Shown here: positions 1-58,532 of the stretch, piece by piece
Layout of the letters: the number at the start of each line of letters is the position of its first letter
How positions within the stretch are numbered: the stretch's first letter is position 1
Assembly: GCA_031082285.1 (NCBI GenBank)
Contig: JAVHLK010000026.1
Coordinates: 1 to 58,532 of the forward strand
Origin: Desulfomonilaceae bacterium
Lineage (GTDB): Bacteria; Desulfobacterota; Desulfomonilia; Desulfomonilales; Desulfomonilaceae
Reading direction: 5' to 3'
Length of the DNA: 58,532 bases
Program-made: the position numbers and the translations under genes
Notes under the pieces: model-generated
Seen by the model: the letters and a program-made list of their open reading frames with translations, nothing else
Told to the model about the DNA's origin: nothing
Database searches by the model: none

Positions 1-542
1 GGCGAAGCCCGTGGCAATCTCGAGGGGTTAAGAATACGAAACCGTACTTAGGAAATCGATTACTTAGGCATGAACATCCGCGGCCTCCGATATGTTGATC
101 CCGGAAGAAGAAGCCGCGATTTAGTCACACATCGCCGTGGTGTGCGTGAAAACGCTGCCGGGTAAGCGGGGAGTGTTCCGTCTTATGGTTCCTGCTTCCG
201 GCCCCGGATGTCCAGGCAGTTCGATGAACCCATTTTCGCCCCGAGAGGGATGGATGCGGCTGTGAAAGGACTTTTCAGCAAGACCGTCCGCTGCCGTCAT
301 GTTGACCCTAATGCCGACAGGGTGGTATTACGATGAGCACCCTAAGCAGTAAGAGTTTGTTCAAGATGTGATGAAGTCCGCCATGAATGATTACGGACTC
401 ATGCTGAAGCATGGATTGAGCCCTGAGCAGCCTCCTCGGCTTTCCCGCGGGGATTCAAGATCTGCGGGGGATTCAAGCGACGCGGCAGTGGTCATCTCAT
501 CAAGGTTCCACCTCCAAATACATCCCTGGTCAGCACGATCCC
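1..542. other. Left-edge non-coding stretch
   Basis: No convincing gene is visible here. The open frames in this stretch have no recognisable domain, no good ribosome binding site and arginine/serine/proline-rich translations typical of unused frames. It lies downstream of the diguanylate cyclase gene, which reads leftwards and stops at 543. Confidence 0.5.
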
Positions 543-1448
543 CTAGTCCGAAGTCACCTGGTTTCTTCCGGCTTTCTTGCTCTGGTACATCAGCCGATCC
601 GCCCTGCGAATCAGAGTGTCCACGGTGTCCTCTTTTCTTCCGATGGTTGCCCCGAGAGAGATGGTGCAGATCAGTTGCCTGTCGTTGGTGTATATGAAAG
701 ACTGTTCTACAAGAGACCGCATTCTTTGACCGACCATCGTCAAATCTGACGTCTCGATCCGCTGAGCAATCGCAATGAATTCTTCTCCGCCCCATCGGCA
801 GATCACATCGCCGGGTCTCAAAGAGTTGAGTAGGGTGTGAGCCACCATCTTCAACGCGGCGTCTCCGGCGTCGTGTCCGTAGGTATCGTTGACTTCTTTG
901 AATCTGTCGATGTCTATGAAGAACACCCCGAAAGATAAATCGTGGAGCCTCAGTTCCGACAAGGCTCGCTCCAACTGCATCTCCCCATATCTGCGGTTGG
1001 CTATTCCCGTGGTGCCGTCGAGATAAGCCAGCCTCTCAAGGTCTTCCACCCGGCGTCTCATTTCTCTCATGTCTCGACAGTCCGTGAACACTTCTACAGC
1101 GCCCAAAATCTTCCCGCTTGCTTCCAATAGCGGCAGAATCTTGGTCATGACCGGGACACGATGGCCCTCTTTGTGGTGGAGGTAGACTTCTCCCTCGTGC
1201 TCCAGGCCCTTTTCGATGGTCTTGAGGGCGGGGCACAGATTCGTAGTGCAAAGTCTTCTTCCCTCAAGGTCTGTGTGGCACAGGACGTTGTCTCGGCACC
1301 TACTCCCGATTACCTCATCGCTTCTAAATCCGGAAATCAGCTCGGCTGCTTTGTTCCAGAAAACGACACGGCGTTCTCGGTCAATTACGTACACGCCTTC
1401 GAACAGGTTCTCCAGTATTCGCCTATAGTCCTCAGCTTGGATATTCAT
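543..1448 (-). CDS. Cys-rich PAS domain diguanylate cyclase (GGDEF)
   Basis: Predicted cytoplasmic enzyme making cyclic di-GMP from two GTP. With the ATG at 1448 it is about 301 residues: a PAS sensor domain (about residues 10-125), a short coiled linker, then a GGDEF domain. The active-site motif is intact as GGEEF (about 220-224). An RxxD inhibitory site (RPGD, about 211-214) lies exactly five residues upstream, so product feedback is expected. The PAS domain carries four closely spaced cysteines (about 51, 57, 67, 72), a pattern I recall from other bacterial sensor proteins and which may bind a metal or sense redox state; that is inference. The frame stays open upstream to a GTG at 1541, but the added residues do not look like protein and the ATG at 1448 follows a GGGG-containing weak ribosome site. 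It stands alone and its signal is unknown. Confidence 0.88.
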   Translation of the reverse strand: MNIQAEDYRRILENLFEGVYVIDRERRVVFWNKAAELISGFRSDEVIGSRCRDNVLCHTDLEGRRLCTTNLCPALKTIEKGLEHEGEVYLHHKEGHRVPVMTKILPLLEASGKILGAVEVFTDCRDMREMRRRVEDLERLAYLDGTTGIANRRYGEMQLERALSELRLHDLSFGVFFIDIDRFKEVNDTYGHDAGDAALKMVAHTLLNSLRPGDVICRWGGEEFIAIAQRIETSDLTMVGQRMRSLVEQSFIYTNDRQLICTISLGATIGRKEDTVDTLIRRADRLMYQSKKAGRNQVTSD

Positions 1449-1659
1449 TTGGTCAACCCCAAGAGCGGCTTCTCGGGTCCGCGCGAGAGCACGCTGTTTC
1501 GATTGTAGCACAATTCCGCCATGTAAACGAAAGAGCCCCACCCGGTAAGTACATAATCATTTGACATTACAAGTCTGCTCGCTTTTCCACACTCCTCATA
1601 AGCAAAATCTTCTTATCTTTCGATATGAAACTCGAACGCGACGACGTACGTGGAATTTC

Positions 1660-1688
1660 TTGAAATATGCAGGAACATACGATATAAT
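1660..1688 (+). promoter_or_regulatory. Sigma70-like promoter of the secreted papain-like gene
   Basis: TTGAAA at 1660-1665, a 17-base spacer, then a perfect TATAAT at 1683-1688. It sits 36 bases before the start codon at 1724. Confidence 0.75.
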
Positions 1689-1723
1689 AATATCACTTCA
1701 CTGTATATTTTTGAGGTACACGT

Positions 1724-2464
1724 ATGAAAGGTTTGGTGCCTGGTAGGGTAGCCGGGTTTGTCGCCCTCGTCGCTTTGTCCGCCGCCGTGATCCTCATGGG
1801 ACCGATTTCCGGCCACGCGTCTTTCGACGTATCGAGAGACGCCTTCTCCATATCGAACTCTCCGGGATGGTGTTTCGCGATGACCGCGTTTGCTCGGTGG
1901 TACTATCTGACTCGTCAGGATGCTCCCCCGCTTCGCAAGGTCCTTGACAAGCGGAGCCAGCAACGCATCGCTTCGGAACTGCAGGGTTACTATAGTAAGA
2001 ACCTGATCAAGATCCAGGCGGACTACTGCAACCAGTACGTACGGAATCAGAATGAGTATTTCCGTCGGTTTGTCACCGGACTCGTGTGCGGAGAACCCCG
2101 CATCGTTCTCCTGATGAACAAGGGTCCGAGGGGAGCGGTGCTGCACGCAGTGTTGGCGTATGCATGGATACCGGAGGAGAACTCGATCAAGGTTTACGAT
2201 CCGAACTACAACAATTCCGAGCGCGTCATCGACTTGGAGAAGAAAGAGTACACGTCGCTGGACATCACGTACAACGCGATATGCTTTCCGGAAGTGTTCC
2301 ACGATCATGCCGCATTAGTGAGCAAAATGAAGCAATTACACGCGACCTTTGCCGCCGGGAGCGCCCGGACCGCGTCGGCAACGCCCGTGTCCGCGGACAC
2401 GCCCCGCATCACAAGGGTTCGGTCAGATTCGAGCATTGGCAAGGAATCAATCGGTATCAGATAA
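1724..2464 (+). CDS. Secreted papain-like (C39-like) cysteine peptidase or transglutaminase-fold protein
   Basis: 246 residues starting with a positively charged n-region and a hydrophobic stretch (about 9-31), consistent with Sec export. The mature part has an SPGWCFAM segment placing Cys50 at the start of a helix, then an LHAVLAY segment with His141 and a VYDPN segment with Asp159/Asn161. Cys, His and Asp/Asn in this order and spacing are those of papain-like folds. The assignment to a family is inference, since no longer match is recognisable. The last 40 residues are Ser/Thr/Ala-rich and probably disordered. The start is supported by GAGG seven bases upstream and by the promoter at 1660-1688. 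It is monocistronic; the next gene converges on it. The protein could be a peptidase, an amidase or a non-catalytic relative. Confidence 0.6.
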   Translation: MKGLVPGRVAGFVALVALSAAVILMGPISGHASFDVSRDAFSISNSPGWCFAMTAFARWYYLTRQDAPPLRKVLDKRSQQRIASELQGYYSKNLIKIQADYCNQYVRNQNEYFRRFVTGLVCGEPRIVLLMNKGPRGAVLHAVLAYAWIPEENSIKVYDPNYNNSERVIDLEKKEYTSLDITYNAICFPEVFHDHAALVSKMKQLHATFAAGSARTASATPVSADTPRITRVRSDSSIGKESIGIR

Positions 2465-2524
2465 TCATACGGCATGGGCTACGCAGGCCGGGCTTGAAGG
2501 AAGGACGGGGGGACTTCCCGAGCG

Positions 2525-3349
2525 TCAGAATCCGAACAACACCCCCAGGGTCGCGCCGGTGAGACTGTAGGTCCATTCATTGTTGAGTACTTGATTGTCC
2601 TCGACGTACCGAACCAAACGGCTGTAGAACCCCGCGGAAAAGGCGACATTCGGATACGTCTCCCATGTGACTCCCACCTTGAACATAGTGAGAAAACCCC
2701 GCGTGATGAGGTGAATTCCTTCCGCCTCCATACTGAGATCAATTCCGTGCGGCATCAGGAAGCGGCTCTCCAGTCCCAGCACGGGATAGACCCCGTCAAG
2801 TCTTCTGGTGTTGGATATGACCCCCGCTTCCTCGGAGTCGCCGTTTATTGTTGTTGCGCAATTGACGTAGTGGATGCCGATGCGGGGTGCCAGCCTGAAT
2901 GAGGACACCTTGAGCACTTGATAACCGTAAGAACAACTGAGCCAATTGAAATCAATACGTGTTTCCAGAAGACTCCCGGCGGGGTACGACTTATTCTGAA
3001 ATCGAAAGGATTGTGCGATCCGTTTTACGCCCGTGGGCATTGCCATCAGGTAATCGAAACTGAGCACGTGGTTGTCGAGAATAAGCCCGTGGAAGATAAT
3101 GGAGGAGGACTCTCCGGATTCAACGCCCAGTCCTGACGACACATCTACTCTCGTCCCGGACCCGGGCCGGCCGCCTGCCGGGATGAGCGTCTCTCCGGAC
3201 ACGAGCATGGAACCCCTTTCCATACCCGTGAAGAACCTCGCCTCGGGTATCAATTGAAAGGGCTCCTGGGCCGACGCCGCCTGCATCGCAAGGATCAGGA
3301 TACTTGTGACGAGGATTCCGCCAAGACGTCCGGGTCTGATGATCTTCAT
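2525..3349 (-). CDS. Predicted outer-membrane beta-barrel protein
   Basis: 274 residues from the ATG at 3349, which has AGGAG nine bases upstream; the frame extends to 3421 but that start has no comparable site. A signal peptide ends at an AQA-type junction (about residues 10-27). The rest alternates polar and hydrophobic residues in many short predicted strands, rich in Gly, Tyr and Phe, and ends in Phe, as outer-membrane barrels recognised by BamA often do. No named family is recognisable. The length would fit an 8- to 12-stranded barrel. It stands alone, convergent with the papain-like gene. Role unknown; a small porin-like or structural outer-membrane protein is a reasonable guess. Confidence 0.6.
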   Translation of the reverse strand: MKIIRPGRLGGILVTSILILAMQAASAQEPFQLIPEARFFTGMERGSMLVSGETLIPAGGRPGSGTRVDVSSGLGVESGESSSIIFHGLILDNHVLSFDYLMAMPTGVKRIAQSFRFQNKSYPAGSLLETRIDFNWLSCSYGYQVLKVSSFRLAPRIGIHYVNCATTINGDSEEAGVISNTRRLDGVYPVLGLESRFLMPHGIDLSMEAEGIHLITRGFLTMFKVGVTWETYPNVAFSAGFYSRLVRYVEDNQVLNNEWTYSLTGATLGVLFGF

Positions 3350-3635
3350 GGGCGCTTCTCCTCGACCCTTGGGAACGATACGCTCGATCCGATTTATATA
3401 CTGTTGGGGGAGGTTGATCAACCAAGAAATCTCGTACCGATTCTGCGAGATGATATTGACCCGCTCCGGAGGCGTTCATTCCCAATGTATGATTCGAGGG
3501 ACCGATGGGTAGGGCTTGGCGAGGGAAAGCCGGCCCCGGCGTCAGGGACGGCTTTCCATTGGAATGTATGTGATATCGTGTACGGGAAACATGGTGATGA
3601 CTAAGCGAGGCGTTCCTGTCCTATCCGATCGATTC

Positions 3636-3827
3636 TCATGCCGCGACCACGTCGTCTTCTTCAATGGGCCAGCGTCCTTCGTTGAGCCAACGGACTAGGG
3701 AAGCGTCTATGGCGTCTTCGAAAACGTCGCAACGTGCAGCTATTTCCTTAAAGGAAAGACCCTGCTTAAGCATATTGTGAATGTTTTCGGGAGTCATTCG
3801 GACTCGAGTGCCTTCCATCTTTAGCAT
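3636..3827 (-). CDS. Small helix-turn-helix-like protein, unknown function
   Basis: 63 residues. The start codon at 3827 has an excellent ribosome binding site (AAGGAG seven bases upstream), which makes translation likely. The middle, SFKEIAARCDVFEDAIDASLVRWL, written here only as residues 25-48, reads like a helix-turn-helix of the kind in small MerR/Cro-like or DUF433-type proteins. The C-terminus is acidic. It lies just beyond the terminator of the lon operon, so it needs its own promoter; AT-rich sequence at 3850-3875 could hold one but no clean hexamer pair is visible. No partner gene is adjacent. It could be an orphan antitoxin-type regulator. Confidence 0.55.
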   Translation of the reverse strand: MLKMEGTRVRMTPENIHNMLKQGLSFKEIAARCDVFEDAIDASLVRWLNEGRWPIEEDDVVAA

Positions 3828-3900
3828 AAGTCGCTCCTTCTCGGCCTATTATCTTCTCTTATAAGATATCTCACTTGGCCGAAGGTTCCCCCCTCTTCGC

Positions 3901-3954
3901 AAAAAAAAACTCGTCCTTTCAACGGCGGCTAACTATTAGTCTCTCTGACGAGTT
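3901..3954 (-). terminator. Rho-independent terminator of the tig-clpP-clpX-lon operon
   Basis: Read on the minus strand, AACTCGTC (3947-3954) pairs with GACGAGTT (3908-3915) across a 31-base loop and is followed by a run of nine T (3901-3909). It lies about 90 bases after the lon stop codon. Confidence 0.75.
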
Positions 3955-3969
3955 CCACTGTCTTTTCTT

Positions 3970-4005
3970 GGGTCGGGTCATTTCTCTTCCAACGAGACCC
4001 GACCC
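3970..4005. repeat. GC-rich hairpin downstream of lon
   Basis: GGGTCGGGTC (3970-3979) and GACCCGACCC (3996-4005) form a perfect 10-bp stem with a 16-base loop. There is no T-run after it on either strand. It may stabilise the mRNA 3' end upstream of the true terminator at 3901-3954. Confidence 0.6.
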
Positions 4006-4045
4006 GTTGGTTCCATTCGACGTCGGCCGGAATCGCTTCCGGATT

Positions 4046-6454
4046 TCATTGCTTGAGATGAAACGAAGCTTCGACGTCCAACGAGTCTCCCGGGAATACC
4101 GTCTGTTCAATGTCCGGGAAAATTATTCCAAGTACCTCATCCATGTGATCCACCGAGACTATCTCAAGGCCCTTTCGGATTCGTCTCGGCACTTCCTTCA
4201 GTTCCTTCTCATTTTCGCGGGGAATGATAACCCGTGACATCAGGCCGCGCTTGGCTGCCAAGAGCTTTTCTTTGAGTCCTCCGATGGGCAACACCCGACC
4301 GCGTAGGGTAATCTCCCCCGTCATTGCGAGGTCATTAGGAAAAGGCTTCTTGGTGAGTGCCGAAACAAGGGCACACGTAATGGTTATGCCCGCGGAAGGA
4401 CCGTCTTTTGGGGTTGCCCCTTCAGGAACATGGATATGGATGTCGATCTTGTTGTAAAAGTCTCCTTTGAGGTTGAGGCCCCACGCTCGCGACCGGACAT
4501 AACTCAATGCCGCCTGAGCCGATTCCTGCATTACCTCTCCCAGTTTTCCCGTGACGGTAAGCTTTCCGGAACCGGGCATCAGCGCCACTTCCACGACGAG
4601 TAGTTCACCGCCGAATTCGGTCCAAGCCAAACCGGTGGCCACGCCGATCTTGTGTTCTTCTTCGCGGGTGCCGTAGCGAAATTTGGGAACGCCCAGATAT
4701 TTTCCCATGTCGCCGGGCTCCAAGGTAATCCCGCCCGGTATATCGCCGCTCACTACCCTGCGTACTATCTTGCGACACACTTTGGATATCTGCCGTTCGA
4801 GGTTGCGAACACCGGCCTCACGGGTGTAGCGTCGAATCATTCGAATAACCGAGCCGTTGGAGAAGCTGATCGCCTCTCCGGAAAGACCGTTGGCCTCCAG
4901 CTGCTTGGGAACAAGAAATTGCTGGGCAATTCTGAGTTTCTCCAGCTCCGTGTAGCCGGCAAGCCGAATGATCTCCATGCGGTCCTGAAGAGGTGCCGGG
5001 ATGCCGTGCAGCGTATTGGCGGTAGTGATGAACATGACCTGTGACAGGTCGTAATCCACATCCAGATAGTGATCGTTGAACGCATGATTCTGCTCGGGAT
5101 CCAAAGCCTCCAGGAGCGCAGCGGAAGGATCGCCGCGAAAATCCATGCTCATCTTGTCCACTTCGTCCAGAAGCATTACCGGGTTGATCGTCGCCACCTT
5201 CTTCATGCTCTGGATGATCTTTCCCGGCAGCGCGCCGATGTACGTGCGACGATGTCCCCTAATCTCCGCCTCGTCCCGTACCCCGCCCAAGGAAATGCGA
5301 ACAAATTCCCTGCCCGTCGCGCGCGCCACGGACTTGGCAAGAGAAGTCTTGCCCACGCCGGGCGGACCGACGAGGCACAGAATCGGCCCCTTGGTCTTTT
5401 CAACGATCTTCTGGACCGCAAGATATTCGATAATCCTTTCCTTCACCTCTTTCAGCCCATAGTGGTCCTCATCGAGGACTCGCTGTGCATCGTCAATGGT
5501 GAGATCGGATTGCGAGGCTTCCGTCCAGGGCAGCACCAGGAACCAGTCCACGTAGTTGCGCACTACGGTGGCCTCCGCGGACATGGGGGACATGAGTTTA
5601 AGTTTTCGTATTTCCTTGCGGACCCTTGCCTCAGGCTCCGGGGGTAACTTCTTATTGGCGAGCTGCTCTTCCAGATCGGCAATCTCGTTCTTGAAGTCGT
5701 CCTTGTCCCCCATTTCTTTCTGGATGGCACGCATCTGCTCGTTGAGATAATACTCTTTCTGGCTCTTCTCCATCTGCTTCTTGACGCGTTCCCGAATCTT
5801 CTTCTCTATCTCCGCAATCTCCACCTCGCTCTGCATGAGTTCGAGCAGTTTCTCGATGCGTTGCTTGACGGACGAACGCTCAAGCAGGTCCTGCTTATCC
5901 TCCATCTTGAGGTTCAGCTGTCCCGCGATCGTATCCGAGAGTCTGGCCGCGTCCGTCATGGAGCGGACGGATGCAATGAATTCTTGCGCGATCTTCTTGT
6001 TGTGGGTCAGGTAATTTTCGAAAACCATCTTCAGGCTGCGTACCAAAGCCTGTAATTCTATTTCTCGTTCAGATATCTCGTCCTCTCGGACCAGGACCTC
6101 CACCTTGAAGAATCGGTCATTCTCCAGGAAATTGCGAATAAAACCTCGCTTACGGCCCTCGACAAACACCTTGATGGTGTTGTCGGGCAGTTTCAGCATC
6201 TGAATGATTTGGCCCAACGTGCCGACTTCAAGAATATCCTCTTCCGTGGGATTGGTCTGTTGAGCCGTCCTCTGCGATGCCAGGAATATCATCTTGTCCG
6301 ACTTCATCGCAGACTCAAGAGCCCTAATCGAACGTTCTCTTCCAACAAACAGAGGCACTACCATGTGAGGAAACACCACTATGTCTCTGAGAGGCAGAAG
6401 CGGCAGCACCACGGTTTCTGAGGAAGGATTATCTTCCTTCTTTGCAAAAAACAT
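4046..6454 (-). CDS. lon: ATP-dependent Lon protease (LonA)
   Basis: 802-residue LonA-type protease, usual length, which degrades misfolded and regulatory proteins in the cytoplasm. Order: N-terminal substrate-binding domain (about 15-210), coiled-coil region (about 210-270), AAA+ module with Walker A GPPGVGKT (363-370) and a Walker B around LLDEVDK, then the C-terminal peptidase domain. The catalytic Ser687 sits in PKDGPSAG and Lys730 in GGLKEK; their 43-residue spacing equals that of the Escherichia coli Ser/Lys dyad. It is the last gene of the tig-clpP-clpX-lon series and is followed by an intrinsic terminator. The 200-base gap before it could hold a separate promoter; none stands out. All key residues are present. 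Confidence 0.98.
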
Positions 6455-6658
6455 CGCCGGACTTCCCCGTCACTCCGATTTCGACCCGAAATCCGCCGGA
6501 CACTGATGCAAAGCAGGCCCGGTTCTCGGTTCGAAAGTTTTCCATCCATGCTCACGCAAAGTTAATTTCCGCCGGACGACCCGACCCGATCGCCGATGGG
6601 ATCGTCAGGGTCATGCCGGTTCATTCACGCCTGGATAACGGTGAACGTGTACGACTCC

Positions 6659-7918
6659 TTACGACAGTGAAGCCGACTCAGCCTCTTTCTCGAACACCAG
6701 GATGCAATCCTGGCCTTCCAGAATGACTTCTTCGTTCACGATAACCTCTTGAAGACTCTTGAACTCGGGCAGCTCGTACATAATCTCGAGCATTGCCGCT
6801 TCCAATATGGACCTTAGGCCTCGTGCTCCCGTTTTTCGTTTCAGGGCCTGGCCGGCCACCGCACGGAGCGATTCATCCGTGAATCGCAGTTTGACGTGCT
6901 CGAAACCGAAGAGCTTCTTGTACTGTTTCACCAGAGCGTTCTTGGGTTCCAGGAGGATTCTCACCAAGGCATCCTCGTCCAGTTCGTGCAAGTTTGCCGT
7001 AACGGGCAGACGCCCGACGAATTCGGGGATCAGGCCATAGTGAATAAGATCCTCCGGTTGGACGAACTCCATGACGTTGGCTTCGTCGTCACCTCTGGAT
7101 CCGCCGATCTCCGCGTTGAAGCCCATGGATTTCATATTCAGACGCTGCTGAACGACCTTGTCCAGTCCAACGAAAGCTCCGCCGCAGAGGAACAGGATGT
7201 TGGTCGTATCGACCTGGAGAAATTCCTGTTGCGGGTGTTTTCGGCCGCCCTTGGGAGGCACATTGGCCATGGTCCCTTCCACGATCTTCAACAGAGCCTG
7301 CTGCACTCCTTCTCCGGAAACATCCCTCGTGATACTGGGATTCTCGGTCTTTCGCGAAATCTTGTCGATCTCATCAATGTACACGATGCCGCGACAGGCT
7401 CGAGAGATGTCGTAGTCGGCATTCTGAAGCAGAGTCAGGATGATGTTCTCAACGTCCTCTCCAACGTAACCCGCCTCGGTCAGGGTCGTGGCATCGGCAA
7501 TCGCGAAGGGTACGTTGAGGATTCTCGCCAGCGTTTGAGCCAGCAGAGTCTTCCCGGAACCAGTCGGTCCAATCAACAGGATGTTGCTCTTCTGAAGTTC
7601 CACCCCGTCCAGATCCGGTTTGGACTCGATTCGCTTGTAATGATTATGTACGGCCACGGAAAGAATCTTCTTCGCCTTTTCCTGGCCGATCACATACTCG
7701 TCGAGAGCTTTCTTAATTTCCGACGGCTTGGGTACTTTCGATCTCGCCCTCCCCATCTCTTCTTTTTCGTATTCTTCCGCTATTATTTCGTTGCACAGCT
7801 CAATGCACTCGTCGCAGATGTACACCGTCGGTCCCGCAATTAACTTACGTACCTCGTCCTGACTCTTGCCGCAAAAGGAACAATAAAGAGATGAAAAATT
7901 CCCTTTTCTGCCCGCCAT
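6659..7918 (-). CDS. clpX: ClpX, ATP-binding unfoldase of the ClpXP protease
   Basis: 419 residues, normal length. ClpX recognises and unfolds substrates and feeds them into ClpP. The N-terminal zinc-binding domain has C13/C16 and C35/C38. The AAA+ domain has Walker A GPTGSGKT (about 117-124), Walker B with a DEIDK segment, and an IGF-type loop region (KLFGFEHVK) expected to dock on ClpP. It lies 88 bases after clpP in the same orientation, as in most bacteria. The start at 7918 has GAGGAATTC just upstream. Confidence 0.98.
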
Positions 7919-8006
7919 GAATTCCTCCTTGAGCCTCGGTCTTCGCAGGCAGACCGCTGATATCCCAGGCTGGTCTCACCGGGACACGTCCCGGAGAGGG
8001 TTCCTA

Positions 8007-8606
8007 TTACTTCGCCTCCTGAGTGATCTCCCGTCGAGTGATCACCTTGTCCACGATGCCGTAGGAGGTCGCCTCGCTTCCATTCATGAAGTAGTCTCGT
8101 TCAGTGTCCGTCTCGATCCTTTCCTGCGGCTGTCCCGTGTGTTTCACGAGTATCCGGTTCAATTCCGACCGCATTCTCAGGATCTCTCTCGCGTGAATCT
8201 CTATGTCCGTGGCTTGCCCCTGAAAGCCGCCCATTGGCTGATGAATCAGGATGCGTGCATGAGGGAGGGCGAAGCGCTTCCCTTTCGTTCCGGCCGCCAG
8301 CAAGAGTGCTCCCATGCTTGCAGCCTGTCCGATACAAATCGTTTGTACGTCCGGTTTGATGTACTGCATCGTGTCATAAATCGCCAATCCCGAGGTCACT
8401 ACGCCTCCCGGCGAATTGATATAGAAGTTGATGTCCTTCTCCGGTTCCTCGCTCTCGAGGAAAAGGAGCTGAGCGATCACCAGGTTCGCCACGGTGTCGT
8501 CTATTCCGGTTCCCAGAAAAATGATCCGTTCCTTGAGGAGCCTGGAATAGATATCATACGACCTTTCACCACGACTCGTTTGTTCTACAACTATCGGTAC
8601 CAGCAT
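8007..8606 (-). CDS. clpP: ClpP, proteolytic subunit of Clp protease
   Basis: 199-residue serine peptidase that forms the double heptameric chamber used by ClpX (and ClpA/ClpC if present elsewhere). The catalytic triad is Ser97 (GQAASMGA), His122 (LIHQPMGG) and Asp171, the same numbers usually quoted for the E. coli mature enzyme. The N-terminal axial-loop residues and the glycine-rich SPGG segment are present. It starts five bases after the tig stop codon, so it is probably translationally coupled to tig. Confidence 0.98.
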
Positions 8607-8611
8607 AAAAT

Positions 8612-9946
8612 TTACTCACTCCCTGATTGTTCTTCCGTTGAGTCGTCCTTCGCAGGCGCTTCCCGGTCCGTTATCTCCGCGTGCGCCTCTATGAGTTCAT
8701 AGATCTTGTCCTCGATCAGCGAGGCACGAAACTCTTCTAACATATTGTTCTCCGCCCAACGATCTTTCAAGAGGTCGGGCGACAAACCGAAGGCATTTGC
8801 CCTCTTTTTTATCCCTTCGTCAAGCTCGTCGTCGGAAACTTCTATGTGTTCCTGCTCGCCGACGGCTTTGAGCAACAGGCCCGCCTGTACGGTCCTCAGA
8901 GACTGCGGACGCATCTGATCGCGCTGCTCCTGACTCGGCGGAGGAAGCCTCTTGATATCGATGCCCTGGGCCGCCAAGCTCCTCATGGATTGGTCGATGC
9001 GCGCGTCTATCTGATGGTCGACCATGGATTCGGGAACTTCGATTTCGTTGAGTTCAATGAGCCCATCGACGATCTGATTTCTCAATTCCTTCATCGTCTC
9101 ATTCTCAAGCATCTCCCGTATGTCCCGCCTGATGTCCTCCTTGACCTGTTCGATCGTCTCGTACTCACCCAGATCTTTGGCGAAATCATCATCAAGCTCC
9201 GGCAGTACACGGACCTTGGCTTGCTTGATGACCACTTCGATCTCGGCAGTCTTACCGGCCATATCTTTCCGGGGAAAGGTGTCCGGGAGATCCAAGGCGA
9301 TCAAGTTCGTCTCATCCGGTTTGATGCCCTCCAGCTTGGAGTCAAACCCGGGAAGATAGAAGTCTCGTCCCAGCTCCAGATGGTAGTCGGTTACGGTCAG
9401 TGAAGATATGGGCTGACCGTCCACCGATGCCTTGATGTCCGCTACAAGATGATCCCCCGGTTGAACGCCTCTGTCCTCCGGGATCGGATCAAGGCTTGCA
9501 ACGGTTTCACGTAAGCGTTCGAGACGTTCGTCAACCTGCCGTTCGTCTAATGTGCGAACGGTTCTGTTGAGTTTCAACCCCTTGTAACCCTTTACCTCGA
9601 TCGGCGGGGTCACCTCGATCTCGGCCGTATACTTGAAAGGCTTACCACTTTCAAAGGTTTCCGGTTCTATTCGGATCACCGAGACAGGCATAATCTTTTT
9701 TTCATCCAGTGCCGGCTCAAAGGTTTCGTCGATGGCTTTACGGACGACGTCCGCTTCCACCTTGGACTTGAAGTAACTGCGCAGGATATTCAAGGGTACC
9801 TTGCCCTTACGAAATCCCTTGATCTGAACGTTTCGCTTGAGATCCCGATACTCCGCGTCCAACAGACTCGTCATCGTTTCCTCGGGCACCTCGAACGTGA
9901 TCTTCTTTTTGACGACACTGAGATCTTCAACCTGAATGTTTGTCAT
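8612..9946 (-). CDS. tig: Trigger factor, ribosome-associated chaperone and prolyl isomerase
   Basis: 444 residues, typical length. It binds nascent chains at the ribosome exit. The N-terminal ribosome-binding domain contains the signature GFRKGKVP (about residues 44-51), followed by a PPIase (FKBP-like) domain (about 150-240) with a diverged active site, and a helical C-terminal chaperone domain ending in a charged, low-complexity tail. It is the first gene of the tig-clpP-clpX-lon operon. About 220 bases separate its start from a possible promoter -10 box at 10168-10173. Confidence 0.97.
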
Positions 9947-10608
9947 AACTCCTCTTCCACAAGTTCAAATATCAAACACTACATCTCATACGGAAAGCGC
10001 CATGCGTCCCGGTCAATGAGCCCCCTACGGCAGACGGTTGCGGAAGTCCGCCACGTATTCACGGCATTTCTCATGACGCATCCCTTCCTTACGCTCTCGC
10101 TCCCTCAACGCTCGCTCGGCGACGTGGCAGGGACTCCACTGTCCGGATTTTCTCCGTAGTTTTTCATATTATACGTCAAACGCCCGCGAAAGGGAAGGAA
10201 ATGAAAGTCGATGCCCTGATACCATCTCATTTTTCTTGAAGCTTGGGCGCCATTCTGTTAGGGGTTTTTGGAGCGGGTTTTCCGGAGCCATACGCACGAT
10301 GAATGTACCAGAGGCAGGCGAACTTTTCGCGGAGTCGCCGTCCCAAGATGGTACCCGGCGTGCTTCGTCGGATCTTCATGGCACCGGGGGCCGGCCGTTT
10401 CCGAGCACCGTGTATGGGGATCGGATCGTCCCACATTGAAACCCGGATCCCCGGATTCCCGTCGTACACTTATCTCCGCGAGGTAAGCAAGACGCCGCTC
10501 CTTCATGCATCATGCCAATGGAGCATCCGGGATGGATCGAGTGCAGAGTAAACCTTTCTGCGCGGTCCCCGATCCCATGTCGAGAAGGTTGACGTCAGGA
10601 GAGGGCAT
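9947..10608. other. Intergenic region between divergent tig and glycosyltransferase genes
   Basis: About 660 bases without a convincing gene on either strand; the open frames are short and Arg/Pro-rich. It must contain promoters for both directions. On the minus strand a perfect TATAAT (10168-10173) is visible but its best -35 (TTCCCT at 10191-10196, 17-base spacer) is poor. No tRNA or other RNA structure was recognised. Confidence 0.5.
10168..10196 (-). promoter_or_regulatory. Possible promoter of the tig operon
   Basis: Perfect -10 TATAAT at 10168-10173 on the minus strand with a weak -35 (TTCCCT) 17 bases away. It would give a 5' leader of about 215 bases before tig. The weak -35 keeps confidence low. 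Confidence 0.35.
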
Positions 10609-11628
10609 TTGACAGGATCGAAGACGCTCGATTCGTCGGTAATCAGCGTTGTGGTGCCATTGTACAACGAAAAGGAGAACGTCCCGGTTTTTGTCGAGCG
10701 AATCGAGCGGGTTTTCTCTCGCTTGGGCTGCAAATGGGAGCTTGTGTTCGCTCTGGATCCAAGCACCGACGGCACGCGAGAAGCAATCCTGAAGTTGATG
10801 GACAATGGATATCCCATACGATTGATACACTTCTCCCGAAGGTTCGGAAAACCTCTTTCTCTTCTCGCCGGGCTCGAGTACTCGACAGGCGACGCCTGCG
10901 TCATCATTGACGTCGATCTTCAAGATCCTCCCGAGCTCATCGAAGCTATGGTCGATAAATGGCTCCAGGGATTTGAAGTCGTCATCGCACAACGTAGATC
11001 GCGAAGGGGAGAGCATTATTTGTATCTGAAATCAGCCGAGCTGTTCTACAAGATCTTGAATCGTTTCTCTGAGGTCCATGTCCCCGAGAATAGCGGTGAT
11101 TTCCGAATGCTCGACGCCCGCGTCGTGCGCGAGATATGTCGTTTTCGCGAACGCCATGGGTTCTTGCGCGGAATAACGGCTGCCGTAGGCTTCTCCACGA
11201 CTGTGGTTACCTTCGATCGCGAGCCGCGGCTCGCCGGGAAGACGCAGATCCCGCTTCGCGGTGCCGTCAACATAGCTCTGGACGGAATCATTCCCTTTTC
11301 GAGGGTCCCGGTACGCATGGTCTTCCTCATGGGATCGGCCCTGTCGGCGTTGGCCCTTGCCGGAACCTTGGTGTGGATCGTATCGGGTCTCCTGAAGGGA
11401 TTCTCATCCCAGTGGCCTATCCTGCTGTTGGGTCTTCTCTCTTTGTGTATATCGGCCCTCACACTCACGGCGCTGGGAATTATTGGAGAATATGTCCTGC
11501 GGACGTACGAAGAGGCGCGGGACCGACCGCGGTACATTGTGGACGAGGTTGTCGAGGCTCGGACGATTCCTCGGCGTCGAACCCCGGACGAGGCCGGCCG
11601 CGGGTGCGCAAACCGCAGGCCAAAGTGA
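10609..11628 (+). CDS. Polyprenyl-phosphate-type glycosyltransferase family 2 (DPM1/ArnC-like)
   Basis: 339 residues. The N-terminal GT-A domain (about 12-240) begins with VVVPLYNEKENV, a GT2 hallmark, and has the acidic motif DVDLQDPPE for nucleotide-sugar and metal binding. Two hydrophobic helices (about 245-270 and 280-305) end the protein. This layout fits enzymes such as ArnC, GtrB and dolichol-phosphate mannose synthases, which load a sugar onto a lipid carrier at the inner membrane. The sugar and the lipid are not readable. The start is a TTG at 10609 with a strong site (AGGAGAGG) four bases upstream. The gene ends six bases before the epimerase gene and is probably co-transcribed with it. 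Confidence 0.85.
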   Translation: MTGSKTLDSSVISVVVPLYNEKENVPVFVERIERVFSRLGCKWELVFALDPSTDGTREAILKLMDNGYPIRLIHFSRRFGKPLSLLAGLEYSTGDACVIIDVDLQDPPELIEAMVDKWLQGFEVVIAQRRSRRGEHYLYLKSAELFYKILNRFSEVHVPENSGDFRMLDARVVREICRFRERHGFLRGITAAVGFSTTVVTFDREPRLAGKTQIPLRGAVNIALDGIIPFSRVPVRMVFLMGSALSALALAGTLVWIVSGLLKGFSSQWPILLLGLLSLCISALTLTALGIIGEYVLRTYEEARDRPRYIVDEVVEARTIPRRRTPDEAGRGCANRRPK

Positions 11629-11634
11629 TCGAGA

Positions 11635-12594
11635 ATGAAAGCACTTGTAACCGGAGGTGCCGGGTTCATCGGCAGTCACGTTGTTGACGAACTACTCCGC
11701 AGAAACTACGAGGTAGTAGTCTACGACAATTTGTCATCGGGTTTCCTGCGCCACCTTGAACAGGGACTGAGCGAAGGTCGGATCCAGCTGATAAGAGGCG
11801 ACATCCTGGATGCCGGAACTCTGACCCGGGCAATGGAAGGGACGTCCACGGTTTTTCACCTGGCGGCCAACGCGGATGTGAGGGGCGGTCGCGGCGATAC
11901 TCGTGTCGACCTGGAACAGAACATCTTGGGTACGCACCGAGTCCTGGAAGCCATGAGGACCGTGGAGGTTTCGGAGATTGTGTTCACCAGCTCCGCAACT
12001 GTTTACGGCGAGCCGGATAGATTCCCCACTCCGGAGGAGTACGCTCCGACTCAGACGTCGCTCTACGGCGCGTCCAAATTGGCCGCGGAAGCCATGATTC
12101 AGGCGTACGGCGAGTACTTCGGTATACGGAGTTACGTCTTTCGGTTCGTATCATGGATCGGTGAACGGTATTCACACGGAGTCGTGTATGATTTCGTCAA
12201 CAAATTGAGGAGCGATCCCAACCACCTGGAAATCCTCGGCGACGGGAACCAGAAGAAATCGTACTTGTACGTGGAGGACGGCATTCGCGGGATCTTCCTC
12301 GCCAGAGAGCGTATTGTTGGTCATAAGAACGTACTCAATCTCGGCCATCTGGAATATATGAACGTTCGCGACCTGGCATCCATCGTGTGCAGCGAGATGG
12401 GCCTGACGGACGTGTCGTTCCGATTTACCGGAGGGCCGCGCGGTTGGTTGGGAGACAGTCCCTTTGTTCATTTGGACGTTTCAAAGGTCCGGCAGGCAGG
12501 GTTCGACCCGCAGGTATCCATAGAACAGGGCATTCGACGCACGGTCCGGTATTTGCTGAACAACCCCTGGCTCTTGGAGGCACGGTCCTCCTAG
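11635..12594 (+). CDS. NAD-dependent sugar-nucleotide epimerase/dehydratase (GalE-like SDR)
   Basis: 319 residues of the extended short-chain dehydrogenase family. The Rossmann nucleotide-binding motif GGAGFIGSH is at about residues 7-15. The catalytic Ser/Thr lies in the FTSSATVYGE segment, and the YGASK motif supplies the Tyr and Lys. The closest general type is UDP-glucose 4-epimerase or a related UDP-sugar epimerase/dehydratase. It follows the lipid-carrier glycosyltransferase at six bases and probably prepares its sugar donor. Exact substrate unknown. Confidence 0.88.
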   Translation: MKALVTGGAGFIGSHVVDELLRRNYEVVVYDNLSSGFLRHLEQGLSEGRIQLIRGDILDAGTLTRAMEGTSTVFHLAANADVRGGRGDTRVDLEQNILGTHRVLEAMRTVEVSEIVFTSSATVYGEPDRFPTPEEYAPTQTSLYGASKLAAEAMIQAYGEYFGIRSYVFRFVSWIGERYSHGVVYDFVNKLRSDPNHLEILGDGNQKKSYLYVEDGIRGIFLARERIVGHKNVLNLGHLEYMNVRDLASIVCSEMGLTDVSFRFTGGPRGWLGDSPFVHLDVSKVRQAGFDPQVSIEQGIRRTVRYLLNNPWLLEARSS

Positions 12595-12675
12595 TCCGAT
12601 ACATACGTTCGTTGCACGCCCATTGTCTACGCGCCGGGTGTTGCCCGGTACGAGAGGGAGCATACCACCACGACC

Positions 12676-13755
12676 GTGAGAATCATCGACCGATATATAA
12701 CCGTGGAGTTCCTGAAAGTCTTCGCCATCTGCATCATGGGATTGATCCTCATCTTCCTCCTGGTGGAGTTGACCGACAAGATCAAGCTGTATTTCCGCTA
12801 CGACCCCGGAGCTTGGGCAATGACCCGGTACTTTCTGGTCAAGATACCGGGGTACCTGTTTTTTGCCCTGCCGCTCGGAATCCTGCTTGGGGGAATGCTT
12901 TCGCTCCTCATGATGGCGCGTCGATCGGAACTTATCGCCATGCAGGCCAACGGCGTAGACGCTCTGAGCATTGCTCGACCGGTCTTGATCATAGGCTTTG
13001 CCGCCGGCATCGTCATGTTCGTCGCCAATGAATCCGTCATTCCCTGGTCCAACGGCAGAAGTGAGGAGATTCAGCGCGAGATCGAGGGGAAGAGGGACAC
13101 GACGTTCTTTAAGAGGAATGAGGTATGGCTGCGTTCGCCCGATTCCATCACCCACATAGGAGAATTCGACCCGGCGAACAATACCATGGAACACGTATCC
13201 ATGGTGGTTTGGAACGGCGATTACAACTTCCTTCAGCGCCTTTTCGCGGACAAGGCCAAGTGGTGGACCGACCATTGGATATTCTACGGCGTGAATAGAA
13301 CCGTTCGGACGCCGGACGGTCAATACGTCGTCGAGACGGTTCCTTCAATGACGGCACCGTTGAAGAGCACTCCCGAAGACTTCCAAAGAGGTGAACGGCT
13401 CGCGAAGGAAATGAACCTTACTCAACTGGGTGAGTACATCAATCAGCTCGAGCAGGAAGGCCAGAGGCCGGACCGATACCTCGTCGATTGGCACGAGAAG
13501 ATCGCATTTCCGTTCATCTGCCTGATCATGGCGGCTCTCAGCGTGCCATTCGCCATCAGGGTGAGTCCCCGGGCAGGGGGCATTGCCGTTGGAATGGCCT
13601 TTTCACTGGTGGTGGCCTTTGGTTACTATGTAGTCCATACCGCGTTTATGGCTCTGGGACACGGCGGATATATTCCCGCCTTTACGGCGGCGTGGGCTGC
13701 CAACGTGATCTTCGGTCTTACCGCAACGACGCTGTTGCTTCAGGCCGGGACATAG
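12676..13755 (+). CDS. lptG: LPS export ABC transporter permease (LptG/LptF family)
   Basis: 359-residue YjgP/YjgQ-family inner-membrane protein. Two to three transmembrane helices at the N-terminus (about 12-34, 55-80, 98-117), a periplasmic beta-jellyroll region (about 120-265), then three more helices (about 275-355). That is the LptF/LptG architecture that pulls lipopolysaccharide from the inner membrane into the Lpt bridge. LptF versus LptG is not certain; LptG is a little more likely from the short N-terminus. The start is a GTG at 12676 with only a distant GGGAG. It follows the two sugar genes by about 80 bases in the same direction, so the three form an envelope-polysaccharide cluster. 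The partner permease and LptB are not in the window. Confidence 0.85.
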   Translation: MRIIDRYITVEFLKVFAICIMGLILIFLLVELTDKIKLYFRYDPGAWAMTRYFLVKIPGYLFFALPLGILLGGMLSLLMMARRSELIAMQANGVDALSIARPVLIIGFAAGIVMFVANESVIPWSNGRSEEIQREIEGKRDTTFFKRNEVWLRSPDSITHIGEFDPANNTMEHVSMVVWNGDYNFLQRLFADKAKWWTDHWIFYGVNRTVRTPDGQYVVETVPSMTAPLKSTPEDFQRGERLAKEMNLTQLGEYINQLEQEGQRPDRYLVDWHEKIAFPFICLIMAALSVPFAIRVSPRAGGIAVGMAFSLVVAFGYYVVHTAFMALGHGGYIPAFTAAWAANVIFGLTATTLLLQAGT

Positions 13756-13812
13756 TGGGGATTTCCTAAGCAGGGTGTCGAATTGACGGCAATTATCCAT
13801 GTTTTGGTAGCG

Positions 13813-13871
13813 CCGGCATCCCTGCCGGTTTCTGCTTCTAGAGCGCCCGGCATCCCGCGTTCTACGCGGGA
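13813..13871. repeat. Two tandem GC-rich hairpins between convergent genes
   Basis: CCGGCA (13813-13818) pairs with TGCCGG (13823-13828) over a TCCC loop, and TCCCGCG (13853-13859) pairs with CGCGGGA (13865-13871) over a TTCTA loop. Both lie between the convergent lptG and the 13949 gene. They look like small dispersed palindromes that may double as transcription or decay barriers. Confidence 0.6.
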
Positions 13872-13948
13872 CGGGACGCGACCGAGCGTCCACCGGAATG
13901 CGCGACCGTATTCATGCCACGGAGACTAAGAAATCTGGTTTGTGCGAA

Positions 13949-14422
13949 TTACTTGATCCGACTGAACTGAACGAAGAGGCCCGGGTTCGGCGACTCCTCG
14001 TACACTTCGATGGACGTGTACCGGTTGGGCTCGTCGAATCTGACGTACACTACCTCGTCGGCCTTGGATCCATTGCATCGGTGCCGCAGCTCATGGCCGG
14101 AAAGTTTCCAGCGACCTTTCTGCTCGGTCTCCTCGCCGCCGATTCTGCTCAGTCTCCGAAAGGTACCGTCCTTGCGGTACTCCATGATGAGCGTGAAGGC
14201 ATTGGCTCCTTTGGTTACGAAGGGTCTTCCCTTGTAGCCCGATCGGTAGGGCTTCCCCGGCTCTTTTGTCATTACTATTTCCCAGGTTCCCACGAGGTTT
14301 GAAGACGCCTTGTCCAGGTCGGACTTGATCTTGCCTGAATTATCCAACGCGTAGATCGGGGGTAGGAACAGGCTTACCAGGAATCCTGCAGAAAGTAAGA
14401 CGACAGCTCGCCGGGTACTCAC
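13949..14422 (-). CDS. Exported protein of unknown function, lipocalin-like size
   Basis: 157 residues. A Sec signal peptide is evident (Arg-rich start, hydrophobic stretch about 6-21, cleavage near YAL-D). The mature part contains a GTWEIVMT segment followed by alternating strands (ITLIMEYRKDGTFRR-like pattern at about 80-95), which resembles small lipocalin-like or DUF4488-type beta-barrel proteins that begin with a G-x-W motif. That relation is a guess. It stands alone between the lptG cluster and a convergent or divergent membrane gene. No catalytic residues are recognisable. Confidence 0.6.
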   Translation of the reverse strand: MSTRRAVVLLSAGFLVSLFLPPIYALDNSGKIKSDLDKASSNLVGTWEIVMTKEPGKPYRSGYKGRPFVTKGANAFTLIMEYRKDGTFRRLSRIGGEETEQKGRWKLSGHELRHRCNGSKADEVVYVRFDEPNRYTSIEVYEESPNPGLFVQFSRIK

Positions 14423-14601
14423 GGTACACTCCTTTTCACCTCTAGTTCTTCTTACGGGCGGCTTTCGTATTCTTGGAACGGGATAGGTTCAAAACGCGGC
14501 TCGTTTTCAACGGCACAAACTCTAGCACAATCGAGTGCATGGCGCAACATGAAGTTCTTTTCGCTTGACACAAATGCGACTGTGCGGGCAAGACATAGAG
14601 C

Positions 14602-16149
14602 ATGGAAAAAGCAAAGAGAATCCTCCGGAGACTCTCCTTCGTGACGAACGCGGAGTTTCTTGTCGGCGGCGTGTTCCTTGTGTCGGGAGTGATCGTCGGC
14701 TGGAACGGGATCGAGAGACTTCAGCTCTTATATCATGAGTTGTCGGATTACTTTCCTCTGAAACTCCCGGAAAATCTCTCCCAGATCCTCCTCCATTCCT
14801 TCCCCCTCATTTTCAAAACGTTTGTGAACACCGTCGGATCGGCCTGCGCGGTGATCATGGGGGTGCTGTGGACTCTGAGCGGGCTCGGCGAGGCGTTTGA
14901 GAGCCGCAAGAAACCTCCTCACGCCCCGGACCTGGAGAAACCGGAAGTCGTTGCCGAATCCCTGCGGTCGGCACAGTCGCTTTATTGGCGGAGTATGTCT
15001 CTGCCCATCCGTATAACGGCCGGAGTTCTTCCAAGAGCCCGTTTGATCAGCCCCATAACGTACGAGATGTTTCGCCGAGTGCTCGTCTCCATCGGCAAGA
15101 TGGTCTTGCTTGGGGCTTTCATCGCTTTGATACTCTATGTGCTTGGAATGGTCCCGGTACTGGCACACAACCATCTGCAATGGGAAATTCGGTTGGCGGT
15201 CCCATCGGGCTATCCGCTTTATCTTGTCTTGGCTCTTCTCATCATTGCGAACCTGCTCATCGCGGCGAGTCTCATTCCCTACAGGCGGAGGGAATATGCC
15301 CGCCATTGTGAGACGATGCCGGTATGCGGCAGGGGCGATCCACACGTGTTCTTTGCACTTCTGGAAGAAGGCTGCAGGCTCTTGAGTGCCCAAGGCCCGG
15401 CGCGGAATAGTCCTTACCGCGTTGAGCGGGCGGACAATCCCGTCATCAAGGGAACTCTTATCGAGAGCAACCCGAAGGGGATGCCGTCACCGGCAAGGCC
15501 CGCAGGATACTTTTGCCTGCCCTTGATTCCGTTGTTGTTGTCCGCGGGGTTTTCCAGACTGACCCATTTCAGCCCTGAAGTCTCGTCGATCTACTTCACC
15601 AATTTCTTATCGCTCCATCTCCTTGACTATGTCCTCGAGGTAATCCTTGCATTGGCGCTTATTCTGAGTGGTGTGTACTTCGGCGAATGGGCGAGGAAAC
15701 TACTGGGAGTGACTCGGTTTCAGTCCGCTTTTGTGTTTTGCAGCCTCGTGGCGGAAAAAGCGACGGGGTCGGCGGCCTCGGCTTACTCCAGCCGGAGGGG
15801 ACCCGGAATCTCGCGGCTCCCGGAATGGAGAGCCGCCGAGGGATTGGATGAGGCGTTTGCTCGTTGGGCCAAAAATCCCGGTACGGAAAGGGACTTCCTC
15901 GTGGAAATTTGTTGGGCCGAAGCCGTATCCGAATCCGAATCCGCGACCGAGGAAGGTCCGCGCTATCTCACCGGCATGACCAAATCAGAGGTTCTTCAGG
16001 ATTCGATGCAGCGGTTGATTCAGCTCCCGTTTCACGTGGACCTTCAACCGGCCTTGTGCGGTGACCCGCCGACTGCTCCCACGTACTCCGGATCCGGGCT
16101 TCAGGAGTCGCCCAAACAACGCGAAGAGCCGCCAAGCGGCGACAAATGA
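14602..16149 (+). CDS. Multi-pass membrane protein of unknown function
   Basis: 515 residues. Hydrophobic segments at about 18-38, 70-95, 160-185, 205-228, 305-322 and 340-365 suggest about six transmembrane helices. A loop of 70 residues lies between helices four and five, and a C-terminal soluble tail of about 150 residues follows, which becomes Pro/Ser/Glu-rich at the end. No family or motif was recognised. The start ATG at 14602 has only a weak upstream site. It is monocistronic and convergent with acsE. Composition matches neighbouring genes, so recent transfer is not suggested. Confidence 0.6.
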   Translation: MEKAKRILRRLSFVTNAEFLVGGVFLVSGVIVGWNGIERLQLLYHELSDYFPLKLPENLSQILLHSFPLIFKTFVNTVGSACAVIMGVLWTLSGLGEAFESRKKPPHAPDLEKPEVVAESLRSAQSLYWRSMSLPIRITAGVLPRARLISPITYEMFRRVLVSIGKMVLLGAFIALILYVLGMVPVLAHNHLQWEIRLAVPSGYPLYLVLALLIIANLLIAASLIPYRRREYARHCETMPVCGRGDPHVFFALLEEGCRLLSAQGPARNSPYRVERADNPVIKGTLIESNPKGMPSPARPAGYFCLPLIPLLLSAGFSRLTHFSPEVSSIYFTNFLSLHLLDYVLEVILALALILSGVYFGEWARKLLGVTRFQSAFVFCSLVAEKATGSAASAYSSRRGPGISRLPEWRAAEGLDEAFARWAKNPGTERDFLVEICWAEAVSESESATEEGPRYLTGMTKSEVLQDSMQRLIQLPFHVDLQPALCGDPPTAPTYSGSGLQESPKQREEPPSGDK

Positions 16150-16221
16150 CGACGTCGCCGGAGGAACGGTACAATATCCTATCCGTATTCCCGTGCGGGC
16201 AACCTTGAGGAATAACGGCGA

Positions 16222-16254
16222 GGCAGGGAGGAAGGCCGTTCGCCTCTCCCTGCC
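16222..16254. terminator. Possible bidirectional terminator hairpin
   Basis: GGCAGGGAG (16222-16230) pairs perfectly with CTCCCTGCC (16246-16254). It lies between the convergent membrane-protein gene and the end of acsE. There is no T-run, so it may act as a decay barrier or Rho-assisted stop rather than a classical terminator. Confidence 0.45.
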
Positions 16255-16305
16255 GGCACGGTTGAGATGTTCTGCGACCGGGTGACGGAATCCGACTTCC
16301 AGGAG

Positions 16306-17196
16306 TCAGACCTCAAGCCAGGAGTGAGAGTATAGGGAATGGCCCAAGAGCAGTTTGGCGGTTTTCACGTAATCCACCTCTTTCTTGTCCATTCCGGAGG
16401 TATCGACCTCATCGCCGTCCATAACGCGACCCACCAGTGTTTCAAGCTCCATGGACTGGTCATGTGCAATCTTCACGATCTCTTCATCGAAACCGTCCAG
16501 GATGGCCGATGTAATGCCGCATTTCTTGAGCATGCACAGATACACCTGGTTAAGTATGTCCCGGAGGTCATCCGGAGACCCGTTTGACACGTTGGAAAGG
16601 CCGCAGGTGGATTTGCATCCGGGAGCCAGGTCGGGGAGCCACTGCATAAAGGTCGTGCATCCCTGGAGCTCCTGTTGCTGGGACGAAACCGGGACCACGA
16701 TGGGGTCGAACCAGATCCTCTCCAGGGAAATCCCATGTTCGGCAGCCTGCGTCATCATGCTGTCCAGAAGTATGGTGCGCTCGTTTTCGTCCCTAGGTAT
16801 TCCGTCGGGACCCCACATCAGACCCACCATGTCACAGTTGTATTTGGTGACGAGCGGTAATTGGAGGGCCATACGCTCGGGTGTGGCCATGATGGAGTTA
16901 ATGACCGCGGGTCCGCCTTTTATCTGATAGACCTGAAGGCCTGCTTCAATGGCTTCATTGTTGGTCGTGTCGAGGAAGAGCGGAAGGTCGGTCACTTCCT
17001 GAACGGTCTTTACAAGCCATTGCATCATTTCCGGACCGCCTTTGCGAGCCGGTCCCAAGTTCAGATCGAGCAGATCCGCACCTTTTTCCGTGAGCTTCTC
17101 CGCCCATTCCTGGATCGGCTTGGGATCCTTCTCCCTCATCGCGGTGCCGGTGTACTTGGACATGATATTTATGTTTTCAGCCACCACGTTAATCAT
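16306..17196 (-). CDS. acsE: Methyltetrahydrofolate:corrinoid iron-sulfur protein methyltransferase
   Basis: Transfers the methyl group of methyl-H4folate to the Co(I) of the corrinoid protein AcsCD. It belongs to the pterin-binding TIM-barrel family. Visible signatures are AENINIMSK near the start, LLDLNLGPAR for pterin binding (about 40-50), FLDTTN, and CGLSNVSNGSP (about 200-210), matching known MeTr sequences. About 296 residues, slightly longer than the usual 260-270. The start is placed at 17196, where AGGAGG lies eight bases upstream; the open frame runs on to 17241 without such support. It is the last gene of the acs operon, separated from acsC by a 343-base spacer full of inverted repeats. 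Confidence 0.93.
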   Translation of the reverse strand: MINVVAENINIMSKYTGTAMREKDPKPIQEWAEKLTEKGADLLDLNLGPARKGGPEMMQWLVKTVQEVTDLPLFLDTTNNEAIEAGLQVYQIKGGPAVINSIMATPERMALQLPLVTKYNCDMVGLMWGPDGIPRDENERTILLDSMMTQAAEHGISLERIWFDPIVVPVSSQQQELQGCTTFMQWLPDLAPGCKSTCGLSNVSNGSPDDLRDILNQVYLCMLKKCGITSAILDGFDEEIVKIAHDQSMELETLVGRVMDGDEVDTSGMDKKEVDYVKTAKLLLGHSLYSHSWLEV

Positions 17197-17539
17197 TGAC
17201 TGTACCTCCTGATTTGGCTCCTGTTCCGACGCGGAACGCAACTACATAACAAGGCAAGATACCATAGTCCTGCCATGGATCAAAGGGTAATACGCGGCAC
17301 GGCACCTACGCACACACGCGCATGTTGTGAGCATGGGCTCGACGTGTACCGGCCGTTCCGCCGTTGTGCTTACTACCGAATCCCGCGTCGCACGGGATTC
17401 ACGAGAATTCTCGCATGCCGTATCTTACTATGGCGCCGGAGCATCCGTGAAAACCAATATCCGTCGGTAAGCAAGCCTGCGGGGAAGAGCGATTCTCTCG
17501 TCCCCGTAGGCAGGCATTACTGTTGGAACATGGTATCGG
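17197..17539. repeat. acsC-acsE spacer with three inverted repeats
   Basis: No gene is visible in this 343-base spacer. It holds GAATCCCG/CGGGATTC (17378-17385 and 17393-17400, seven-base loop), a perfect 12-base palindrome CGAGAATTCTCG (17402-17413), and a stem of 11 pairs with one wobble, GCCTGCGGGGA/TCCCCGTAGGC (17475-17485 and 17501-17511). These may be a dispersed repeat cluster, mRNA processing sites or attenuators that lower acsE expression relative to acsC. Confidence 0.55.
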
Positions 17540-18880
17540 TTACGCGTAGTTCTGACGAAGGTAGGCCGGAATATGCGCACCTTCCCTGGGGCCGATTGCG
17601 ATTTCCCAATCGGGCAGCTCTTCCTCCAGGTCTCCGCTGATAATCGCCGCCGCGCCGGGTATGATGAGCTTTCTCGTCTTCGTTTTCTCTTCGATCCCGG
17701 ATTTCTTGACAAACGGGCCGATCAAGTCGCCGACGAACTTGCCCGCGGCCCACGCGGTAAGAACGGATAGACCGTCGGTGTTGAGCACCAGCAGCCATGA
17801 AGGTACACGGCTGGACTCAACCTCTCCCGATACGATGAAGTACGTAAGGGAAAAATTGCTCGTAATCAGAATCGGCGAATCGTCTCCCGGCGTCCCGATG
17901 GGGTAGATCCCCTGCTCGGTGGTCATGGGCCTCTGAGGATCCGTGAATATGTTCAGCCGCTGCAGCAGCAGTGGGAACAGCACTTCTCCTCTGAAGTCGC
18001 TCAGGATCGCGATGCCGCCGTACTTGGAAATGAAGGTTCCCGCGGTTATGGCCTCATCCACCGGATTGTCCGCCATCTCACAGGGAAACACGATGGTCGG
18101 GAATCCCAGGGGCCGATAGAGCTTCTCGAGGGCCAGTCGTCGTATCAACACCTGATCGCGGATAAGTTCGGACATCTTGCGTGAACCGGAATCGAGCACG
18201 ATATCCTTGTGGCCCTTTTCGACCAATTTTGCGCTGAGTCGAGCCACATCACCCACTTTGTCGGCCTTTACGGTCAACGGGCAATCAAACTCCTTGGCCA
18301 ACGCGGACACGTCGTCCAGATTCGCGGCCGTGGCCGCGTAAAGAAGAGGCTTCTGTGTGCCGACTTCGGCCAATGCGGCTTTGAGAGTGTCCACATTGTC
18401 GCTCATCAAGACGAGTGCCGCACCGGCATCCGATGCTTTCTTCGCAACTTGAGCAAAGCGGCCGGGATCGCCCCCGTCCTTTACTGCGACGAGCTCGGCC
18501 TTGAGCGTCAAGCCGACTCGCTCGTAGCTGAGTTCCTTAAAGGCCTTGAGTTTTTCATCAATGGTCGCGTCGTCTTCGGACGCGGCCACGAGGCAACCCA
18601 GGGCCGTGGGATTGTTAAAGGTTTTTTCATGCCTGAAAAGAACCGTTTCTCCTCCGGCTTTCACCGCGTTGTCTCCGGCACCAATCTGTACCGTCCGGAT
18701 CGGAGGTGCCGAAGCGGAAGCCAGTTTCTCACGCGCCTCGTCCGACACGTACGGGCATTGATCAAGCTCGGCCTTGCCCGCAGCCAGGTTCATCGCGAAA
18801 GCGAGGCACGTGGGAACGCCACATTCCGCGCAGTTCTTCTTGGGCATCATTTTGAATATCTGAATTCCGGAAAGCGCCAT
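17540..18880 (-). CDS. acsC: Corrinoid iron-sulfur protein large (gamma) subunit
   Basis: 446 residues, the usual length for bacterial AcsC. It carries the methyl group on a cobamide between AcsE and AcsB. The N-terminal domain binds a [4Fe-4S] cluster through C17, C20, C25 and C42 (spacing 2-4-16), within KKNCAECGVPTC. A TIM-barrel domain and a C-terminal Rossmann-like cobamide-binding domain (about 320-446) follow. AGGAGG lies nine bases before the ATG. The gene follows acsB after a 138-base gap containing a strong hairpin (18952-18981). Its partner small subunit, AcsD, is here the N-terminal part of the fusion protein. Confidence 0.96.
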   Translation of the reverse strand: MALSGIQIFKMMPKKNCAECGVPTCLAFAMNLAAGKAELDQCPYVSDEAREKLASASAPPIRTVQIGAGDNAVKAGGETVLFRHEKTFNNPTALGCLVAASEDDATIDEKLKAFKELSYERVGLTLKAELVAVKDGGDPGRFAQVAKKASDAGAALVLMSDNVDTLKAALAEVGTQKPLLYAATAANLDDVSALAKEFDCPLTVKADKVGDVARLSAKLVEKGHKDIVLDSGSRKMSELIRDQVLIRRLALEKLYRPLGFPTIVFPCEMADNPVDEAITAGTFISKYGGIAILSDFRGEVLFPLLLQRLNIFTDPQRPMTTEQGIYPIGTPGDDSPILITSNFSLTYFIVSGEVESSRVPSWLLVLNTDGLSVLTAWAAGKFVGDLIGPFVKKSGIEEKTKTRKLIIPGAAAIISGDLEEELPDWEIAIGPREGAHIPAYLRQNYA

Positions 18881-18951
18881 AGATTACAACCTCCTTGTCG
18901 AGGCAAAATCCCCAACGAGTATGTCTGGTAGGGTCCACTGACGTTAGGTAT

Positions 18952-18981
18952 CAAGGGGGCCCTGGGGAAAGGGCCCCCTTG
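18952..18981. repeat. Perfect 11-bp hairpin between acsB and acsC
   Basis: CAAGGGGGCCC (18952-18962) pairs with GGGCCCCCTTG (18971-18981) across an 8-base loop. No T-run follows on the minus strand, so it is more likely an mRNA stabiliser, processing site or partial attenuator than a full terminator. Confidence 0.7.
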
Positions 18982-19017
18982 AAGCGTTAGAGCGCGGATA
19001 TGTCCGGCCGTGCGGCA

Positions 19018-21225
19018 TCAACCGACGATCGGATCCATGGTCACCGCGGGATGACCTTTCTCTTCGAGGAAGGGATAGATCTCGTCTTCCGTCACACCGA
19101 CGCTCTCGTCCGCGATCTTGTCGGCAAGATTTGAAACGCCCAGTTCCTCGCCCCGCTCGTTGATCTTGTCTCGGAGCATCTCTTTGAGAGCCTTCGGCAG
19201 CCATACCAGCCGCTTGATGCCTCCTTCGGCCGAGATGAATTTCTTCGAGCCGATATAGAGCTTGCTGTGACCGACGAATCCAGGCGTAATGTTGCCGCCT
19301 CCGGCACTGCCCGCCAGGGTCGTGAACTTCATCCCGCACGGCGTGGGGCCTTTGTAGTCTCGATCGACGCTCATGACTCCATTGGCCACGGGAAGGACCG
19401 CGGCGATGCACTCGAAGCACCCGCAGGAGGTCATGGGGTCTTCCATGATCGAATAGGCGTTGTACTTCTCGACCTTGCCACGGGATGCCTGCTGCACGAA
19501 GGCGTTGACGCCCTCCCATTGACCGAGCCGCTCATCGAGGACTTTCCCTTTTTCGATCGGCTGGTTCGGACCGGTGGGGTTGATCTCGAATGACGCTTTG
19601 CAGTCGAGCCAGTTGTACGCGCCGCAGAGGCCGGTACGCTCGGGCGTGACTACGCAGACGTGGGACGGTGCAAAACTCTGGCAAAGCGTGCAGGAGTAGA
19701 AGGTCGCCTCGTCTTCATCGGTCATGCCTTCCACACGGGCGTCTCTCTTCGTGTAGACCTCCTTGGCCTGTGCCAAAAGCTTGTCCACATCCGCCTGGTC
19801 GGTGAATATCTTCACCTGAACCTTGTCGAGTACCGATCCGAAGTCCTGATGGAATTTGGCGTGCAGAATGGAACCGATGTGGCCCAGGGTAAAACCTTTG
19901 TCGATTGCACCCTTTCCGATGCGGACCCACGCAATGTCCCTCTGTCCGATGTGCATCAGGCCCTGAGCATAGTTGATCAGGTGGTGAATCTGACGCTCCA
20001 GGATGGGCTCGAAGTCGCTCTGCATCTTGCGGCCCGCCACCTCTACGAGTATACCCAGCGGCACTCTCGTTCCGGGCTGGATGTCTTTCATGTCGGGTCC
20101 GAAAACCTCTACCTTGCCATCCTCCACCTCGTTCATATCTTTCATGACGGTGAGCTCGACGGCCTGAGTCTTGCCGCCGCCCGCCTCCATGAAGATATCG
20201 TCTCCGCGGATCCGCTCGCCCTCGAACGCGGGACCGTATGCCACAGGAACCGGCACTTCGGTGACGGTAACCTTGAGTCCGCGGACTTCAATGGCCTTGG
20301 AGACGATCTCGTTGTGCGGAATGTTCGACACCACGTGCTCGTACGTGCACACACCCGTGGGGAGTATTTGCGGGATCGGCGTGTCCGCTATGGTGGGAAA
20401 ACCGTAGTTGATGACGCCTGCCGCGGCGGCATACCACTCGTCCGAAACATCTCCCAGGGCCAGCACGAACGCAAAGACACGGTCCTTGTTATAGATCAGG
20501 ACCTTGCGAAAGTCGCCCGGCTCGATTCCACCGAAGCTCAGCGCGGCGCGGGTCGCGAACCCCACTGCAAAGATCGCCGAGGAGATGTCCGGGCCGAAGG
20601 GGACGAGACGCGTAGGCCAGCCGATCTGCACGCCGGCGTCGACGAGCTGTTGGGAAAACGTCGTGCCGTTGTGCTGCGCGGCCATGAAGACGTACAGGTT
20701 CTTCTTCTGAAGCTCCAACGCCATTTCCGCCGCGATTTCCTTGGTCGGAGCGGAGCCCACGACGGCCGCGAATCCGGGCGCGGTGCCGTCCACGAATTCA
20801 ACGCCGCGTTTCCTGAGGATAACGTCGTCGGCGGCCCCCAACCACAGCTTCTCGTCTGTGGGATCCTCCGCGGGAAGATAAAAGTCCGGATCTTCGAGGT
20901 ATCGAATGGCCTCGATGATCTCGTAGTTGAACAGACTGGCCATACCCGCGTCCAGTACCGGTCCGAGGTAAGGCAGAGGCGTCTTTTCTCGGACAGGCGG
21001 GGGAATGAGCTGCTCGGAACGATCGAGCACTATGCCCGCATCTCCGAGGTTCTGAACCGGGAAGCCCAGGATGCCGTAGATTACGGGCAGGTAGTAGCCG
21101 GTATTGGGGAAAGAGATTTCCTTCTTTTTTCCGTACTTCTTTACGGCTTGCTCGTATTTCTTGCGGGCCTTTTCATAGACCTTGTGAGCGCCGGATATTA
21201 CGTTTGCTGCTACGATCTTGGACAC
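19018..21225 (-). CDS. acsB: Acetyl-CoA synthase catalytic subunit
   Basis: 735 residues, full-length bacterial type (the Moorella enzyme is 729). It condenses CO, the methyl group from the corrinoid protein and CoA at the Ni-Ni-[4Fe-4S] A-cluster. The ligands are all present: C512, C515, C524 and C534 for the cubane, and C601-G-C603 for the two nickels, at a constant offset of six from the Moorella numbering. The N-terminal domain (about 1-310), which contacts CODH and forms the CO tunnel in bacterial enzymes, is present, unlike in short archaeal CdhC. The start is a GTG at 21225 with AGGAGG nine bases upstream. It follows the AcsD-AcsA fusion gene after 91 bases. Confidence 0.97.
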   Translation of the reverse strand: MSKIVAANVISGAHKVYEKARKKYEQAVKKYGKKKEISFPNTGYYLPVIYGILGFPVQNLGDAGIVLDRSEQLIPPPVREKTPLPYLGPVLDAGMASLFNYEIIEAIRYLEDPDFYLPAEDPTDEKLWLGAADDVILRKRGVEFVDGTAPGFAAVVGSAPTKEIAAEMALELQKKNLYVFMAAQHNGTTFSQQLVDAGVQIGWPTRLVPFGPDISSAIFAVGFATRAALSFGGIEPGDFRKVLIYNKDRVFAFVLALGDVSDEWYAAAAGVINYGFPTIADTPIPQILPTGVCTYEHVVSNIPHNEIVSKAIEVRGLKVTVTEVPVPVAYGPAFEGERIRGDDIFMEAGGGKTQAVELTVMKDMNEVEDGKVEVFGPDMKDIQPGTRVPLGILVEVAGRKMQSDFEPILERQIHHLINYAQGLMHIGQRDIAWVRIGKGAIDKGFTLGHIGSILHAKFHQDFGSVLDKVQVKIFTDQADVDKLLAQAKEVYTKRDARVEGMTDEDEATFYSCTLCQSFAPSHVCVVTPERTGLCGAYNWLDCKASFEINPTGPNQPIEKGKVLDERLGQWEGVNAFVQQASRGKVEKYNAYSIMEDPMTSCGCFECIAAVLPVANGVMSVDRDYKGPTPCGMKFTTLAGSAGGGNITPGFVGHSKLYIGSKKFISAEGGIKRLVWLPKALKEMLRDKINERGEELGVSNLADKIADESVGVTEDEIYPFLEEKGHPAVTMDPIVG

Positions 21226-21316
21226 TGTTTATTTCCTCCTGTGGAAGCCTTATTGCAGTTCAGCGGGGAGAGGATGGTGTTCCTCCCCCCCGGGGTTTGA
21301 TGCCGATACTCACGTC

Positions 21317-24300
21317 TTATCCGGCTATTTCTCTCCTCATGGCCATGTCCATGAGCACTCTTTCTCTTGCCTTGTCGATACCCAGTGCAGACCGAGCCGC
21401 GTCGATCCGGGCAAGACACCGTTTGGCCATCTCGTACGGATCCTTCTCGACGAAGTCCCAACGACCGCCGTATGTCTTCTCGATGTCCTTGAAGAGATAG
21501 TTGGTGCAGACGTCCTCATTGATAGTGGGGAATCCGACCCCGAGGAGGACGTATACCCCTGACGCTACGAAGTACTGGCCGATGGAAATGGCTTTTTCGC
21601 TCATCCACTCCGGTGCCACGCCGACAGCGGGGATTTCCGAGATGTCATCGCCCAAACCGCCGTCCCGAACAACCGCGGTGGCCGCCATGAGGATCCTGGA
21701 GTTATCAACACACGAGCCCATGTGGAGCACCGGGGGAATGCCGACGGTCTCGCACACCTCTGCAATGCCCTCCCCTCCGTACTTTCGGGCAGCCTCCGGA
21801 GTAAGTAGGCCCGCCTTGCCCAAGGCAATGGCCGCGCATCCGGTCGTCAACACGAGCACGTCGTTCTTTATCAGCTCCTTGGCCAGTTCGACGTGGAGGT
21901 AATCCTGGCTGACACGGGCATTTCCGCATCCCACGATCCCCGCCAGGCCTCGAATGCGGCCGTTGATGATGTTGTCGTTGAGCGGTCGATAGCTTGCCCG
22001 GAACATGCCGCCGAGCATATAGTTGATGGTTTCATGGCTGAATCCGACCACCATGTCTTGCTGTTCACTCGGGATAGAGACCTTCCCCTTGTCGCGGTTC
22101 GGGAAGTTGTCGATCGCGTCGCGCACGATTGCCTTGGCGGTTTCAAGCCCATAACGCTCATCATACGCATAGTGTTTGTAGGCTCCCTGCATCTTCGCGA
22201 TGGGGCTTGTCGTCACAATTTGAGTGTGGAAGCACTTGGCCAGTTCCGCGACGCCCTGCATGATGCACTGGACATCCACTACCATGGTCTCGAGAGCGCC
22301 GGTGATGATCGCCAGCTCCTGCTGCAGATAGTTGCCCGCTACAGGAATCCCGTGACGCATCAGGATCTCGTTGGAGGTACAGCAGATGCCTCCCAGGCTG
22401 ATTCCGCCCGTCGCTCCCTTGCTCTGGGCATACGCTATCATCTCCGGGTCCTGAACCGCCTGGACGATGATTTCGGACAATGACGGCTCGTGACCGTGAA
22501 CAATGATGTTGACCGTGTCTTCCTTCATGCATCCGAGGTTGACCTTGCCGAGAATCGGTACGGGCGTCCCGTACAGAATGTCCGAAAGATCCGTGGCGAT
22601 CATGGACCCGCCCCAACCATCCGCGATAGCGCATTTCGTGGCCAAGCGGATGATGTGTTCCATTTCCTGATTGACTCCCATGTGGGTCATGTGCATGACC
22701 TCCACCACGGGTCGATCGATGCCTGCGGGGATCACTCCTTCTTTTCTCCAGATCTCCTGGCGCTTTAACGGAGCTCGTTTGACAAACTGTATTTCGCCGT
22801 CCTGTTGGCCGTACTGGGCTAAAGCTTTCTCGCCGACTTCTATGGCGATTTCTTTGATTTCCCTTCCTTCGGTCTCGATGCCGAAATCCATCGCGATAGC
22901 GAGTAGTTTGGGAATGTCCTTGATCTGGTAGTCGGGGAGTTCGCCTTTTGCGGCATGGAGGAAGGTATGAGCCACATGGCGTCCGTGATCGCTGTGCGCC
23001 GCCGCGCCTGCCGCAACCATCCGTGCGAAGTTACGAGCCGCGATGGTTTCGGGGGTTGCGCCGCAGAGGCCGCATCTCTTCTTGCGTTCTTCCGGCGTTT
23101 CCGTTTTGCCCTTGGGAGGAAGCACCCTACACGGACCCATATTGCAGATCTTGCAGCATGTTCCCCCTTTCCCAATGGGGCAGGCGGTCATAGTCCGAGA
23201 GCGATGGAACGCGGTCGTGTGGCCCAGCTCGTCGGCCCTCTTAAGGCCTTCCAGTGAAACCGAGTCGATGGTGTGTTTTGTCCAGTCGGCCGGGGGAATT
23301 TCCTTCTTCTTGGGGGGAGGAGCGGCGACGGCCGGAGCTGCGGGAGCAGCTGCCGGGGTTGCGGCAGGAACCTGGCCGGAAACCAGAGATCCCAGCCCGG
23401 AGGCCAGGTTCTTGACGGCCCTGAACACTCCTACCATCTCTTTCAAACCTTGAATATCTTCCTTGGTCAATTGTCCCATAAGTTCTTCCTCTTCCAATGC
23501 TGCGGCAGCAGCGGGTTTTACAGCCGGGGGAGCCTTTTCTTCCTTAGGAGCGAGCTTGGGTGCCGCCGCGGGCTTGGGCGCCGCTTCAGGTTTCGGCTCC
23601 GCAGCTTTTACCGGCTTGGCTTCTTCTTTCTTGGGAGTCGGCTTCGGAGGTTCCGGAGTCTTCTTTTCCGCGGGCTTGGGTGCCGCGGCTTTTTCCGGCG
23701 GAGGTGCCGCCTCCCCGGCAAGGGAAAGATCCACATCCATGGCTGCAAGGTCCGTCTCGACCATGACGTCCGAGAGGTACTTGCGGATGTGTTCGAGCGT
23801 CTTGGGATGCCTGAGGATCAGGAGATCGGACCCGGCCTGCAGGGCACTCAACGCGGTGATGGCTTCGAGGTTGATTCCCCGAATTCCCGCGTCCCCGAGC
23901 TTAGGCTCCTGTTCGGTGGGGAGTTTGGCTTCTTTTGTCTTCCACACCTCTTCGGCTATATTGTTGACGATCGGGTACTGGAGCTTGTCATCATTCTGCG
24001 TCAAAGCGGCCTGCCGTATTCGCTCCATGATGGAATAGCAGTATTCCATTCCGTAGCCTACACTGCCGGTAGTCGGATCGATCAGAATTTTGTCGTTGGG
24101 AACGCCCAGATTCTCAAGGAGAATGTTGAGCTGCTTGGCAAGATTGATGTCGATGGGGGAGTTCGCCGCCACAACGTGCTTATATGCAATCGCGGCCGCC
24201 CCAACTTGTTTGTAATTCCCTTCGGTGATCGGTCCCAGCACCACGTTCAGGCCCGCGCAGGACTCGGCCACGGCCTTGAGCACTTCGGTGTTCTTGTCGT

Positions 24301-24697
24301 CGCTGGACACCCCCCAGACGATCAACGGAACACTGATGGCCTCGGCCACTTTCTTGGCGATTTCAGCCGCATGCGCCGCAGGCAGATCCTTGCCGTTGGG
24401 GTCGGTTCCGGCAAGCCAAAGACAAACCACGTCGGCCTTGTACTCTTCGACGCATTTCTTGGCCCAGGCCACCGGGTCTTTCACCACGTCCTTGAAAGGT
24501 TCAAGCGCTTCTGCGGCCCATTCTTCGGGCTCTATATCCAGGACCTGAAGGGCAAGCTTTGGGGCATTTGGCGTCTTGCCCTCAAAAGAGTAGAAATTGT
24601 AGGCCGTTTCACCACCGACGACCACTTCTGACCCGGGTTTGCCGAGTTTGATTTCGCGAATTGTTCCTGTGTACTTCACCTTTGGCAGTTCAGCCAT
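21317..24697 (-). CDS. acsD-acsA: Fusion of corrinoid protein small subunit (AcsD) and CO dehydrogenase (AcsA/CooS)
   Basis: One uninterrupted 1126-codon frame. Residues 1-330 are a complete AcsD (delta subunit; the Moorella protein is about 323). Residues 331-405 are an Ala/Pro/Lys/Glu-rich linker, 406-440 a short predicted helix, 441-468 a second Ala/Pro linker. Residues about 469-1126 are a complete Ni-Fe carbon monoxide dehydrogenase. CODH ligands seen: C506 and C514 (D-cluster); C515, C518, C523 and C545 (B-cluster), with an extra C542; H734 or H736, C772 or C773, C811, C924, C954 and C996 (C-cluster region). CODH reduces CO2 to CO for AcsB; AcsD pairs with AcsC to carry the methyl group. 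The start at 24697 has AAGGAAGG upstream. An internal ATG (residue 407, base 23479) is preceded by AGAGGAAG, so a separate 720-residue CODH may also be made. No stop or frameshift separates the parts. Confidence 0.93.
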   Translation of the reverse strand: MAELPKVKYTGTIREIKLGKPGSEVVVGGETAYNFYSFEGKTPNAPKLALQVLDIEPEEWAAEALEPFKDVVKDPVAWAKKCVEEYKADVVCLWLAGTDPNGKDLPAAHAAEIAKKVAEAISVPLIVWGVSSDDKNTEVLKAVAESCAGLNVVLGPITEGNYKQVGAAAIAYKHVVAANSPIDINLAKQLNILLENLGVPNDKILIDPTTGSVGYGMEYCYSIMERIRQAALTQNDDKLQYPIVNNIAEEVWKTKEAKLPTEQEPKLGDAGIRGINLEAITALSALQAGSDLLILRHPKTLEHIRKYLSDVMVETDLAAMDVDLSLAGEAAPPPEKAAAPKPAEKKTPEPPKPTPKKEEAKPVKAAEPKPEAAPKPAAAPKLAPKEEKAPPAVKPAAAAALEEEELMGQLTKEDIQGLKEMVGVFRAVKNLASGLGSLVSGQVPAATPAAAPAAPAVAAPPPKKKEIPPADWTKHTIDSVSLEGLKRADELGHTTAFHRSRTMTACPIGKGGTCCKICNMGPCRVLPPKGKTETPEERKKRCGLCGATPETIAARNFARMVAAGAAAHSDHGRHVAHTFLHAAKGELPDYQIKDIPKLLAIAMDFGIETEGREIKEIAIEVGEKALAQYGQQDGEIQFVKRAPLKRQEIWRKEGVIPAGIDRPVVEVMHMTHMGVNQEMEHIIRLATKCAIADGWGGSMIATDLSDILYGTPVPILGKVNLGCMKEDTVNIIVHGHEPSLSEIIVQAVQDPEMIAYAQSKGATGGISLGGICCTSNEILMRHGIPVAGNYLQQELAIITGALETMVVDVQCIMQGVAELAKCFHTQIVTTSPIAKMQGAYKHYAYDERYGLETAKAIVRDAIDNFPNRDKGKVSIPSEQQDMVVGFSHETINYMLGGMFRASYRPLNDNIINGRIRGLAGIVGCGNARVSQDYLHVELAKELIKNDVLVLTTGCAAIALGKAGLLTPEAARKYGGEGIAEVCETVGIPPVLHMGSCVDNSRILMAATAVVRDGGLGDDISEIPAVGVAPEWMSEKAISIGQYFVASGVYVLLGVGFPTINEDVCTNYLFKDIEKTYGGRWDFVEKDPYEMAKRCLARIDAARSALGIDKARERVLMDMAMRREIAG
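23477..23492 (-). promoter_or_regulatory. Possible internal translation start for a separate CODH
   Basis: Within the fusion gene, an in-frame ATG (23477-23479) codes for Met407 in the linker. On the minus strand AGAGGAAG lies about seven bases before it, a good Shine-Dalgarno sequence and spacing. Glu/Lys-rich codons can give such sequences by chance, so this is suggestive only. Confidence 0.45.
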
Positions 24698-24765
24698 TTG
24701 CCACCTTCCTTACAAACTCTCGATCTATATCGGTAGGGTTGTCTTGAGCGCTCGGCGCATGAATC

Positions 24766-24996
24766 TTAGGCGGGATTTTTTCTCTTCTCGCTACCAAACC
24801 AGTCCTTTGAATAGAAATATCGTTCGGCCGTGGTCAGGTATCTCTTGACCGGATTACTTTCTTCCCCCACGTTGACTGCGTTTACATTGACACGCCATTG
24901 ATAACGGTCTGCGTCCGTTCCCTCGGCATATTCAGGCACTAGGATTTTGACCTTTTGTCCGTCAAACCTCTCCTTCTCCTCAAACTTGTCGGCCAT
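24766..24996 (-). CDS. Small unknown protein at the head of the acs operon
   Basis: 76 residues, soluble, charged, with no signal peptide or cysteine. Tyr/Trp-rich in its second half. The start at 24996 has GAGGAG six bases upstream, as strong as those of the acs genes. It lies directly after the predicted acs promoter and 68 bases before the AcsD-AcsA fusion gene, in the same direction, so it is the first gene of the transcript. No family recognised. Position suggests a small accessory, assembly or regulatory factor for the CODH/ACS complex, but this is inference; it contains no metal-binding motif such as the P-loop of the nickel inserter CooC. Confidence 0.65.
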   Translation of the reverse strand: MADKFEEKERFDGQKVKILVPEYAEGTDADRYQWRVNVNAVNVGEESNPVKRYLTTAERYFYSKDWFGSEKRKNPA

Positions 24997-25097
24997 AAGT
25001 GTCTCCTCTCTTTATGTGAGATGCTCGATTTAGATCGGCAATTTCCAGCTATGATGCTACTTTCCCCGGGGGATGGGCTTGCGACGGGTGAGCCACT

Positions 25098-25135
25098 ATT
25101 ATGACGGAGAGTACCTTAGTCTGCAATATTTTTTT
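25098..25135 (-). promoter_or_regulatory. Predicted sigma70 promoter of the acs operon with A-tract
   Basis: On the minus strand: -35 TTGCAG (25121-25126), 17-base spacer, -10 CATAAT (25098-25103). An A-tract at about 25128-25135, just upstream of the -35, could act as an UP element. The implied leader before the 76-aa gene is about 95 bases. Confidence 0.65.
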
Positions 25136-25192
25136 TGAATTCCGCCGTAGATAGCACGATTAAATGAAACGTGCTCTCAACTCGCGGTCACC

Positions 25193-26728
25193 CTACAGCC
25201 TCACCGACGGCTTCGGCACCTCGGACAGGTAATGCAATCGGTTCAGAGCATTGACCATGGCCTTGGCCGCCGCTACCAGTATGTCCTCGTGGGCGCCTTT
25301 CCCAACCGCCACTTTGCCCTTCTCCTCAAGCCGGATCGTCACCTCACCGAGAGCGTCGGTTCCGCCCGTGATCGCGCTGACGGCAAAACGCAGCAGGTTG
25401 GGCCGGCGACCGGTGAGCTGCAGTATGGTGTTGTACGTTGCATCGACCGGACCGTTTCCGAGTTCCGCTCCATGGCATTCCTTGCCTTCAATTTCCATGC
25501 GAACCGTGGCGGTAGGCACCACATGGGTTCCGGACATGATGGTGACGGAAATGAGTTTATACGTCTCATTCGCGCGAAGCACTTCCTCCGCGATAATTGC
25601 CTCGATATCCTCATCGAAAATCGATTTCTTGTGGTCCGCCAGATCTTTGAATCGTTTGAACGTCAGGTTTAACTCGTCTTCGGTCAGCGAGTATCCCAGG
25701 TCCTTGATTCGTTCGCGAAATGCGTGTCGACCGGAGTGTTTCCCCAAAACCAGCGATGATTTCGAAATCCCCACCGATTCGGGATTCATGATTTCGTACG
25801 TGGTTCGCTCCTTGATGATGCCGTCTTGGTGGATTCCCGATTCGTGTGCAAACGCATTTGCTCCCACTATGGCTTTGTTCGGCTGAACGGAAATGCCCGT
25901 GATGCTGGTGACCAGACGGCTGGTATGGAAGATCTGCTCCGATACGATGCCCGTATAGAAACCAAAGGCTTCAGTTCGGGTCTTCAGTATCATTGCGATC
26001 TCTTCCAAAGCGGCATTGCCGGCCCTCTCGCCTATGCCGTTTATGGTGCACTCGACCTGTCTGGCTCCGGCCCTGATCGCGGCCAGGGAGTTGGCCACCG
26101 CCAGACCGAGATCGTTGTGACAGTGCACGGAAATGATCGCGTTACCTATGCCGACCACATTTTCGCGTATGGTCGTAATGAGTTTGGAAATCTCTTCGGG
26201 ATAGGAGTACCCAACGGTGTCGGGTATATTGATCGTGCCCGCGCCTTCGTCTATTGCGGTTTGAATAACCCTGCAGATAAAGTCGGGGTCGCTTCTTGTC
26301 GCGTCTTCGCAGGAAAATTCCACCCAGTCGGAAAGCGAACGAGCAAGCCTGACGGCCTGACCGGCCCTCTCCACCACCTCTTCTCTGGACATTCGGAGCT
26401 TGTACTTCAGATGGATGTCGCTGGTTGCGATAAAGGTATGGATTCCCGGTAAGCGGGCAGGTTCGACGCTTCGCCAGGCCGTTTCAATGTCCTCGGCCAA
26501 CGATCGGGCCAGCCCCACCACTCGGGCATTCTTGATCTCGCGCGCAATAGCGCGTACGCCTGCCTGATCTCCCTCCGAACTTGCCGGAAATCCCGCCTCG
26601 ATTATGTCCACGCCCAGCTTCTCCAGCTGTCTGGCCAGTTGAAGCTTTTCATGTTGATTCATGGTCGCGCCGGGAGACTGCTCGCCGTCACGCAACGTCG
26701 TATCGAATATCAGAATTCTCTCTTCCAT
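25193..26728 (-). CDS. leuA: 2-isopropylmalate synthase
   Basis: 511 residues, type 1 LeuA length. It condenses 2-oxoisovalerate with acetyl-CoA, the first step of leucine synthesis. The HMGL-like TIM barrel starts with [12 protein letters not shown] (about 9-20) and has the metal-binding HCHNDLG and the GERAGNA segment. After the catalytic domain comes a linker region (HESGIHQDG) and a C-terminal regulatory domain (about 390-500) expected to bind leucine for feedback inhibition. It is the last gene of the ilv-psd-pss-leu series. Citramalate and homocitrate synthases are relatives, but length and context fit LeuA. Confidence 0.95.
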
Positions 26729-26885
26729 CGTAGCCTCCGGACGGGGGACCGGCCCCCGTGTCGATCGTATAGGATGTACAACGCGGCCGGGGAAATTTCA
26801 ATCAATGCGACAAAAGGCGTTGCTCGACTGTACCGGGCTCGGTAGCGCGATATGCCCGGCCGGCCGCAACATTGACCGTCCGATC

Positions 26886-27776
26886 TCAGGCCTTGGGCTT
26901 TGTTTCCAGTGAAGAAAGTTCAGGTCGCGATGTGTCGGAATCGGTTTCCTTCTCCGCCTGTCGCTTTTTGTTCCGCCGATACAACATGATGGTGAGGACG
27001 GGACCCGAAACGACGTATCCCGCGCACAGGAAAAAGGGGACGATGAACGGTGCTGTTGCGATCAAAGCAAGGAGGAGTACAAAGGCCACCGTGGAGCTGA
27101 AGGGTTTCTGTTTCACCAGGGTGAGGTCTTTGAACGCATGGAATTTCACGCTGCTTACCATGAAGAAAGAGAGAAGGAACGAAAGCGCCAGGACAGGCAC
27201 GCGGAGGTTGGCGGGGTCAAGATCCAGCTTTTGACAGAAGAGCACGGTCGTGGCCACCATTGCCGCGGCCGCGGGAATAGGCAAGCCATTGAACCGCTTC
27301 GGGTCTATGTGCCCCGTCTGGACATTGAAGCGTGCCAACCGGAGCGCCCCGCAAGCCGTAAAGACAAAAGCCGTTACCCAACCAAATCTCCCGTACGGCC
27401 CAAGAGCCCACATATAGAGCAATATCGCGGGGGCCACTCCAAAGGATATGACGTCCGCCAAGGAATCAAGCTCAAGACCGAAACGCGTAGTGGTCTTCGT
27501 GAGTCGCGCCACTTTGCCGTCGATGCCGTCAAAGAAGCCTGCAACGAGTATCAATGCGGCTGCAAGAACAAAGTCGCCGTTGATTGCCGATATGATCGCG
27601 AAAAAGCTGAAGAATATGCTCGTCAGAGTGAGGAGGGACGGCAAGATAAAGATCCCTTTTCTCATCTTGTTGATGCGGTTCTCTTTCCTTTGGGCCCGTT
27701 GCTGAAGCTCGTCCGGATCGTGAATACGCGTGTTCTTTCTGAAAAGGGGTCTTTTTTTCCGCATTCGTGTCGCCAT
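26886..27776 (-). CDS. pssA: CDP-diacylglycerol-serine O-phosphatidyltransferase (phosphatidylserine synthase)
   Basis: Makes phosphatidylserine from CDP-diacylglycerol and serine at the inner membrane. The CDP-alcohol phosphotransferase signature is complete: D-x2-DG-x2-AR-x8-G-x3-D-x3-D, starting at the GFFDGIDGKVAR segment. Several transmembrane helices follow, ending in a charged tail. Two close ATGs, at 27776 and 27764, fit a GGGAG site; the open frame runs back to 27929 but those extra residues look non-coding. Even from 27776 the N-terminus has about 40 basic residues before the first helix, longer than usual. It lies about 200 bases after psd, its pathway partner. Confidence 0.93.
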   Translation of the reverse strand: MATRMRKKRPLFRKNTRIHDPDELQQRAQRKENRINKMRKGIFILPSLLTLTSIFFSFFAIISAINGDFVLAAALILVAGFFDGIDGKVARLTKTTTRFGLELDSLADVISFGVAPAILLYMWALGPYGRFGWVTAFVFTACGALRLARFNVQTGHIDPKRFNGLPIPAAAAMVATTVLFCQKLDLDPANLRVPVLALSFLLSFFMVSSVKFHAFKDLTLVKQKPFSSTVAFVLLLALIATAPFIVPFFLCAGYVVSGPVLTIMLYRRNKKRQAEKETDSDTSRPELSSLETKPKA

Positions 27777-27976
27777 CTCCCGCGGGCTCGACAAAGCGTA
27801 CACGGTCCGTGCCCGTGCCGCGAGCGTGCGGAGCCTGAAGTGAGGGGCTGCGTTTCTCCAAGAAGAGATCGACTGAAGGCCGGAACCGGCACGAAGAATA
27901 GTGATGATTCCGTACGCTGAGGCATCCACCGCTCAACAGTCGTATTATAGATTTTTTGTCAAGTAATTGCAATCAA

Positions 27977-28678
27977 TTAACCAAAGCCTTGACGGGACGG
28001 ACCTTGAGTCTCCCCGTCCGGAGCTTTGGCAAGTACCGAGACCCCTGCGCGCACTCGCCCTCCCACCTCGACATGAATGGAGAAGTGTTTCGGTAGGTAG
28101 ACATCGAGACGGGAACCGAATCTGATAAGGCCGAACCTTTGACCTCTGCGAACGTGTTCACCCTCGGCAACCCAGCACGCGATTCTGCGGGCCACTTTGC
28201 CGGCAATTTGTACCACCTCCAGATCGTAGTCATTGCCTCGAATAATTAGGGAATTATGCTCATTCACAACGGACGCTTCGGGATCCCGCGCATCAAGAAA
28301 GCTTCCGGGACGATGATCGATTTTCCGCACGGTTCCCGAGATGGGGGACCGGTTCACATGAACGTTGAATATGGACATGAAGATACTGATTCGTTTCAGC
28401 CGCGATTCATCGAGACGGTCGGACCTTGCGTCGTCGACTATTTCCACGACGCGACCGTCTGCGGGAGACAACACGAGATGTTCCCCTTCGGGCGGCGTTC
28501 TCTCTGGGTTCCGAAAGAAAAGGCATACGCAGACGGCTGCCGCGAGAAAGAAAAGGGAGACCCAAGGATGGCCGTACCACCAGCTGACGAGAGCAACGAG
28601 GAAGAGAGGCACGATGAAGACGAGCCCTTCCCGTGCGATGGGTTCATAATGGCCTGCCGGGCGTATCATTCCGGGCAT
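27977..28678 (-). CDS. psd: Phosphatidylserine decarboxylase proenzyme (short type)
   Basis: 233 residues, the short PSD-A type. It decarboxylates phosphatidylserine to phosphatidylethanolamine. A membrane anchor is predicted at about 17-55. The self-cleavage site that creates the pyruvoyl cofactor is Gly188-Ser189 in RFGSR. The conserved FMSIFNVHVNRSP segment holds the His thought to act in processing. The start overlaps the ilvH stop by 13 bases, so translation is probably coupled. Confidence 0.95.
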   Translation of the reverse strand: MPGMIRPAGHYEPIAREGLVFIVPLFLVALVSWWYGHPWVSLFFLAAAVCVCLFFRNPERTPPEGEHLVLSPADGRVVEIVDDARSDRLDESRLKRISIFMSIFNVHVNRSPISGTVRKIDHRPGSFLDARDPEASVVNEHNSLIIRGNDYDLEVVQIAGKVARRIACWVAEGEHVRRGQRFGLIRFGSRLDVYLPKHFSIHVEVGGRVRAGVSVLAKAPDGETQGPSRQGFG

Positions 28679-29178
28679 CCCGCGGCCTTGGGGGTTTTCT
28701 TTCCCCTGGCTATGGCCACCGTTCCCGCACGAATCAGTTCCAGGATACCGATTGAGGTCAGAAGCTCGAGAATCGCCTCGATCTTGCTCCGGCTGCCGGT
28801 CACTTCCAAGGTAATGGTATCGGGCGTCACGTCGACGACCTTTCCTCGGAAAATATCGGTTATCCTTAGTACCTCTTCTCTCTTGTCCTCCGTGGCCTTG
28901 ACTCGAACGAGGATGAGCTCTCGGTCCACGTATTCGTGATCCGTGAGATCTTGGACCTTGACTACGTTGATGAGCTTCCTGAGCTGTTTGATGATCTGCT
29001 CGATGATGTGCTGATTACCGTCCGTGACGATGGTCATTCTGGAGAGCTTGGTGTCCAGAGTCGGGGCAACCGCCAAGGAGTGAATGTTGAAGCCGCGTCC
29101 GGAGAACATGCCCGAAATCCTGGCCAGCACTCCGGGTTTGTTCTCGACCAATACTGCGATGACGTGTCTGGTTCCCAT
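28666..29178 (-). CDS. ilvH: Acetolactate synthase small (regulatory) subunit
   Basis: 170 residues. The N-terminal ACT domain (about 4-75) starts with HVIAVLVENKPGVLARI and binds valine for feedback control; a C-terminal ACT-like domain follows. It directly abuts the stop of ilvB and overlaps psd by 13 bases. The ketol-acid reductoisomerase gene ilvC, often found next in related bacteria, is not here. Also named ilvN in some genomes. Confidence 0.96.
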   Translation of the reverse strand: MGTRHVIAVLVENKPGVLARISGMFSGRGFNIHSLAVAPTLDTKLSRMTIVTDGNQHIIEQIIKQLRKLINVVKVQDLTDHEYVDRELILVRVKATEDKREEVLRITDIFRGKVVDVTPDTITLEVTGSRSKIEAILELLTSIGILELIRAGTVAIARGKKTPKAAGCPE

Positions 29179-30879
29179 TTATATCAGAATTACATCCGTA
29201 ATGGACTTGCCGGCGGGGATCATTGGATAGACACCCTCTTCGCGCTCGACGACAAAGTCCATGATTACGGGCCCATCCGTCTCCAGGGCCTGTTTGATGA
29301 CCGGGACCACTTCTTCCGTGGTCTCTGCGCGAAGGCCCAGCGCGCCATAGGCGTCGGCGAGTTTGATGAAATCGGGCGCGCACATGATGTCCGTGTGAGC
29401 GTACACGTTGTCGTAGAATCGCTCCTGCCACTGTCTCACCATGCCGAGGTATCCGTTGTTCAGGATTGCGATCTTGACGGGAAGCTTGTATTGAGCCACC
29501 GTGGCCAGCTCCTGAATATTCATTTGAATGGAACCGTCTCCCGCGATGTCGATCACCAGTTTGTCGGGAAAGGCCACCTGAGCGCCGATGGCTGCGGGGA
29601 AGCCGTATCCCATGGTTCCGAGACCGCCGGACGACAAGAAGGTTCGGGGCTCGTCGAAAAGGTAGTACTGCGCGGCCCACATCTGGTTCTGACCGACCTC
29701 CGTGCTGATGATGGCGCGGCCCGCGGTCATTTCATAGAGTTTCTCCACCACGTACTGCGGCTTGATGGTGGTCGTGGTCCGATCGAACCTGAGTCGTTGC
29801 TCGTTTCGCCACGCGGTGATTTGGGCATGCCAGCCCGTAAGTTTCTCCTTGTTGACGGTCTGCGGTCCGCGTTCCTCCAGGATTTCGATGAGCCTGGAAA
29901 GGGCGTCACGGGCATCACCGACGAGTGGGACGTCGACTTCTATGTTTTTCTGAATTGACGTGGGGTCGATGTCCACGTGGATGATCTTTGCCCCTCGGGC
30001 AAATTCCGACACCGGACCCGTCACTCGGTCGTCGAACCGCGCTCCCACGGCAAAGAGCAAATCCGAATCATTCACGGCCATATTTGCGCGGTAGGTCCCA
30101 TGCATTCCAAGCATTCCCAGCGACAACGGATGCGTACCGGGAAAACAACCAAGACCCATGAGGGTCATGGTGACCGGAAAGCCGGTCATTTCCGCGAGTG
30201 TGCGGAGTTCCGCATGTGCACCCGAGGTAATGACGCCGCCGCCTGCATAGATGACGGGTCTTTCCGCTTGACAAATAAGATCGGCTGCCCGCCTTATCGA
30301 CGGAAGGTGCGCCTTGACGGTCGGCTTGTACGTGGGAAGCTCTATCGAGGTCGGATAGTCCCATTGGGCGGTTGACTGGGTAACGTCCTTCGGGAGGTCT
30401 ACAAGCACGGGACCCGGGCGCCCGCTTGCAGCAATGGTAAAAGCCTCTTTCACCGTTCGTGCCAGTTCGTCCGTCGACATCACGAGATAGTTGTGCTTCG
30501 TGCACGGTCGTGTGATTCCCACAATGTCGGCTTCCTGAAACGCGTCGTTGCCGATAAGACCCGTCGGCACCTGGCCGGTAAATACCACAATGGGAATGGA
30601 GTCCATGTAGGCCGTTGCCAAACCTGTGACCGTGTTTGTTCCTCCGGGACCGGAGGTCACGATGCATACTCCCGGCTTGCCCGTGGCCCGCGCATACCCG
30701 TCCGCGGCATGCACCGCGGCCTGTTCGTGCCGAACGAGTATGAATTTGAAATCGTCGGAGAATGTCCTGACCATGGCATCGAAGATGTCAATGACCATTC
30801 CTCCGGGATATCCAAATATCGTGTCAACACCCTCTTGCTTGAGGGATCTCAGTAAGATTTCGTCTCCCCTCATCTCCAC
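29179..30879 (-). CDS. ilvB: Acetolactate synthase large catalytic subunit
   Basis: 566 residues. It condenses two pyruvate (or pyruvate and 2-oxobutyrate) using thiamine diphosphate, the first common step of valine, leucine and isoleucine synthesis. The ThDP-dependent layout is complete: N-terminal PYR domain with the catalytic Glu region ([16 protein letters not shown]), central FAD-binding domain, C-terminal PP domain with GDGSIQMN...ILNN (about 450-480). The start is a GTG at 30879 or an ATG two codons later; AAGGA upstream fits the GTG better. ilvH follows immediately. Confidence 0.97.
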
Positions 30880-30929
30880 CGCGTTTTCATTCCTTACAAA
30901 ATTGGATTCTTGGTTTCGCCGTATCTCGA

Positions 30930-31151
30930 TCAGGAGCGAAGCCTTGCGAGAATGCGTTCGATCTGATCCCGGCCTCTCAGTTTCTTTTTCTGGATCGTCT
31001 TACGCTCAAGTTCCTCACTGGGCGAGAGATAGATCCGTTTGTTGAAGACCTCCAGTTGGTCCTCGAACTCAAGGTGCTCTTGCCAGAGTCTCTTCAGTTC
31101 GGGATCCTTGTCCTTCCACTGTTCGATAAGATCCAGGTCCCTTTGTTCCAT
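30930..31151 (-). CDS. DUF465 (YdcH-like) small helical protein
   Basis: 73 residues from the ATG at 31151; the frame extends to 31307 but the extra sequence crosses the predicted promoter and is not protein-like. The family is recognised from the pattern [17 protein letters not shown]...L...[12 protein letters not shown], a two-helix hairpin protein of unknown role common in Proteobacteria. It precedes ilvB by 50 bases on the same strand, so it is probably the first gene of that operon. Confidence 0.8.
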
Positions 31152-31193
31152 TCGAGCGCCCCGCTGGTCATTATTGCTTGTCTTTTGCGTTTT

Positions 31194-31222
31194 TTTATAC
31201 GCTTGCGTTCTCTTTTTGTCAA
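31194..31222 (-). promoter_or_regulatory. Predicted strong sigma70 promoter of the DUF465-ilvB operon
   Basis: On the minus strand: perfect -35 TTGACA (31217-31222), 17-base spacer, -10 TATAAA (31194-31199). The start codon lies about 43 bases downstream of the -10. Confidence 0.8.
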
Positions 31223-31420
31223 TGACCGCAGCGGAAGGACGACGACGTGACGGACGGGGATCGGTTCGCCCGGGACGCGCGGCGATGCCGCATTTGAGTC
31301 TCTGCAATCACCGGAAACGTTGGCGGCGGGAGGCGGAGAAGCCGGCAGGGTTTGCGGTCCTCGGTGGGAGGGGGCGGAGGAAGAAATGATGCCGGCGGAA
31401 CATGGTATGAAAGATCGCCG

Positions 31421-31444
31421 GCGATGTTTCACGTGAAACATCGC
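31421..31444. promoter_or_regulatory. parS centromere-like site (ParB binding)
   Basis: A perfect 24-base palindrome whose core, TGTTTCACGTGAAACA (31425-31440), equals the widely conserved chromosomal parS sequence bound by ParB/Spo0J. It lies in the non-coding space between secG and the DUF465 gene. In most bacteria such sites cluster around the replication origin, so this window is probably in the origin-proximal part of the chromosome. Confidence 0.93.
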
Positions 31445-31480
31445 CCGCGGTCCAAACATATTTTCAAGTACTTACCGCCG

Positions 31481-31930
31481 CTATTTCGTTTCCGGCCGGG
31501 AACCGCCTTCGGCCGGTTGCCCCGTCTTGTCCGGTGCCTGCACGTCCGGCTTCGCCTCGGTCGACGCCCCGGCCTGCGGCGTCGCAGCCGGTATTGCTCC
31601 CGGACCCTCAGGCCCTCCCGCGCCGGTCTCGGGCCCGGGAAGCGGAGCCTGTGGGACGGGAGTTTCCGTCACAACGGACCGTTGAATCTGACCCGCTTGC
31701 CTCCCGGACACGTAGGTCAAGACAAACGATGTGGTCATGAATACCACGGCAGCCACAATCGTCACCTTGCTCAGGAACGTCGCTGCACCGCTGCTGCCGA
31801 AAACCGTCTGACTGGATCCCCCTCCGAAAGCGGCCCCTATATCGGCGCCTTTGCCCGTCTGCAGGAGAATGATCAGAATCATCGCCACACAGACGATCAC
31901 ATGAACAATGAGTATAAGCGTACTAAACAT
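31481..31930 (-). CDS. secG: Preprotein translocase subunit SecG
   Basis: 149 residues. Two transmembrane helices (about 2-22 and 52-74) flank the conserved cytoplasmic loop LLQTGKGADIGAAFGGGSSQTVFGS. SecG assists SecYEG channel activity. The C-terminal tail (about 80-149) is unusually long and Pro/Gly/Ala/Thr-rich. It follows tpiA by 21 bases, an arrangement common in many bacteria. Confidence 0.95.
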   Translation of the reverse strand: MFSTLILIVHVIVCVAMILIILLQTGKGADIGAAFGGGSSQTVFGSSGAATFLSKVTIVAAVVFMTTSFVLTYVSGRQAGQIQRSVVTETPVPQAPLPGPETGAGGPEGPGAIPAATPQAGASTEAKPDVQAPDKTGQPAEGGSRPETK

Positions 31931-31951
31931 GCTTTTCGACCTTTCCGCGCT

Positions 31952-32716
31952 TCAACTTCCTTCTCTGATTATGCCCAGAAAATCCTCCGCATTCAACGAA
32001 GCTCCGCCAACCAGGCCCCCATCGATGTCCTCACACGCCATGAGCGCCTTCGCGTTGGACGCCTTTACGCTTCCCCCATAGAGGATCCTCATCCGTTCCG
32101 CAAACCCCTCGCCCAGCAAGCCCCCGATCTCTCGTCTCAAGAACGCGTGCACTTCCTGCGCCTGCTCCGGGCTCGCCGTACGTCCCGTACCTATTGCCCA
32201 GACCGGCTCATACGCAATCACGAATCGTAGAGGATCGTCCGGTCGGACTCCCCTGAGCCCTTCCGTCAGCTCACTGCGTATCACATTGAACGTCTCCCCG
32301 GCCTCCCGTTCCTCAAGCGTTTCCCCGAGACAAAAGATGGGAACAAGATTCCACCTGACCGCCGCCTCGATCCGACGCCGAACCGTCTCGTTCGTCTCGC
32401 CGAAGTACTGTCTCCTCTCCGAATGACCTATTATCACGAACGAACATCCGGCCGACTTGAGCATTCCACCGGATATCTCACCCGTGAACGCGCCCTCGTC
32501 CTCCCAGTACACGTTCTGTCCCGCGACCCCAATGGGAGTTCCCGCCGCGGCCGCTACCGCACTCGTGATCGAAGTGAAGGGAGGAGCCACAACAACCTCG
32601 CACCCAAACGACTTTCCCGCCATTCCTGCCGCGATGGCCGTCACAAGTTCCTTCGCCTCCTCCGGCGTCTTGTGCATCTTCCAGTTGCCCGCGATAATTG
32701 GTCTTCTCGCCGCCAT
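31952..32716 (-). CDS. tpiA: Triosephosphate isomerase
   Basis: 254 residues, standard length. It interconverts dihydroxyacetone phosphate and glyceraldehyde 3-phosphate. The catalytic Lys is in AGNWKMHK (Lys13), the His in VIIGHSERR and the Glu in AYEPVWAIGTG. The phosphate-gripping GGSVKASNA segment is near the C-terminus. It lies between pgk and secG in one operon. Confidence 0.97.
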   Translation of the reverse strand: MAARRPIIAGNWKMHKTPEEAKELVTAIAAGMAGKSFGCEVVVAPPFTSITSAVAAAAGTPIGVAGQNVYWEDEGAFTGEISGGMLKSAGCSFVIIGHSERRQYFGETNETVRRRIEAAVRWNLVPIFCLGETLEEREAGETFNVIRSELTEGLRGVRPDDPLRFVIAYEPVWAIGTGRTASPEQAQEVHAFLRREIGGLLGEGFAERMRILYGGSVKASNAKALMACEDIDGGLVGGASLNAEDFLGIIREGS

Positions 32717-32752
32717 AGTCCCCTCTTTCCCGTCCGATTCCCACGATGTCCG

Positions 32753-33937
32753 TCATTCCTCCAACGCGGCCACGCCCGGAAGCGTCTTGCCCTCCATAAA
32801 TTCCATAAAGGCCCCGCCGCCGGTGGAAATATACGAGATGTTTTCCGTGACCCCCGCCTGGTGGATCGCCCTCACCGTATCCCCGCCGCCAACCACTGAA
32901 AACCCCGGTGCCGAGGCCACTGCTCGAGCAATCGCCATGGTACCGGCCTTGAAATCCTCAAGCTCGAACACCCCCATGGGTCCGTTCCACACAATCGTTC
33001 CCGCGCGTGCGATAACCCCCGTAAACTCCGCTGCGGTCCGTCTGCCGATGTCCAGCGCCATCTCCCCTGTGGGAACCGCTTCCACAGCCACCGTTTTGCA
33101 TTCCGCTCCGTGCTCCATCGCGGGTGCCGATACCACGTCCACCGGCAGATACAGCGAGCACCCCTTCTCCGAAGCCGACCGTACAATGTCCCGTGCCGTA
33201 TCCAGCATGTCCACTTCCACTCGTGATATCCCCATGTCCAGGCCGTCCGCCGCAAGGAACGTATTGGCCATTCCTCCCCCGATCAACACGGAGTCCATTC
33301 TCTCCAGGATATTCGTCAAGACTCCCAGTTTATCGGAAACCTTTGCTCCCCCAAAGATCGCCGTGACCGGCTTCTCAGGATTGCTGAACGCCTTGGTCAG
33401 GCTGTCCAACTCCTCTTTGAGGAGCAGTCCCGCGCCCTTCGCAGACACGAGTCCCGGTACGCCTACCGTCGATGCGTGAGCCCGGTGAGCGGTGCCAAAC
33501 GCGTCGTTCACATACACGTCCGCGAGACGAGCAAGCTTTTGAGCGAACTCCGGTTCATTCTTAGTCTCCCCGGGATGAAACCGCAAATTCTCAAGAAGGA
33601 GCAGTTCACCGTCTCCTAATGCGTGCGATGCGTCCTCGGCCTTCGTTCCGACGCAATCGTCCGCAAACCGCACTTCCCTGCCCAAGAGATCCCCCAATCG
33701 AAGAGCGACCGGGCGAAGACTCATTTCCGGCCTTTTTTCGCCCTTCGGACGTCCAAGATGCGAGGACAGGATGCACCGAGCTCCCTGTTCCATCGCGTAC
33801 CTCAGCGTGGGCAGCGCCCTTTGTATCCGCGTGTCGTCCTTGATGGTTCCGGTTTCATCCAGCGGTACGTTGAAGTCAAACCGGAAGAAGACTCTCCGAC
33901 CGCCAATCTCCAAGTCTCGGATGCTCTTCACGGCCAT
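32753..33937 (-). CDS. pgk: Phosphoglycerate kinase
   Basis: 394 residues, normal length. It transfers phosphate between 1,3-bisphosphoglycerate and ADP. The N-terminal signature RFDFNVPLDE (about 18-27), the SHLGRPKG segment, the GGAKVSDKLGVL hinge region and the nucleotide-binding GGGDTV segment near the C-terminus are visible. It follows gapA and precedes tpiA by 36 bases. Confidence 0.97.
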   Translation of the reverse strand: MAVKSIRDLEIGGRRVFFRFDFNVPLDETGTIKDDTRIQRALPTLRYAMEQGARCILSSHLGRPKGEKRPEMSLRPVALRLGDLLGREVRFADDCVGTKAEDASHALGDGELLLLENLRFHPGETKNEPEFAQKLARLADVYVNDAFGTAHRAHASTVGVPGLVSAKGAGLLLKEELDSLTKAFSNPEKPVTAIFGGAKVSDKLGVLTNILERMDSVLIGGGMANTFLAADGLDMGISRVEVDMLDTARDIVRSASEKGCSLYLPVDVVSAPAMEHGAECKTVAVEAVPTGEMALDIGRRTAAEFTGVIARAGTIVWNGPMGVFELEDFKAGTMAIARAVASAPGFSVVGGGDTVRAIHQAGVTENISYISTGGGAFMEFMEGKTLPGVAALEE

Positions 33938-34025
33938 TGTGTCACCTCGTGGAGTAACGCCTTGCGCACCTTATCTCCGCCGCCGCGGCACGACTGATGC
34001 CGCTTCGTCGGCCCGCAACCTCTCG

Positions 34026-35033
34026 TTACAGTCTCTCCCCGACGTATACCGCGAGATCCACCATCCGTGCGGAATACCCGGACTCGTTGTCGTACCATGA
34101 CAGGACCTTTACCATCTTGTTGCCGATACAGTAGGTGGACAGCGAATCGAAAACCGACGAGTACGTGCTGTTGACGAAATCCGTGCTCACCAGCGGAGCT
34201 TCTTCGTACCCAAGGATGCCTTTCATACGTCCCTCGGAGGCCTTTTTCATTGCCGCGTTCACATCCTCCACGCTTGCCTTGCTCTCAAGGCTCACCGTCA
34301 AATCCACCAGAGAAACGTTCGGTGTCGGCACCCGGATGGCCATGCCGTCAAATTTTCCCGCCAGTTCGGGAATTACCAACCCTACCGCAATCGCGGCGCC
34401 GGTGGTAGTCGGAATCATGTTCATTGCCGCGGCCCGGGCGCGACGATAGTCGTTATGAACCGTGTCCAACAAGCTCTGGTCCATTGTGTACGAGTGAATC
34501 GTCGTCATGAGACCGTGTTCGATCCCGAACTCATCAAACAGGACCTTTGCGACCGGTGCAAGACAATTCGTAGTGCACGATGCATTGGAGATGACGTCGT
34601 GATTCAACGGGTCGTACAGCTCCTCGTTTACTCCCATGACAAAGGTCGCGTCCACCTTCTTGCCGGGAGCAGAAATGATGACCTTCTTCGCGCCCGCCTC
34701 TATGTGCCTGCCCGCCTTGGCCTTGTCCCTGAAGATCCCCGTGCACTCCATTACCACGTCAACTTGAAGGTCCCGCCAGGGAAGGTTGAGCAAGTCATCC
34801 GTAATTCTCAAAGCCTGTACCTGCTTGCCGTCGACGGTAAGGGTGTCGGCGTCGAAGGATATTTCTCCGGGATATCGGCCGTGGACCGAATCGTGTTGCA
34901 GCAGGAAGGCCATCAACTTGGAATCCATTCGGTCGTTCACTGCGACAACGTCAACTTCCGGATTTGTCATGGCACTTCTCATTATTGTACGCCCAATGCG
35001 CCCAAAACCATTAATCGCCACCTTGATTGCCAT
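34026..35033 (-). CDS. gapA: Glyceraldehyde-3-phosphate dehydrogenase, phosphorylating
   Basis: 335 residues, class I GAPDH. The NAD-binding motif INGFGRIGR is at 7-15 and the active-site cysteine is Cys153 in NASCTTNCLAP. The residue after the beta-strand in VAVND (about 31-34) ends in Asp, which favours NAD over NADP. It heads the gapA-pgk-tpiA-secG operon and has a clear promoter at 35069-35097 and GGGAGG upstream of the start. Confidence 0.97.
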   Translation of the reverse strand: MAIKVAINGFGRIGRTIMRSAMTNPEVDVVAVNDRMDSKLMAFLLQHDSVHGRYPGEISFDADTLTVDGKQVQALRITDDLLNLPWRDLQVDVVMECTGIFRDKAKAGRHIEAGAKKVIISAPGKKVDATFVMGVNEELYDPLNHDVISNASCTTNCLAPVAKVLFDEFGIEHGLMTTIHSYTMDQSLLDTVHNDYRRARAAAMNMIPTTTGAAIAVGLVIPELAGKFDGMAIRVPTPNVSLVDLTVSLESKASVEDVNAAMKKASEGRMKGILGYEEAPLVSTDFVNSTYSSVFDSLSTYCIGNKMVKVLSWYDNESGYSARMVDLAVYVGERL

Positions 35034-35068
35034 CGTAAGCCTCCCATAGAAATTGCAAAAACATCCGA

Positions 35069-35097
35069 ATTCTAGATGATATCCGACTCTCAGTCAA
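35069..35097 (-). promoter_or_regulatory. Predicted sigma70 promoter of the gapA operon
   Basis: On the minus strand: -35 TTGACT (35092-35097), 17-base spacer, -10 TAGAAT (35069-35074), about 35 bases before the gapA start. Confidence 0.75.
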
Positions 35098-35273
35098 CGG
35101 CGAATCATTTCGCCTCTTGTGTTTCCGACTCACCTCGGCTATACAGGGTTTGAGGTAGGAACTTGTTTCGCGGGTTCCACCCGAGTCCCACGGCCTCCTT
35201 CGTCCTAAACCGAGCACGCTTCGGACCACGCGCGACGCAGCCCCGGAGTGGTCAATCAATCGAGGGAACGAAG

Positions 35274-35696
35274 ATGACCAAGTCAATCCACTCAGCTCTT
35301 GCGGTCCTCCTGACTACTTTCATTCTCACCGCTCCGGCGGTCACACTCGCCGCGGACAAGACCTCTGTTCCAAATCGTTGGCAAATTACCAGCGTCAAGA
35401 TCTGTCGCAGCCCCGGCGGCGCCATCTATCCGACCATCGAAGCCTTGGGCGCCTACCCCGTTTATACCTTCTTCATTCCTCGTCCCGTCTGGACGGTCAA
35501 CGGTTCCGTAGTGCAAGCCAAGCCGATCTACGCGCACGGAAAGCTCGTCTCTTTTCAACTCCTCGACGGCGCCCCCAAACTCAATCCAGGCACCAAGAAC
35601 ACGGTCAAGTTTGCACTGCCCGACCAGAACGGTTCATGCATTTTTCTGTACGACCATTCCCAGGTGCCGTCCGGCGAGTGTTACGAGTTTTTCTAG
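35274..35696 (+). CDS. Exported small protein of unknown function
   Basis: 140 residues from the ATG at 35274, which has GAGGGAA at a good distance. A signal peptide ends near LAA (about residue 25). The mature part, about 115 residues, contains two cysteines near the end and one near residue 45, and reads as mostly beta strands. No family recognised. It is divergent from gapA and convergent with cysK. Confidence 0.6.
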   Translation: MTKSIHSALAVLLTTFILTAPAVTLAADKTSVPNRWQITSVKICRSPGGAIYPTIEALGAYPVYTFFIPRPVWTVNGSVVQAKPIYAHGKLVSFQLLDGAPKLNPGTKNTVKFALPDQNGSCIFLYDHSQVPSGECYEFF

Positions 35697-35813
35697 TCAG
35701 GTCGGCGAATCCTCTCAGACTGTTCCCTGACCGTGCACGATCCCGTTGCCCTCTCGCTCCCGCCGGACCGCCCCTCCGGCTTCCAGGCCGTATTCACTCA
35801 GCATTCGAGACCC

Positions 35814-36722
35814 TTACGGCGGGCATTTTGCACAGATTGATTTGAACAGCGTCGTGCTCAGATACCGGTCACCCCGGTCCGGCAGAATACATACGATCGT
35901 ACCGCTCCCAAGATCCTTGCTCGCCTGCATGGCCCCGTACACCGCGGCCCCCGAACTCATGCCGACAAAAATTCCCTGTGTCAGGGCCAGCCATCGACAC
36001 GTATCGTAAGCCTGATCGTCGTTCACCTGGATTATCCGGTCAATTCTCTTGGGATCGTAGATCTTGGGAACAATTGCTTCCTTCATGTTCTTCAGCCCCT
36101 GAATGGCATGTCCTTCCACAGGCTCCACACCTACGATGCGAATTGACGGATTGTATTCCTTCAGGCGCTTGGACACTCCCATTAAGGTCCCCGTCGTGCC
36201 CATTCCTGCGACGAACATGTCGATGTCGCCCTTGGTCTGCTCCAGGATTTCCACTCCCGTTGTCATGTAGTGAGCTTCCATATTGTACGGGTTCTCGAAT
36301 TGGTTGGGCATGAAGTACGTATCCCTGTCCGATTCGTAGATCTCGTAAGCGCGACGAATGGCCCCGTCGGTTGCTTCACAACCCGGTGTGATTTCCAATT
36401 CCGCACCATAGGCCTTCAACGTGTTGCGCCTCTCAAGGCTCACGCATTCCGGCAAGGTCAGCAGACACCTGTACCCCTTGCCGGCCGCCACCATGGACAA
36501 CCCGATACCCGTGTTCCCGGAAGTAGGTTCAAGGATGATCTTGTTCTTCGTCAGCACTCCGTCTTCTTCGGCCTTTTGAATCATGTAAAACGCGATTCGA
36601 TCTTTGACGGAACCGCCGGGGTTGTTGCCTTCAAGTTTGCCAAGTATCCGGATCCCATTGGAACCGTTAGGGTACTTGATCCTTACAAGGGGGGTGTTTC
36701 CCACGAGATTGAGGATTTCCAT
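35814..36722 (-). CDS. cysK: Cysteine synthase (O-acetylserine sulfhydrylase)
   Basis: 302 residues, fold type II PLP enzyme making cysteine from O-acetylserine and sulfide. The PLP lysine is Lys40 in NPGGSVKDR. The substrate loop PTSGNTGIGLS and the phosphate-binding GTTGTLMG segment are present. CysK and CysM are close relatives; the GGSVKDR motif is shared by both, so the choice of CysK is by overall length and likeness. It stands alone; a possible promoter lies at 36879-36906. Confidence 0.93.
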   Translation of the reverse strand: MEILNLVGNTPLVRIKYPNGSNGIRILGKLEGNNPGGSVKDRIAFYMIQKAEEDGVLTKNKIILEPTSGNTGIGLSMVAAGKGYRCLLTLPECVSLERRNTLKAYGAELEITPGCEATDGAIRRAYEIYESDRDTYFMPNQFENPYNMEAHYMTTGVEILEQTKGDIDMFVAGMGTTGTLMGVSKRLKEYNPSIRIVGVEPVEGHAIQGLKNMKEAIVPKIYDPKRIDRIIQVNDDQAYDTCRWLALTQGIFVGMSSGAAVYGAMQASKDLGSGTIVCILPDRGDRYLSTTLFKSICAKCPP

Positions 36723-37055
36723 TTATCTGCCTCTACGCATATTCCCCGGCCTATTTCTCCGCACGATTTTACCGGGTGAACGCTTGAATATGCCTCCCGG
36801 ATCCGACGTGGTCATGACCCGACATCGAGACTCGGGAATCTCGGCGACCGCGCATGGTCGGTCATCGAGCCGAATCCTATTATATAGCACACATGGCCCC
36901 TGCCGAGCAAACTATAAATGACCGCCCTCTCCCCACGCAGTCGGGTGATTTGCATTCTCGATCCGCCTCGTGGTACAAACGCACGCACATCCGAAACGGC
37001 ACGGCACGGCGCGCTCGATTCTTGCCGTACCCGAAGTTCCTTGCATTCTTGAACC
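36723..37055. other. Intergenic region between divergent cysK and the TrpF-like gene
   Basis: 333 bases with no convincing gene. Apart from a possible cysK promoter, no strong structure is visible. Confidence 0.4.
36879..36906 (-). promoter_or_regulatory. Possible cysK promoter
   Basis: Perfect -10 TATAAT at 36879-36884 on the minus strand, with TCGGCA (4 of 6) at 36901-36906 over a 16-base spacer. It lies about 155 bases before the start codon. Confidence 0.35.
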
Positions 37056-37769
37056 ATGCACGATTGCCCGCATATCTCGTTTGAATCTCAGTCATGGTGC
37101 CCACGGGTCCAGGTCGCCGGAGTATCGTCCCTGGAAGAGGCCCTGTTCTGCAGGGCCGTCGGAGTCGGCGCCGTGGGCTTCACCTTGGAACTTCCTTCCG
37201 GAACCCATGACGGGCTGACCAAGGAACGCGCTCGCGCGATCATCGATAGGCTACCGCGGGATCTCTTGGCCGTTCTCATTACATATCTCGATTCCGCCGT
37301 CGACGCCGCACGCCTTGTCGATCGGCTCAACGTGCGGGCGATCCAATTTCACGGGGACATCGCTGACGAACAGGTACGGCTGTTTCGATCGCTCCGCCCT
37401 GCGGTTCGCACGATCGGCCGCATCACCGTATCCGGTCCTTCCGCGCTCGACCACACGAATCGCGTTAAGCCGCCCCTGTGGGACGCGGTGATACTCGATT
37501 CGTTCGATCCCGCCTCCGGGGCCCTGGGAGCAACCGGAATCACACACGACTGGTCCTTGAGCGCCCGCATTGTGCGTCGTTCCTCGGTTCCCGTGATTCT
37601 TGCCGGCGGACTCAATCCTGAGAACGTGGCAGCGGCCATCGCGGCAGTACGCCCTCACGGGGTCGATGCGCACACCGGCTTGGAAAACCCGGACGGATCT
37701 CGCAACTTCCAAAGGATCGAGGCCTTTTCAAAAGCGGCTCTCGAGGCATTCGGAACCACGCGCTCTTGA
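37056..37769 (+). CDS. Phosphoribosylanthranilate isomerase (TrpF)-like protein without the catalytic Cys
   Basis: 237 residues resembling TrpF TIM barrels: AIQFHGD matches the VQLHGxE segment, WDAVILDS the strand bearing the general-acid Asp, and ILAGGLNPENVAAAI the phosphate-binding loop. However the first strand reads VQVAGVSS where TrpF has VKICGxT, so the general-base Cys is Ala21. The SPR motif after AVGF and the SSGVE motif are also changed (TLELPSG and HTGLE). No other trp gene is near. The protein may have a different isomerase activity or none. It lies about 117 bases before the GH57 gene on the same strand. Confidence 0.7.
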   Translation: MHDCPHISFESQSWCPRVQVAGVSSLEEALFCRAVGVGAVGFTLELPSGTHDGLTKERARAIIDRLPRDLLAVLITYLDSAVDAARLVDRLNVRAIQFHGDIADEQVRLFRSLRPAVRTIGRITVSGPSALDHTNRVKPPLWDAVILDSFDPASGALGATGITHDWSLSARIVRRSSVPVILAGGLNPENVAAAIAAVRPHGVDAHTGLENPDGSRNFQRIEAFSKAALEAFGTTRS

Positions 37770-37886
37770 CCTGCGCGACCGCCGGAGATATGCTCATGCA
37801 TCCCACCGCAGCAAAGAGCGGAGATAACCCGTCAATACAGGTCGACTTTCCGTCGAGTAGTACCTAAGATAAGAGATTCACACCCC

Positions 37887-40301
37887 ATGACTCACGCTGT
37901 TTCAAGATTCATTTGCATTCACGGCCACTTCTACCAACCGCCACGAGAAAACCCGTGGCTCGAGTCCATCGAACATCAGGAATCCGCACATCCGTACCAT
38001 GATTGGAACGAGCGCATCGCGGTGGAATGCTATACGCCGAATGCCCATGCCCGAATTCTGGACGAACAGGGCCGGTTGCGGCAAATTATTAACAACTACG
38101 AATACATGAGCTTCAATTTTGGGCCAACCTTGCTTTCGTGGCTCGAACGGCACGTACCGCACACCTATCGGGCCATCCTTGACGCGGATCGAGCAAGCAG
38201 CGCGAGGCTGTCGGGCCACGGCAATGCCATTGCGCAACCGTATAACCACATGATCATGCCCCTGGCTTCCACGCGTGACAAGGTCACGCAGATCCTGTGG
38301 GGCATCGAGGACTTCACGACTCGCTTCAACCGAGCCCCGGAGGGCATGTGGTTGCCCGAGACCGCGGTTGACGCGGAAACGCTCGACCTTCTCGCGCAGT
38401 ACGGCATTCTCTTTACCATACTCGCTCCTACACAAGCTCGTCGGTTCAGGCTTTCACCGGCAGATGCCTGGACCCGTGTCGACGGGTCGGCCTTGGATCC
38501 GTCAGTTCCCTATCTCTGCGGACTTCCCGGGGGAAGGACGATCTCTCTGTTCTTCTACGACGCGCCCATATCCCATGCCGTCGCGTTTGAAAAACTCCTG
38601 GACAGCGGGGATGAATTCCAAAAACGATTGATGGCCGCGTTTTCGTCCCAGGCGAACCGAGCTCAACTGGTGCATGTGGCCACGGACGGAGAATCCTACG
38701 GACACCATCACCGGTTCGGTGAAATGGCCCTTTCTTACGCCATAGAGAAGATCCTGGCCGATCCCGCCGTCCAACTCGTCAATTACGGCTATTTTCTCCA
38801 AGGGCATCCGCCGACCGCGGAAGCGGAGTTCATTGAGGATTCCTCTTGGAGTTGTGCCCATGGAGTGGGCCGATGGTCCCGAGACTGCGGCTGCTCCCTG
38901 TCTCGCAGGTCCGATTGGAATCAAAGGTGGCGCGGCGTGCTGCGAGAATCAATGGACCTCATCCGAGACCGGGTGGATGAGCTTTTCGAGCGTGAGACCG
39001 CTTCTCTCGTCAAGGATCCGTGGGAATTGAGAAATCGGTACATACGGGTCGTCCTCGATCACCACTCAAATCCCGAGGAATTCCTCACGTCCGCAGCTGG
39101 CCGGCACCTTTCCGCGGGTGAATTGCGCACACTGTCCGCGCTTCTGGAAATGCAACGCAATCGCATGCTGATGTACACGAGTTGCGGTTGGTTTTTTGAC
39201 GACATCTCGGGCCTGGAATCACGGCAGGTCCTCCGGTACGCCGCGCGCGTCCTTCAGCTTGCCGAGCCTTGGGATCCCGATCTTCAACCCGATTTTCTGA
39301 CACACATGGCTTCCGCGCTGAGCAATTTAAGGCCCTATCTTCGTGGGGACGAGATTTTTGTGCGGCAGATTCTTCCTCACGTCGCGGATCTCCCCCAAGT
39401 TGCAGCACATATCGGTATCTTCTCACTCTTTAGGAACGTTCCTATAGAAGACGGGTTCTTCTGTTATGAAATGGAGGCCGAGGATTTCAGCAGGTTCGAA
39501 TTCGGCGAACGAGTGCTCATTGTGGGCAGTGTGACGGTCCGAAATCATTTGATCGTCGAAAGTCGGAAGCTCGTCCTGGTGGTGGTCTATTTCGGAGGAC
39601 TGGATTTTCGATGTTCCGTTTCAGACTACGTGAGTAAGACCGGATACTATTCGCTGAAACGCGATCTCTCGGAGACGTTTCAAACCCGATCCGCTACTGA
39701 AGTGGTCCGCAAGCTGGACCGGTATTTCCCGGGGGACTATTTTTCGCTCGAAGATCTCTTCGCGGAGCAGAGAAGTCAGATCATTCAAAGCATCATCCAC
39801 GAGATGTATGAACCGCAGGCGCAACTTTTCGAGGCTTTCTATCATAGAAACAAGGACCTGTCCAGATTCGTCAAGAAGCAGTCGGAACGGGTCGCAGACA
39901 CGTTTCGCGTCTCTGCCCAATTCGTTCTGAACCGGTCCTTTACGAACGAACTGCACAAGCTCGAATCAGGCTCCTTTCCCGAGGGACTGCCTGCTCTGAT
40001 GGATGAGGCCAAGGAGTGGGGGATCCAGCTGGACGTGACCGCCGCGGAAAAGCTTATCAGCAATAGAATTCACGCACTGGCAACCAGGCTGAGAGACGAT
40101 CCTCAAGACGGTACGGTACTCGACGGGATCGAGGGATTTCTGAACCTCGCGAGCGACCTTGAACTGCATCTGCAGCTGGGAGAAGCGCAAATAGTCCTGC
40201 TTAGAATAGCTCGATCTTTCCGCGCCGGCCAGGTTCAGGAACTTCCACGGCGTTTCTGCGACCTGGCCGAGAAACTTGCGGTCAGTACCGACGTGTGTTG
40301 A
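37887..40301 (+). CDS. Glycoside hydrolase family 57 protein with DUF3536 domain
   Basis: 804 residues. The N-terminal GH57 catalytic barrel opens with HGHFYQPPRENPW (about 12-24). The probable nucleophile is Glu158 in EGMWLPET and a candidate acid/base is Asp267 in VATDGES. The C-terminal part (about 440-800) is a large helical region of the kind annotated as DUF3536 in many anaerobes. GH57 enzymes act on alpha-glucans (amylase, branching or 4-glucanotransferase). The exact activity cannot be read, but a cytoplasmic glycogen-processing role is likely as there is no signal peptide. The start ATG at 37887 lacks a strong site. Confidence 0.88.
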   Translation: MTHAVSRFICIHGHFYQPPRENPWLESIEHQESAHPYHDWNERIAVECYTPNAHARILDEQGRLRQIINNYEYMSFNFGPTLLSWLERHVPHTYRAILDADRASSARLSGHGNAIAQPYNHMIMPLASTRDKVTQILWGIEDFTTRFNRAPEGMWLPETAVDAETLDLLAQYGILFTILAPTQARRFRLSPADAWTRVDGSALDPSVPYLCGLPGGRTISLFFYDAPISHAVAFEKLLDSGDEFQKRLMAAFSSQANRAQLVHVATDGESYGHHHRFGEMALSYAIEKILADPAVQLVNYGYFLQGHPPTAEAEFIEDSSWSCAHGVGRWSRDCGCSLSRRSDWNQRWRGVLRESMDLIRDRVDELFERETASLVKDPWELRNRYIRVVLDHHSNPEEFLTSAAGRHLSAGELRTLSALLEMQRNRMLMYTSCGWFFDDISGLESRQVLRYAARVLQLAEPWDPDLQPDFLTHMASALSNLRPYLRGDEIFVRQILPHVADLPQVAAHIGIFSLFRNVPIEDGFFCYEMEAEDFSRFEFGERVLIVGSVTVRNHLIVESRKLVLVVVYFGGLDFRCSVSDYVSKTGYYSLKRDLSETFQTRSATEVVRKLDRYFPGDYFSLEDLFAEQRSQIIQSIIHEMYEPQAQLFEAFYHRNKDLSRFVKKQSERVADTFRVSAQFVLNRSFTNELHKLESGSFPEGLPALMDEAKEWGIQLDVTAAEKLISNRIHALATRLRDDPQDGTVLDGIEGFLNLASDLELHLQLGEAQIVLLRIARSFRAGQVQELPRRFCDLAEKLAVSTDVC

Positions 40302-40577
40302 TGTGTTCACTCGGCGCCGCTCCTGCTTGTTCTTAACGTCCCGGCCGTCATGGTGTAGTGTGAAGGACACGGTCCACGTACGGAGACTTGCGGCCGCGGG
40401 TCCCGTGCCGGCAGGGATCGCGCGGACATTTCTGCACTTCGGTAATGAGGATGCCGCCCGAAGCAACCGTGACCGCGGAACACCACGCCCCCCGGGCTTG
40501 TAACAGCCGATGGACCGTCATGACATTGAAGTGCCCGGGCCGATCAGGACGCCGACATGTCTCGGAGGAACGATTCA

Positions 40578-41093
40578 ATGGCACTGCAACCATGCCGTGA
40601 ATGCGGCAAGCCGATCAGTTCGGATGCGAACTCGTGTCCCGGATGCGGCGCGCCCTGTTCCACAACGAAACCTTCGCGAGGTTTCGGATTCGAATGGAAG
40701 ACCAAGACAAGGATTTTTCGCCTGCCCTTGGTTCATGTAGCCATTGGCCTGGATGCTCGGGGCAGACCGCTCACGGCCAAAGGTTTCATTGCAATCGGTC
40801 AGGTTGGAATCGGAGTGATCACGATCGCTCAAGCGGGTCTGGGCCTTCTTTTCGGGTTCGGTCAACTCGTCTTCGGCTTGATTGCGATCGGCCAGGCCGC
40901 CGTGGGACTCGTCCTGGCGGTCGGTCAGTTTGCCGTGGGTATTCTGGCTGTGGGACAGCAGGTCATCGGTGTGTATGGTTTGTGCCAAGCCGGCTGGGCC
41001 AAGTATCTTTGGAGTACGTCCCATACCGACATGGAAGCGGTTGCCCTCTTTTATACCATATACGAAAAACTGGGCCGGCTCATAGGGTTGTAG
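40578..41093 (+). CDS. Zinc-ribbon protein with hydrophobic GQ-repeat domain
   Basis: 171 residues from the ATG at 40578, preceded by GGAGGAACG. An N-terminal zinc ribbon (CRECGKP...CPGCGAPC, about residues 6-26) is followed by a basic segment, then seven tandem repeats of about 10-11 residues with the core (I/L)A(I/V)GQxxxG (about residues 66-140). The repeat region is strongly hydrophobic with a Gln every turn and could form a beta-solenoid or a membrane-associated sheet. The C-terminal 30 residues are polar. No named family is recalled with certainty; similar zinc-ribbon plus AIGQ-repeat proteins occur as unknowns in other bacteria. It stands alone. Confidence 0.7.
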   Translation: MALQPCRECGKPISSDANSCPGCGAPCSTTKPSRGFGFEWKTKTRIFRLPLVHVAIGLDARGRPLTAKGFIAIGQVGIGVITIAQAGLGLLFGFGQLVFGLIAIGQAAVGLVLAVGQFAVGILAVGQQVIGVYGLCQAGWAKYLWSTSHTDMEAVALFYTIYEKLGRLIGL

Positions 41094-41400
41094 CACCCTT
41101 CCGGTACGCGAACACTTCCTGCGGAGGGAAGAATTCAATCACCGGTTCGTCATGCCCTCTTCTGCGGCAAGCGCCGCCGGCCGGCATGCGGAACGCGACA
41201 AACGCAGGATGACCTTCCATTCCTTTGCCTTGTCATGAACACGAGATCGAGCAGACCATCAAATCTTGCGAAATCTTCGTTTCGGAAGCGACGGGCATTG
41301 TTCTGTCTGCGGGTTTCATGTATCGTTGAGTCCTACGTCGGGTATCACCGGTTGCAGTATAATCGAACCTTCCGGCGTTAAGCCGGAATCGGAGGAGCAC
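41094..41400. other. Intergenic stretch before the IMPase-like gene
   Basis: 307 bases with no gene seen. A TATAAT occurs at 41358-41363, placed well for the downstream start at 41401, but no matching -35 hexamer lies at 16-18 bases. Confidence 0.4.
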
Positions 41401-42213
41401 ATGGAAAAGGAAGAGGCCAGATCGTTGACGGAAAGAGAACTTTGGACCCTCAAGGAATTTGTGGAGAACACGCTTCGCAAGAGCGGTGCGTTGCTTCTGG
41501 AAATGTACGGCAAGGGCGACCGCCACATGAAATTCGATGATGAGCTGGTAACGGAAGCGGACAACGCCGCGTGGAAGATAATCTCGGCAAAAATAAAAGG
41601 GAGTTTCGAGGATCATGCGTTCCTCCGTGAGATTTCCTTCAATGAAATCAACGGCGAGCGTCCTCCCAGGTTCTTGTGGATTGTTGACACTTTGGACGGC
41701 GCAGCTTCCTTCCAGGCAGGCATGCCGGTTTGGGGCGTCAGCGCGGCCCTTTTCGAGAAGTTCTGGCCTGTTCTCGGTTTCTTGTACCTCCCGGTCACCG
41801 GCGAGCTCTATTCGGCCTATGCCGGCAGGGAAGCATTACTCAACGACGCTCCCATCACCGTGAGGCAAGATCCCACGGTAGACAATGAGAGCCTTGTGCT
41901 TGTCTACAGCCGCTTCCACCAGGATTTCACCAGTAACTTCCCGGGAAAGCTGCGCAATTTTGGGTCGTCCGCCGGACACCTCGCCTATGTGGCTCGCGGT
42001 GCGGCGGACGCGTGTCTCATGAAGAACGTTCATGTCCAGGATCTCGCGGCGGGCAGTATCATTCTTGAGGCGGCCGGAGGCGAGATACGATATCTGGACG
42101 GTCGCTTATTGCACGTGGGGGATTTTCTTGACGGCAAGAGAATCGAAGAGCCGCTGATCGCCGCTCCGAAAGGGAGTTTCAAGTCTTTTGTCAAGTATTT
42201 TAGCGTGTTGTAG
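41401..42213 (+). CDS. Inositol-monophosphatase family protein with altered active site
   Basis: 270 residues; the ATG at 41401 has GGAGGAG five bases upstream. The sugar-phosphatase fold is evident from LVTEADN, WIVDTLDGAAS and VQDLAAGSIILEAAGG. Metal ligands corresponding to human IMPase Glu70 (in FLREIS), Asp90 and Asp93 (in DTLDG) and Asp220 (in QDLAAG) are kept. The usual DPLDGT is DTLDGA, so the Thr that activates the attacking water is Ala, and GEE is REI. It could be a slow phosphatase, a different phosphoesterase (CysQ-like) or a binding protein. It stands alone upstream of hrcA. Confidence 0.75.
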   Translation: MEKEEARSLTERELWTLKEFVENTLRKSGALLLEMYGKGDRHMKFDDELVTEADNAAWKIISAKIKGSFEDHAFLREISFNEINGERPPRFLWIVDTLDGAASFQAGMPVWGVSAALFEKFWPVLGFLYLPVTGELYSAYAGREALLNDAPITVRQDPTVDNESLVLVYSRFHQDFTSNFPGKLRNFGSSAGHLAYVARGAADACLMKNVHVQDLAAGSIILEAAGGEIRYLDGRLLHVGDFLDGKRIEEPLIAAPKGSFKSFVKYFSVL

Positions 42214-42345
42214 ACCCGCTGACCTCACGGCAAGGCCCGGCATTTCTTGGAGCGCTCCGGCTCGCGACACCACATCGGCTCATGCGTTCAAAGGCCTGTT
42301 CGTATCTTGTGGACGGGAACGCGAGCTTTTTAAAAATCGTTTTCC

Positions 42346-42374
42346 TTGACGCGCGCGCTGTTCAAAGCTAATCT
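42346..42374 (+). promoter_or_regulatory. Predicted hrcA promoter
   Basis: -35 TTGACG (42346-42351), 17-base spacer, -10 TAATCT (42369-42374), 46 bases before the start codon. No CIRCE inverted repeat overlaps it. Confidence 0.65.
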
Positions 42375-42420
42375 GACCATTGGATGGATAGGTTCGGTGT
42401 TCCTGACAAAGGAATCGACA

Positions 42421-43467
42421 ATGAGAGTTCTCGAATACCGTTCGGAGAGAATCCTCGAGGCCATTGTGGCCCAATACATTGCTACGGGAGAACCCGTGGG
42501 GTCCCGCGTCGTGTCGCGAAGAGAGTCCATCAGTCTGTCCGCGGCTTCGGTACGCAACGTCATGAGCGACCTCACTGAGATGGGTTACATTGCACAGCCT
42601 CATGTGAGTGCCGGCAGGGTGCCCACGGACCGGGGCTATCGCTTCTACGTGGATATGCTCCTAAGCCGGCTAATTTATGACGAGACCGAGCATGAAAGCA
42701 TTGAGACTCGTATTAGAGCGGCGGGGCTCGATTTGAGGGATCTCTTGCGTCAGTCGTCATCGGTTCTGGCCGGCTTGTCCAGGCAAGCGGGAGTGGTAAG
42801 CTCGACACCGCCCCAGGAATTGACCTTCAAGACCATCGAATTCATCAAGGTGGCTGACGACAGGATTCTTGTCGTCCTGGTCGCGACAAGCGGATTCGTG
42901 CAAAACAAGATGATTCTCGATGAGGACGGATTGGACCAGCAAACCCTCGAGAGTTACGGCCGCATGCTCGACGACATGCTGAAACACCTCGATCTGCGCC
43001 AGGCCAAAGAGCGTATCGAACAGGAACTCGCGACCGAAAAGGCTCGCTTTGACGCCATGTTGGCCAATGCGTTACGCATGGGTCATACTATTCTGTCCCA
43101 GGACGACTCACGTGAAATCTTCATTGAAGGGCAGACAAACATTCTCAACGAGCCCGAATTTGCCGAGGTGGAAAAACTCAAAGCCGTTTTGCTTACCTTT
43201 GAAGAGAAGAGCAAGCTCCTGAAGATACTTGATAAGACTCTCGATGCAGAGGGAATTCAGGTCTTCATCGGCGCGGAGCACGGTTTGAACGAAATCGAGA
43301 GCTGCTCCATCATCGCCTACCCCATCCGTGCCGCCGACGTCGCGTGGGCAAGTATCGGCGTCATCGGGCCCAAGAGGATGGATTATCACAAGGTAGTCCC
43401 GCTCGTGGATACGACGGCACGTATTCTCACTCAGCTTCTCAAGAAATATGTCGAAAACGACGCCTAA
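42421..43467 (+). CDS. hrcA: Heat-inducible transcription repressor HrcA
   Basis: 348 residues. The N-terminal winged helix (about 1-75) includes SAASVRNVMSDLTEMGYI and HVSAGRVPTDRGYRFYV, both HrcA signatures; a GAF-like domain follows (about 95-340). HrcA normally represses groESL and/or dnaK operons at CIRCE (TTAGCACTC-N9-GAGTGCTAA). Neither a CIRCE site nor grpE/dnaK/dnaJ is visible here, although grpE and dnaK often follow. The start at 42421 has AAGGA nine bases upstream and fits the family; the frame extends to 42346 but that overlaps the promoter. Confidence 0.95.
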   Translation: MRVLEYRSERILEAIVAQYIATGEPVGSRVVSRRESISLSAASVRNVMSDLTEMGYIAQPHVSAGRVPTDRGYRFYVDMLLSRLIYDETEHESIETRIRAAGLDLRDLLRQSSSVLAGLSRQAGVVSSTPPQELTFKTIEFIKVADDRILVVLVATSGFVQNKMILDEDGLDQQTLESYGRMLDDMLKHLDLRQAKERIEQELATEKARFDAMLANALRMGHTILSQDDSREIFIEGQTNILNEPEFAEVEKLKAVLLTFEEKSKLLKILDKTLDAEGIQVFIGAEHGLNEIESCSIIAYPIRAADVAWASIGVIGPKRMDYHKVVPLVDTTARILTQLLKKYVENDA

Positions 43468-43530
43468 CTACCCGGTCTTGAAAACTCTTTCTTCCCACAT
43501 GGGAAAGCTTTTAGTTTGATTCGTCATTGC

Positions 43531-43590
43531 GAGCCAACGAATGCCCTGGCATGGAAAACAACATTGCCATGTCGCGGCGCTCGTTGCTCA
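43531..43590. repeat. Imperfect 60-base hairpin, probable dispersed repeat
   Basis: GAGCCAACGA (43531-43540) pairs, with one bulge, with TCGTTGCTC (43581-43589). Inside it GGCATGG (43548-43554) pairs with CCATGTC (43567-43573). With the flanking GTCATTGC it resembles a family of short palindromic intergenic repeats seen in several bacterial genomes. It lies between convergent hrcA and the lipoprotein gene. Confidence 0.5.
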
Positions 43591-43615
43591 CCGAAAGGAC
43601 AGCCGCATCGTCACA

Positions 43616-44128
43616 TCACGGCAGGGGCTGATCCTTGGGAGCAATGGTCTTCTTGTCTCCCTTCAGGAGCTTAAGAGGATCCCACCATTTCTTCTTATCA
43701 TCCTCGGGCTTCTTTTTTCCCGCGTCTTGCTCCGACCCGGACAATGTCGTGCCGGCATCGCTTCCTTCTTGACGTTCCTGCGTTTTCACCGTCCCCTCGT
43801 CGTGCGTTCCCGCAGCCGGGACGGATTCTCCCGGTTTCTCCGGTTTCACCGTCTTCTGCGCTTTCTCAACCGGTTTCTCAGGAACAAAGACGGCATGACG
43901 CCACTTTTTGGATCCCTTGTCGTATGAATAGATCGAAATGTTCCTGCCCTCCCGGCATTTCACCCACCATTCGTCGAATTCGGGGAGGTACGTGACGTCC
44001 ATTATCTCGCCGGTCGTGGGAATCCGATAGGTCAGGGGCGCCTTGGTCTCTTGTGCCCATGAGACCGTGTCTGCACATCCGAGCAGGACCCCGACCAAAC
44101 AAGCTGCCAACGTCAACAATGTCATCAT
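43616..44128 (-). CDS. Predicted lipoprotein of unknown function
   Basis: 170 residues. The N-terminus has a hydrophobic stretch followed by LLGC at 15-18, a lipobox, so it is probably lipid-anchored through Cys18. A short folded region (about 30-85) contains EFDEWWVKCREGRNISIYSYD. Residues 88-170 are Lys/Glu/Pro/Thr-rich and likely disordered. No family recognised. Convergent with hrcA. Confidence 0.6.
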   Translation of the reverse strand: MMTLLTLAACLVGVLLGCADTVSWAQETKAPLTYRIPTTGEIMDVTYLPEFDEWWVKCREGRNISIYSYDKGSKKWRHAVFVPEKPVEKAQKTVKPEKPGESVPAAGTHDEGTVKTQERQEGSDAGTTLSGSEQDAGKKKPEDDKKKWWDPLKLLKGDKKTIAPKDQPLP

Positions 44129-44258
44129 GTCGCCATCCCGATCCGTATCTCGGTACGATCTTACAGTCCTTGTGCTTTCTTATTCGCGAACGCCCGGGGG
44201 GACGCCTGAACGCTGCCGAACCTTTAAGGAATACGTAACCGTGTTCAGGTAATCTCTC

Positions 44259-44540
44259 CTAAGCTCCCTTGCCGCCGACCTTGCCCTTGCACATTAAGTC
44301 CTTCAGCGCTTCGGACGACCAGACGGCCATCGGTCCACAGGCGCCCCGCGGGTCGATGCTGCAACGGTAACCGGTTCTTTCAACCCCTTGTTTTTCCAAG
44401 ACGTCCCAGCTCTCTTTGAAATAGCAACACTCATCGTTGAAACAGACATAGTGGATCTCTCCGCCCCAACTGGACATGGCCGGAGTTTCTATGGGATCCA
44501 TCTCCTCCCCGCAGTGCGGGCATTTTTTCGACTTTTCCAT
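44259..44540 (-). CDS. Small zinc-ribbon protein (Ogr/Delta-like)
   Basis: 93 residues. CPHCGEEM (from Cys8) and CFNDECCYF supply a four-cysteine zinc site; further cysteines occur at about 60, 68 and 84. Such Ogr/Delta-like zinc fingers include phage late activators, but chromosomal copies in related bacteria are of unknown role. AAGGAGGAG lies nine bases before the start at 44540, so it is well translated. It lies about 130 bases after no obvious partner and is probably monocistronic. Confidence 0.65.
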   Translation of the reverse strand: MEKSKKCPHCGEEMDPIETPAMSSWGGEIHYVCFNDECCYFKESWDVLEKQGVERTGYRCSIDPRGACGPMAVWSSEALKDLMCKGKVGGKGA

Positions 44541-44943
44541 GTATAGGTCTCCTCCTTGCCGGCCGCTTCACCTGAAACCGAGCCGGCGATGTATCCGAAG
44601 AGCCACGGTTTAAAGGGGTCGGGAGAGATATTCTCCACCGACGCACGGAATTACGATCTCCATTCTCAAGTTTCCATCTTTTCTGCGCAGCTCTCTCTTA
44701 TTAGTAACTCTTTTCCTCGGGGTTCGCAAGCCGGCGGAAAAACCGCGACGGCAAAATTACTTCGAATGAGTAGGCAAAAGCCCTGTTTTGGGGTAAGCTA
44801 ATCAGTCCGTCAGGTCGGTGCGGTCACGCCGGCAAGCCGGCAGAGAGTCTCTCCGCACGAGTTGCTTGCGAGACTCCTGCGGAATTGCCAACCGTACATA
44901 ACGACGACGGTTCAAAACGGCGCGATCCCTCTCGAGGCGCATC
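44541..44943. other. Intergenic region between divergent zinc-ribbon and histidine kinase genes
   Basis: About 400 bases without a convincing gene. A GC palindrome GCCGGCAAGCCGGC lies near 44827-44840. No clear promoter hexamer pair was found. Confidence 0.4.
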
Positions 44944-46143
44944 ATGGCATCCGACATGTCCAATCGCGAATCATCACTTCCTGAGCCTTCGGATATGGAT
45001 CCCATCGAGAAGGTGATCCTGCGAAGTATGAACGAGGGTGTCATTACGGTGGAGTGCACCGGTCATATCAACACCGTCAATACGGCAGCGGCACGGATAC
45101 TGGGGCTGGACGATCAAGGGATAATCGGGAAGAAATTTGATGAGATCTTTCCGGATTTTCCGGAAAGCAAGTCACTCGAAAGAATTGTTTCACGCGTAGT
45201 TGATGAAGGGTTGCATACCAAGAACGATGAGATTCGGTACCGACGGACGGACGGCGAATTGGTGGATCTTGCGGTAGCCACATCCTATCTGGATTTCGAC
45301 GTATGCAGCCCGGGCGTGGAATCCGTGGTCGTTGTTTTTCGAGATGTCACCGCGTTCAAATCCATCGAACGCGCCCGACGCAAGGCGGCCGACCACCTTT
45401 CTCACGAACTCAAGACGCCACTGTCGATAATTGCCGCGTCGGTCGAACTTCTGGCAAGGAACCCCTCCAAAGAGAAATCGGCCAAGATTCTGGAACGGAT
45501 CGAACGAAACCTGGCCAGGCTGATTGCCGTTCAAACCATCGTGGAACAGATTCTCTATCCTCCCCCCTACAGGCCGGTATCCTTTGATTTTGGGCAACGA
45601 ATTCAAGACGTATTGGCCGGAATACGAGACGAATCCGCTCACCGGGCCGTGTCGGTGCGTACTAAAGTCGAAGAGATACACACAGGCTGTGTGGACCCGA
45701 ATGTGTTCGACATCATTCTGGAAACTCTCGTCAAGAACGCGATCGAAAATACCCCGGATCATGGTGAGATCACCATATCGCTTCATCGCGAGGAATCGGG
45801 CGTTCGTCTGCAAGTTCGAGATTCCGGGGTAGGAATCCCGGCATCGGACGTGCCGTTCATATTTGACGGATTCCATCACACTCAATCTACGGAAGACTAT
45901 TCCAGCAAGAAGCCGTATTACTTTGACGCGGGCGGCAAGGGACTCGAACTGTTGAGGCTCAAGGTACTATCCGAAACGTACCCGTTTGACATCGCGTTCG
46001 AGAGTACCCGGTGCCGACACCTGCCGAACCGACGGAACTTGTGTCCCGGAGACGTTTCTCGATGCGTGCACGTTGACGATAAGGAAGCCTGCCGTGAATC
46101 GGGAGGTACGGTTTTCTCGGTTGTCTTTCATGAACTCGACTGA
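44944..46143 (+). CDS. PAS-domain sensor histidine kinase with a four-Cys insert
   Basis: 399 residues, cytoplasmic (no transmembrane segment). A PAS domain (about 22-140) is followed by a HisKA dimerisation domain with phospho-acceptor His154 in DHLSHELKTP, then a HATPase_c domain: N-box N265/N269, G1 DSGVGI (293-298), G2 GGKGLEL (330-336). After the G2 box there is an unusual insert with C357, C367, C374 and C383, including a CPGD segment, before the last strand. It could bind a metal or sense redox state; I recall similar Cys inserts in other deltaproteobacterial kinases. No response regulator gene is adjacent, so it is an orphan kinase. The next gene downstream is an acyl-CoA synthetase-like gene. 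Confidence 0.88.
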   Translation: MASDMSNRESSLPEPSDMDPIEKVILRSMNEGVITVECTGHINTVNTAAARILGLDDQGIIGKKFDEIFPDFPESKSLERIVSRVVDEGLHTKNDEIRYRRTDGELVDLAVATSYLDFDVCSPGVESVVVVFRDVTAFKSIERARRKAADHLSHELKTPLSIIAASVELLARNPSKEKSAKILERIERNLARLIAVQTIVEQILYPPPYRPVSFDFGQRIQDVLAGIRDESAHRAVSVRTKVEEIHTGCVDPNVFDIILETLVKNAIENTPDHGEITISLHREESGVRLQVRDSGVGIPASDVPFIFDGFHHTQSTEDYSSKKPYYFDAGGKGLELLRLKVLSETYPFDIAFESTRCRHLPNRRNLCPGDVSRCVHVDDKEACRESGGTVFSVVFHELD

Positions 46144-46294
46144 TTCCGGGCCACAACGATAGACGGATCCCAAGACCGAAGGTTGGAGGCCGGTTCAGGC
46201 ACATCGTACGGCGAAGTCCTCCCGACCTCCCTTCACGGAGCGCAGCCGGGAAGATGTGCTCGGCAACGAGGGACAAATCGGCAAAGGAGCGTTT

Positions 46295-47677
46295 ATGGAT
46301 GCAGCTGTAAGGAAAAGACTCGATCGGATGTTCTCCCCTCGTTCGGTCGCGGTGATCGGAGCCGGCGAGACCCCGGAAAAGGTCGGCCACGCAATCATGG
46401 ACAGCCTCGTGACCGGAGAGTTTCCGGGGAACGTGTACCCGATTCATCCTCGTCACGACAGAATTCTTGGGCTACGGGTCTACAGAGACCTCGACGACCT
46501 TCCGGAGGTCCCGGATTTGGCGGTGGTGGCCCTCAATCAGCATTCAACAGTTCAGGTCACCGAACGGTTGCGAAAGCTCGGCGTGGCCGGCGCCGGGGTC
46601 ATTGCGGGAGGCTATGCGGAAATGGGGGACGAGGGCGCGGAATTACAGAACGCCTTGAAATCCGCTGCGGGCGACATGCCGTTGGTCGGCCCCAACACCC
46701 TCGGCTTCCTGAATGCTCGAGCCGGTCTCAATGTGACGTTCTATCCGAGAAAACTGCGGCCCGGAAATGTATCCTTTCTCAGTCAGAGCGGAGGCATTGG
46801 ACTGGCCATCAAAGGTCGGGCCGACGATGAAGGGATGGGAATCGCCAAATGGATAGGGGTGGGCAACCGGGTGAACCTGGAATTCCACACGCTCCTGGAC
46901 TACCTGGCCGAAGATCCGGACACCCGTGTGATCGGAATTTTCGCGGAAGGGTCCTCGGACCCTCGGGCCTTGATGGAACGGCTTCGAACCATCACGCCCT
47001 ACAAACCGGTAGTTGTGTACAAGGGAGGCCACGGCAAAGACGCCGACCGGGTTACCCGCACTCATACCGGCGCAGCTGCGGGGTCTGATGAGGTATGGGA
47101 AGGAGCTTTGCGGCAGGCGGGCGTTGAGACCGTCTCATCGGTTTCCGAGATGGTGTCCGTATGCAAGGCCCTCTCCATCGGTACCGTGCCGAAAGGGAAA
47201 AGGCTGGGCATCTTTACACATACCGCGGGTCCGAGCATCGTGGCCTGGGATATATTGAAGGACGAACCGGGGTGTCAATTATCGGATCTGGATCGACAGA
47301 CGATCGACAAGATAGCGCAAATACTTGGACCATCCGTACCGGTGGTGTACAAGAATCCCGTGGACGGAGCCGCCGGTGCGTTTCTGCCGCAGCCGTATCA
47401 CGACATCGCGGAGGCCATGCTCGAAGATTCTTCGGTGGATGCGCTCTTGGCCATTTTCTGCGAGCACAAGAATTGGATCTATCCGTCCGACGTGCTCATC
47501 GAGCTCGCAACACGCTTCCCGCAACCGATCGTCGCGTGTTTCATCGGTTCGCTCATTAAAGTCGCACCCGATCGGGAGCGACTTCATGAAGCGGGAGTAC
47601 CGACCTATGTTCTTCCGGAAGACGCCGCTCTCGGTCTACGGGCTCTCTTGCGCAGAGTCGATAAGATCGGGTCATGA
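46295..47677 (+). CDS. ADP-forming acyl-CoA synthetase alpha-subunit-like protein
   Basis: 460 residues from the ATG at 46295, which has AAGGAG six bases upstream. It matches the CoA-binding (about 8-130) and two succinyl-CoA-ligase-like domains of the alpha part of ADP-forming acetyl-CoA synthetases (Acd). The SVAVIGAGETPEKVG segment begins the CoA-binding fold, and THTGAAAG holds the His that carries phosphate. The ATP-grasp beta domain, needed to make ATP from acyl-CoA, is missing and no beta gene is next to it, so either the beta subunit is elsewhere or the protein is a CoA-binding relative. The gene follows the histidine kinase by about 150 bases on the same strand. Confidence 0.8.
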   Translation: MDAAVRKRLDRMFSPRSVAVIGAGETPEKVGHAIMDSLVTGEFPGNVYPIHPRHDRILGLRVYRDLDDLPEVPDLAVVALNQHSTVQVTERLRKLGVAGAGVIAGGYAEMGDEGAELQNALKSAAGDMPLVGPNTLGFLNARAGLNVTFYPRKLRPGNVSFLSQSGGIGLAIKGRADDEGMGIAKWIGVGNRVNLEFHTLLDYLAEDPDTRVIGIFAEGSSDPRALMERLRTITPYKPVVVYKGGHGKDADRVTRTHTGAAAGSDEVWEGALRQAGVETVSSVSEMVSVCKALSIGTVPKGKRLGIFTHTAGPSIVAWDILKDEPGCQLSDLDRQTIDKIAQILGPSVPVVYKNPVDGAAGAFLPQPYHDIAEAMLEDSSVDALLAIFCEHKNWIYPSDVLIELATRFPQPIVACFIGSLIKVAPDRERLHEAGVPTYVLPEDAALGLRALLRRVDKIGS

Positions 47678-47718
47678 ATCGCGACGACCCGAATGTTGGG
47701 TAGAGCGCCCGGAGAGGT

Positions 47719-48564
47719 TCACGGCCTGAATCCCGCCAGCGACAACTGTCTGCCCGAATGGATCCCGTCCCTTCGGTACGAGAAGAACAACTGCGGATTG
47801 CACGACGTGCAAAGCTTCAGTTCATGGATGTTCTTGTCGGGAACCCCTTCCGCTTCCAGCTCGTACCGGTTGACCGCGGTCAGGTCCAACCGATACGACG
47901 GGGTTTGACCTTCCTTACGGGACCGATCCTGGGATCCGGCAACAATGAAGCGCTCGGCATGAGGAATCGCCTGCCTCAACGGTGTGAGTACTCGCTCGTC
48001 AAGCTCGTAACAACACGCGCCTATCGCGGGCCCGAGCGCAACAATCATGTCCGACGGCTCGCACCCGTATCTCTTTTTCATGAACGTGAGCACTTTTCGC
48101 GTGATTCTCAGGACCGTTCCCCGCCGGCCTGCGTGCACGGCCGCGGCTATGCCCTTTGCGGGTTCGAGAATGAGTATGGGCAAACAATCCGCGGTCTTGA
48201 CTGCGGGATAGATCCCCGGTCTCTCGGTAATGACCGCATCTGCACTGGGAACGGACTCGGAAGGTCCGTTTGCCACGACAATACGGTCGGAATGGATTTG
48301 GCGACACGTCACTATACCGTGGGCGTCTATTCCTAGATGTGTACTCAGTTTTTCAAGATTCCGCGTGACGTGCGATCCCGAATTGGTTTGGCTTTCTCGG
48401 AAATCGAGGGAACAGGTATCATTCGCGGCGGCCCAAGGTCCACTCGACCGGACGGTGAACGCCATCACGCCGTTTATCCGTTCAGCCGCCCCGATGACCG
48501 CAGCCGTATCCGGATTCGGCCCGAGGGCCGTCTTCGGGAAGGTTGGCCGACTTAGCTCCTCCAT
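47719..48564 (-). CDS. pgeF: Peptidoglycan-editing factor PgeF / laccase-domain family (YfiH)
   Basis: 281 residues of the multicopper-polyphenol-oxidase-like LACC1/YfiH family, now known to hydrolyse mis-incorporated muropeptide precursors or nucleosides. Metal site motifs: TADCLPILI, HAGRRGTVLRI (family usually HAGWRGT) and GPAIGACCYE, and the C-terminal CTSC...FFSYRRDG. All expected His/Cys ligands appear present. It starts six bases after the NYN-domain gene, so the two are co-transcribed. Confidence 0.88.
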   Translation of the reverse strand: MEELSRPTFPKTALGPNPDTAAVIGAAERINGVMAFTVRSSGPWAAANDTCSLDFRESQTNSGSHVTRNLEKLSTHLGIDAHGIVTCRQIHSDRIVVANGPSESVPSADAVITERPGIYPAVKTADCLPILILEPAKGIAAAVHAGRRGTVLRITRKVLTFMKKRYGCEPSDMIVALGPAIGACCYELDERVLTPLRQAIPHAERFIVAGSQDRSRKEGQTPSYRLDLTAVNRYELEAEGVPDKNIHELKLCTSCNPQLFFSYRRDGIHSGRQLSLAGFRP

Positions 48565-48570
48565 GAAGAC

Positions 48571-49038
48571 TCAGCGCTCCGTTTCGCTAAAATACTCAAG
48601 CCATTCCTCAATATTGACGTGCTCTCCCAGGTCGGCTTCGGACTTCGATCTTGACGTCGTCTTAGCCTCCTCCAGCATTTTCCGGAAACGTCCGGAAGTC
48701 ATCACTCTGGTTCCATGTCTGTTGGCGAAACTTACCAATTCCCGATCCGACGATACCATTATAATATCCCGTTTATATGATGATTTTCCGATCATCTCTT
48801 TGATACGTGAATCCGCGTCCGACCCGTGTCTTGCATAGAGGATGTGGACGCTCCGATACTTGGTACCCTCGGGAAACTCTTCGTCCGGCACCCCGTCAAA
48901 GACTACCTGAACCCGGCCCCGGTGAGCTGCAACGAATCGCGCGAGGTCACGAATGAGGCCCTTTCGAGCACCGACTTTGTCTCGATGCCACCCGACGGTT
49001 TGAGCCATGACGTTGTTTCCGTCGATTAGATAAGGCAT
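48571..49038 (-). CDS. NYN (PIN-like) domain protein, YacP family
   Basis: 155 residues from the ATG at 49038; the open frame extends to 49224 but the extra residues do not look like protein and would overlap the upstream gene. The N-terminus MPYLIDGNNVM is the hallmark of YacP/NYN RNase-like domains, with acidic residues Asp6 and later VSSDRE forming a metal site. YacP (Rae1) of Bacillus subtilis is a ribosome-associated mRNA endonuclease; the same role here is inference. Operon with pgeF. Confidence 0.82.
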   Translation of the reverse strand: MPYLIDGNNVMAQTVGWHRDKVGARKGLIRDLARFVAAHRGRVQVVFDGVPDEEFPEGTKYRSVHILYARHGSDADSRIKEMIGKSSYKRDIIMVSSDRELVSFANRHGTRVMTSGRFRKMLEEAKTTSRSKSEADLGEHVNIEEWLEYFSETER

Positions 49039-49210
49039 TGCACACTCGACTCGTACTCGGTACCACTCCACCCGTCGGCATGAGCCCGCGCTCCGCAATC
49101 CATGTCGTACCCTACACGTAAGCGCTGAAGCCGGAAATGCACCGATCCGGACCGCATACTTCGTCACTTCGACGAACGACTCCCGGACCGTGGGCATGCT
49201 CTTACCAGAG

Positions 49211-49507
49211 CTAGTCTCGGACAAAACCTATGTAGACCAAGACAAGTGCCAAACCGCCCATGGCAGCCAAGAACTTAATAAGTTCCGGTAGGTTCGAGGT
49301 ATTGGACGGATAAAGGTAATGCACGATTGCCGCGCCCCCGACGAGGCCGCCGATACCGACGGCAAAGTACTTCATCCGTGTAACGACGAAATAGATGAAT
49401 GCAATGATGCAAAACGCGATGAACGCCGGATGAAACACCAGCTCTCCCGGCGTGGTCACGCCGAGCAGTCTATTGATGGAATCATAGAATTTCGCCAGAG
49501 TTTCCAT
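49211..49507 (-). CDS. Small three-helix membrane protein, unknown function
   Basis: 98 residues from the ATG at 49507, preceded by GGAAAGG. Three hydrophobic helices (about 25-44, 50-66 and 76-95) with short loops. No family recognised. It lies about 170 bases before the NYN gene on the same strand and might share its transcript. Confidence 0.6.
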   Translation of the reverse strand: METLAKFYDSINRLLGVTTPGELVFHPAFIAFCIIAFIYFVVTRMKYFAVGIGGLVGGAAIVHYLYPSNTSNLPELIKFLAAMGGLALVLVYIGFVRD

Positions 49508-49864
49508 TGTATTACCTTTCCCTACGGCACTTGGTGGAGGTTTTTCCGATCTTATCACGTGCCGGAGCGCAAAGGCAACTCAATTCGTCCAAGACCTACT
49601 TGACAACATTCAATTAACATGCGAGAAATAGGTTTGTTTTCTTGAGAGCCTCGACACTTCTTTCTATGCCGTTGAGATCACTATCGGTTGAGTCCGAAGA
49701 TTCCAAGGACGTGCCGGGCTTCGTGAGGAAGCACGGCAGTCGGGACAATTTCGGAAGATCGTTGGGCCGGAAGTCGGGGTTTCTCGACTCGCTTTCAATT
49801 GCGGTGGGTTCGGTACAGGGATGCGGCAGGATTATCGCTTTCGTTTCACAGCACTGGAGTAATC

Positions 49865-51898
49865 GTGACGAAGAATCTCGCAAAAATCAGGAATATCGGT
49901 ATCATGGCCCATATCGACGCGGGAAAGACGACTCTGACCGAGCGAATTCTTTTCTACACGAAGAGAATTCACAAGATCGGCGAGGTCGACGACGGGTCCG
50001 CCACTATGGATTTCATGCCGCAAGAGCAAGAACGTGGAATCACGATAACTTCTGCGGCTACCACCTTTGACTGGAAAGGCTATGAAGTTCATCTGATCGA
50101 TACCCCGGGTCACGTTGATTTCACTATAGAAGTTGAAAGATCGCTCAGGGTTCTCGACGGCGTTGTGGCCGTGATCTGCGCTGTGGGTGGAGTGGAACCT
50201 CAAACCGAGACCGTATGGCATCAGGCCGAGCGATACAAGGTCCCGCGTATGGCGTTCGTCAACAAGCTGGATCGGATCGGCGCGGACTTCCATCGTGCAG
50301 TATCCATGATGAAGGAAAGACTGGGCGCACACCCGGTACCTGTCCAGATTCCGATGATGGCGGTGGACGAATTCCTGGGCGTGATCGACTTGATACGGAT
50401 GCGTGGAATCATCTGGGACGCGTCCTCCCAGGGCTCTGACTTCGAGTATATTGAAATCCCGTCACAATACCTGGAGGAAGCTCAGCGAGCACGACAGACA
50501 ATGCTCGAAAGTGTTGCGGAAATGGACGAGGAGCTCCTGGAGCACTACCTGGAGCACGACGACCTCGACGAAAAGCAGATCACGGCGGGCTTGAGGATCG
50601 GCACGATCGGCAACAAAATAGTCCCTGTTCTGTGCGGTTCCGCGTTGAAGGATCAGGGTGTGCAGCCGGTCATCGATGCGGTGATCGATTATCTCCCCTC
50701 ACCGGTCGATGTCCCTCCCATCGCGGGCATCAATCCGGACACCGGCGAAAATGAACAACGGGGTCCCCTCGGAAAGAATCCTTTGTGTGCGCTGGCGTTC
50801 AAAGTGACCATGGATCAGGGAAGAAAGGCCACGTTCGTCAGAGTTTACTCAGGCGAAATCAAAGCGGAATCCGAGGTGTACAATGCCACTCGAGGGATCA
50901 AGGAACGTGTGGCTCGTCTGTTTCTCATGCACGCCAACAAGCGCGAAAAGATAAAATCCGCGCCGGCCGGCAGCATAGTTCTTGCGGTCGGGCTGAAGTC
51001 AACAAAGACCGGAGATACGCTGACCGATCCTTCCGCGCCTCTTGTCTTGGAATCCATGGACATCTATACACCCGTCATATCCATTGCCATTGAACCCAAA
51101 ACCCGATCCGATCAGGAAAAACTCTTGTCGACATTGGAGAAGATAGCCGTCGAAGACCCCTCCTTTACCTTCACGGAAAGTGAGGAGACGGGCCAACTGC
51201 TCATATCCGGAATGGGTGAACTGCATCTCGACATCATTCTCGATCGCCTGAAAAGAGAGTACAACGTCGAAGTTCAGACCGGCAAACCCCAGGTGGTGTA
51301 CAAGGAAACCATCGACTCAACCGGTCAGGCGCATGTGGTATTCGACCGCGAGATTCATGATGCACATCACATGGGAGACGTCACCCTCACCGTGCAACCC
51401 GCCCCGCGAGGACACGGACTGGTCTTCAATGCACCTCAATCACTGATCGAGACTGCAGGAACGGAGATGATCGGTCATGTGGAACAGGGGGCTCGAGAGG
51501 CGACGCTCGCCGGTGTTCTTGCCGGCAACGAAGTGGTCGACATCAAGGTGACGCTCGATGCGCTGGGCAAAGACATCATGTCCATGACCGGCCTGGGTTT
51601 GAAGGTAGCCGCGTCGCAAGCGTGCAAAGAAGCCTGTGAAAAAGCCTCGCCGATTTTGTTGGAACCGTACATGACCGTGGAGGTCATTGCCCCGGAAGAA
51701 TTCATGGGTGAGGTCATTGCCGACTTAAACTCGCGGAGAGGAAGACTCGGATCGGTCGCACCCCGGGGAAAAACATCCGTCATCCGGGCCGTGGTCCCGC
51801 TGGCAACCATGTTCGGCTATTCCACTTCGCTGCGATCGATTACTCAGGGAAGAGCCATCTTCACCATGCAGTACTCGCATTACGACGCGAAGCTGTGA
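49865..51898 (+). CDS. fusA: Translation elongation factor G (stand-alone copy)
   Basis: 677 residues from a GTG at 49865 (TGGAGT just upstream). Translocation GTPase acting on the ribosome. G1 AHIDAGKTT, switch [10 protein letters not shown] and NKLD are intact, followed by domains II-V; domain V keeps the RRGRLG segment. It lies apart from any rpsL-rpsG-tuf genes, and some segments ([21 protein letters not shown]) look like the second EF-G type of deltaproteobacteria and spirochaetes. It may therefore be a paralogue (EF-G2) specialised for translocation, or the only EF-G. TetM-like ribosomal protection proteins are less likely because the full EF-G pattern is kept. Confidence 0.92.
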
Positions 51899-52152
51899 AA
51901 GTAACCGTTCACCGCGAAGAAGAAAGAATGAACCACAAAGACAACGGAATGAATCCACAGATTACACGGATTAACACAGATTTCACGTTATTTGCGTCCA
52001 TCTTACCTATTTGGAGGATAGTATAGCGTCGCCTCTTGAATACTGGTGATGTGGTGGGCGTGGGGTCTGTAGCGTAACGAGGTGAAACACTGTCTACAGT
52101 CAAGAGACCCGCTGGAAATGCAGGGCCCAAAGGCAGTATGACGAGGAAACAC

Positions 52153-52362
52153 ATGAGAGGTTTTACTGCGGTGATTGAAAGATGCCCGGACACCGGTCTC
52201 TATGTAGGGTACGTACCTGGTTTTCCAGGAGCGCACTCACAGGGAGAAAGTCTCGACGAACTACATAGCAACCTGCGAGAGGTGATCGAAATGCTTCTGG
52301 AGGATGGCGAACCGCATCTTGACACCGAGTTTGTAGGGATCCAGCAGGTAATGGTGCCATAG
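52153..52362 (+). CDS. hicB: HicB-family antitoxin
   Basis: 69 residues from the ATG at 52153, with GAGGAAA upstream; the earlier ATG at 52138 lacks a site. The partial RNase-H-like HicB fold is clear from FTAVIERCPDTGLYVGYVPGFPGAHSQGESLDE, here residues 4-36. It has no C-terminal DNA-binding domain, as in many short HicB proteins. It precedes hicA by one base, order hicB-hicA (the reverse order of the classical hicAB). It should bind and neutralise HicA. Confidence 0.9.
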   Translation: MRGFTAVIERCPDTGLYVGYVPGFPGAHSQGESLDELHSNLREVIEMLLEDGEPHLDTEFVGIQQVMVP

Positions 52363-52363
52363 C

Positions 52364-52588
52364 ATGGGCAACATTCCGGTCTTGCGCCCGCAAGAAGTCA
52401 TTACTTTGCTGGAGGCTCTCGGTTTTAGAGAGGTCCGTCAACGAGGTTCGCATAAACAATACCGGCACGACGATGGGAGGTTCACAACGGTGCCCGTTCA
52501 CCGAGGCCGTGACCTTTCACCTGTTCTTCTGCGGCAGATAGCCAAAGACATCGGGATCACTGTTGACGAACTCCTCGCAGGGCGTTAA
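52364..52588 (+). CDS. hicA: HicA-family mRNA interferase toxin
   Basis: 74 residues, dsRNA-binding-like fold. The catalytic His is in RQRGSHKQYRH, followed by VPVHRGRDLSP, both standard for HicA. It cleaves mRNA when free of HicB. The gene appears intact. It starts one base after the hicB stop. Confidence 0.93.
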   Translation: MGNIPVLRPQEVITLLEALGFREVRQRGSHKQYRHDDGRFTTVPVHRGRDLSPVLLRQIAKDIGITVDELLAGR

Positions 52589-52900
52589 ATACAACGGTCC
52601 CGGACATGTTGCCGTAAACCGGGAATTAAGTTCCGGGCACAGTTCGCCCTCTTCGGCTCCATACTCAGAGGCGCCATACTCAGAGGCGGCATTGAGCCGG
52701 CCGGAGATGTGGATGTCCTGGTAACGGTAGGCGACGACACCCGGTTGACACTGTACGACTGGGTGGAGATGGCGGATGAACTGAAAGAGATATTCGGCAG
52801 AGAGATCGACCATTTTTCCAAGTCCGGTTTGCGAAATTCATTCCGCAGACACGAAATTCAGCGAACCCGGAAGGTGATCTATGCCTCAACCGGCTCATGA
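52589..52900 (+). pseudogene. MNT-type nucleotidyltransferase antitoxin remnant
   Basis: In frame after the hicA stop, the translation contains FALFGSILRG...GDVDVLV, the GS-x(n)-D-x-D signature of minimal nucleotidyltransferases (MntA family), followed by ELKEIFGREIDHF and a plausible C-terminus ending at 52900. There is no ATG/GTG/TTG upstream of the GS motif; the first possible start is a GTG at 52709 inside the D-x-D motif. A 15-base tandem duplication (52661-52675 and 52676-52690, 14 of 15 identical) adds five residues inside the motif. It is probably decayed. Its end overlaps the HEPN remnant by 20 bases, as in intact MNT-HEPN pairs. Confidence 0.65.
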
Positions 52901-53015
52901 TCCGGCTCATCTCTGGGACATGCTCGACGCTTCCGGCTCCGTGATCCGTGGCCGGACTTCAACAGCGTGTTGTAATCGGTCCATCACGCTTCAAGAAGAG
53001 TCGCTCACGCCGTAG
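52881..53015 (+). pseudogene. Truncated HEPN (DUF86) toxin remnant
   Basis: A 44-codon frame starting at 52881. Residues DPAHLWDMLDA and GRT resemble the N-terminus of DUF86/HEPN ribonuclease toxins that pair with MNT proteins. It stops long before the Rx4-6H catalytic motif, so it is truncated or frameshifted. Its ATG overlaps the end of the MNT remnant in the usual way. Confidence 0.5.
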
Positions 53016-53021
53016 CCACCC

Positions 53022-53792
53022 TTACACATGACTTTGACACAACGCCCGTCTCCGCTCGGCGAGAGCCTCCAAATTCCCTCGGGCGAGTTCGTACTCAGGC
53101 GGGGCCAATTTCACGGCTTTGCGGAGCCACATTTCCGACTCGTCCAAAAGGCCTGCTTCGAGGAGCGCAAAACCCAGATCGTTGAGACGAATGTAGTTGT
53201 CCGGTTCCAGTTGCGCTGCTCTTCGAGCCTTTCGGACCATCTCATCGGTGTTTCCCAACTCGTAATAGCAGTATCCCGCTCCGCAAGGATACACGGCCAC
53301 TTCAGGATATGCACGTTCCGCAGCCAGGTAGAGCTCAAGCGCATTCTCGAAATCCTCTTCATCGAGGAGGAAATCACCGGCTTTGTCTATGATCTTATCG
53401 AGGTCTTCCTCGTCTTCCGGCAGCGTCGTGAGCGTGAGAAAGAGTTCCATTGCCTCGTCCACAAAGCCGTGCTGATAGTCCAAGGAGCCTACGGTCAGGA
53501 GCGAGGGAGCGTGCAACGGGTCGATGGCGAGGGAAAGGAATCCTGCCGGCCGGTTATCACGCTTCCACGGCTCGTCCCCAACAATGGCTAAAAACATTTT
53601 GAACATATCGCTCGCAGCCTCTTCGTCGTACTCCCATTGGGCTGCCATTCTCCGTTCGTCCGCAGGTACGTCGGCATACTTTTGCCGTAATGATTTGAGA
53701 TAAGAATCGTTCGTCATCGCCGTGGAAAAGGCTTGGTATTTCTTGGGCTTCTTAGCTTTGTTGGGTTTCTTGGCTTTTCTCGTTTTCTTCAC
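53022..53792 (-). CDS. Tetratricopeptide-repeat protein
   Basis: 256 residues. A Lys-rich N-terminus (first 18 residues), then at least three TPR-like helical repeats (about 95-245), for example the one beginning AVYPCGAGYCYYELGN and another LNDLGFALLEAGLLDESEMWLRKAVKL, here only cited by position. TPRs mediate protein contacts. No catalytic domain. No signal peptide. The role is unknown and it stands alone beside the toxin-antitoxin region. Confidence 0.7.
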   Translation of the reverse strand: MKKTRKAKKPNKAKKPKKYQAFSTAMTNDSYLKSLRQKYADVPADERRMAAQWEYDEEAASDMFKMFLAIVGDEPWKRDNRPAGFLSLAIDPLHAPSLLTVGSLDYQHGFVDEAMELFLTLTTLPEDEEDLDKIIDKAGDFLLDEEDFENALELYLAAERAYPEVAVYPCGAGYCYYELGNTDEMVRKARRAAQLEPDNYIRLNDLGFALLEAGLLDESEMWLRKAVKLAPPEYELARGNLEALAERRRALCQSHV

Positions 53793-54253
53793 GGCTCTTC
53801 CTCCTTTACTCCGGGGAGCATCTCACGTTATGCTCTCGGCCTTTAGCCTATCGGCTCTCTTGGGCGTGCAACACTCTTTCATCCCGAGAAGGCTTGACGT
53901 GGCCTCTTGGTCGTCCTCATCCGCACGAAACACGCGGGTCGATCGGACATCGACTTACGTGATTGTGCTGACGGTACTCTTAAACTGCTGTGAGTGATGG
54001 TCAACGGTAGCATTCGCTACGCGACAACGACGCGCGTGTCAACAAAAAAAGGGGCCGGATTCGTGATTCGATGGGAGAGACGCGGTTATGCAAGATAAGG
54101 AAGCGGATATTGGACGAGGAACGGCCGATCAGAGTTTTGAACTATGATTCAGTTGACTTCTTGATTACATGATTGCTGTGTATTGCCCAGGGTAACCCGG
54201 TAGCGTCCACCATCATAGTCCTCATGTAATTATCTTAATCATAGTTCAAGACC
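53793..54253. other. Intergenic region with nested inverted repeats
   Basis: About 460 bases without a convincing gene. The right part holds the 113-base element listed separately at 54137-54249. Confidence 0.4.
54137..54249. repeat. Nested inverted-repeat element, MITE-like
   Basis: Outer arms TTGAACTATGATT (54137-54149) and AATCATAGTTCAA (54237-54249) are perfect 13-base inverted repeats. Inner arms ATTACATGA (54164-54172) and TCATGTAAT (54222-54230) are a second perfect 9-base pair. The whole is 113 bases and ends four bases before the stop of the downstream minus-strand gene. It could be a miniature transposable element or a long folded 3' end. Confidence 0.6.
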
Positions 54254-54868
54254 TTATTGCGATCCCTTTGAAAAGAACTCCCTGGGACCTCCAACGTTAC
54301 TGAATGCCGAGTTGAAATTCCGATATAGGGCGTGATAGTTCTTGATGCGATGCCATTTCTTCAGGTAGCCCGGCGGTAGGTCTTCTCTTTCCTCGAGTCT
54401 ATCCCATCCTCCGGGAACCGGGTACGCGTAGTACGGAAGATCTTTCGGAATTCCCCTCACAAAGACCACCTGGGGTATCACCCATTCCCGCAATGCCATA
54501 TACACTCTGTGCATGCCGTCATTGATGATCAGATGTACCGAGCCGTCCCGCTCGATGGATTCCTCGACGATGGGCGGCAGGAGATCCACGGGCTCGTCGT
54601 AATCTTCCAGTGTAAGTCTGATAAATCCATTCAGTTCGAAAAGATCGATGCCGTGCTCTTCCAAAGCCCATTTGATCTCACGGACCTTCTTCAATTCCTG
54701 ACGGAGAATGTAATTCTGCGGCGGAGACATGCCGAGTGGAGAAATCTTTTCCACGGAAATGAACGCGTGATCATAGATCTTGACCTCCGGGGCCTTGAGC
54801 ATCGTGACCTTCCGGAGTCTTGTGATGAGTTCGTCTATCGGAAATCTTTGAACCTCTCGTATCTTCAC
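54254..54868 (-). CDS. ParB/Srx-like-fold protein with DGMHR motif, unknown function
   Basis: 204 residues. The segment LIINDGMHRVYMALRE (about 119-134) holds a DGxHR motif, the hallmark of ParB/sulfiredoxin-like nucleotide-binding domains (ParB CTPase, DndB, phage ParB-like nucleases). The rest has no clear domain; a helical region precedes it and a basic C-terminal part (HRIKNYHALYRNF) follows. No HTH for DNA binding is visible, so it is not a chromosomal ParB. Function unknown. The start lacks a strong site. Its stop codon abuts the nested inverted-repeat element. Confidence 0.6.
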   Translation of the reverse strand: MKIREVQRFPIDELITRLRKVTMLKAPEVKIYDHAFISVEKISPLGMSPPQNYILRQELKKVREIKWALEEHGIDLFELNGFIRLTLEDYDEPVDLLPPIVEESIERDGSVHLIINDGMHRVYMALREWVIPQVVFVRGIPKDLPYYAYPVPGGWDRLEEREDLPPGYLKKWHRIKNYHALYRNFNSAFSNVGGPREFFSKGSQ

Positions 54869-55150
54869 CCAATTCCTCCTGAAAGAAATCGAAACGTACA
54901 GTGATCGCGGCGGAAGATGACGGGCAGGAACGCCCGTCCCACGATTTCGGGTGGGCCCCTTCGACGCTTTTCACCTTCCCGGCCCCATGCCCGGAGATCT
55001 CTCGCAGTCCCCGGCTTTTGTTTGGCGCCCGGATCCGCGCGGTGACGGTCGCCCACACAACCCGACGACAGGTCATTAAACAGACATTGAAATGACGGTC
55101 ACGGCCCGTCTGGAGCGGCATCGTGTCCGTCCCTCACCAATTGCCCACGA

Positions 55151-55762
55151 TCACGATCCTTCCCGCGCAACCTTTGCCAAGAATTCCAGATCCAATGCGT
55201 GCGAATCTTCCGGGTCCGTCGCGGGCATTTTTCGAGCAGACGATCCTTGCAACACCTCGATGACCTTCTCCAATGTCGACTGAGACACCGCGATCTGTTT
55301 GAAGACCTGAATTCCTTCGTGAGACTCCATGGTTTGCCTCCAGTACAGATCAAAGTCCTTGTTCTTGGAATCGTAGGCCTCTTCAAAATAGATTTCCTTG
55401 ATCCCCGCCTGGATCAACTGCTTGAAACACCAGTTGCACGGTTCCAGGGTGCAATACAAGGAAGCGCCTTCCAGAGCGATGCCGAAACGCGCAGCTTGAT
55501 CTATGGCATTGACTTCAGCATGACTCGAGATGCAGTAATTGTACTTTTCCGCGTCGTGAGCGCCGATCGTACGACGAAGACAGTAGTCGGGACCCTTATC
55601 GGTACAGTGAGGTGCGCCGTGAACCGCCCCGTTGTACCCGGTGGCGAGTATCCGGTTGTTCTTGGTGATGACGGCCCCCGTCTTCCGTGAGTTGCACGTC
55701 GATCGTACGCTGACGAGTTTGGCGGCCATCAGAAAGTATTCGTGCCATGTCGGTCGATTCAT
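55151..55762 (-). CDS. Deoxycytidylate (dCMP) deaminase family protein
   Basis: 203 residues from the ATG at 55762, preceded by AGGGGAA. Converts dCMP to dUMP. The zinc motif HAEVNAID with PCNWC is complete, and the ATGYNGAVHGAPHC region and CISSHAE match dCMP/ComEB-type deaminases, which use an extra zinc-binding Cys/His cluster near the N-terminus. About 40 extra C-terminal residues are unusual. The reading frame extends to 55921 but overlaps the patatin-like gene there, so the later start is chosen. It lies 62 bases after that gene. Confidence 0.9.
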   Translation of the reverse strand: MNRPTWHEYFLMAAKLVSVRSTCNSRKTGAVITKNNRILATGYNGAVHGAPHCTDKGPDYCLRRTIGAHDAEKYNYCISSHAEVNAIDQAARFGIALEGASLYCTLEPCNWCFKQLIQAGIKEIYFEEAYDSKNKDFDLYWRQTMESHEGIQVFKQIAVSQSTLEKVIEVLQGSSARKMPATDPEDSHALDLEFLAKVAREGS

Positions 55763-55824
55763 CTCAAATTCCCCTATGAACGATGAACAAGGTACTCCCC
55801 TGTACCACGAGCGCCTCCGCATTG

Positions 55825-56895
55825 CTACAGAGGCTTCACCAGTCGTCGTATCGCGCCGGATTCCACGTCGTTGAGGAACTCCGTACCGAGAATTTCGCTC
55901 TTCTCCGCCGCGACGTCCCACCGCCGAATCCTCTCCGCGGGTGCGTCCACATAGCGCCGAAAGTCCTCACGATCGGGCAGCCGGCCGTCAGGCAGCATGT
56001 CGAGAAAAGCGCTGCTCGGGTATACCTGCAGTACACGATCGATGCTGCCTTTGGGAGGTTTTCGCCACGGAATTCTCTTGTCGAACCAGCCGGGAACGAT
56101 GCGCTCCTGGTAGTGGAAAAAGAGCGTCACGCCACCGTCGCCCGGCATATAATCCTGGTTGAGTTGATAATCCACCAAACCACCGTCGCGATAGGTACCA
56201 TCGGGCGCGCCCGGAATGTACCGTACTCCGGCAATGATGTACGGAAGCGATCCGGTGGCGAGCGCGGCCGCGCGTATGTTCTCACGGGTGAGGCGCACGG
56301 ACCGCCCCCTGAACCCGCATCTCAAGAATTCGGGCTCGGAATCGCCGGAGAAAAACACCACTCTTTCAAAAAACGCGGTGATTCCGCCCGGGACTATGGC
56401 GTTGTACAGCGCTCCCGTGAGCAAAGCGCCGCCCTGAACCGTCTTCCGTTCCGAAGCCGCCGGTCCCTTAGCCCGGACGCTGTGAACGGCTACGGTAAAG
56501 TTCGGATGGCCGAGTATGGAATCAATGTCTTCGTCTCTGAGAAATTCCTTCACGTTTCTCTTAAGCGCACCGCCGATACTCTCTGCAGTGTCCCGTTGCG
56601 TGAACACGTTTCTGGAATAGGAAATCCTCAAACGTTCATGAGCCGGCGCGGGATCCCGCGACGCCATGGTGAGGCATCTCCACGCACCCGCGGAAGACCC
56701 CACGAGCAGAACCCTCCCTCGATCGTGCTGAAGAAACCGACTCCGCATAAGGGCTCGGTCCAACCCAACGGATACGAACCATTTCGGGCCGCCGGCAGGC
56801 GCGGCAAAGACCTTAATTCTTTCCGGCATCAGACCCTCGTCTCGGATCATATCCAGAACAGCCGGACCCGCTCGATACTCGAGGTACTGTTTCAT
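55825..56895 (-). CDS. Patatin-like phospholipase
   Basis: 356 residues from the ATG at 56895; earlier starts at 56913 or 56916 are possible and none has a clear ribosome site. The catalytic Ser (about 68) is in GSSAGAWR and the Asp in DGGLVDY; an AAPAGGPKW segment (about 31-39) forms the oxyanion-type loop. No signal peptide, so a cytoplasmic or peripheral lipid acyl hydrolase. Substrate unknown. It lies 62 bases upstream of the deaminase gene on the same strand. Confidence 0.83.
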   Translation of the reverse strand: MKQYLEYRAGPAVLDMIRDEGLMPERIKVFAAPAGGPKWFVSVGLDRALMRSRFLQHDRGRVLLVGSSAGAWRCLTMASRDPAPAHERLRISYSRNVFTQRDTAESIGGALKRNVKEFLRDEDIDSILGHPNFTVAVHSVRAKGPAASERKTVQGGALLTGALYNAIVPGGITAFFERVVFFSGDSEPEFLRCGFRGRSVRLTRENIRAAALATGSLPYIIAGVRYIPGAPDGTYRDGGLVDYQLNQDYMPGDGGVTLFFHYQERIVPGWFDKRIPWRKPPKGSIDRVLQVYPSSAFLDMLPDGRLPDREDFRRYVDAPAERIRRWDVAAEKSEILGTEFLNDVESGAIRRLVKPL

Positions 56896-57302
56896 TGTGG
56901 GGGACCATACCATCACATTCGCACCAAGCCAATATGAGCGTTCGCATTTCCCGAGAATTTGTGGAGAGCGACGGATTCCGATTCCCGTGCCGGGGACCTT
57001 GGGGGGCCTAGTACGCGGTGCGCGACGGGTACGATGCCGATGGTTCTTCAGGAAGTGGATTAACTATTGCTCTTTTTCTGGTGCGTTAACCATATGATTT
57101 TCACATGTTGTGGTAATTTCCATATATGCTACATGATAATTTTGAGTTACCCCGTTTTAAATTATAGTGTTCTATAGTTCATTCGACATCGTTTCTTGAA
57201 AAATGCTCAAAATTGCCGGAATTCAATCTTTTTTGTCTTGACAAGTAATTCAAAACATAATTTAAGCAATACCCGTGAGTTCGAGCTGGGAGGAAGGGTA
57301 CA
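56896..57302. other. AT-rich intergenic region
   Basis: About 400 bases, with a markedly AT-rich block at about 57060-57270. TTGACA occurs at about 57238 but no good -10 lies 16-18 bases away. No other gene is visible. Confidence 0.4.
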
Positions 57303-57395
57303 ATGAGAAGAAACCCTTTTACCATATTGGTATATCAGGGTTTTTTATCGGCACTTCTCGCGACTGTCCGCCACCTCATTATCCCCTTTCGTTGA
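57303..57395 (+). CDS. Possible 30-residue membrane peptide
   Basis: A short frame from ATG 57303 to TGA 57395. The start has a strong ribosome site (GGAGGAAGGG). The product starts with two Arg, followed by a mainly hydrophobic stretch with several aromatic residues, and ends in Phe-Arg: a small membrane-type peptide is plausible. Such frames can arise by chance, so the strong ribosome site is the main support. Confidence 0.35.
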   Translation: MRRNPFTILVYQGFLSALLATVRHLIIPFR

Positions 57396-57714
57396 TTCCT
57401 TCACCCGTCAAGGACACGCCGGCGGATTCAACACCCGTCGCACCGTTCACGGACCGGTGCCTGACGAACACCGAACCGTGGCCGGGTAATCTGCGGCCCT
57501 TGAACCGGTGATGACAGAGACACATTTAAGCTTGTCCCGCGGGACCGGCTCCTTGTTCCCCACGGGAGAACCGCTTTTGTGAGCGGCGCCGGTATTGAAT
57601 GTCCTAAACAAACGAGGGCTTAACCGACCCTTCCTTGATTGAATGTCCCCTTTCAAGATCCAAGGGTTGGCTCATGCTCCCTCCGCCGGCGCCCCTCTTT
57701 CTTTACGCCGCAAA

Positions 57715-57770
57715 AACGAAAAGCCCGAAAACGGCAAAATTGCCGCCCCTTCCAGGGCTTTTCACTCGAA
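57715..57770. terminator. Nested hairpin, possible terminator
   Basis: GAAAAGCCC and GGGCTTTTC flank an inner CGGCAAAATTGCCG hairpin. On the minus strand the structure is followed by CGTTTTTGC, a short T-rich tract. No minus-strand gene that would use it is visible directly upstream, so its role is unclear. Confidence 0.4.
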
Positions 57771-58052
57771 TCGAAAGGGTATGTTGAGAAGTGATCCCCT
57801 CTTATCACATTTCTCTCCGGACGCAAGAACTTTTTTGAGCCCTGGGTCGCAATTCAGTTCTGTTGCGAATATGTCCTATTTCACGTCTGTCAGTACAAAT
57901 AAGCCGAGGTAAACCCCCGCGCGGGCAAGCGCATGACGACCCTGTCCTCGTAAGGGATGCCTCGGTGGAAGTCATCGGCTCGTCCCAAGGCAAGTCCCCG
58001 CTCTTTCGGTCAATTCACATTACTGCAAAGAAAAGTATCCGGTAACGGCTCA

Positions 58053-58081
58053 TTTACAATTATTTTCAAATGTGATATATT
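58053..58081 (+). promoter_or_regulatory. Predicted promoter of the right-edge gene
   Basis: -35 TTTACA (58053-58058), 17-base spacer, -10 TATATT (58076-58081), about 60 bases before the start codon at 58141. Confidence 0.65.
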
Positions 58082-58140
58082 CGTCCTCAAGTGACGGATT
58101 GAATTCCGTTGATCGGACTACACTGAAGGAGGCTGAAGGG

Positions 58141-58532
58141 ATGATCGTTAATGATAATGATGCACGACGTCCCGAAACCGCGGCGCAACGACCGGTAAGT
58201 GGTTGGACAAGCCTGCACTCGTGGATATTTCTGGCTGTCGTGGCCGTCGGACTCTTGCTCATTGGAATTCAGAACCGGTACCATTATCTGAGCCCGTTGG
58301 GACTGGGAAAAGCTTATCGCATTGACAAGTTGTTCGGGGGAATCCAGGAATTCGATCCTACTCGGGGGTGGATCAAGGCCGAGCTCCAAGCTCCGGGTCT
58401 TCCTCCCACCATGTCGATGATGCCTCCCGAATCTGCCACCGGGTCTCCCGCAGTTCCCATGCATATGCCCGGTACGTTGCCGCCGGGCGGTGCTCCGCAA
58501 CCGTCCGTTGCCCGGACTCCGGAAGAACCCCG
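58141..58532 (+). CDS. Partial gene cut by the window edge: membrane-anchored Pro-rich protein
   Basis: Open from ATG 58141 to the last base with no stop, at least 130 residues. The start has GGAGGCTGAAGGG upstream. A short polar N-terminus is followed by one hydrophobic helix (about 29-42, in WIFLAVVAVGLLLIGI), then a region ending in a Pro/Met/Gly/Ala-rich stretch (from about residue 85). This is the layout of a single-pass protein with an extended linker. No family can be named because the end is missing. Confidence 0.7.
   Translation, partial: MIVNDNDARRPETAAQRPVSGWTSLHSWIFLAVVAVGLLLIGIQNRYHYLSPLGLGKAYRIDKLFGGIQEFDPTRGWIKAELQAPGLPPTMSMMPPESATGSPAVPMHMPGTLPPGGAPQPSVARTPEEP

Follow-up and report, generated by a model that had tools for sequence, protein, structure and literature searches.

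In a Desulfomonilaceae bacterium, the CoFeSP small subunit AcsD and a complete Ni-CODH (AcsA) are encoded in one open reading frame, and this fusion is a trait of the family, not confined to one genome. Judging from the sequence, it is probably a genuine, selected gene fusion, the product of which would act in the cell as a covalent, flexible tether keeping CoFeSP beside CODH/ACS. The stretch of DNA that was analysed (58,532 nucleotides) is called the window below.

One frame for AcsD and a complete Ni-CODH

The acsD-acsA gene lies on the minus strand at 21317..24697, as originally predicted, with its ATG at 24697 and a stop codon ending at 21317. Its 1126 codons, free of any stop or frameshift, encode in order AcsD (residues 1-318), an Ala/Pro/Lys linker, a short predicted helix (412-432), a second linker and Ni-CODH (470-1126). 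The AcsD core (23744..24697, minus strand) was delimited by its Pfam match (CdhD, PF03599, residues 15-256, 158 bits for a cut-off of 24.8), by CoFeSP small-subunit structures and by a confident model; the original prediction of AcsD at residues 1-330 was therefore close, the residues beyond about 318 belonging to the linker. This half passes the AcsD subfamily model NF003376 (396 bits, cut-off 280), and the other AcsD models of NCBIfam score below their own cut-offs: NF003377, a 432-position model (508 bits, cut-off 527), WLP_AcsD NF040759 (342 bits, cut-off 430) and TIGR00381. By sequence, the nearest solved structures for residues 3-314 are the CoFeSP small subunits 2h9a_B, 4c1n_B, 4djd_D and 9fzy_E.

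The Ni-CODH, with its stop codon, covers 21317..23290 (minus strand). It contains a Prismane/CODH Pfam match (residues 513-1087) and passes the bacterial Ni-CODH model TIGR01702 / CO_DH_cata of NCBIfam (590 bits, cut-off 478, residues 484-1107); the nearest solved structure by sequence for residues 476-1107 is the Clostridium autoethanogenum CODH. The 50 Foldseek matches listed were all CODHs, and none was informative on AcsD. As had been claimed, the presumed cluster ligands are kept: C506, C514, C515, C518, C523, C545, H734/H736, C773, C811, C924, C954, C996, H568/H571 and K1035 are invariant in 7/7 full-length fusions, a set which, going by motif spacing, we take to be the ligands of clusters B, C and D together with the acid-base residues of CODH. 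The C-x7-CC pattern of the D-cluster matches type II in PMC6344411. An AlphaFold2 model, computed for the monomer (pTM 0.62), predicted two confident domains, disordered linkers and a helix between them.

Genes for the putative partner proteins adjoin the fusion on the same strand. Downstream comes acsB, for an acetyl-CoA synthase with an N-terminal domain, CODH_A_N, of the CODH-binding type (19018..21225, Pfam and NCBIfam; PF18537, 97.7 bits; NF040764, 1104 bits), then, two genes downstream of the fusion, a separate acsC for the CoFeSP large subunit with its FeS domain (17540..18880, Pfam and NCBIfam), and last a gene for an acsE-like methyl-THF:CoFeSP methyltransferase (16306..17241), with an uncertain start codon and a best NCBIfam match below the cut-off. 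No second AcsD was detected in this genome, and the slot between ilvB and secG that holds an AcsD in the relatives G004 and G006 is empty, with no remnant.

Family-wide distribution and origins

A search for further AcsD-AcsA fusions and their placement on a tree, as the original prediction had proposed, brought to light fusions in further genomes of the family and one outside it. Among 18 family genomes, seven (this one included) carry the full-length fusion, three have a frame open from the linker into CODH at contig ends, one (G006) has acsD and acsA split, five were not classed and two gave no match. The six other full-length fusions are 82-86% identical to the present one, and in G005 the full-length frame occurs in two contigs. 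A sequencing error hiding a stop or frameshift, raised originally as a danger, is contradicted by the same open frame in seven assemblies; nothing was found in favour of a sequencing or assembly artefact, and with full-length frames in 7/18 genomes and in both G005 contigs its probability is negligible. Standalone AcsD copies are present in five family genomes (G004, G005, G006, G007 and G011), which probably make free CoFeSP as well. A second CODH, 44-45% identical and without AcsD attached, is encoded in G008 and G001.

The AcsD-CODH fusion found outside the family, in G067, was placed apart from it in the AcsD tree (129/132 rows, three short ones dropped), the CODH tree and a joined tree of 34 loci chosen by hand. 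In the careful version of the joined tree, 0% of 200 bootstrap trees needed a single change only for AcsD-CODH. Approximately-unbiased tests nevertheless gave no ground for rejecting a single origin (p = 0.665 for AcsD; p = 0.586 for CODH, with 62/89 rows, 3 on long branches and 24 from near relatives having been dropped; p = 0.207 for the joined data), the tree constrained to one origin being even of higher likelihood on AcsD and on CODH. One or two origins are thus both compatible with the data. No description of an AcsD-CODH fusion was found in print, a 2019 supplementary listing of fused CODHs left aside.

Linkers, helix module and M407

The first linker (residues 319-401, 23495..23743, minus strand) is rich in Ala, Pro, Lys and Glu, with a pLDDT below 50 over most of 320-410. 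It is followed by EEEELM (402-407, 23477..23494), by a short conserved module (408-434, 23396..23476) and by the second Ala/Pro/Lys linker (435-469, 23291..23395, delimited by the model and by comparing identities), all on the minus strand. Among the family genomes the linkers vary in length (61-81 and 23-44 residues) with the frame unbroken. The domains are more conserved than the linkers: mean pairwise identity in the family fusions is 84% for AcsD, 88% for CODH and 72% for the helix region, compared with 45% (residues 327-401) and 59% for the linkers. The helix at 412-432 is predicted with low confidence (pLDDT only ~50-60). A short helix of this kind also terminates standalone AcsD copies, and when four genomes were searched with the module, it turned up on AcsD and CODH alone, the remaining matches having E >= 0.64. 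We also considered an amphipathic docking helix and rejected it: the hydrophobic moment (0.37, shuffled mean 0.22) was reached by 11.6% of shuffles and is not significant for the window.

Within EEEELM, M407 (ATG, 23479-23477) looks like a former start codon of acsA, and the codons before it may preserve a remnant of the ribosome-binding site that went with it. Were this start still active, the gene would yield two products, the full fusion and a free CODH. M407 is indeed present in 10/10 fused frames and in 0/4 aligned standalone AcsD tails, the split CODH of G006 starts at its position, the bases 5' of it are similar to those leading into acsA in relatives (several have GAGGAGGAACCTCTGATG), and third-position GC in the window dips nearby (lowest 2.5% of its windows). 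However, the dip is weak in most relatives, and several more columns of the helix module are likewise invariant. Moreover, when anti-Shine-Dalgarno energy was compared with 1000 synonymous resamplings per gene, pairing was no stronger than expected from synonymous codons (in the 10 genes, 0.12-0.74 of the resamplings paired as strongly; mean z -0.36), and we regard a second product as rather unlikely. Another possibility is cleavage of the chain in a linker after translation, which would leave separate working proteins. Linkers of this long, disordered Ala/Pro/Lys type are easily cut, but a conserved cleavage motif was not apparent in the region between the two variable linkers and we know of no processing protease for a CODH/ACS-CoFeSP complex; this seems to us quite improbable. 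The original prediction had remarked neither on the helix and M407, nor on the family-wide occurrence, the split G006 genes, the standalone AcsD and the MetF and ACS fusions described below.

A putative tether for CoFeSP and its counterparts

In the tether that we favour, the AcsD half would pair with the separate AcsC to make CoFeSP and the CODH half would form a homodimer bearing ACS; the CoFeSP built on the fused AcsD would therefore hang on the CODH/ACS core by a flexible Ala/Pro/Lys arm of ~85 residues that continues through a short helix into a second arm of ~35. Such an arm would let the cobalamin-bearing AcsC swing from the methyltransferase to the A-cluster of ACS and back without ever being far off, raising its local concentration and possibly allowing channelling. 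Some observations count against a tether: G006 manages with split genes, five family genomes have a standalone AcsD, and G008 and G001 a second CODH.

Across the phylum, three enzymes occur fused to AcsD: CODH, MetF and ACS. MetF-AcsD was found in 8/100 AcsD-bearing genomes of the phylum sample and at three Desulfobulbaceae loci, and ACS-AcsD in four genomes; in both, AcsD is the C-terminal part, the linkers are long and of low complexity, and the AcsD sequences occupy branches separate from the AcsD-CODH of the family. A further 23/100 genomes of the phylum sample have AcsD frames of 497-556 codons, with a C-terminal arm in 9/9 whose DNA was read; frames of such length occurred in 0/48 of a comparison phylum. 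In Desulfobacterales and relatives, this extended AcsD ends in an Ala/Pro/Lys arm, after which come a long helix of Ala, Lys and Glu, of 87 residues in the model from Desulfospira, and a short one at the very terminus. Two further frames were rejected as fusions: the 781-codon frame of G301, where AcsD itself has a frame of 319 codons, and the 660-codon frame of G104, which overlaps the ACS gene in a different frame.

The benefit of a real fusion could lie solely in joint synthesis or in fixed 1:1 amounts, with no part played by distance or channelling. acsD and acsA adjoin in many relatives, often ~55-100 bases apart, so that a fusion arises easily by loss of one stop, and the split genes of G006 and the persistence of standalone AcsD would fit such a role. 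Nevertheless, the arms are long and similar in kind, AcsD is found on three different enzymes and at either end, and equal amounts alone would predict neither such fusions nor arms on unfused AcsD; we consider this explanation unlikely. The MetF and ACS fusions, with the long C-terminal arms in many more genomes, rather point to closeness of CoFeSP as a common benefit. All together, these results suggest that these bacteria tie the moving parts of an ancient carbon-fixation pathway together by flexible arms. More tentatively, AcsD might be a general tethering hub in the Desulfobacterota, CoFeSP being hung covalently on CODH, MetF or ACS, and elsewhere a helix-ended arm may dock non-covalently. 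The bacterial Wood-Ljungdahl pathway would then work there by swinging arms as opposed to free CoFeSP diffusion; one version of this would be the Desulfomonile-type fusion, possibly together with free CODH made from an internal start.

An open question about the acetyl-CoA pathway is the route by which the methyl carrier reaches ACS, and it is studied with structures for which CoFeSP has to be added; a 2025 paper reports micrographs overcrowded by CoFeSP at the required concentrations (PMC12289521). A natural CODH-AcsD chain would set the partners at 1:1 and could ease capture of the methyl-transfer state. The three kinds of AcsD fusion would also be a natural experiment on which step benefits from closeness, and their linkers could be used as they are in pathway engineering.

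Like the bacterial CODH/ACS of the Moorella and Clostridium autoethanogenum type, the present system has AcsC, AcsD, a CODH of bacterial type, an ACS that includes the N-terminal domain, and a methyltransferase resembling AcsE. It differs in carrying AcsD and CODH on one 1126-codon chain instead of separate ones; the original prediction that they are separate in known bacterial enzymes agrees with PMC11474084, which describes the CFeSP of acetogens as standalone. According to the same paper, CoFeSP is held in archaeal ACDS by assembly of separate subunits. The likeness drawn originally to this complex, in which CoFeSP is held together with CODH and ACS, stands as an analogy and goes no further, both enzymes here being of bacterial type: ACS has an N-terminal domain absent from archaeal ACS, and the archaeal CODH model cdhA scored 55.6 bits on the fusion, far below its cut-off of 781. 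The MetF-AcsD and ACS-AcsD of other Desulfobacterota share the long low-complexity linker to a pathway neighbour, but the partner and the end at which AcsD stands differ. The extended AcsD of Desulfobacterales (NF003377) shares the C-terminal Ala/Pro/Lys arm, whereas it bears terminal helices and no CODH. Finally, E2 subunits of 2-oxo acid dehydrogenases have swinging arms, in which two domains are connected by flexible Ala/Pro-rich linkers and a small module of helices. The fusion, which has no lipoyl domain, resembles them by analogy only, in its Ala/Pro-rich linkers and helical module, and its linkers, predicted to be disordered, may be compared with an E2-type mobile carrier arm.

AcsD-CODH fusion in the window and across its family

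The fusion gene is an uninterrupted open frame of 1126 codons on the minus strand of the window (24697 to 21317). AcsD, the CoFeSP small subunit, occupies residues 1-318 and a complete Ni-CO dehydrogenase (CODH) residues 470-1126; they are joined by a first linker rich in Ala, Pro, Lys and Glu, a conserved segment in which residues 412-432 are predicted to be helical, and another linker of the Ala/Pro/Lys type. Three further genes lie downstream, likewise on the minus strand: acsB, after a stop-to-start gap of 91 bases, then acsC and an acsE-like gene. Adjoining this Wood-Ljungdahl cluster is a 515-codon frame without a Pfam match (14602-16149, plus strand); the window also encodes an 804-codon protein with DUF3536 and glycosyl hydrolase 57 domains (37887-40301, plus strand).

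The genome itself is 99.9% complete in 314 contigs, and there the whole-protein search matched only the fusion. PF03599 matched the fusion and acsC and gave another four partial hits of different kinds, two on the C-terminal part of the profile and two on its middle. PF03063 matched, besides the fusion, a single 577-codon frame not hit by the whole-protein search, presumably a hybrid-cluster protein. An AlphaFold2 model of the fusion, built on 51 alignment rows, had a mean pLDDT of 81.4 and a pTM of 0.62. pLDDT was below 50 over nearly all of residues 325-410 and over 429-464, and the block means in the helix were 58 and 53. Solved CODHs made up all of the best 50 Foldseek matches listed.

The single AcsD-CODH frame of the original prediction was confirmed not only in the window but at full length in 7 of the 18 genomes sampled from the family (f1), own genome included: G000, G002, G003, G004, G005, G008 and G010. 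As the G005 fusion comes from a 2-contig assembly, this recurrence rules out a sequencing or assembly artefact. In three other genomes (G007, G011 and G015), the reading frame stays open from the first linker through CODH until it runs off the contig end; in G015 it is open already from the end of AcsD. G006 is the only split case, five genomes (G001, G013, G014, G016 and G017) gave only fragments of the fusion region, and two (G009 and G012) gave no match. Among the seven full-length fusions, mean pairwise identity was 84% for AcsD, 88% for CODH, 72% for the helix region and 45% and 59% for the linkers. Two f1 genomes also encode a second CODH, 44-45% identical and without attached AcsD (L175 of G008 and G001:C246). 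The fusion is ordinary within its own family and unusual for the pathway.

The acsD/acsA border and standalone AcsD copies

In relatives with separate genes, acsA often lies about 55-100 bases after acsD (55-98 in 9 of the 12 loci listed; 446 and 726 in the other three, L037 being counted with the latter), and several carry the acsA leader GAGGAGGAACCTCTGATG. The fusion has Glu-Glu-Glu-Glu-Leu-Met directly ahead of the helix, the position at which the split CODH of G006 starts. Moreover, Met407, which resembles the old acsA start codon, is present in all ten fused frames and absent from all four aligned standalone AcsD tails. At the sequence level, all together these features suggest that the fusion arose by read-through of the acsA leader. 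The old start may still be in use as an internal start, given the same distribution of Met407 and the place where the G006 CODH begins; however, the codon test lent this no support, and we therefore keep it only as a rival reading.

Standalone AcsD proteins of about 430-460 codons occur in five f1 genomes (G004, G005, G006, G007 and G011), and those whose sequence was examined carry a comparable linker and a fusion-like helix at their end. Contig ends fall inside AcsD in the assemblies of G007, G011 and G015. In G004 (locus L113), the fused (2924-6361) and standalone (16942-18264) copies are divergent, about 10 kb apart and 96.6% identical in DNA over AcsD, and would represent a recent duplication or gene conversion; in G005 the two are 72.1% identical and far apart. 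In G004 as well as G006, standalone AcsD is flanked by ilvB-side genes and by secG; the corresponding slot of the window, bounded by ilvB (29179-30879) and a secG-like gene (31481-31930), held no AcsD remnant detectable by tblastn at E up to 1. A helix-module model searched against four f1 genomes matched AcsD and CODH only, and in G006 the module is on both separate proteins. Fused and standalone f1 copies form one clade (support 100) of the 129-row AcsD tree, its internal order being unresolved.

AcsD fusions and arms beyond the family

AcsD-AcsA fusions, for which the original prediction proposed a wider search, were found beyond the own genome, in f1 and in G067, and the search also uncovered MetF and ACS as partners. 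In a phylum sample of 148 genomes, 100 had an AcsD match, joined to CODH in three: G000, G004 and G067, the latter from another family and with a 1123-codon frame. MetF was the partner in eight (L160-L167, respectively in G167, G106, G070, G140, G166, G105, G069 and G182), always at the N-terminal end, with Pfam MTHFR confirmed for G069, G106 and G182, and at three Desulfobulbaceae loci (L077, L081 and L099). These proteins have 722-1174 codons and long low-complexity linkers; that of L161 contains TPR repeats. In the sister group f2 of the same class, a strongly similar CODH was found in 4 of 24 genomes (G029, G035, G039 and G041); each of the four has ACS and AcsD in one frame of 1169-1197 codons (L108, L109, L110 and L111), cut by a contig end in G035.

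All MetF fusions fell in one 13-row branch of the AcsD tree (support 100), together with two further rows: L078, which is broken by unread bases, and L169, whose MetF and AcsD are adjacent yet separate genes. Three ACS fusions formed another branch (support 99). Family f1 was a single clade in every tree. G067 stood apart from it, grouping with L037 in the CODH tree (support 96) and with six unfused loci in the joined tree (support 96/98); a common origin of the G067 and f1 fusions was not rejected (p = 0.665, 0.586 and 0.207). Thus, AcsD fusions are of three kinds; judged by partner, they arose at least three times and possibly a fourth.

AcsD frames of 497-556 codons occurred in 23 of the 100 AcsD-bearing genomes, the remainder being mostly of about 300-400 codons. 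All nine of these 23 that were examined extend C-terminally by an arm of about 180-215 residues. In 22 aligned Desulfobacterota proteins (L065:4983-6548 and 21 relatives), an Ala/Pro/Lys linker follows the core; most then have an extended repeat of Ala, Lys and Glu and a short conserved end. The Desulfospira model has a continuous 87-residue helix at 403-489, its pLDDT block means ranging from about 50 at the beginning to 89, and another helix at the terminus (506-521). The extension would be an arm with a possible docking helix. NCBIfam includes a 432-position AcsD model. For comparison, AcsD was present in 48 of the 149 genomes from the phylum to which a Syntrophomonadaceae genome belongs, none with a frame above 370 codons, lengths being as listed by the search except in G301, where a reported 781-codon frame contains stops and AcsD was taken as 319.

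Published record and the proposed tether

AcsD fusions to CODH, MetF or ACS are not described in the examined passages of PMC12289521, PMC11474084, PMC12827605 and PMC10553843, nor in those of PMC5736913, PMC2702500 and PMC6344411; "fusion" and "fused" are absent from the main text of PMC12827605, a 2026 study of the Wood-Ljungdahl pathway in Desulfobacterota. PMC6344411 refers to a classification of fused Ni-CODHs in its Supplementary Table 1, so chains of the AcsD-CODH type may, as such, already be on record. We rate the wider pattern, AcsD fused to several partners, above the single AcsD-CODH fusion.

ACS is carried by CODH dimers, and CoFeSP collects the methyl group at the methyltransferase and delivers it to the ACS A-cluster. 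Judging by length, the roughly 85 + 35 disordered residues of the linkers would reach both methyltransferase and ACS, and the chain would hold CoFeSP near CODH/ACS. The fusion likely acts as a tether by analogy to the archaeal complex, although it is not itself a member of that complex.
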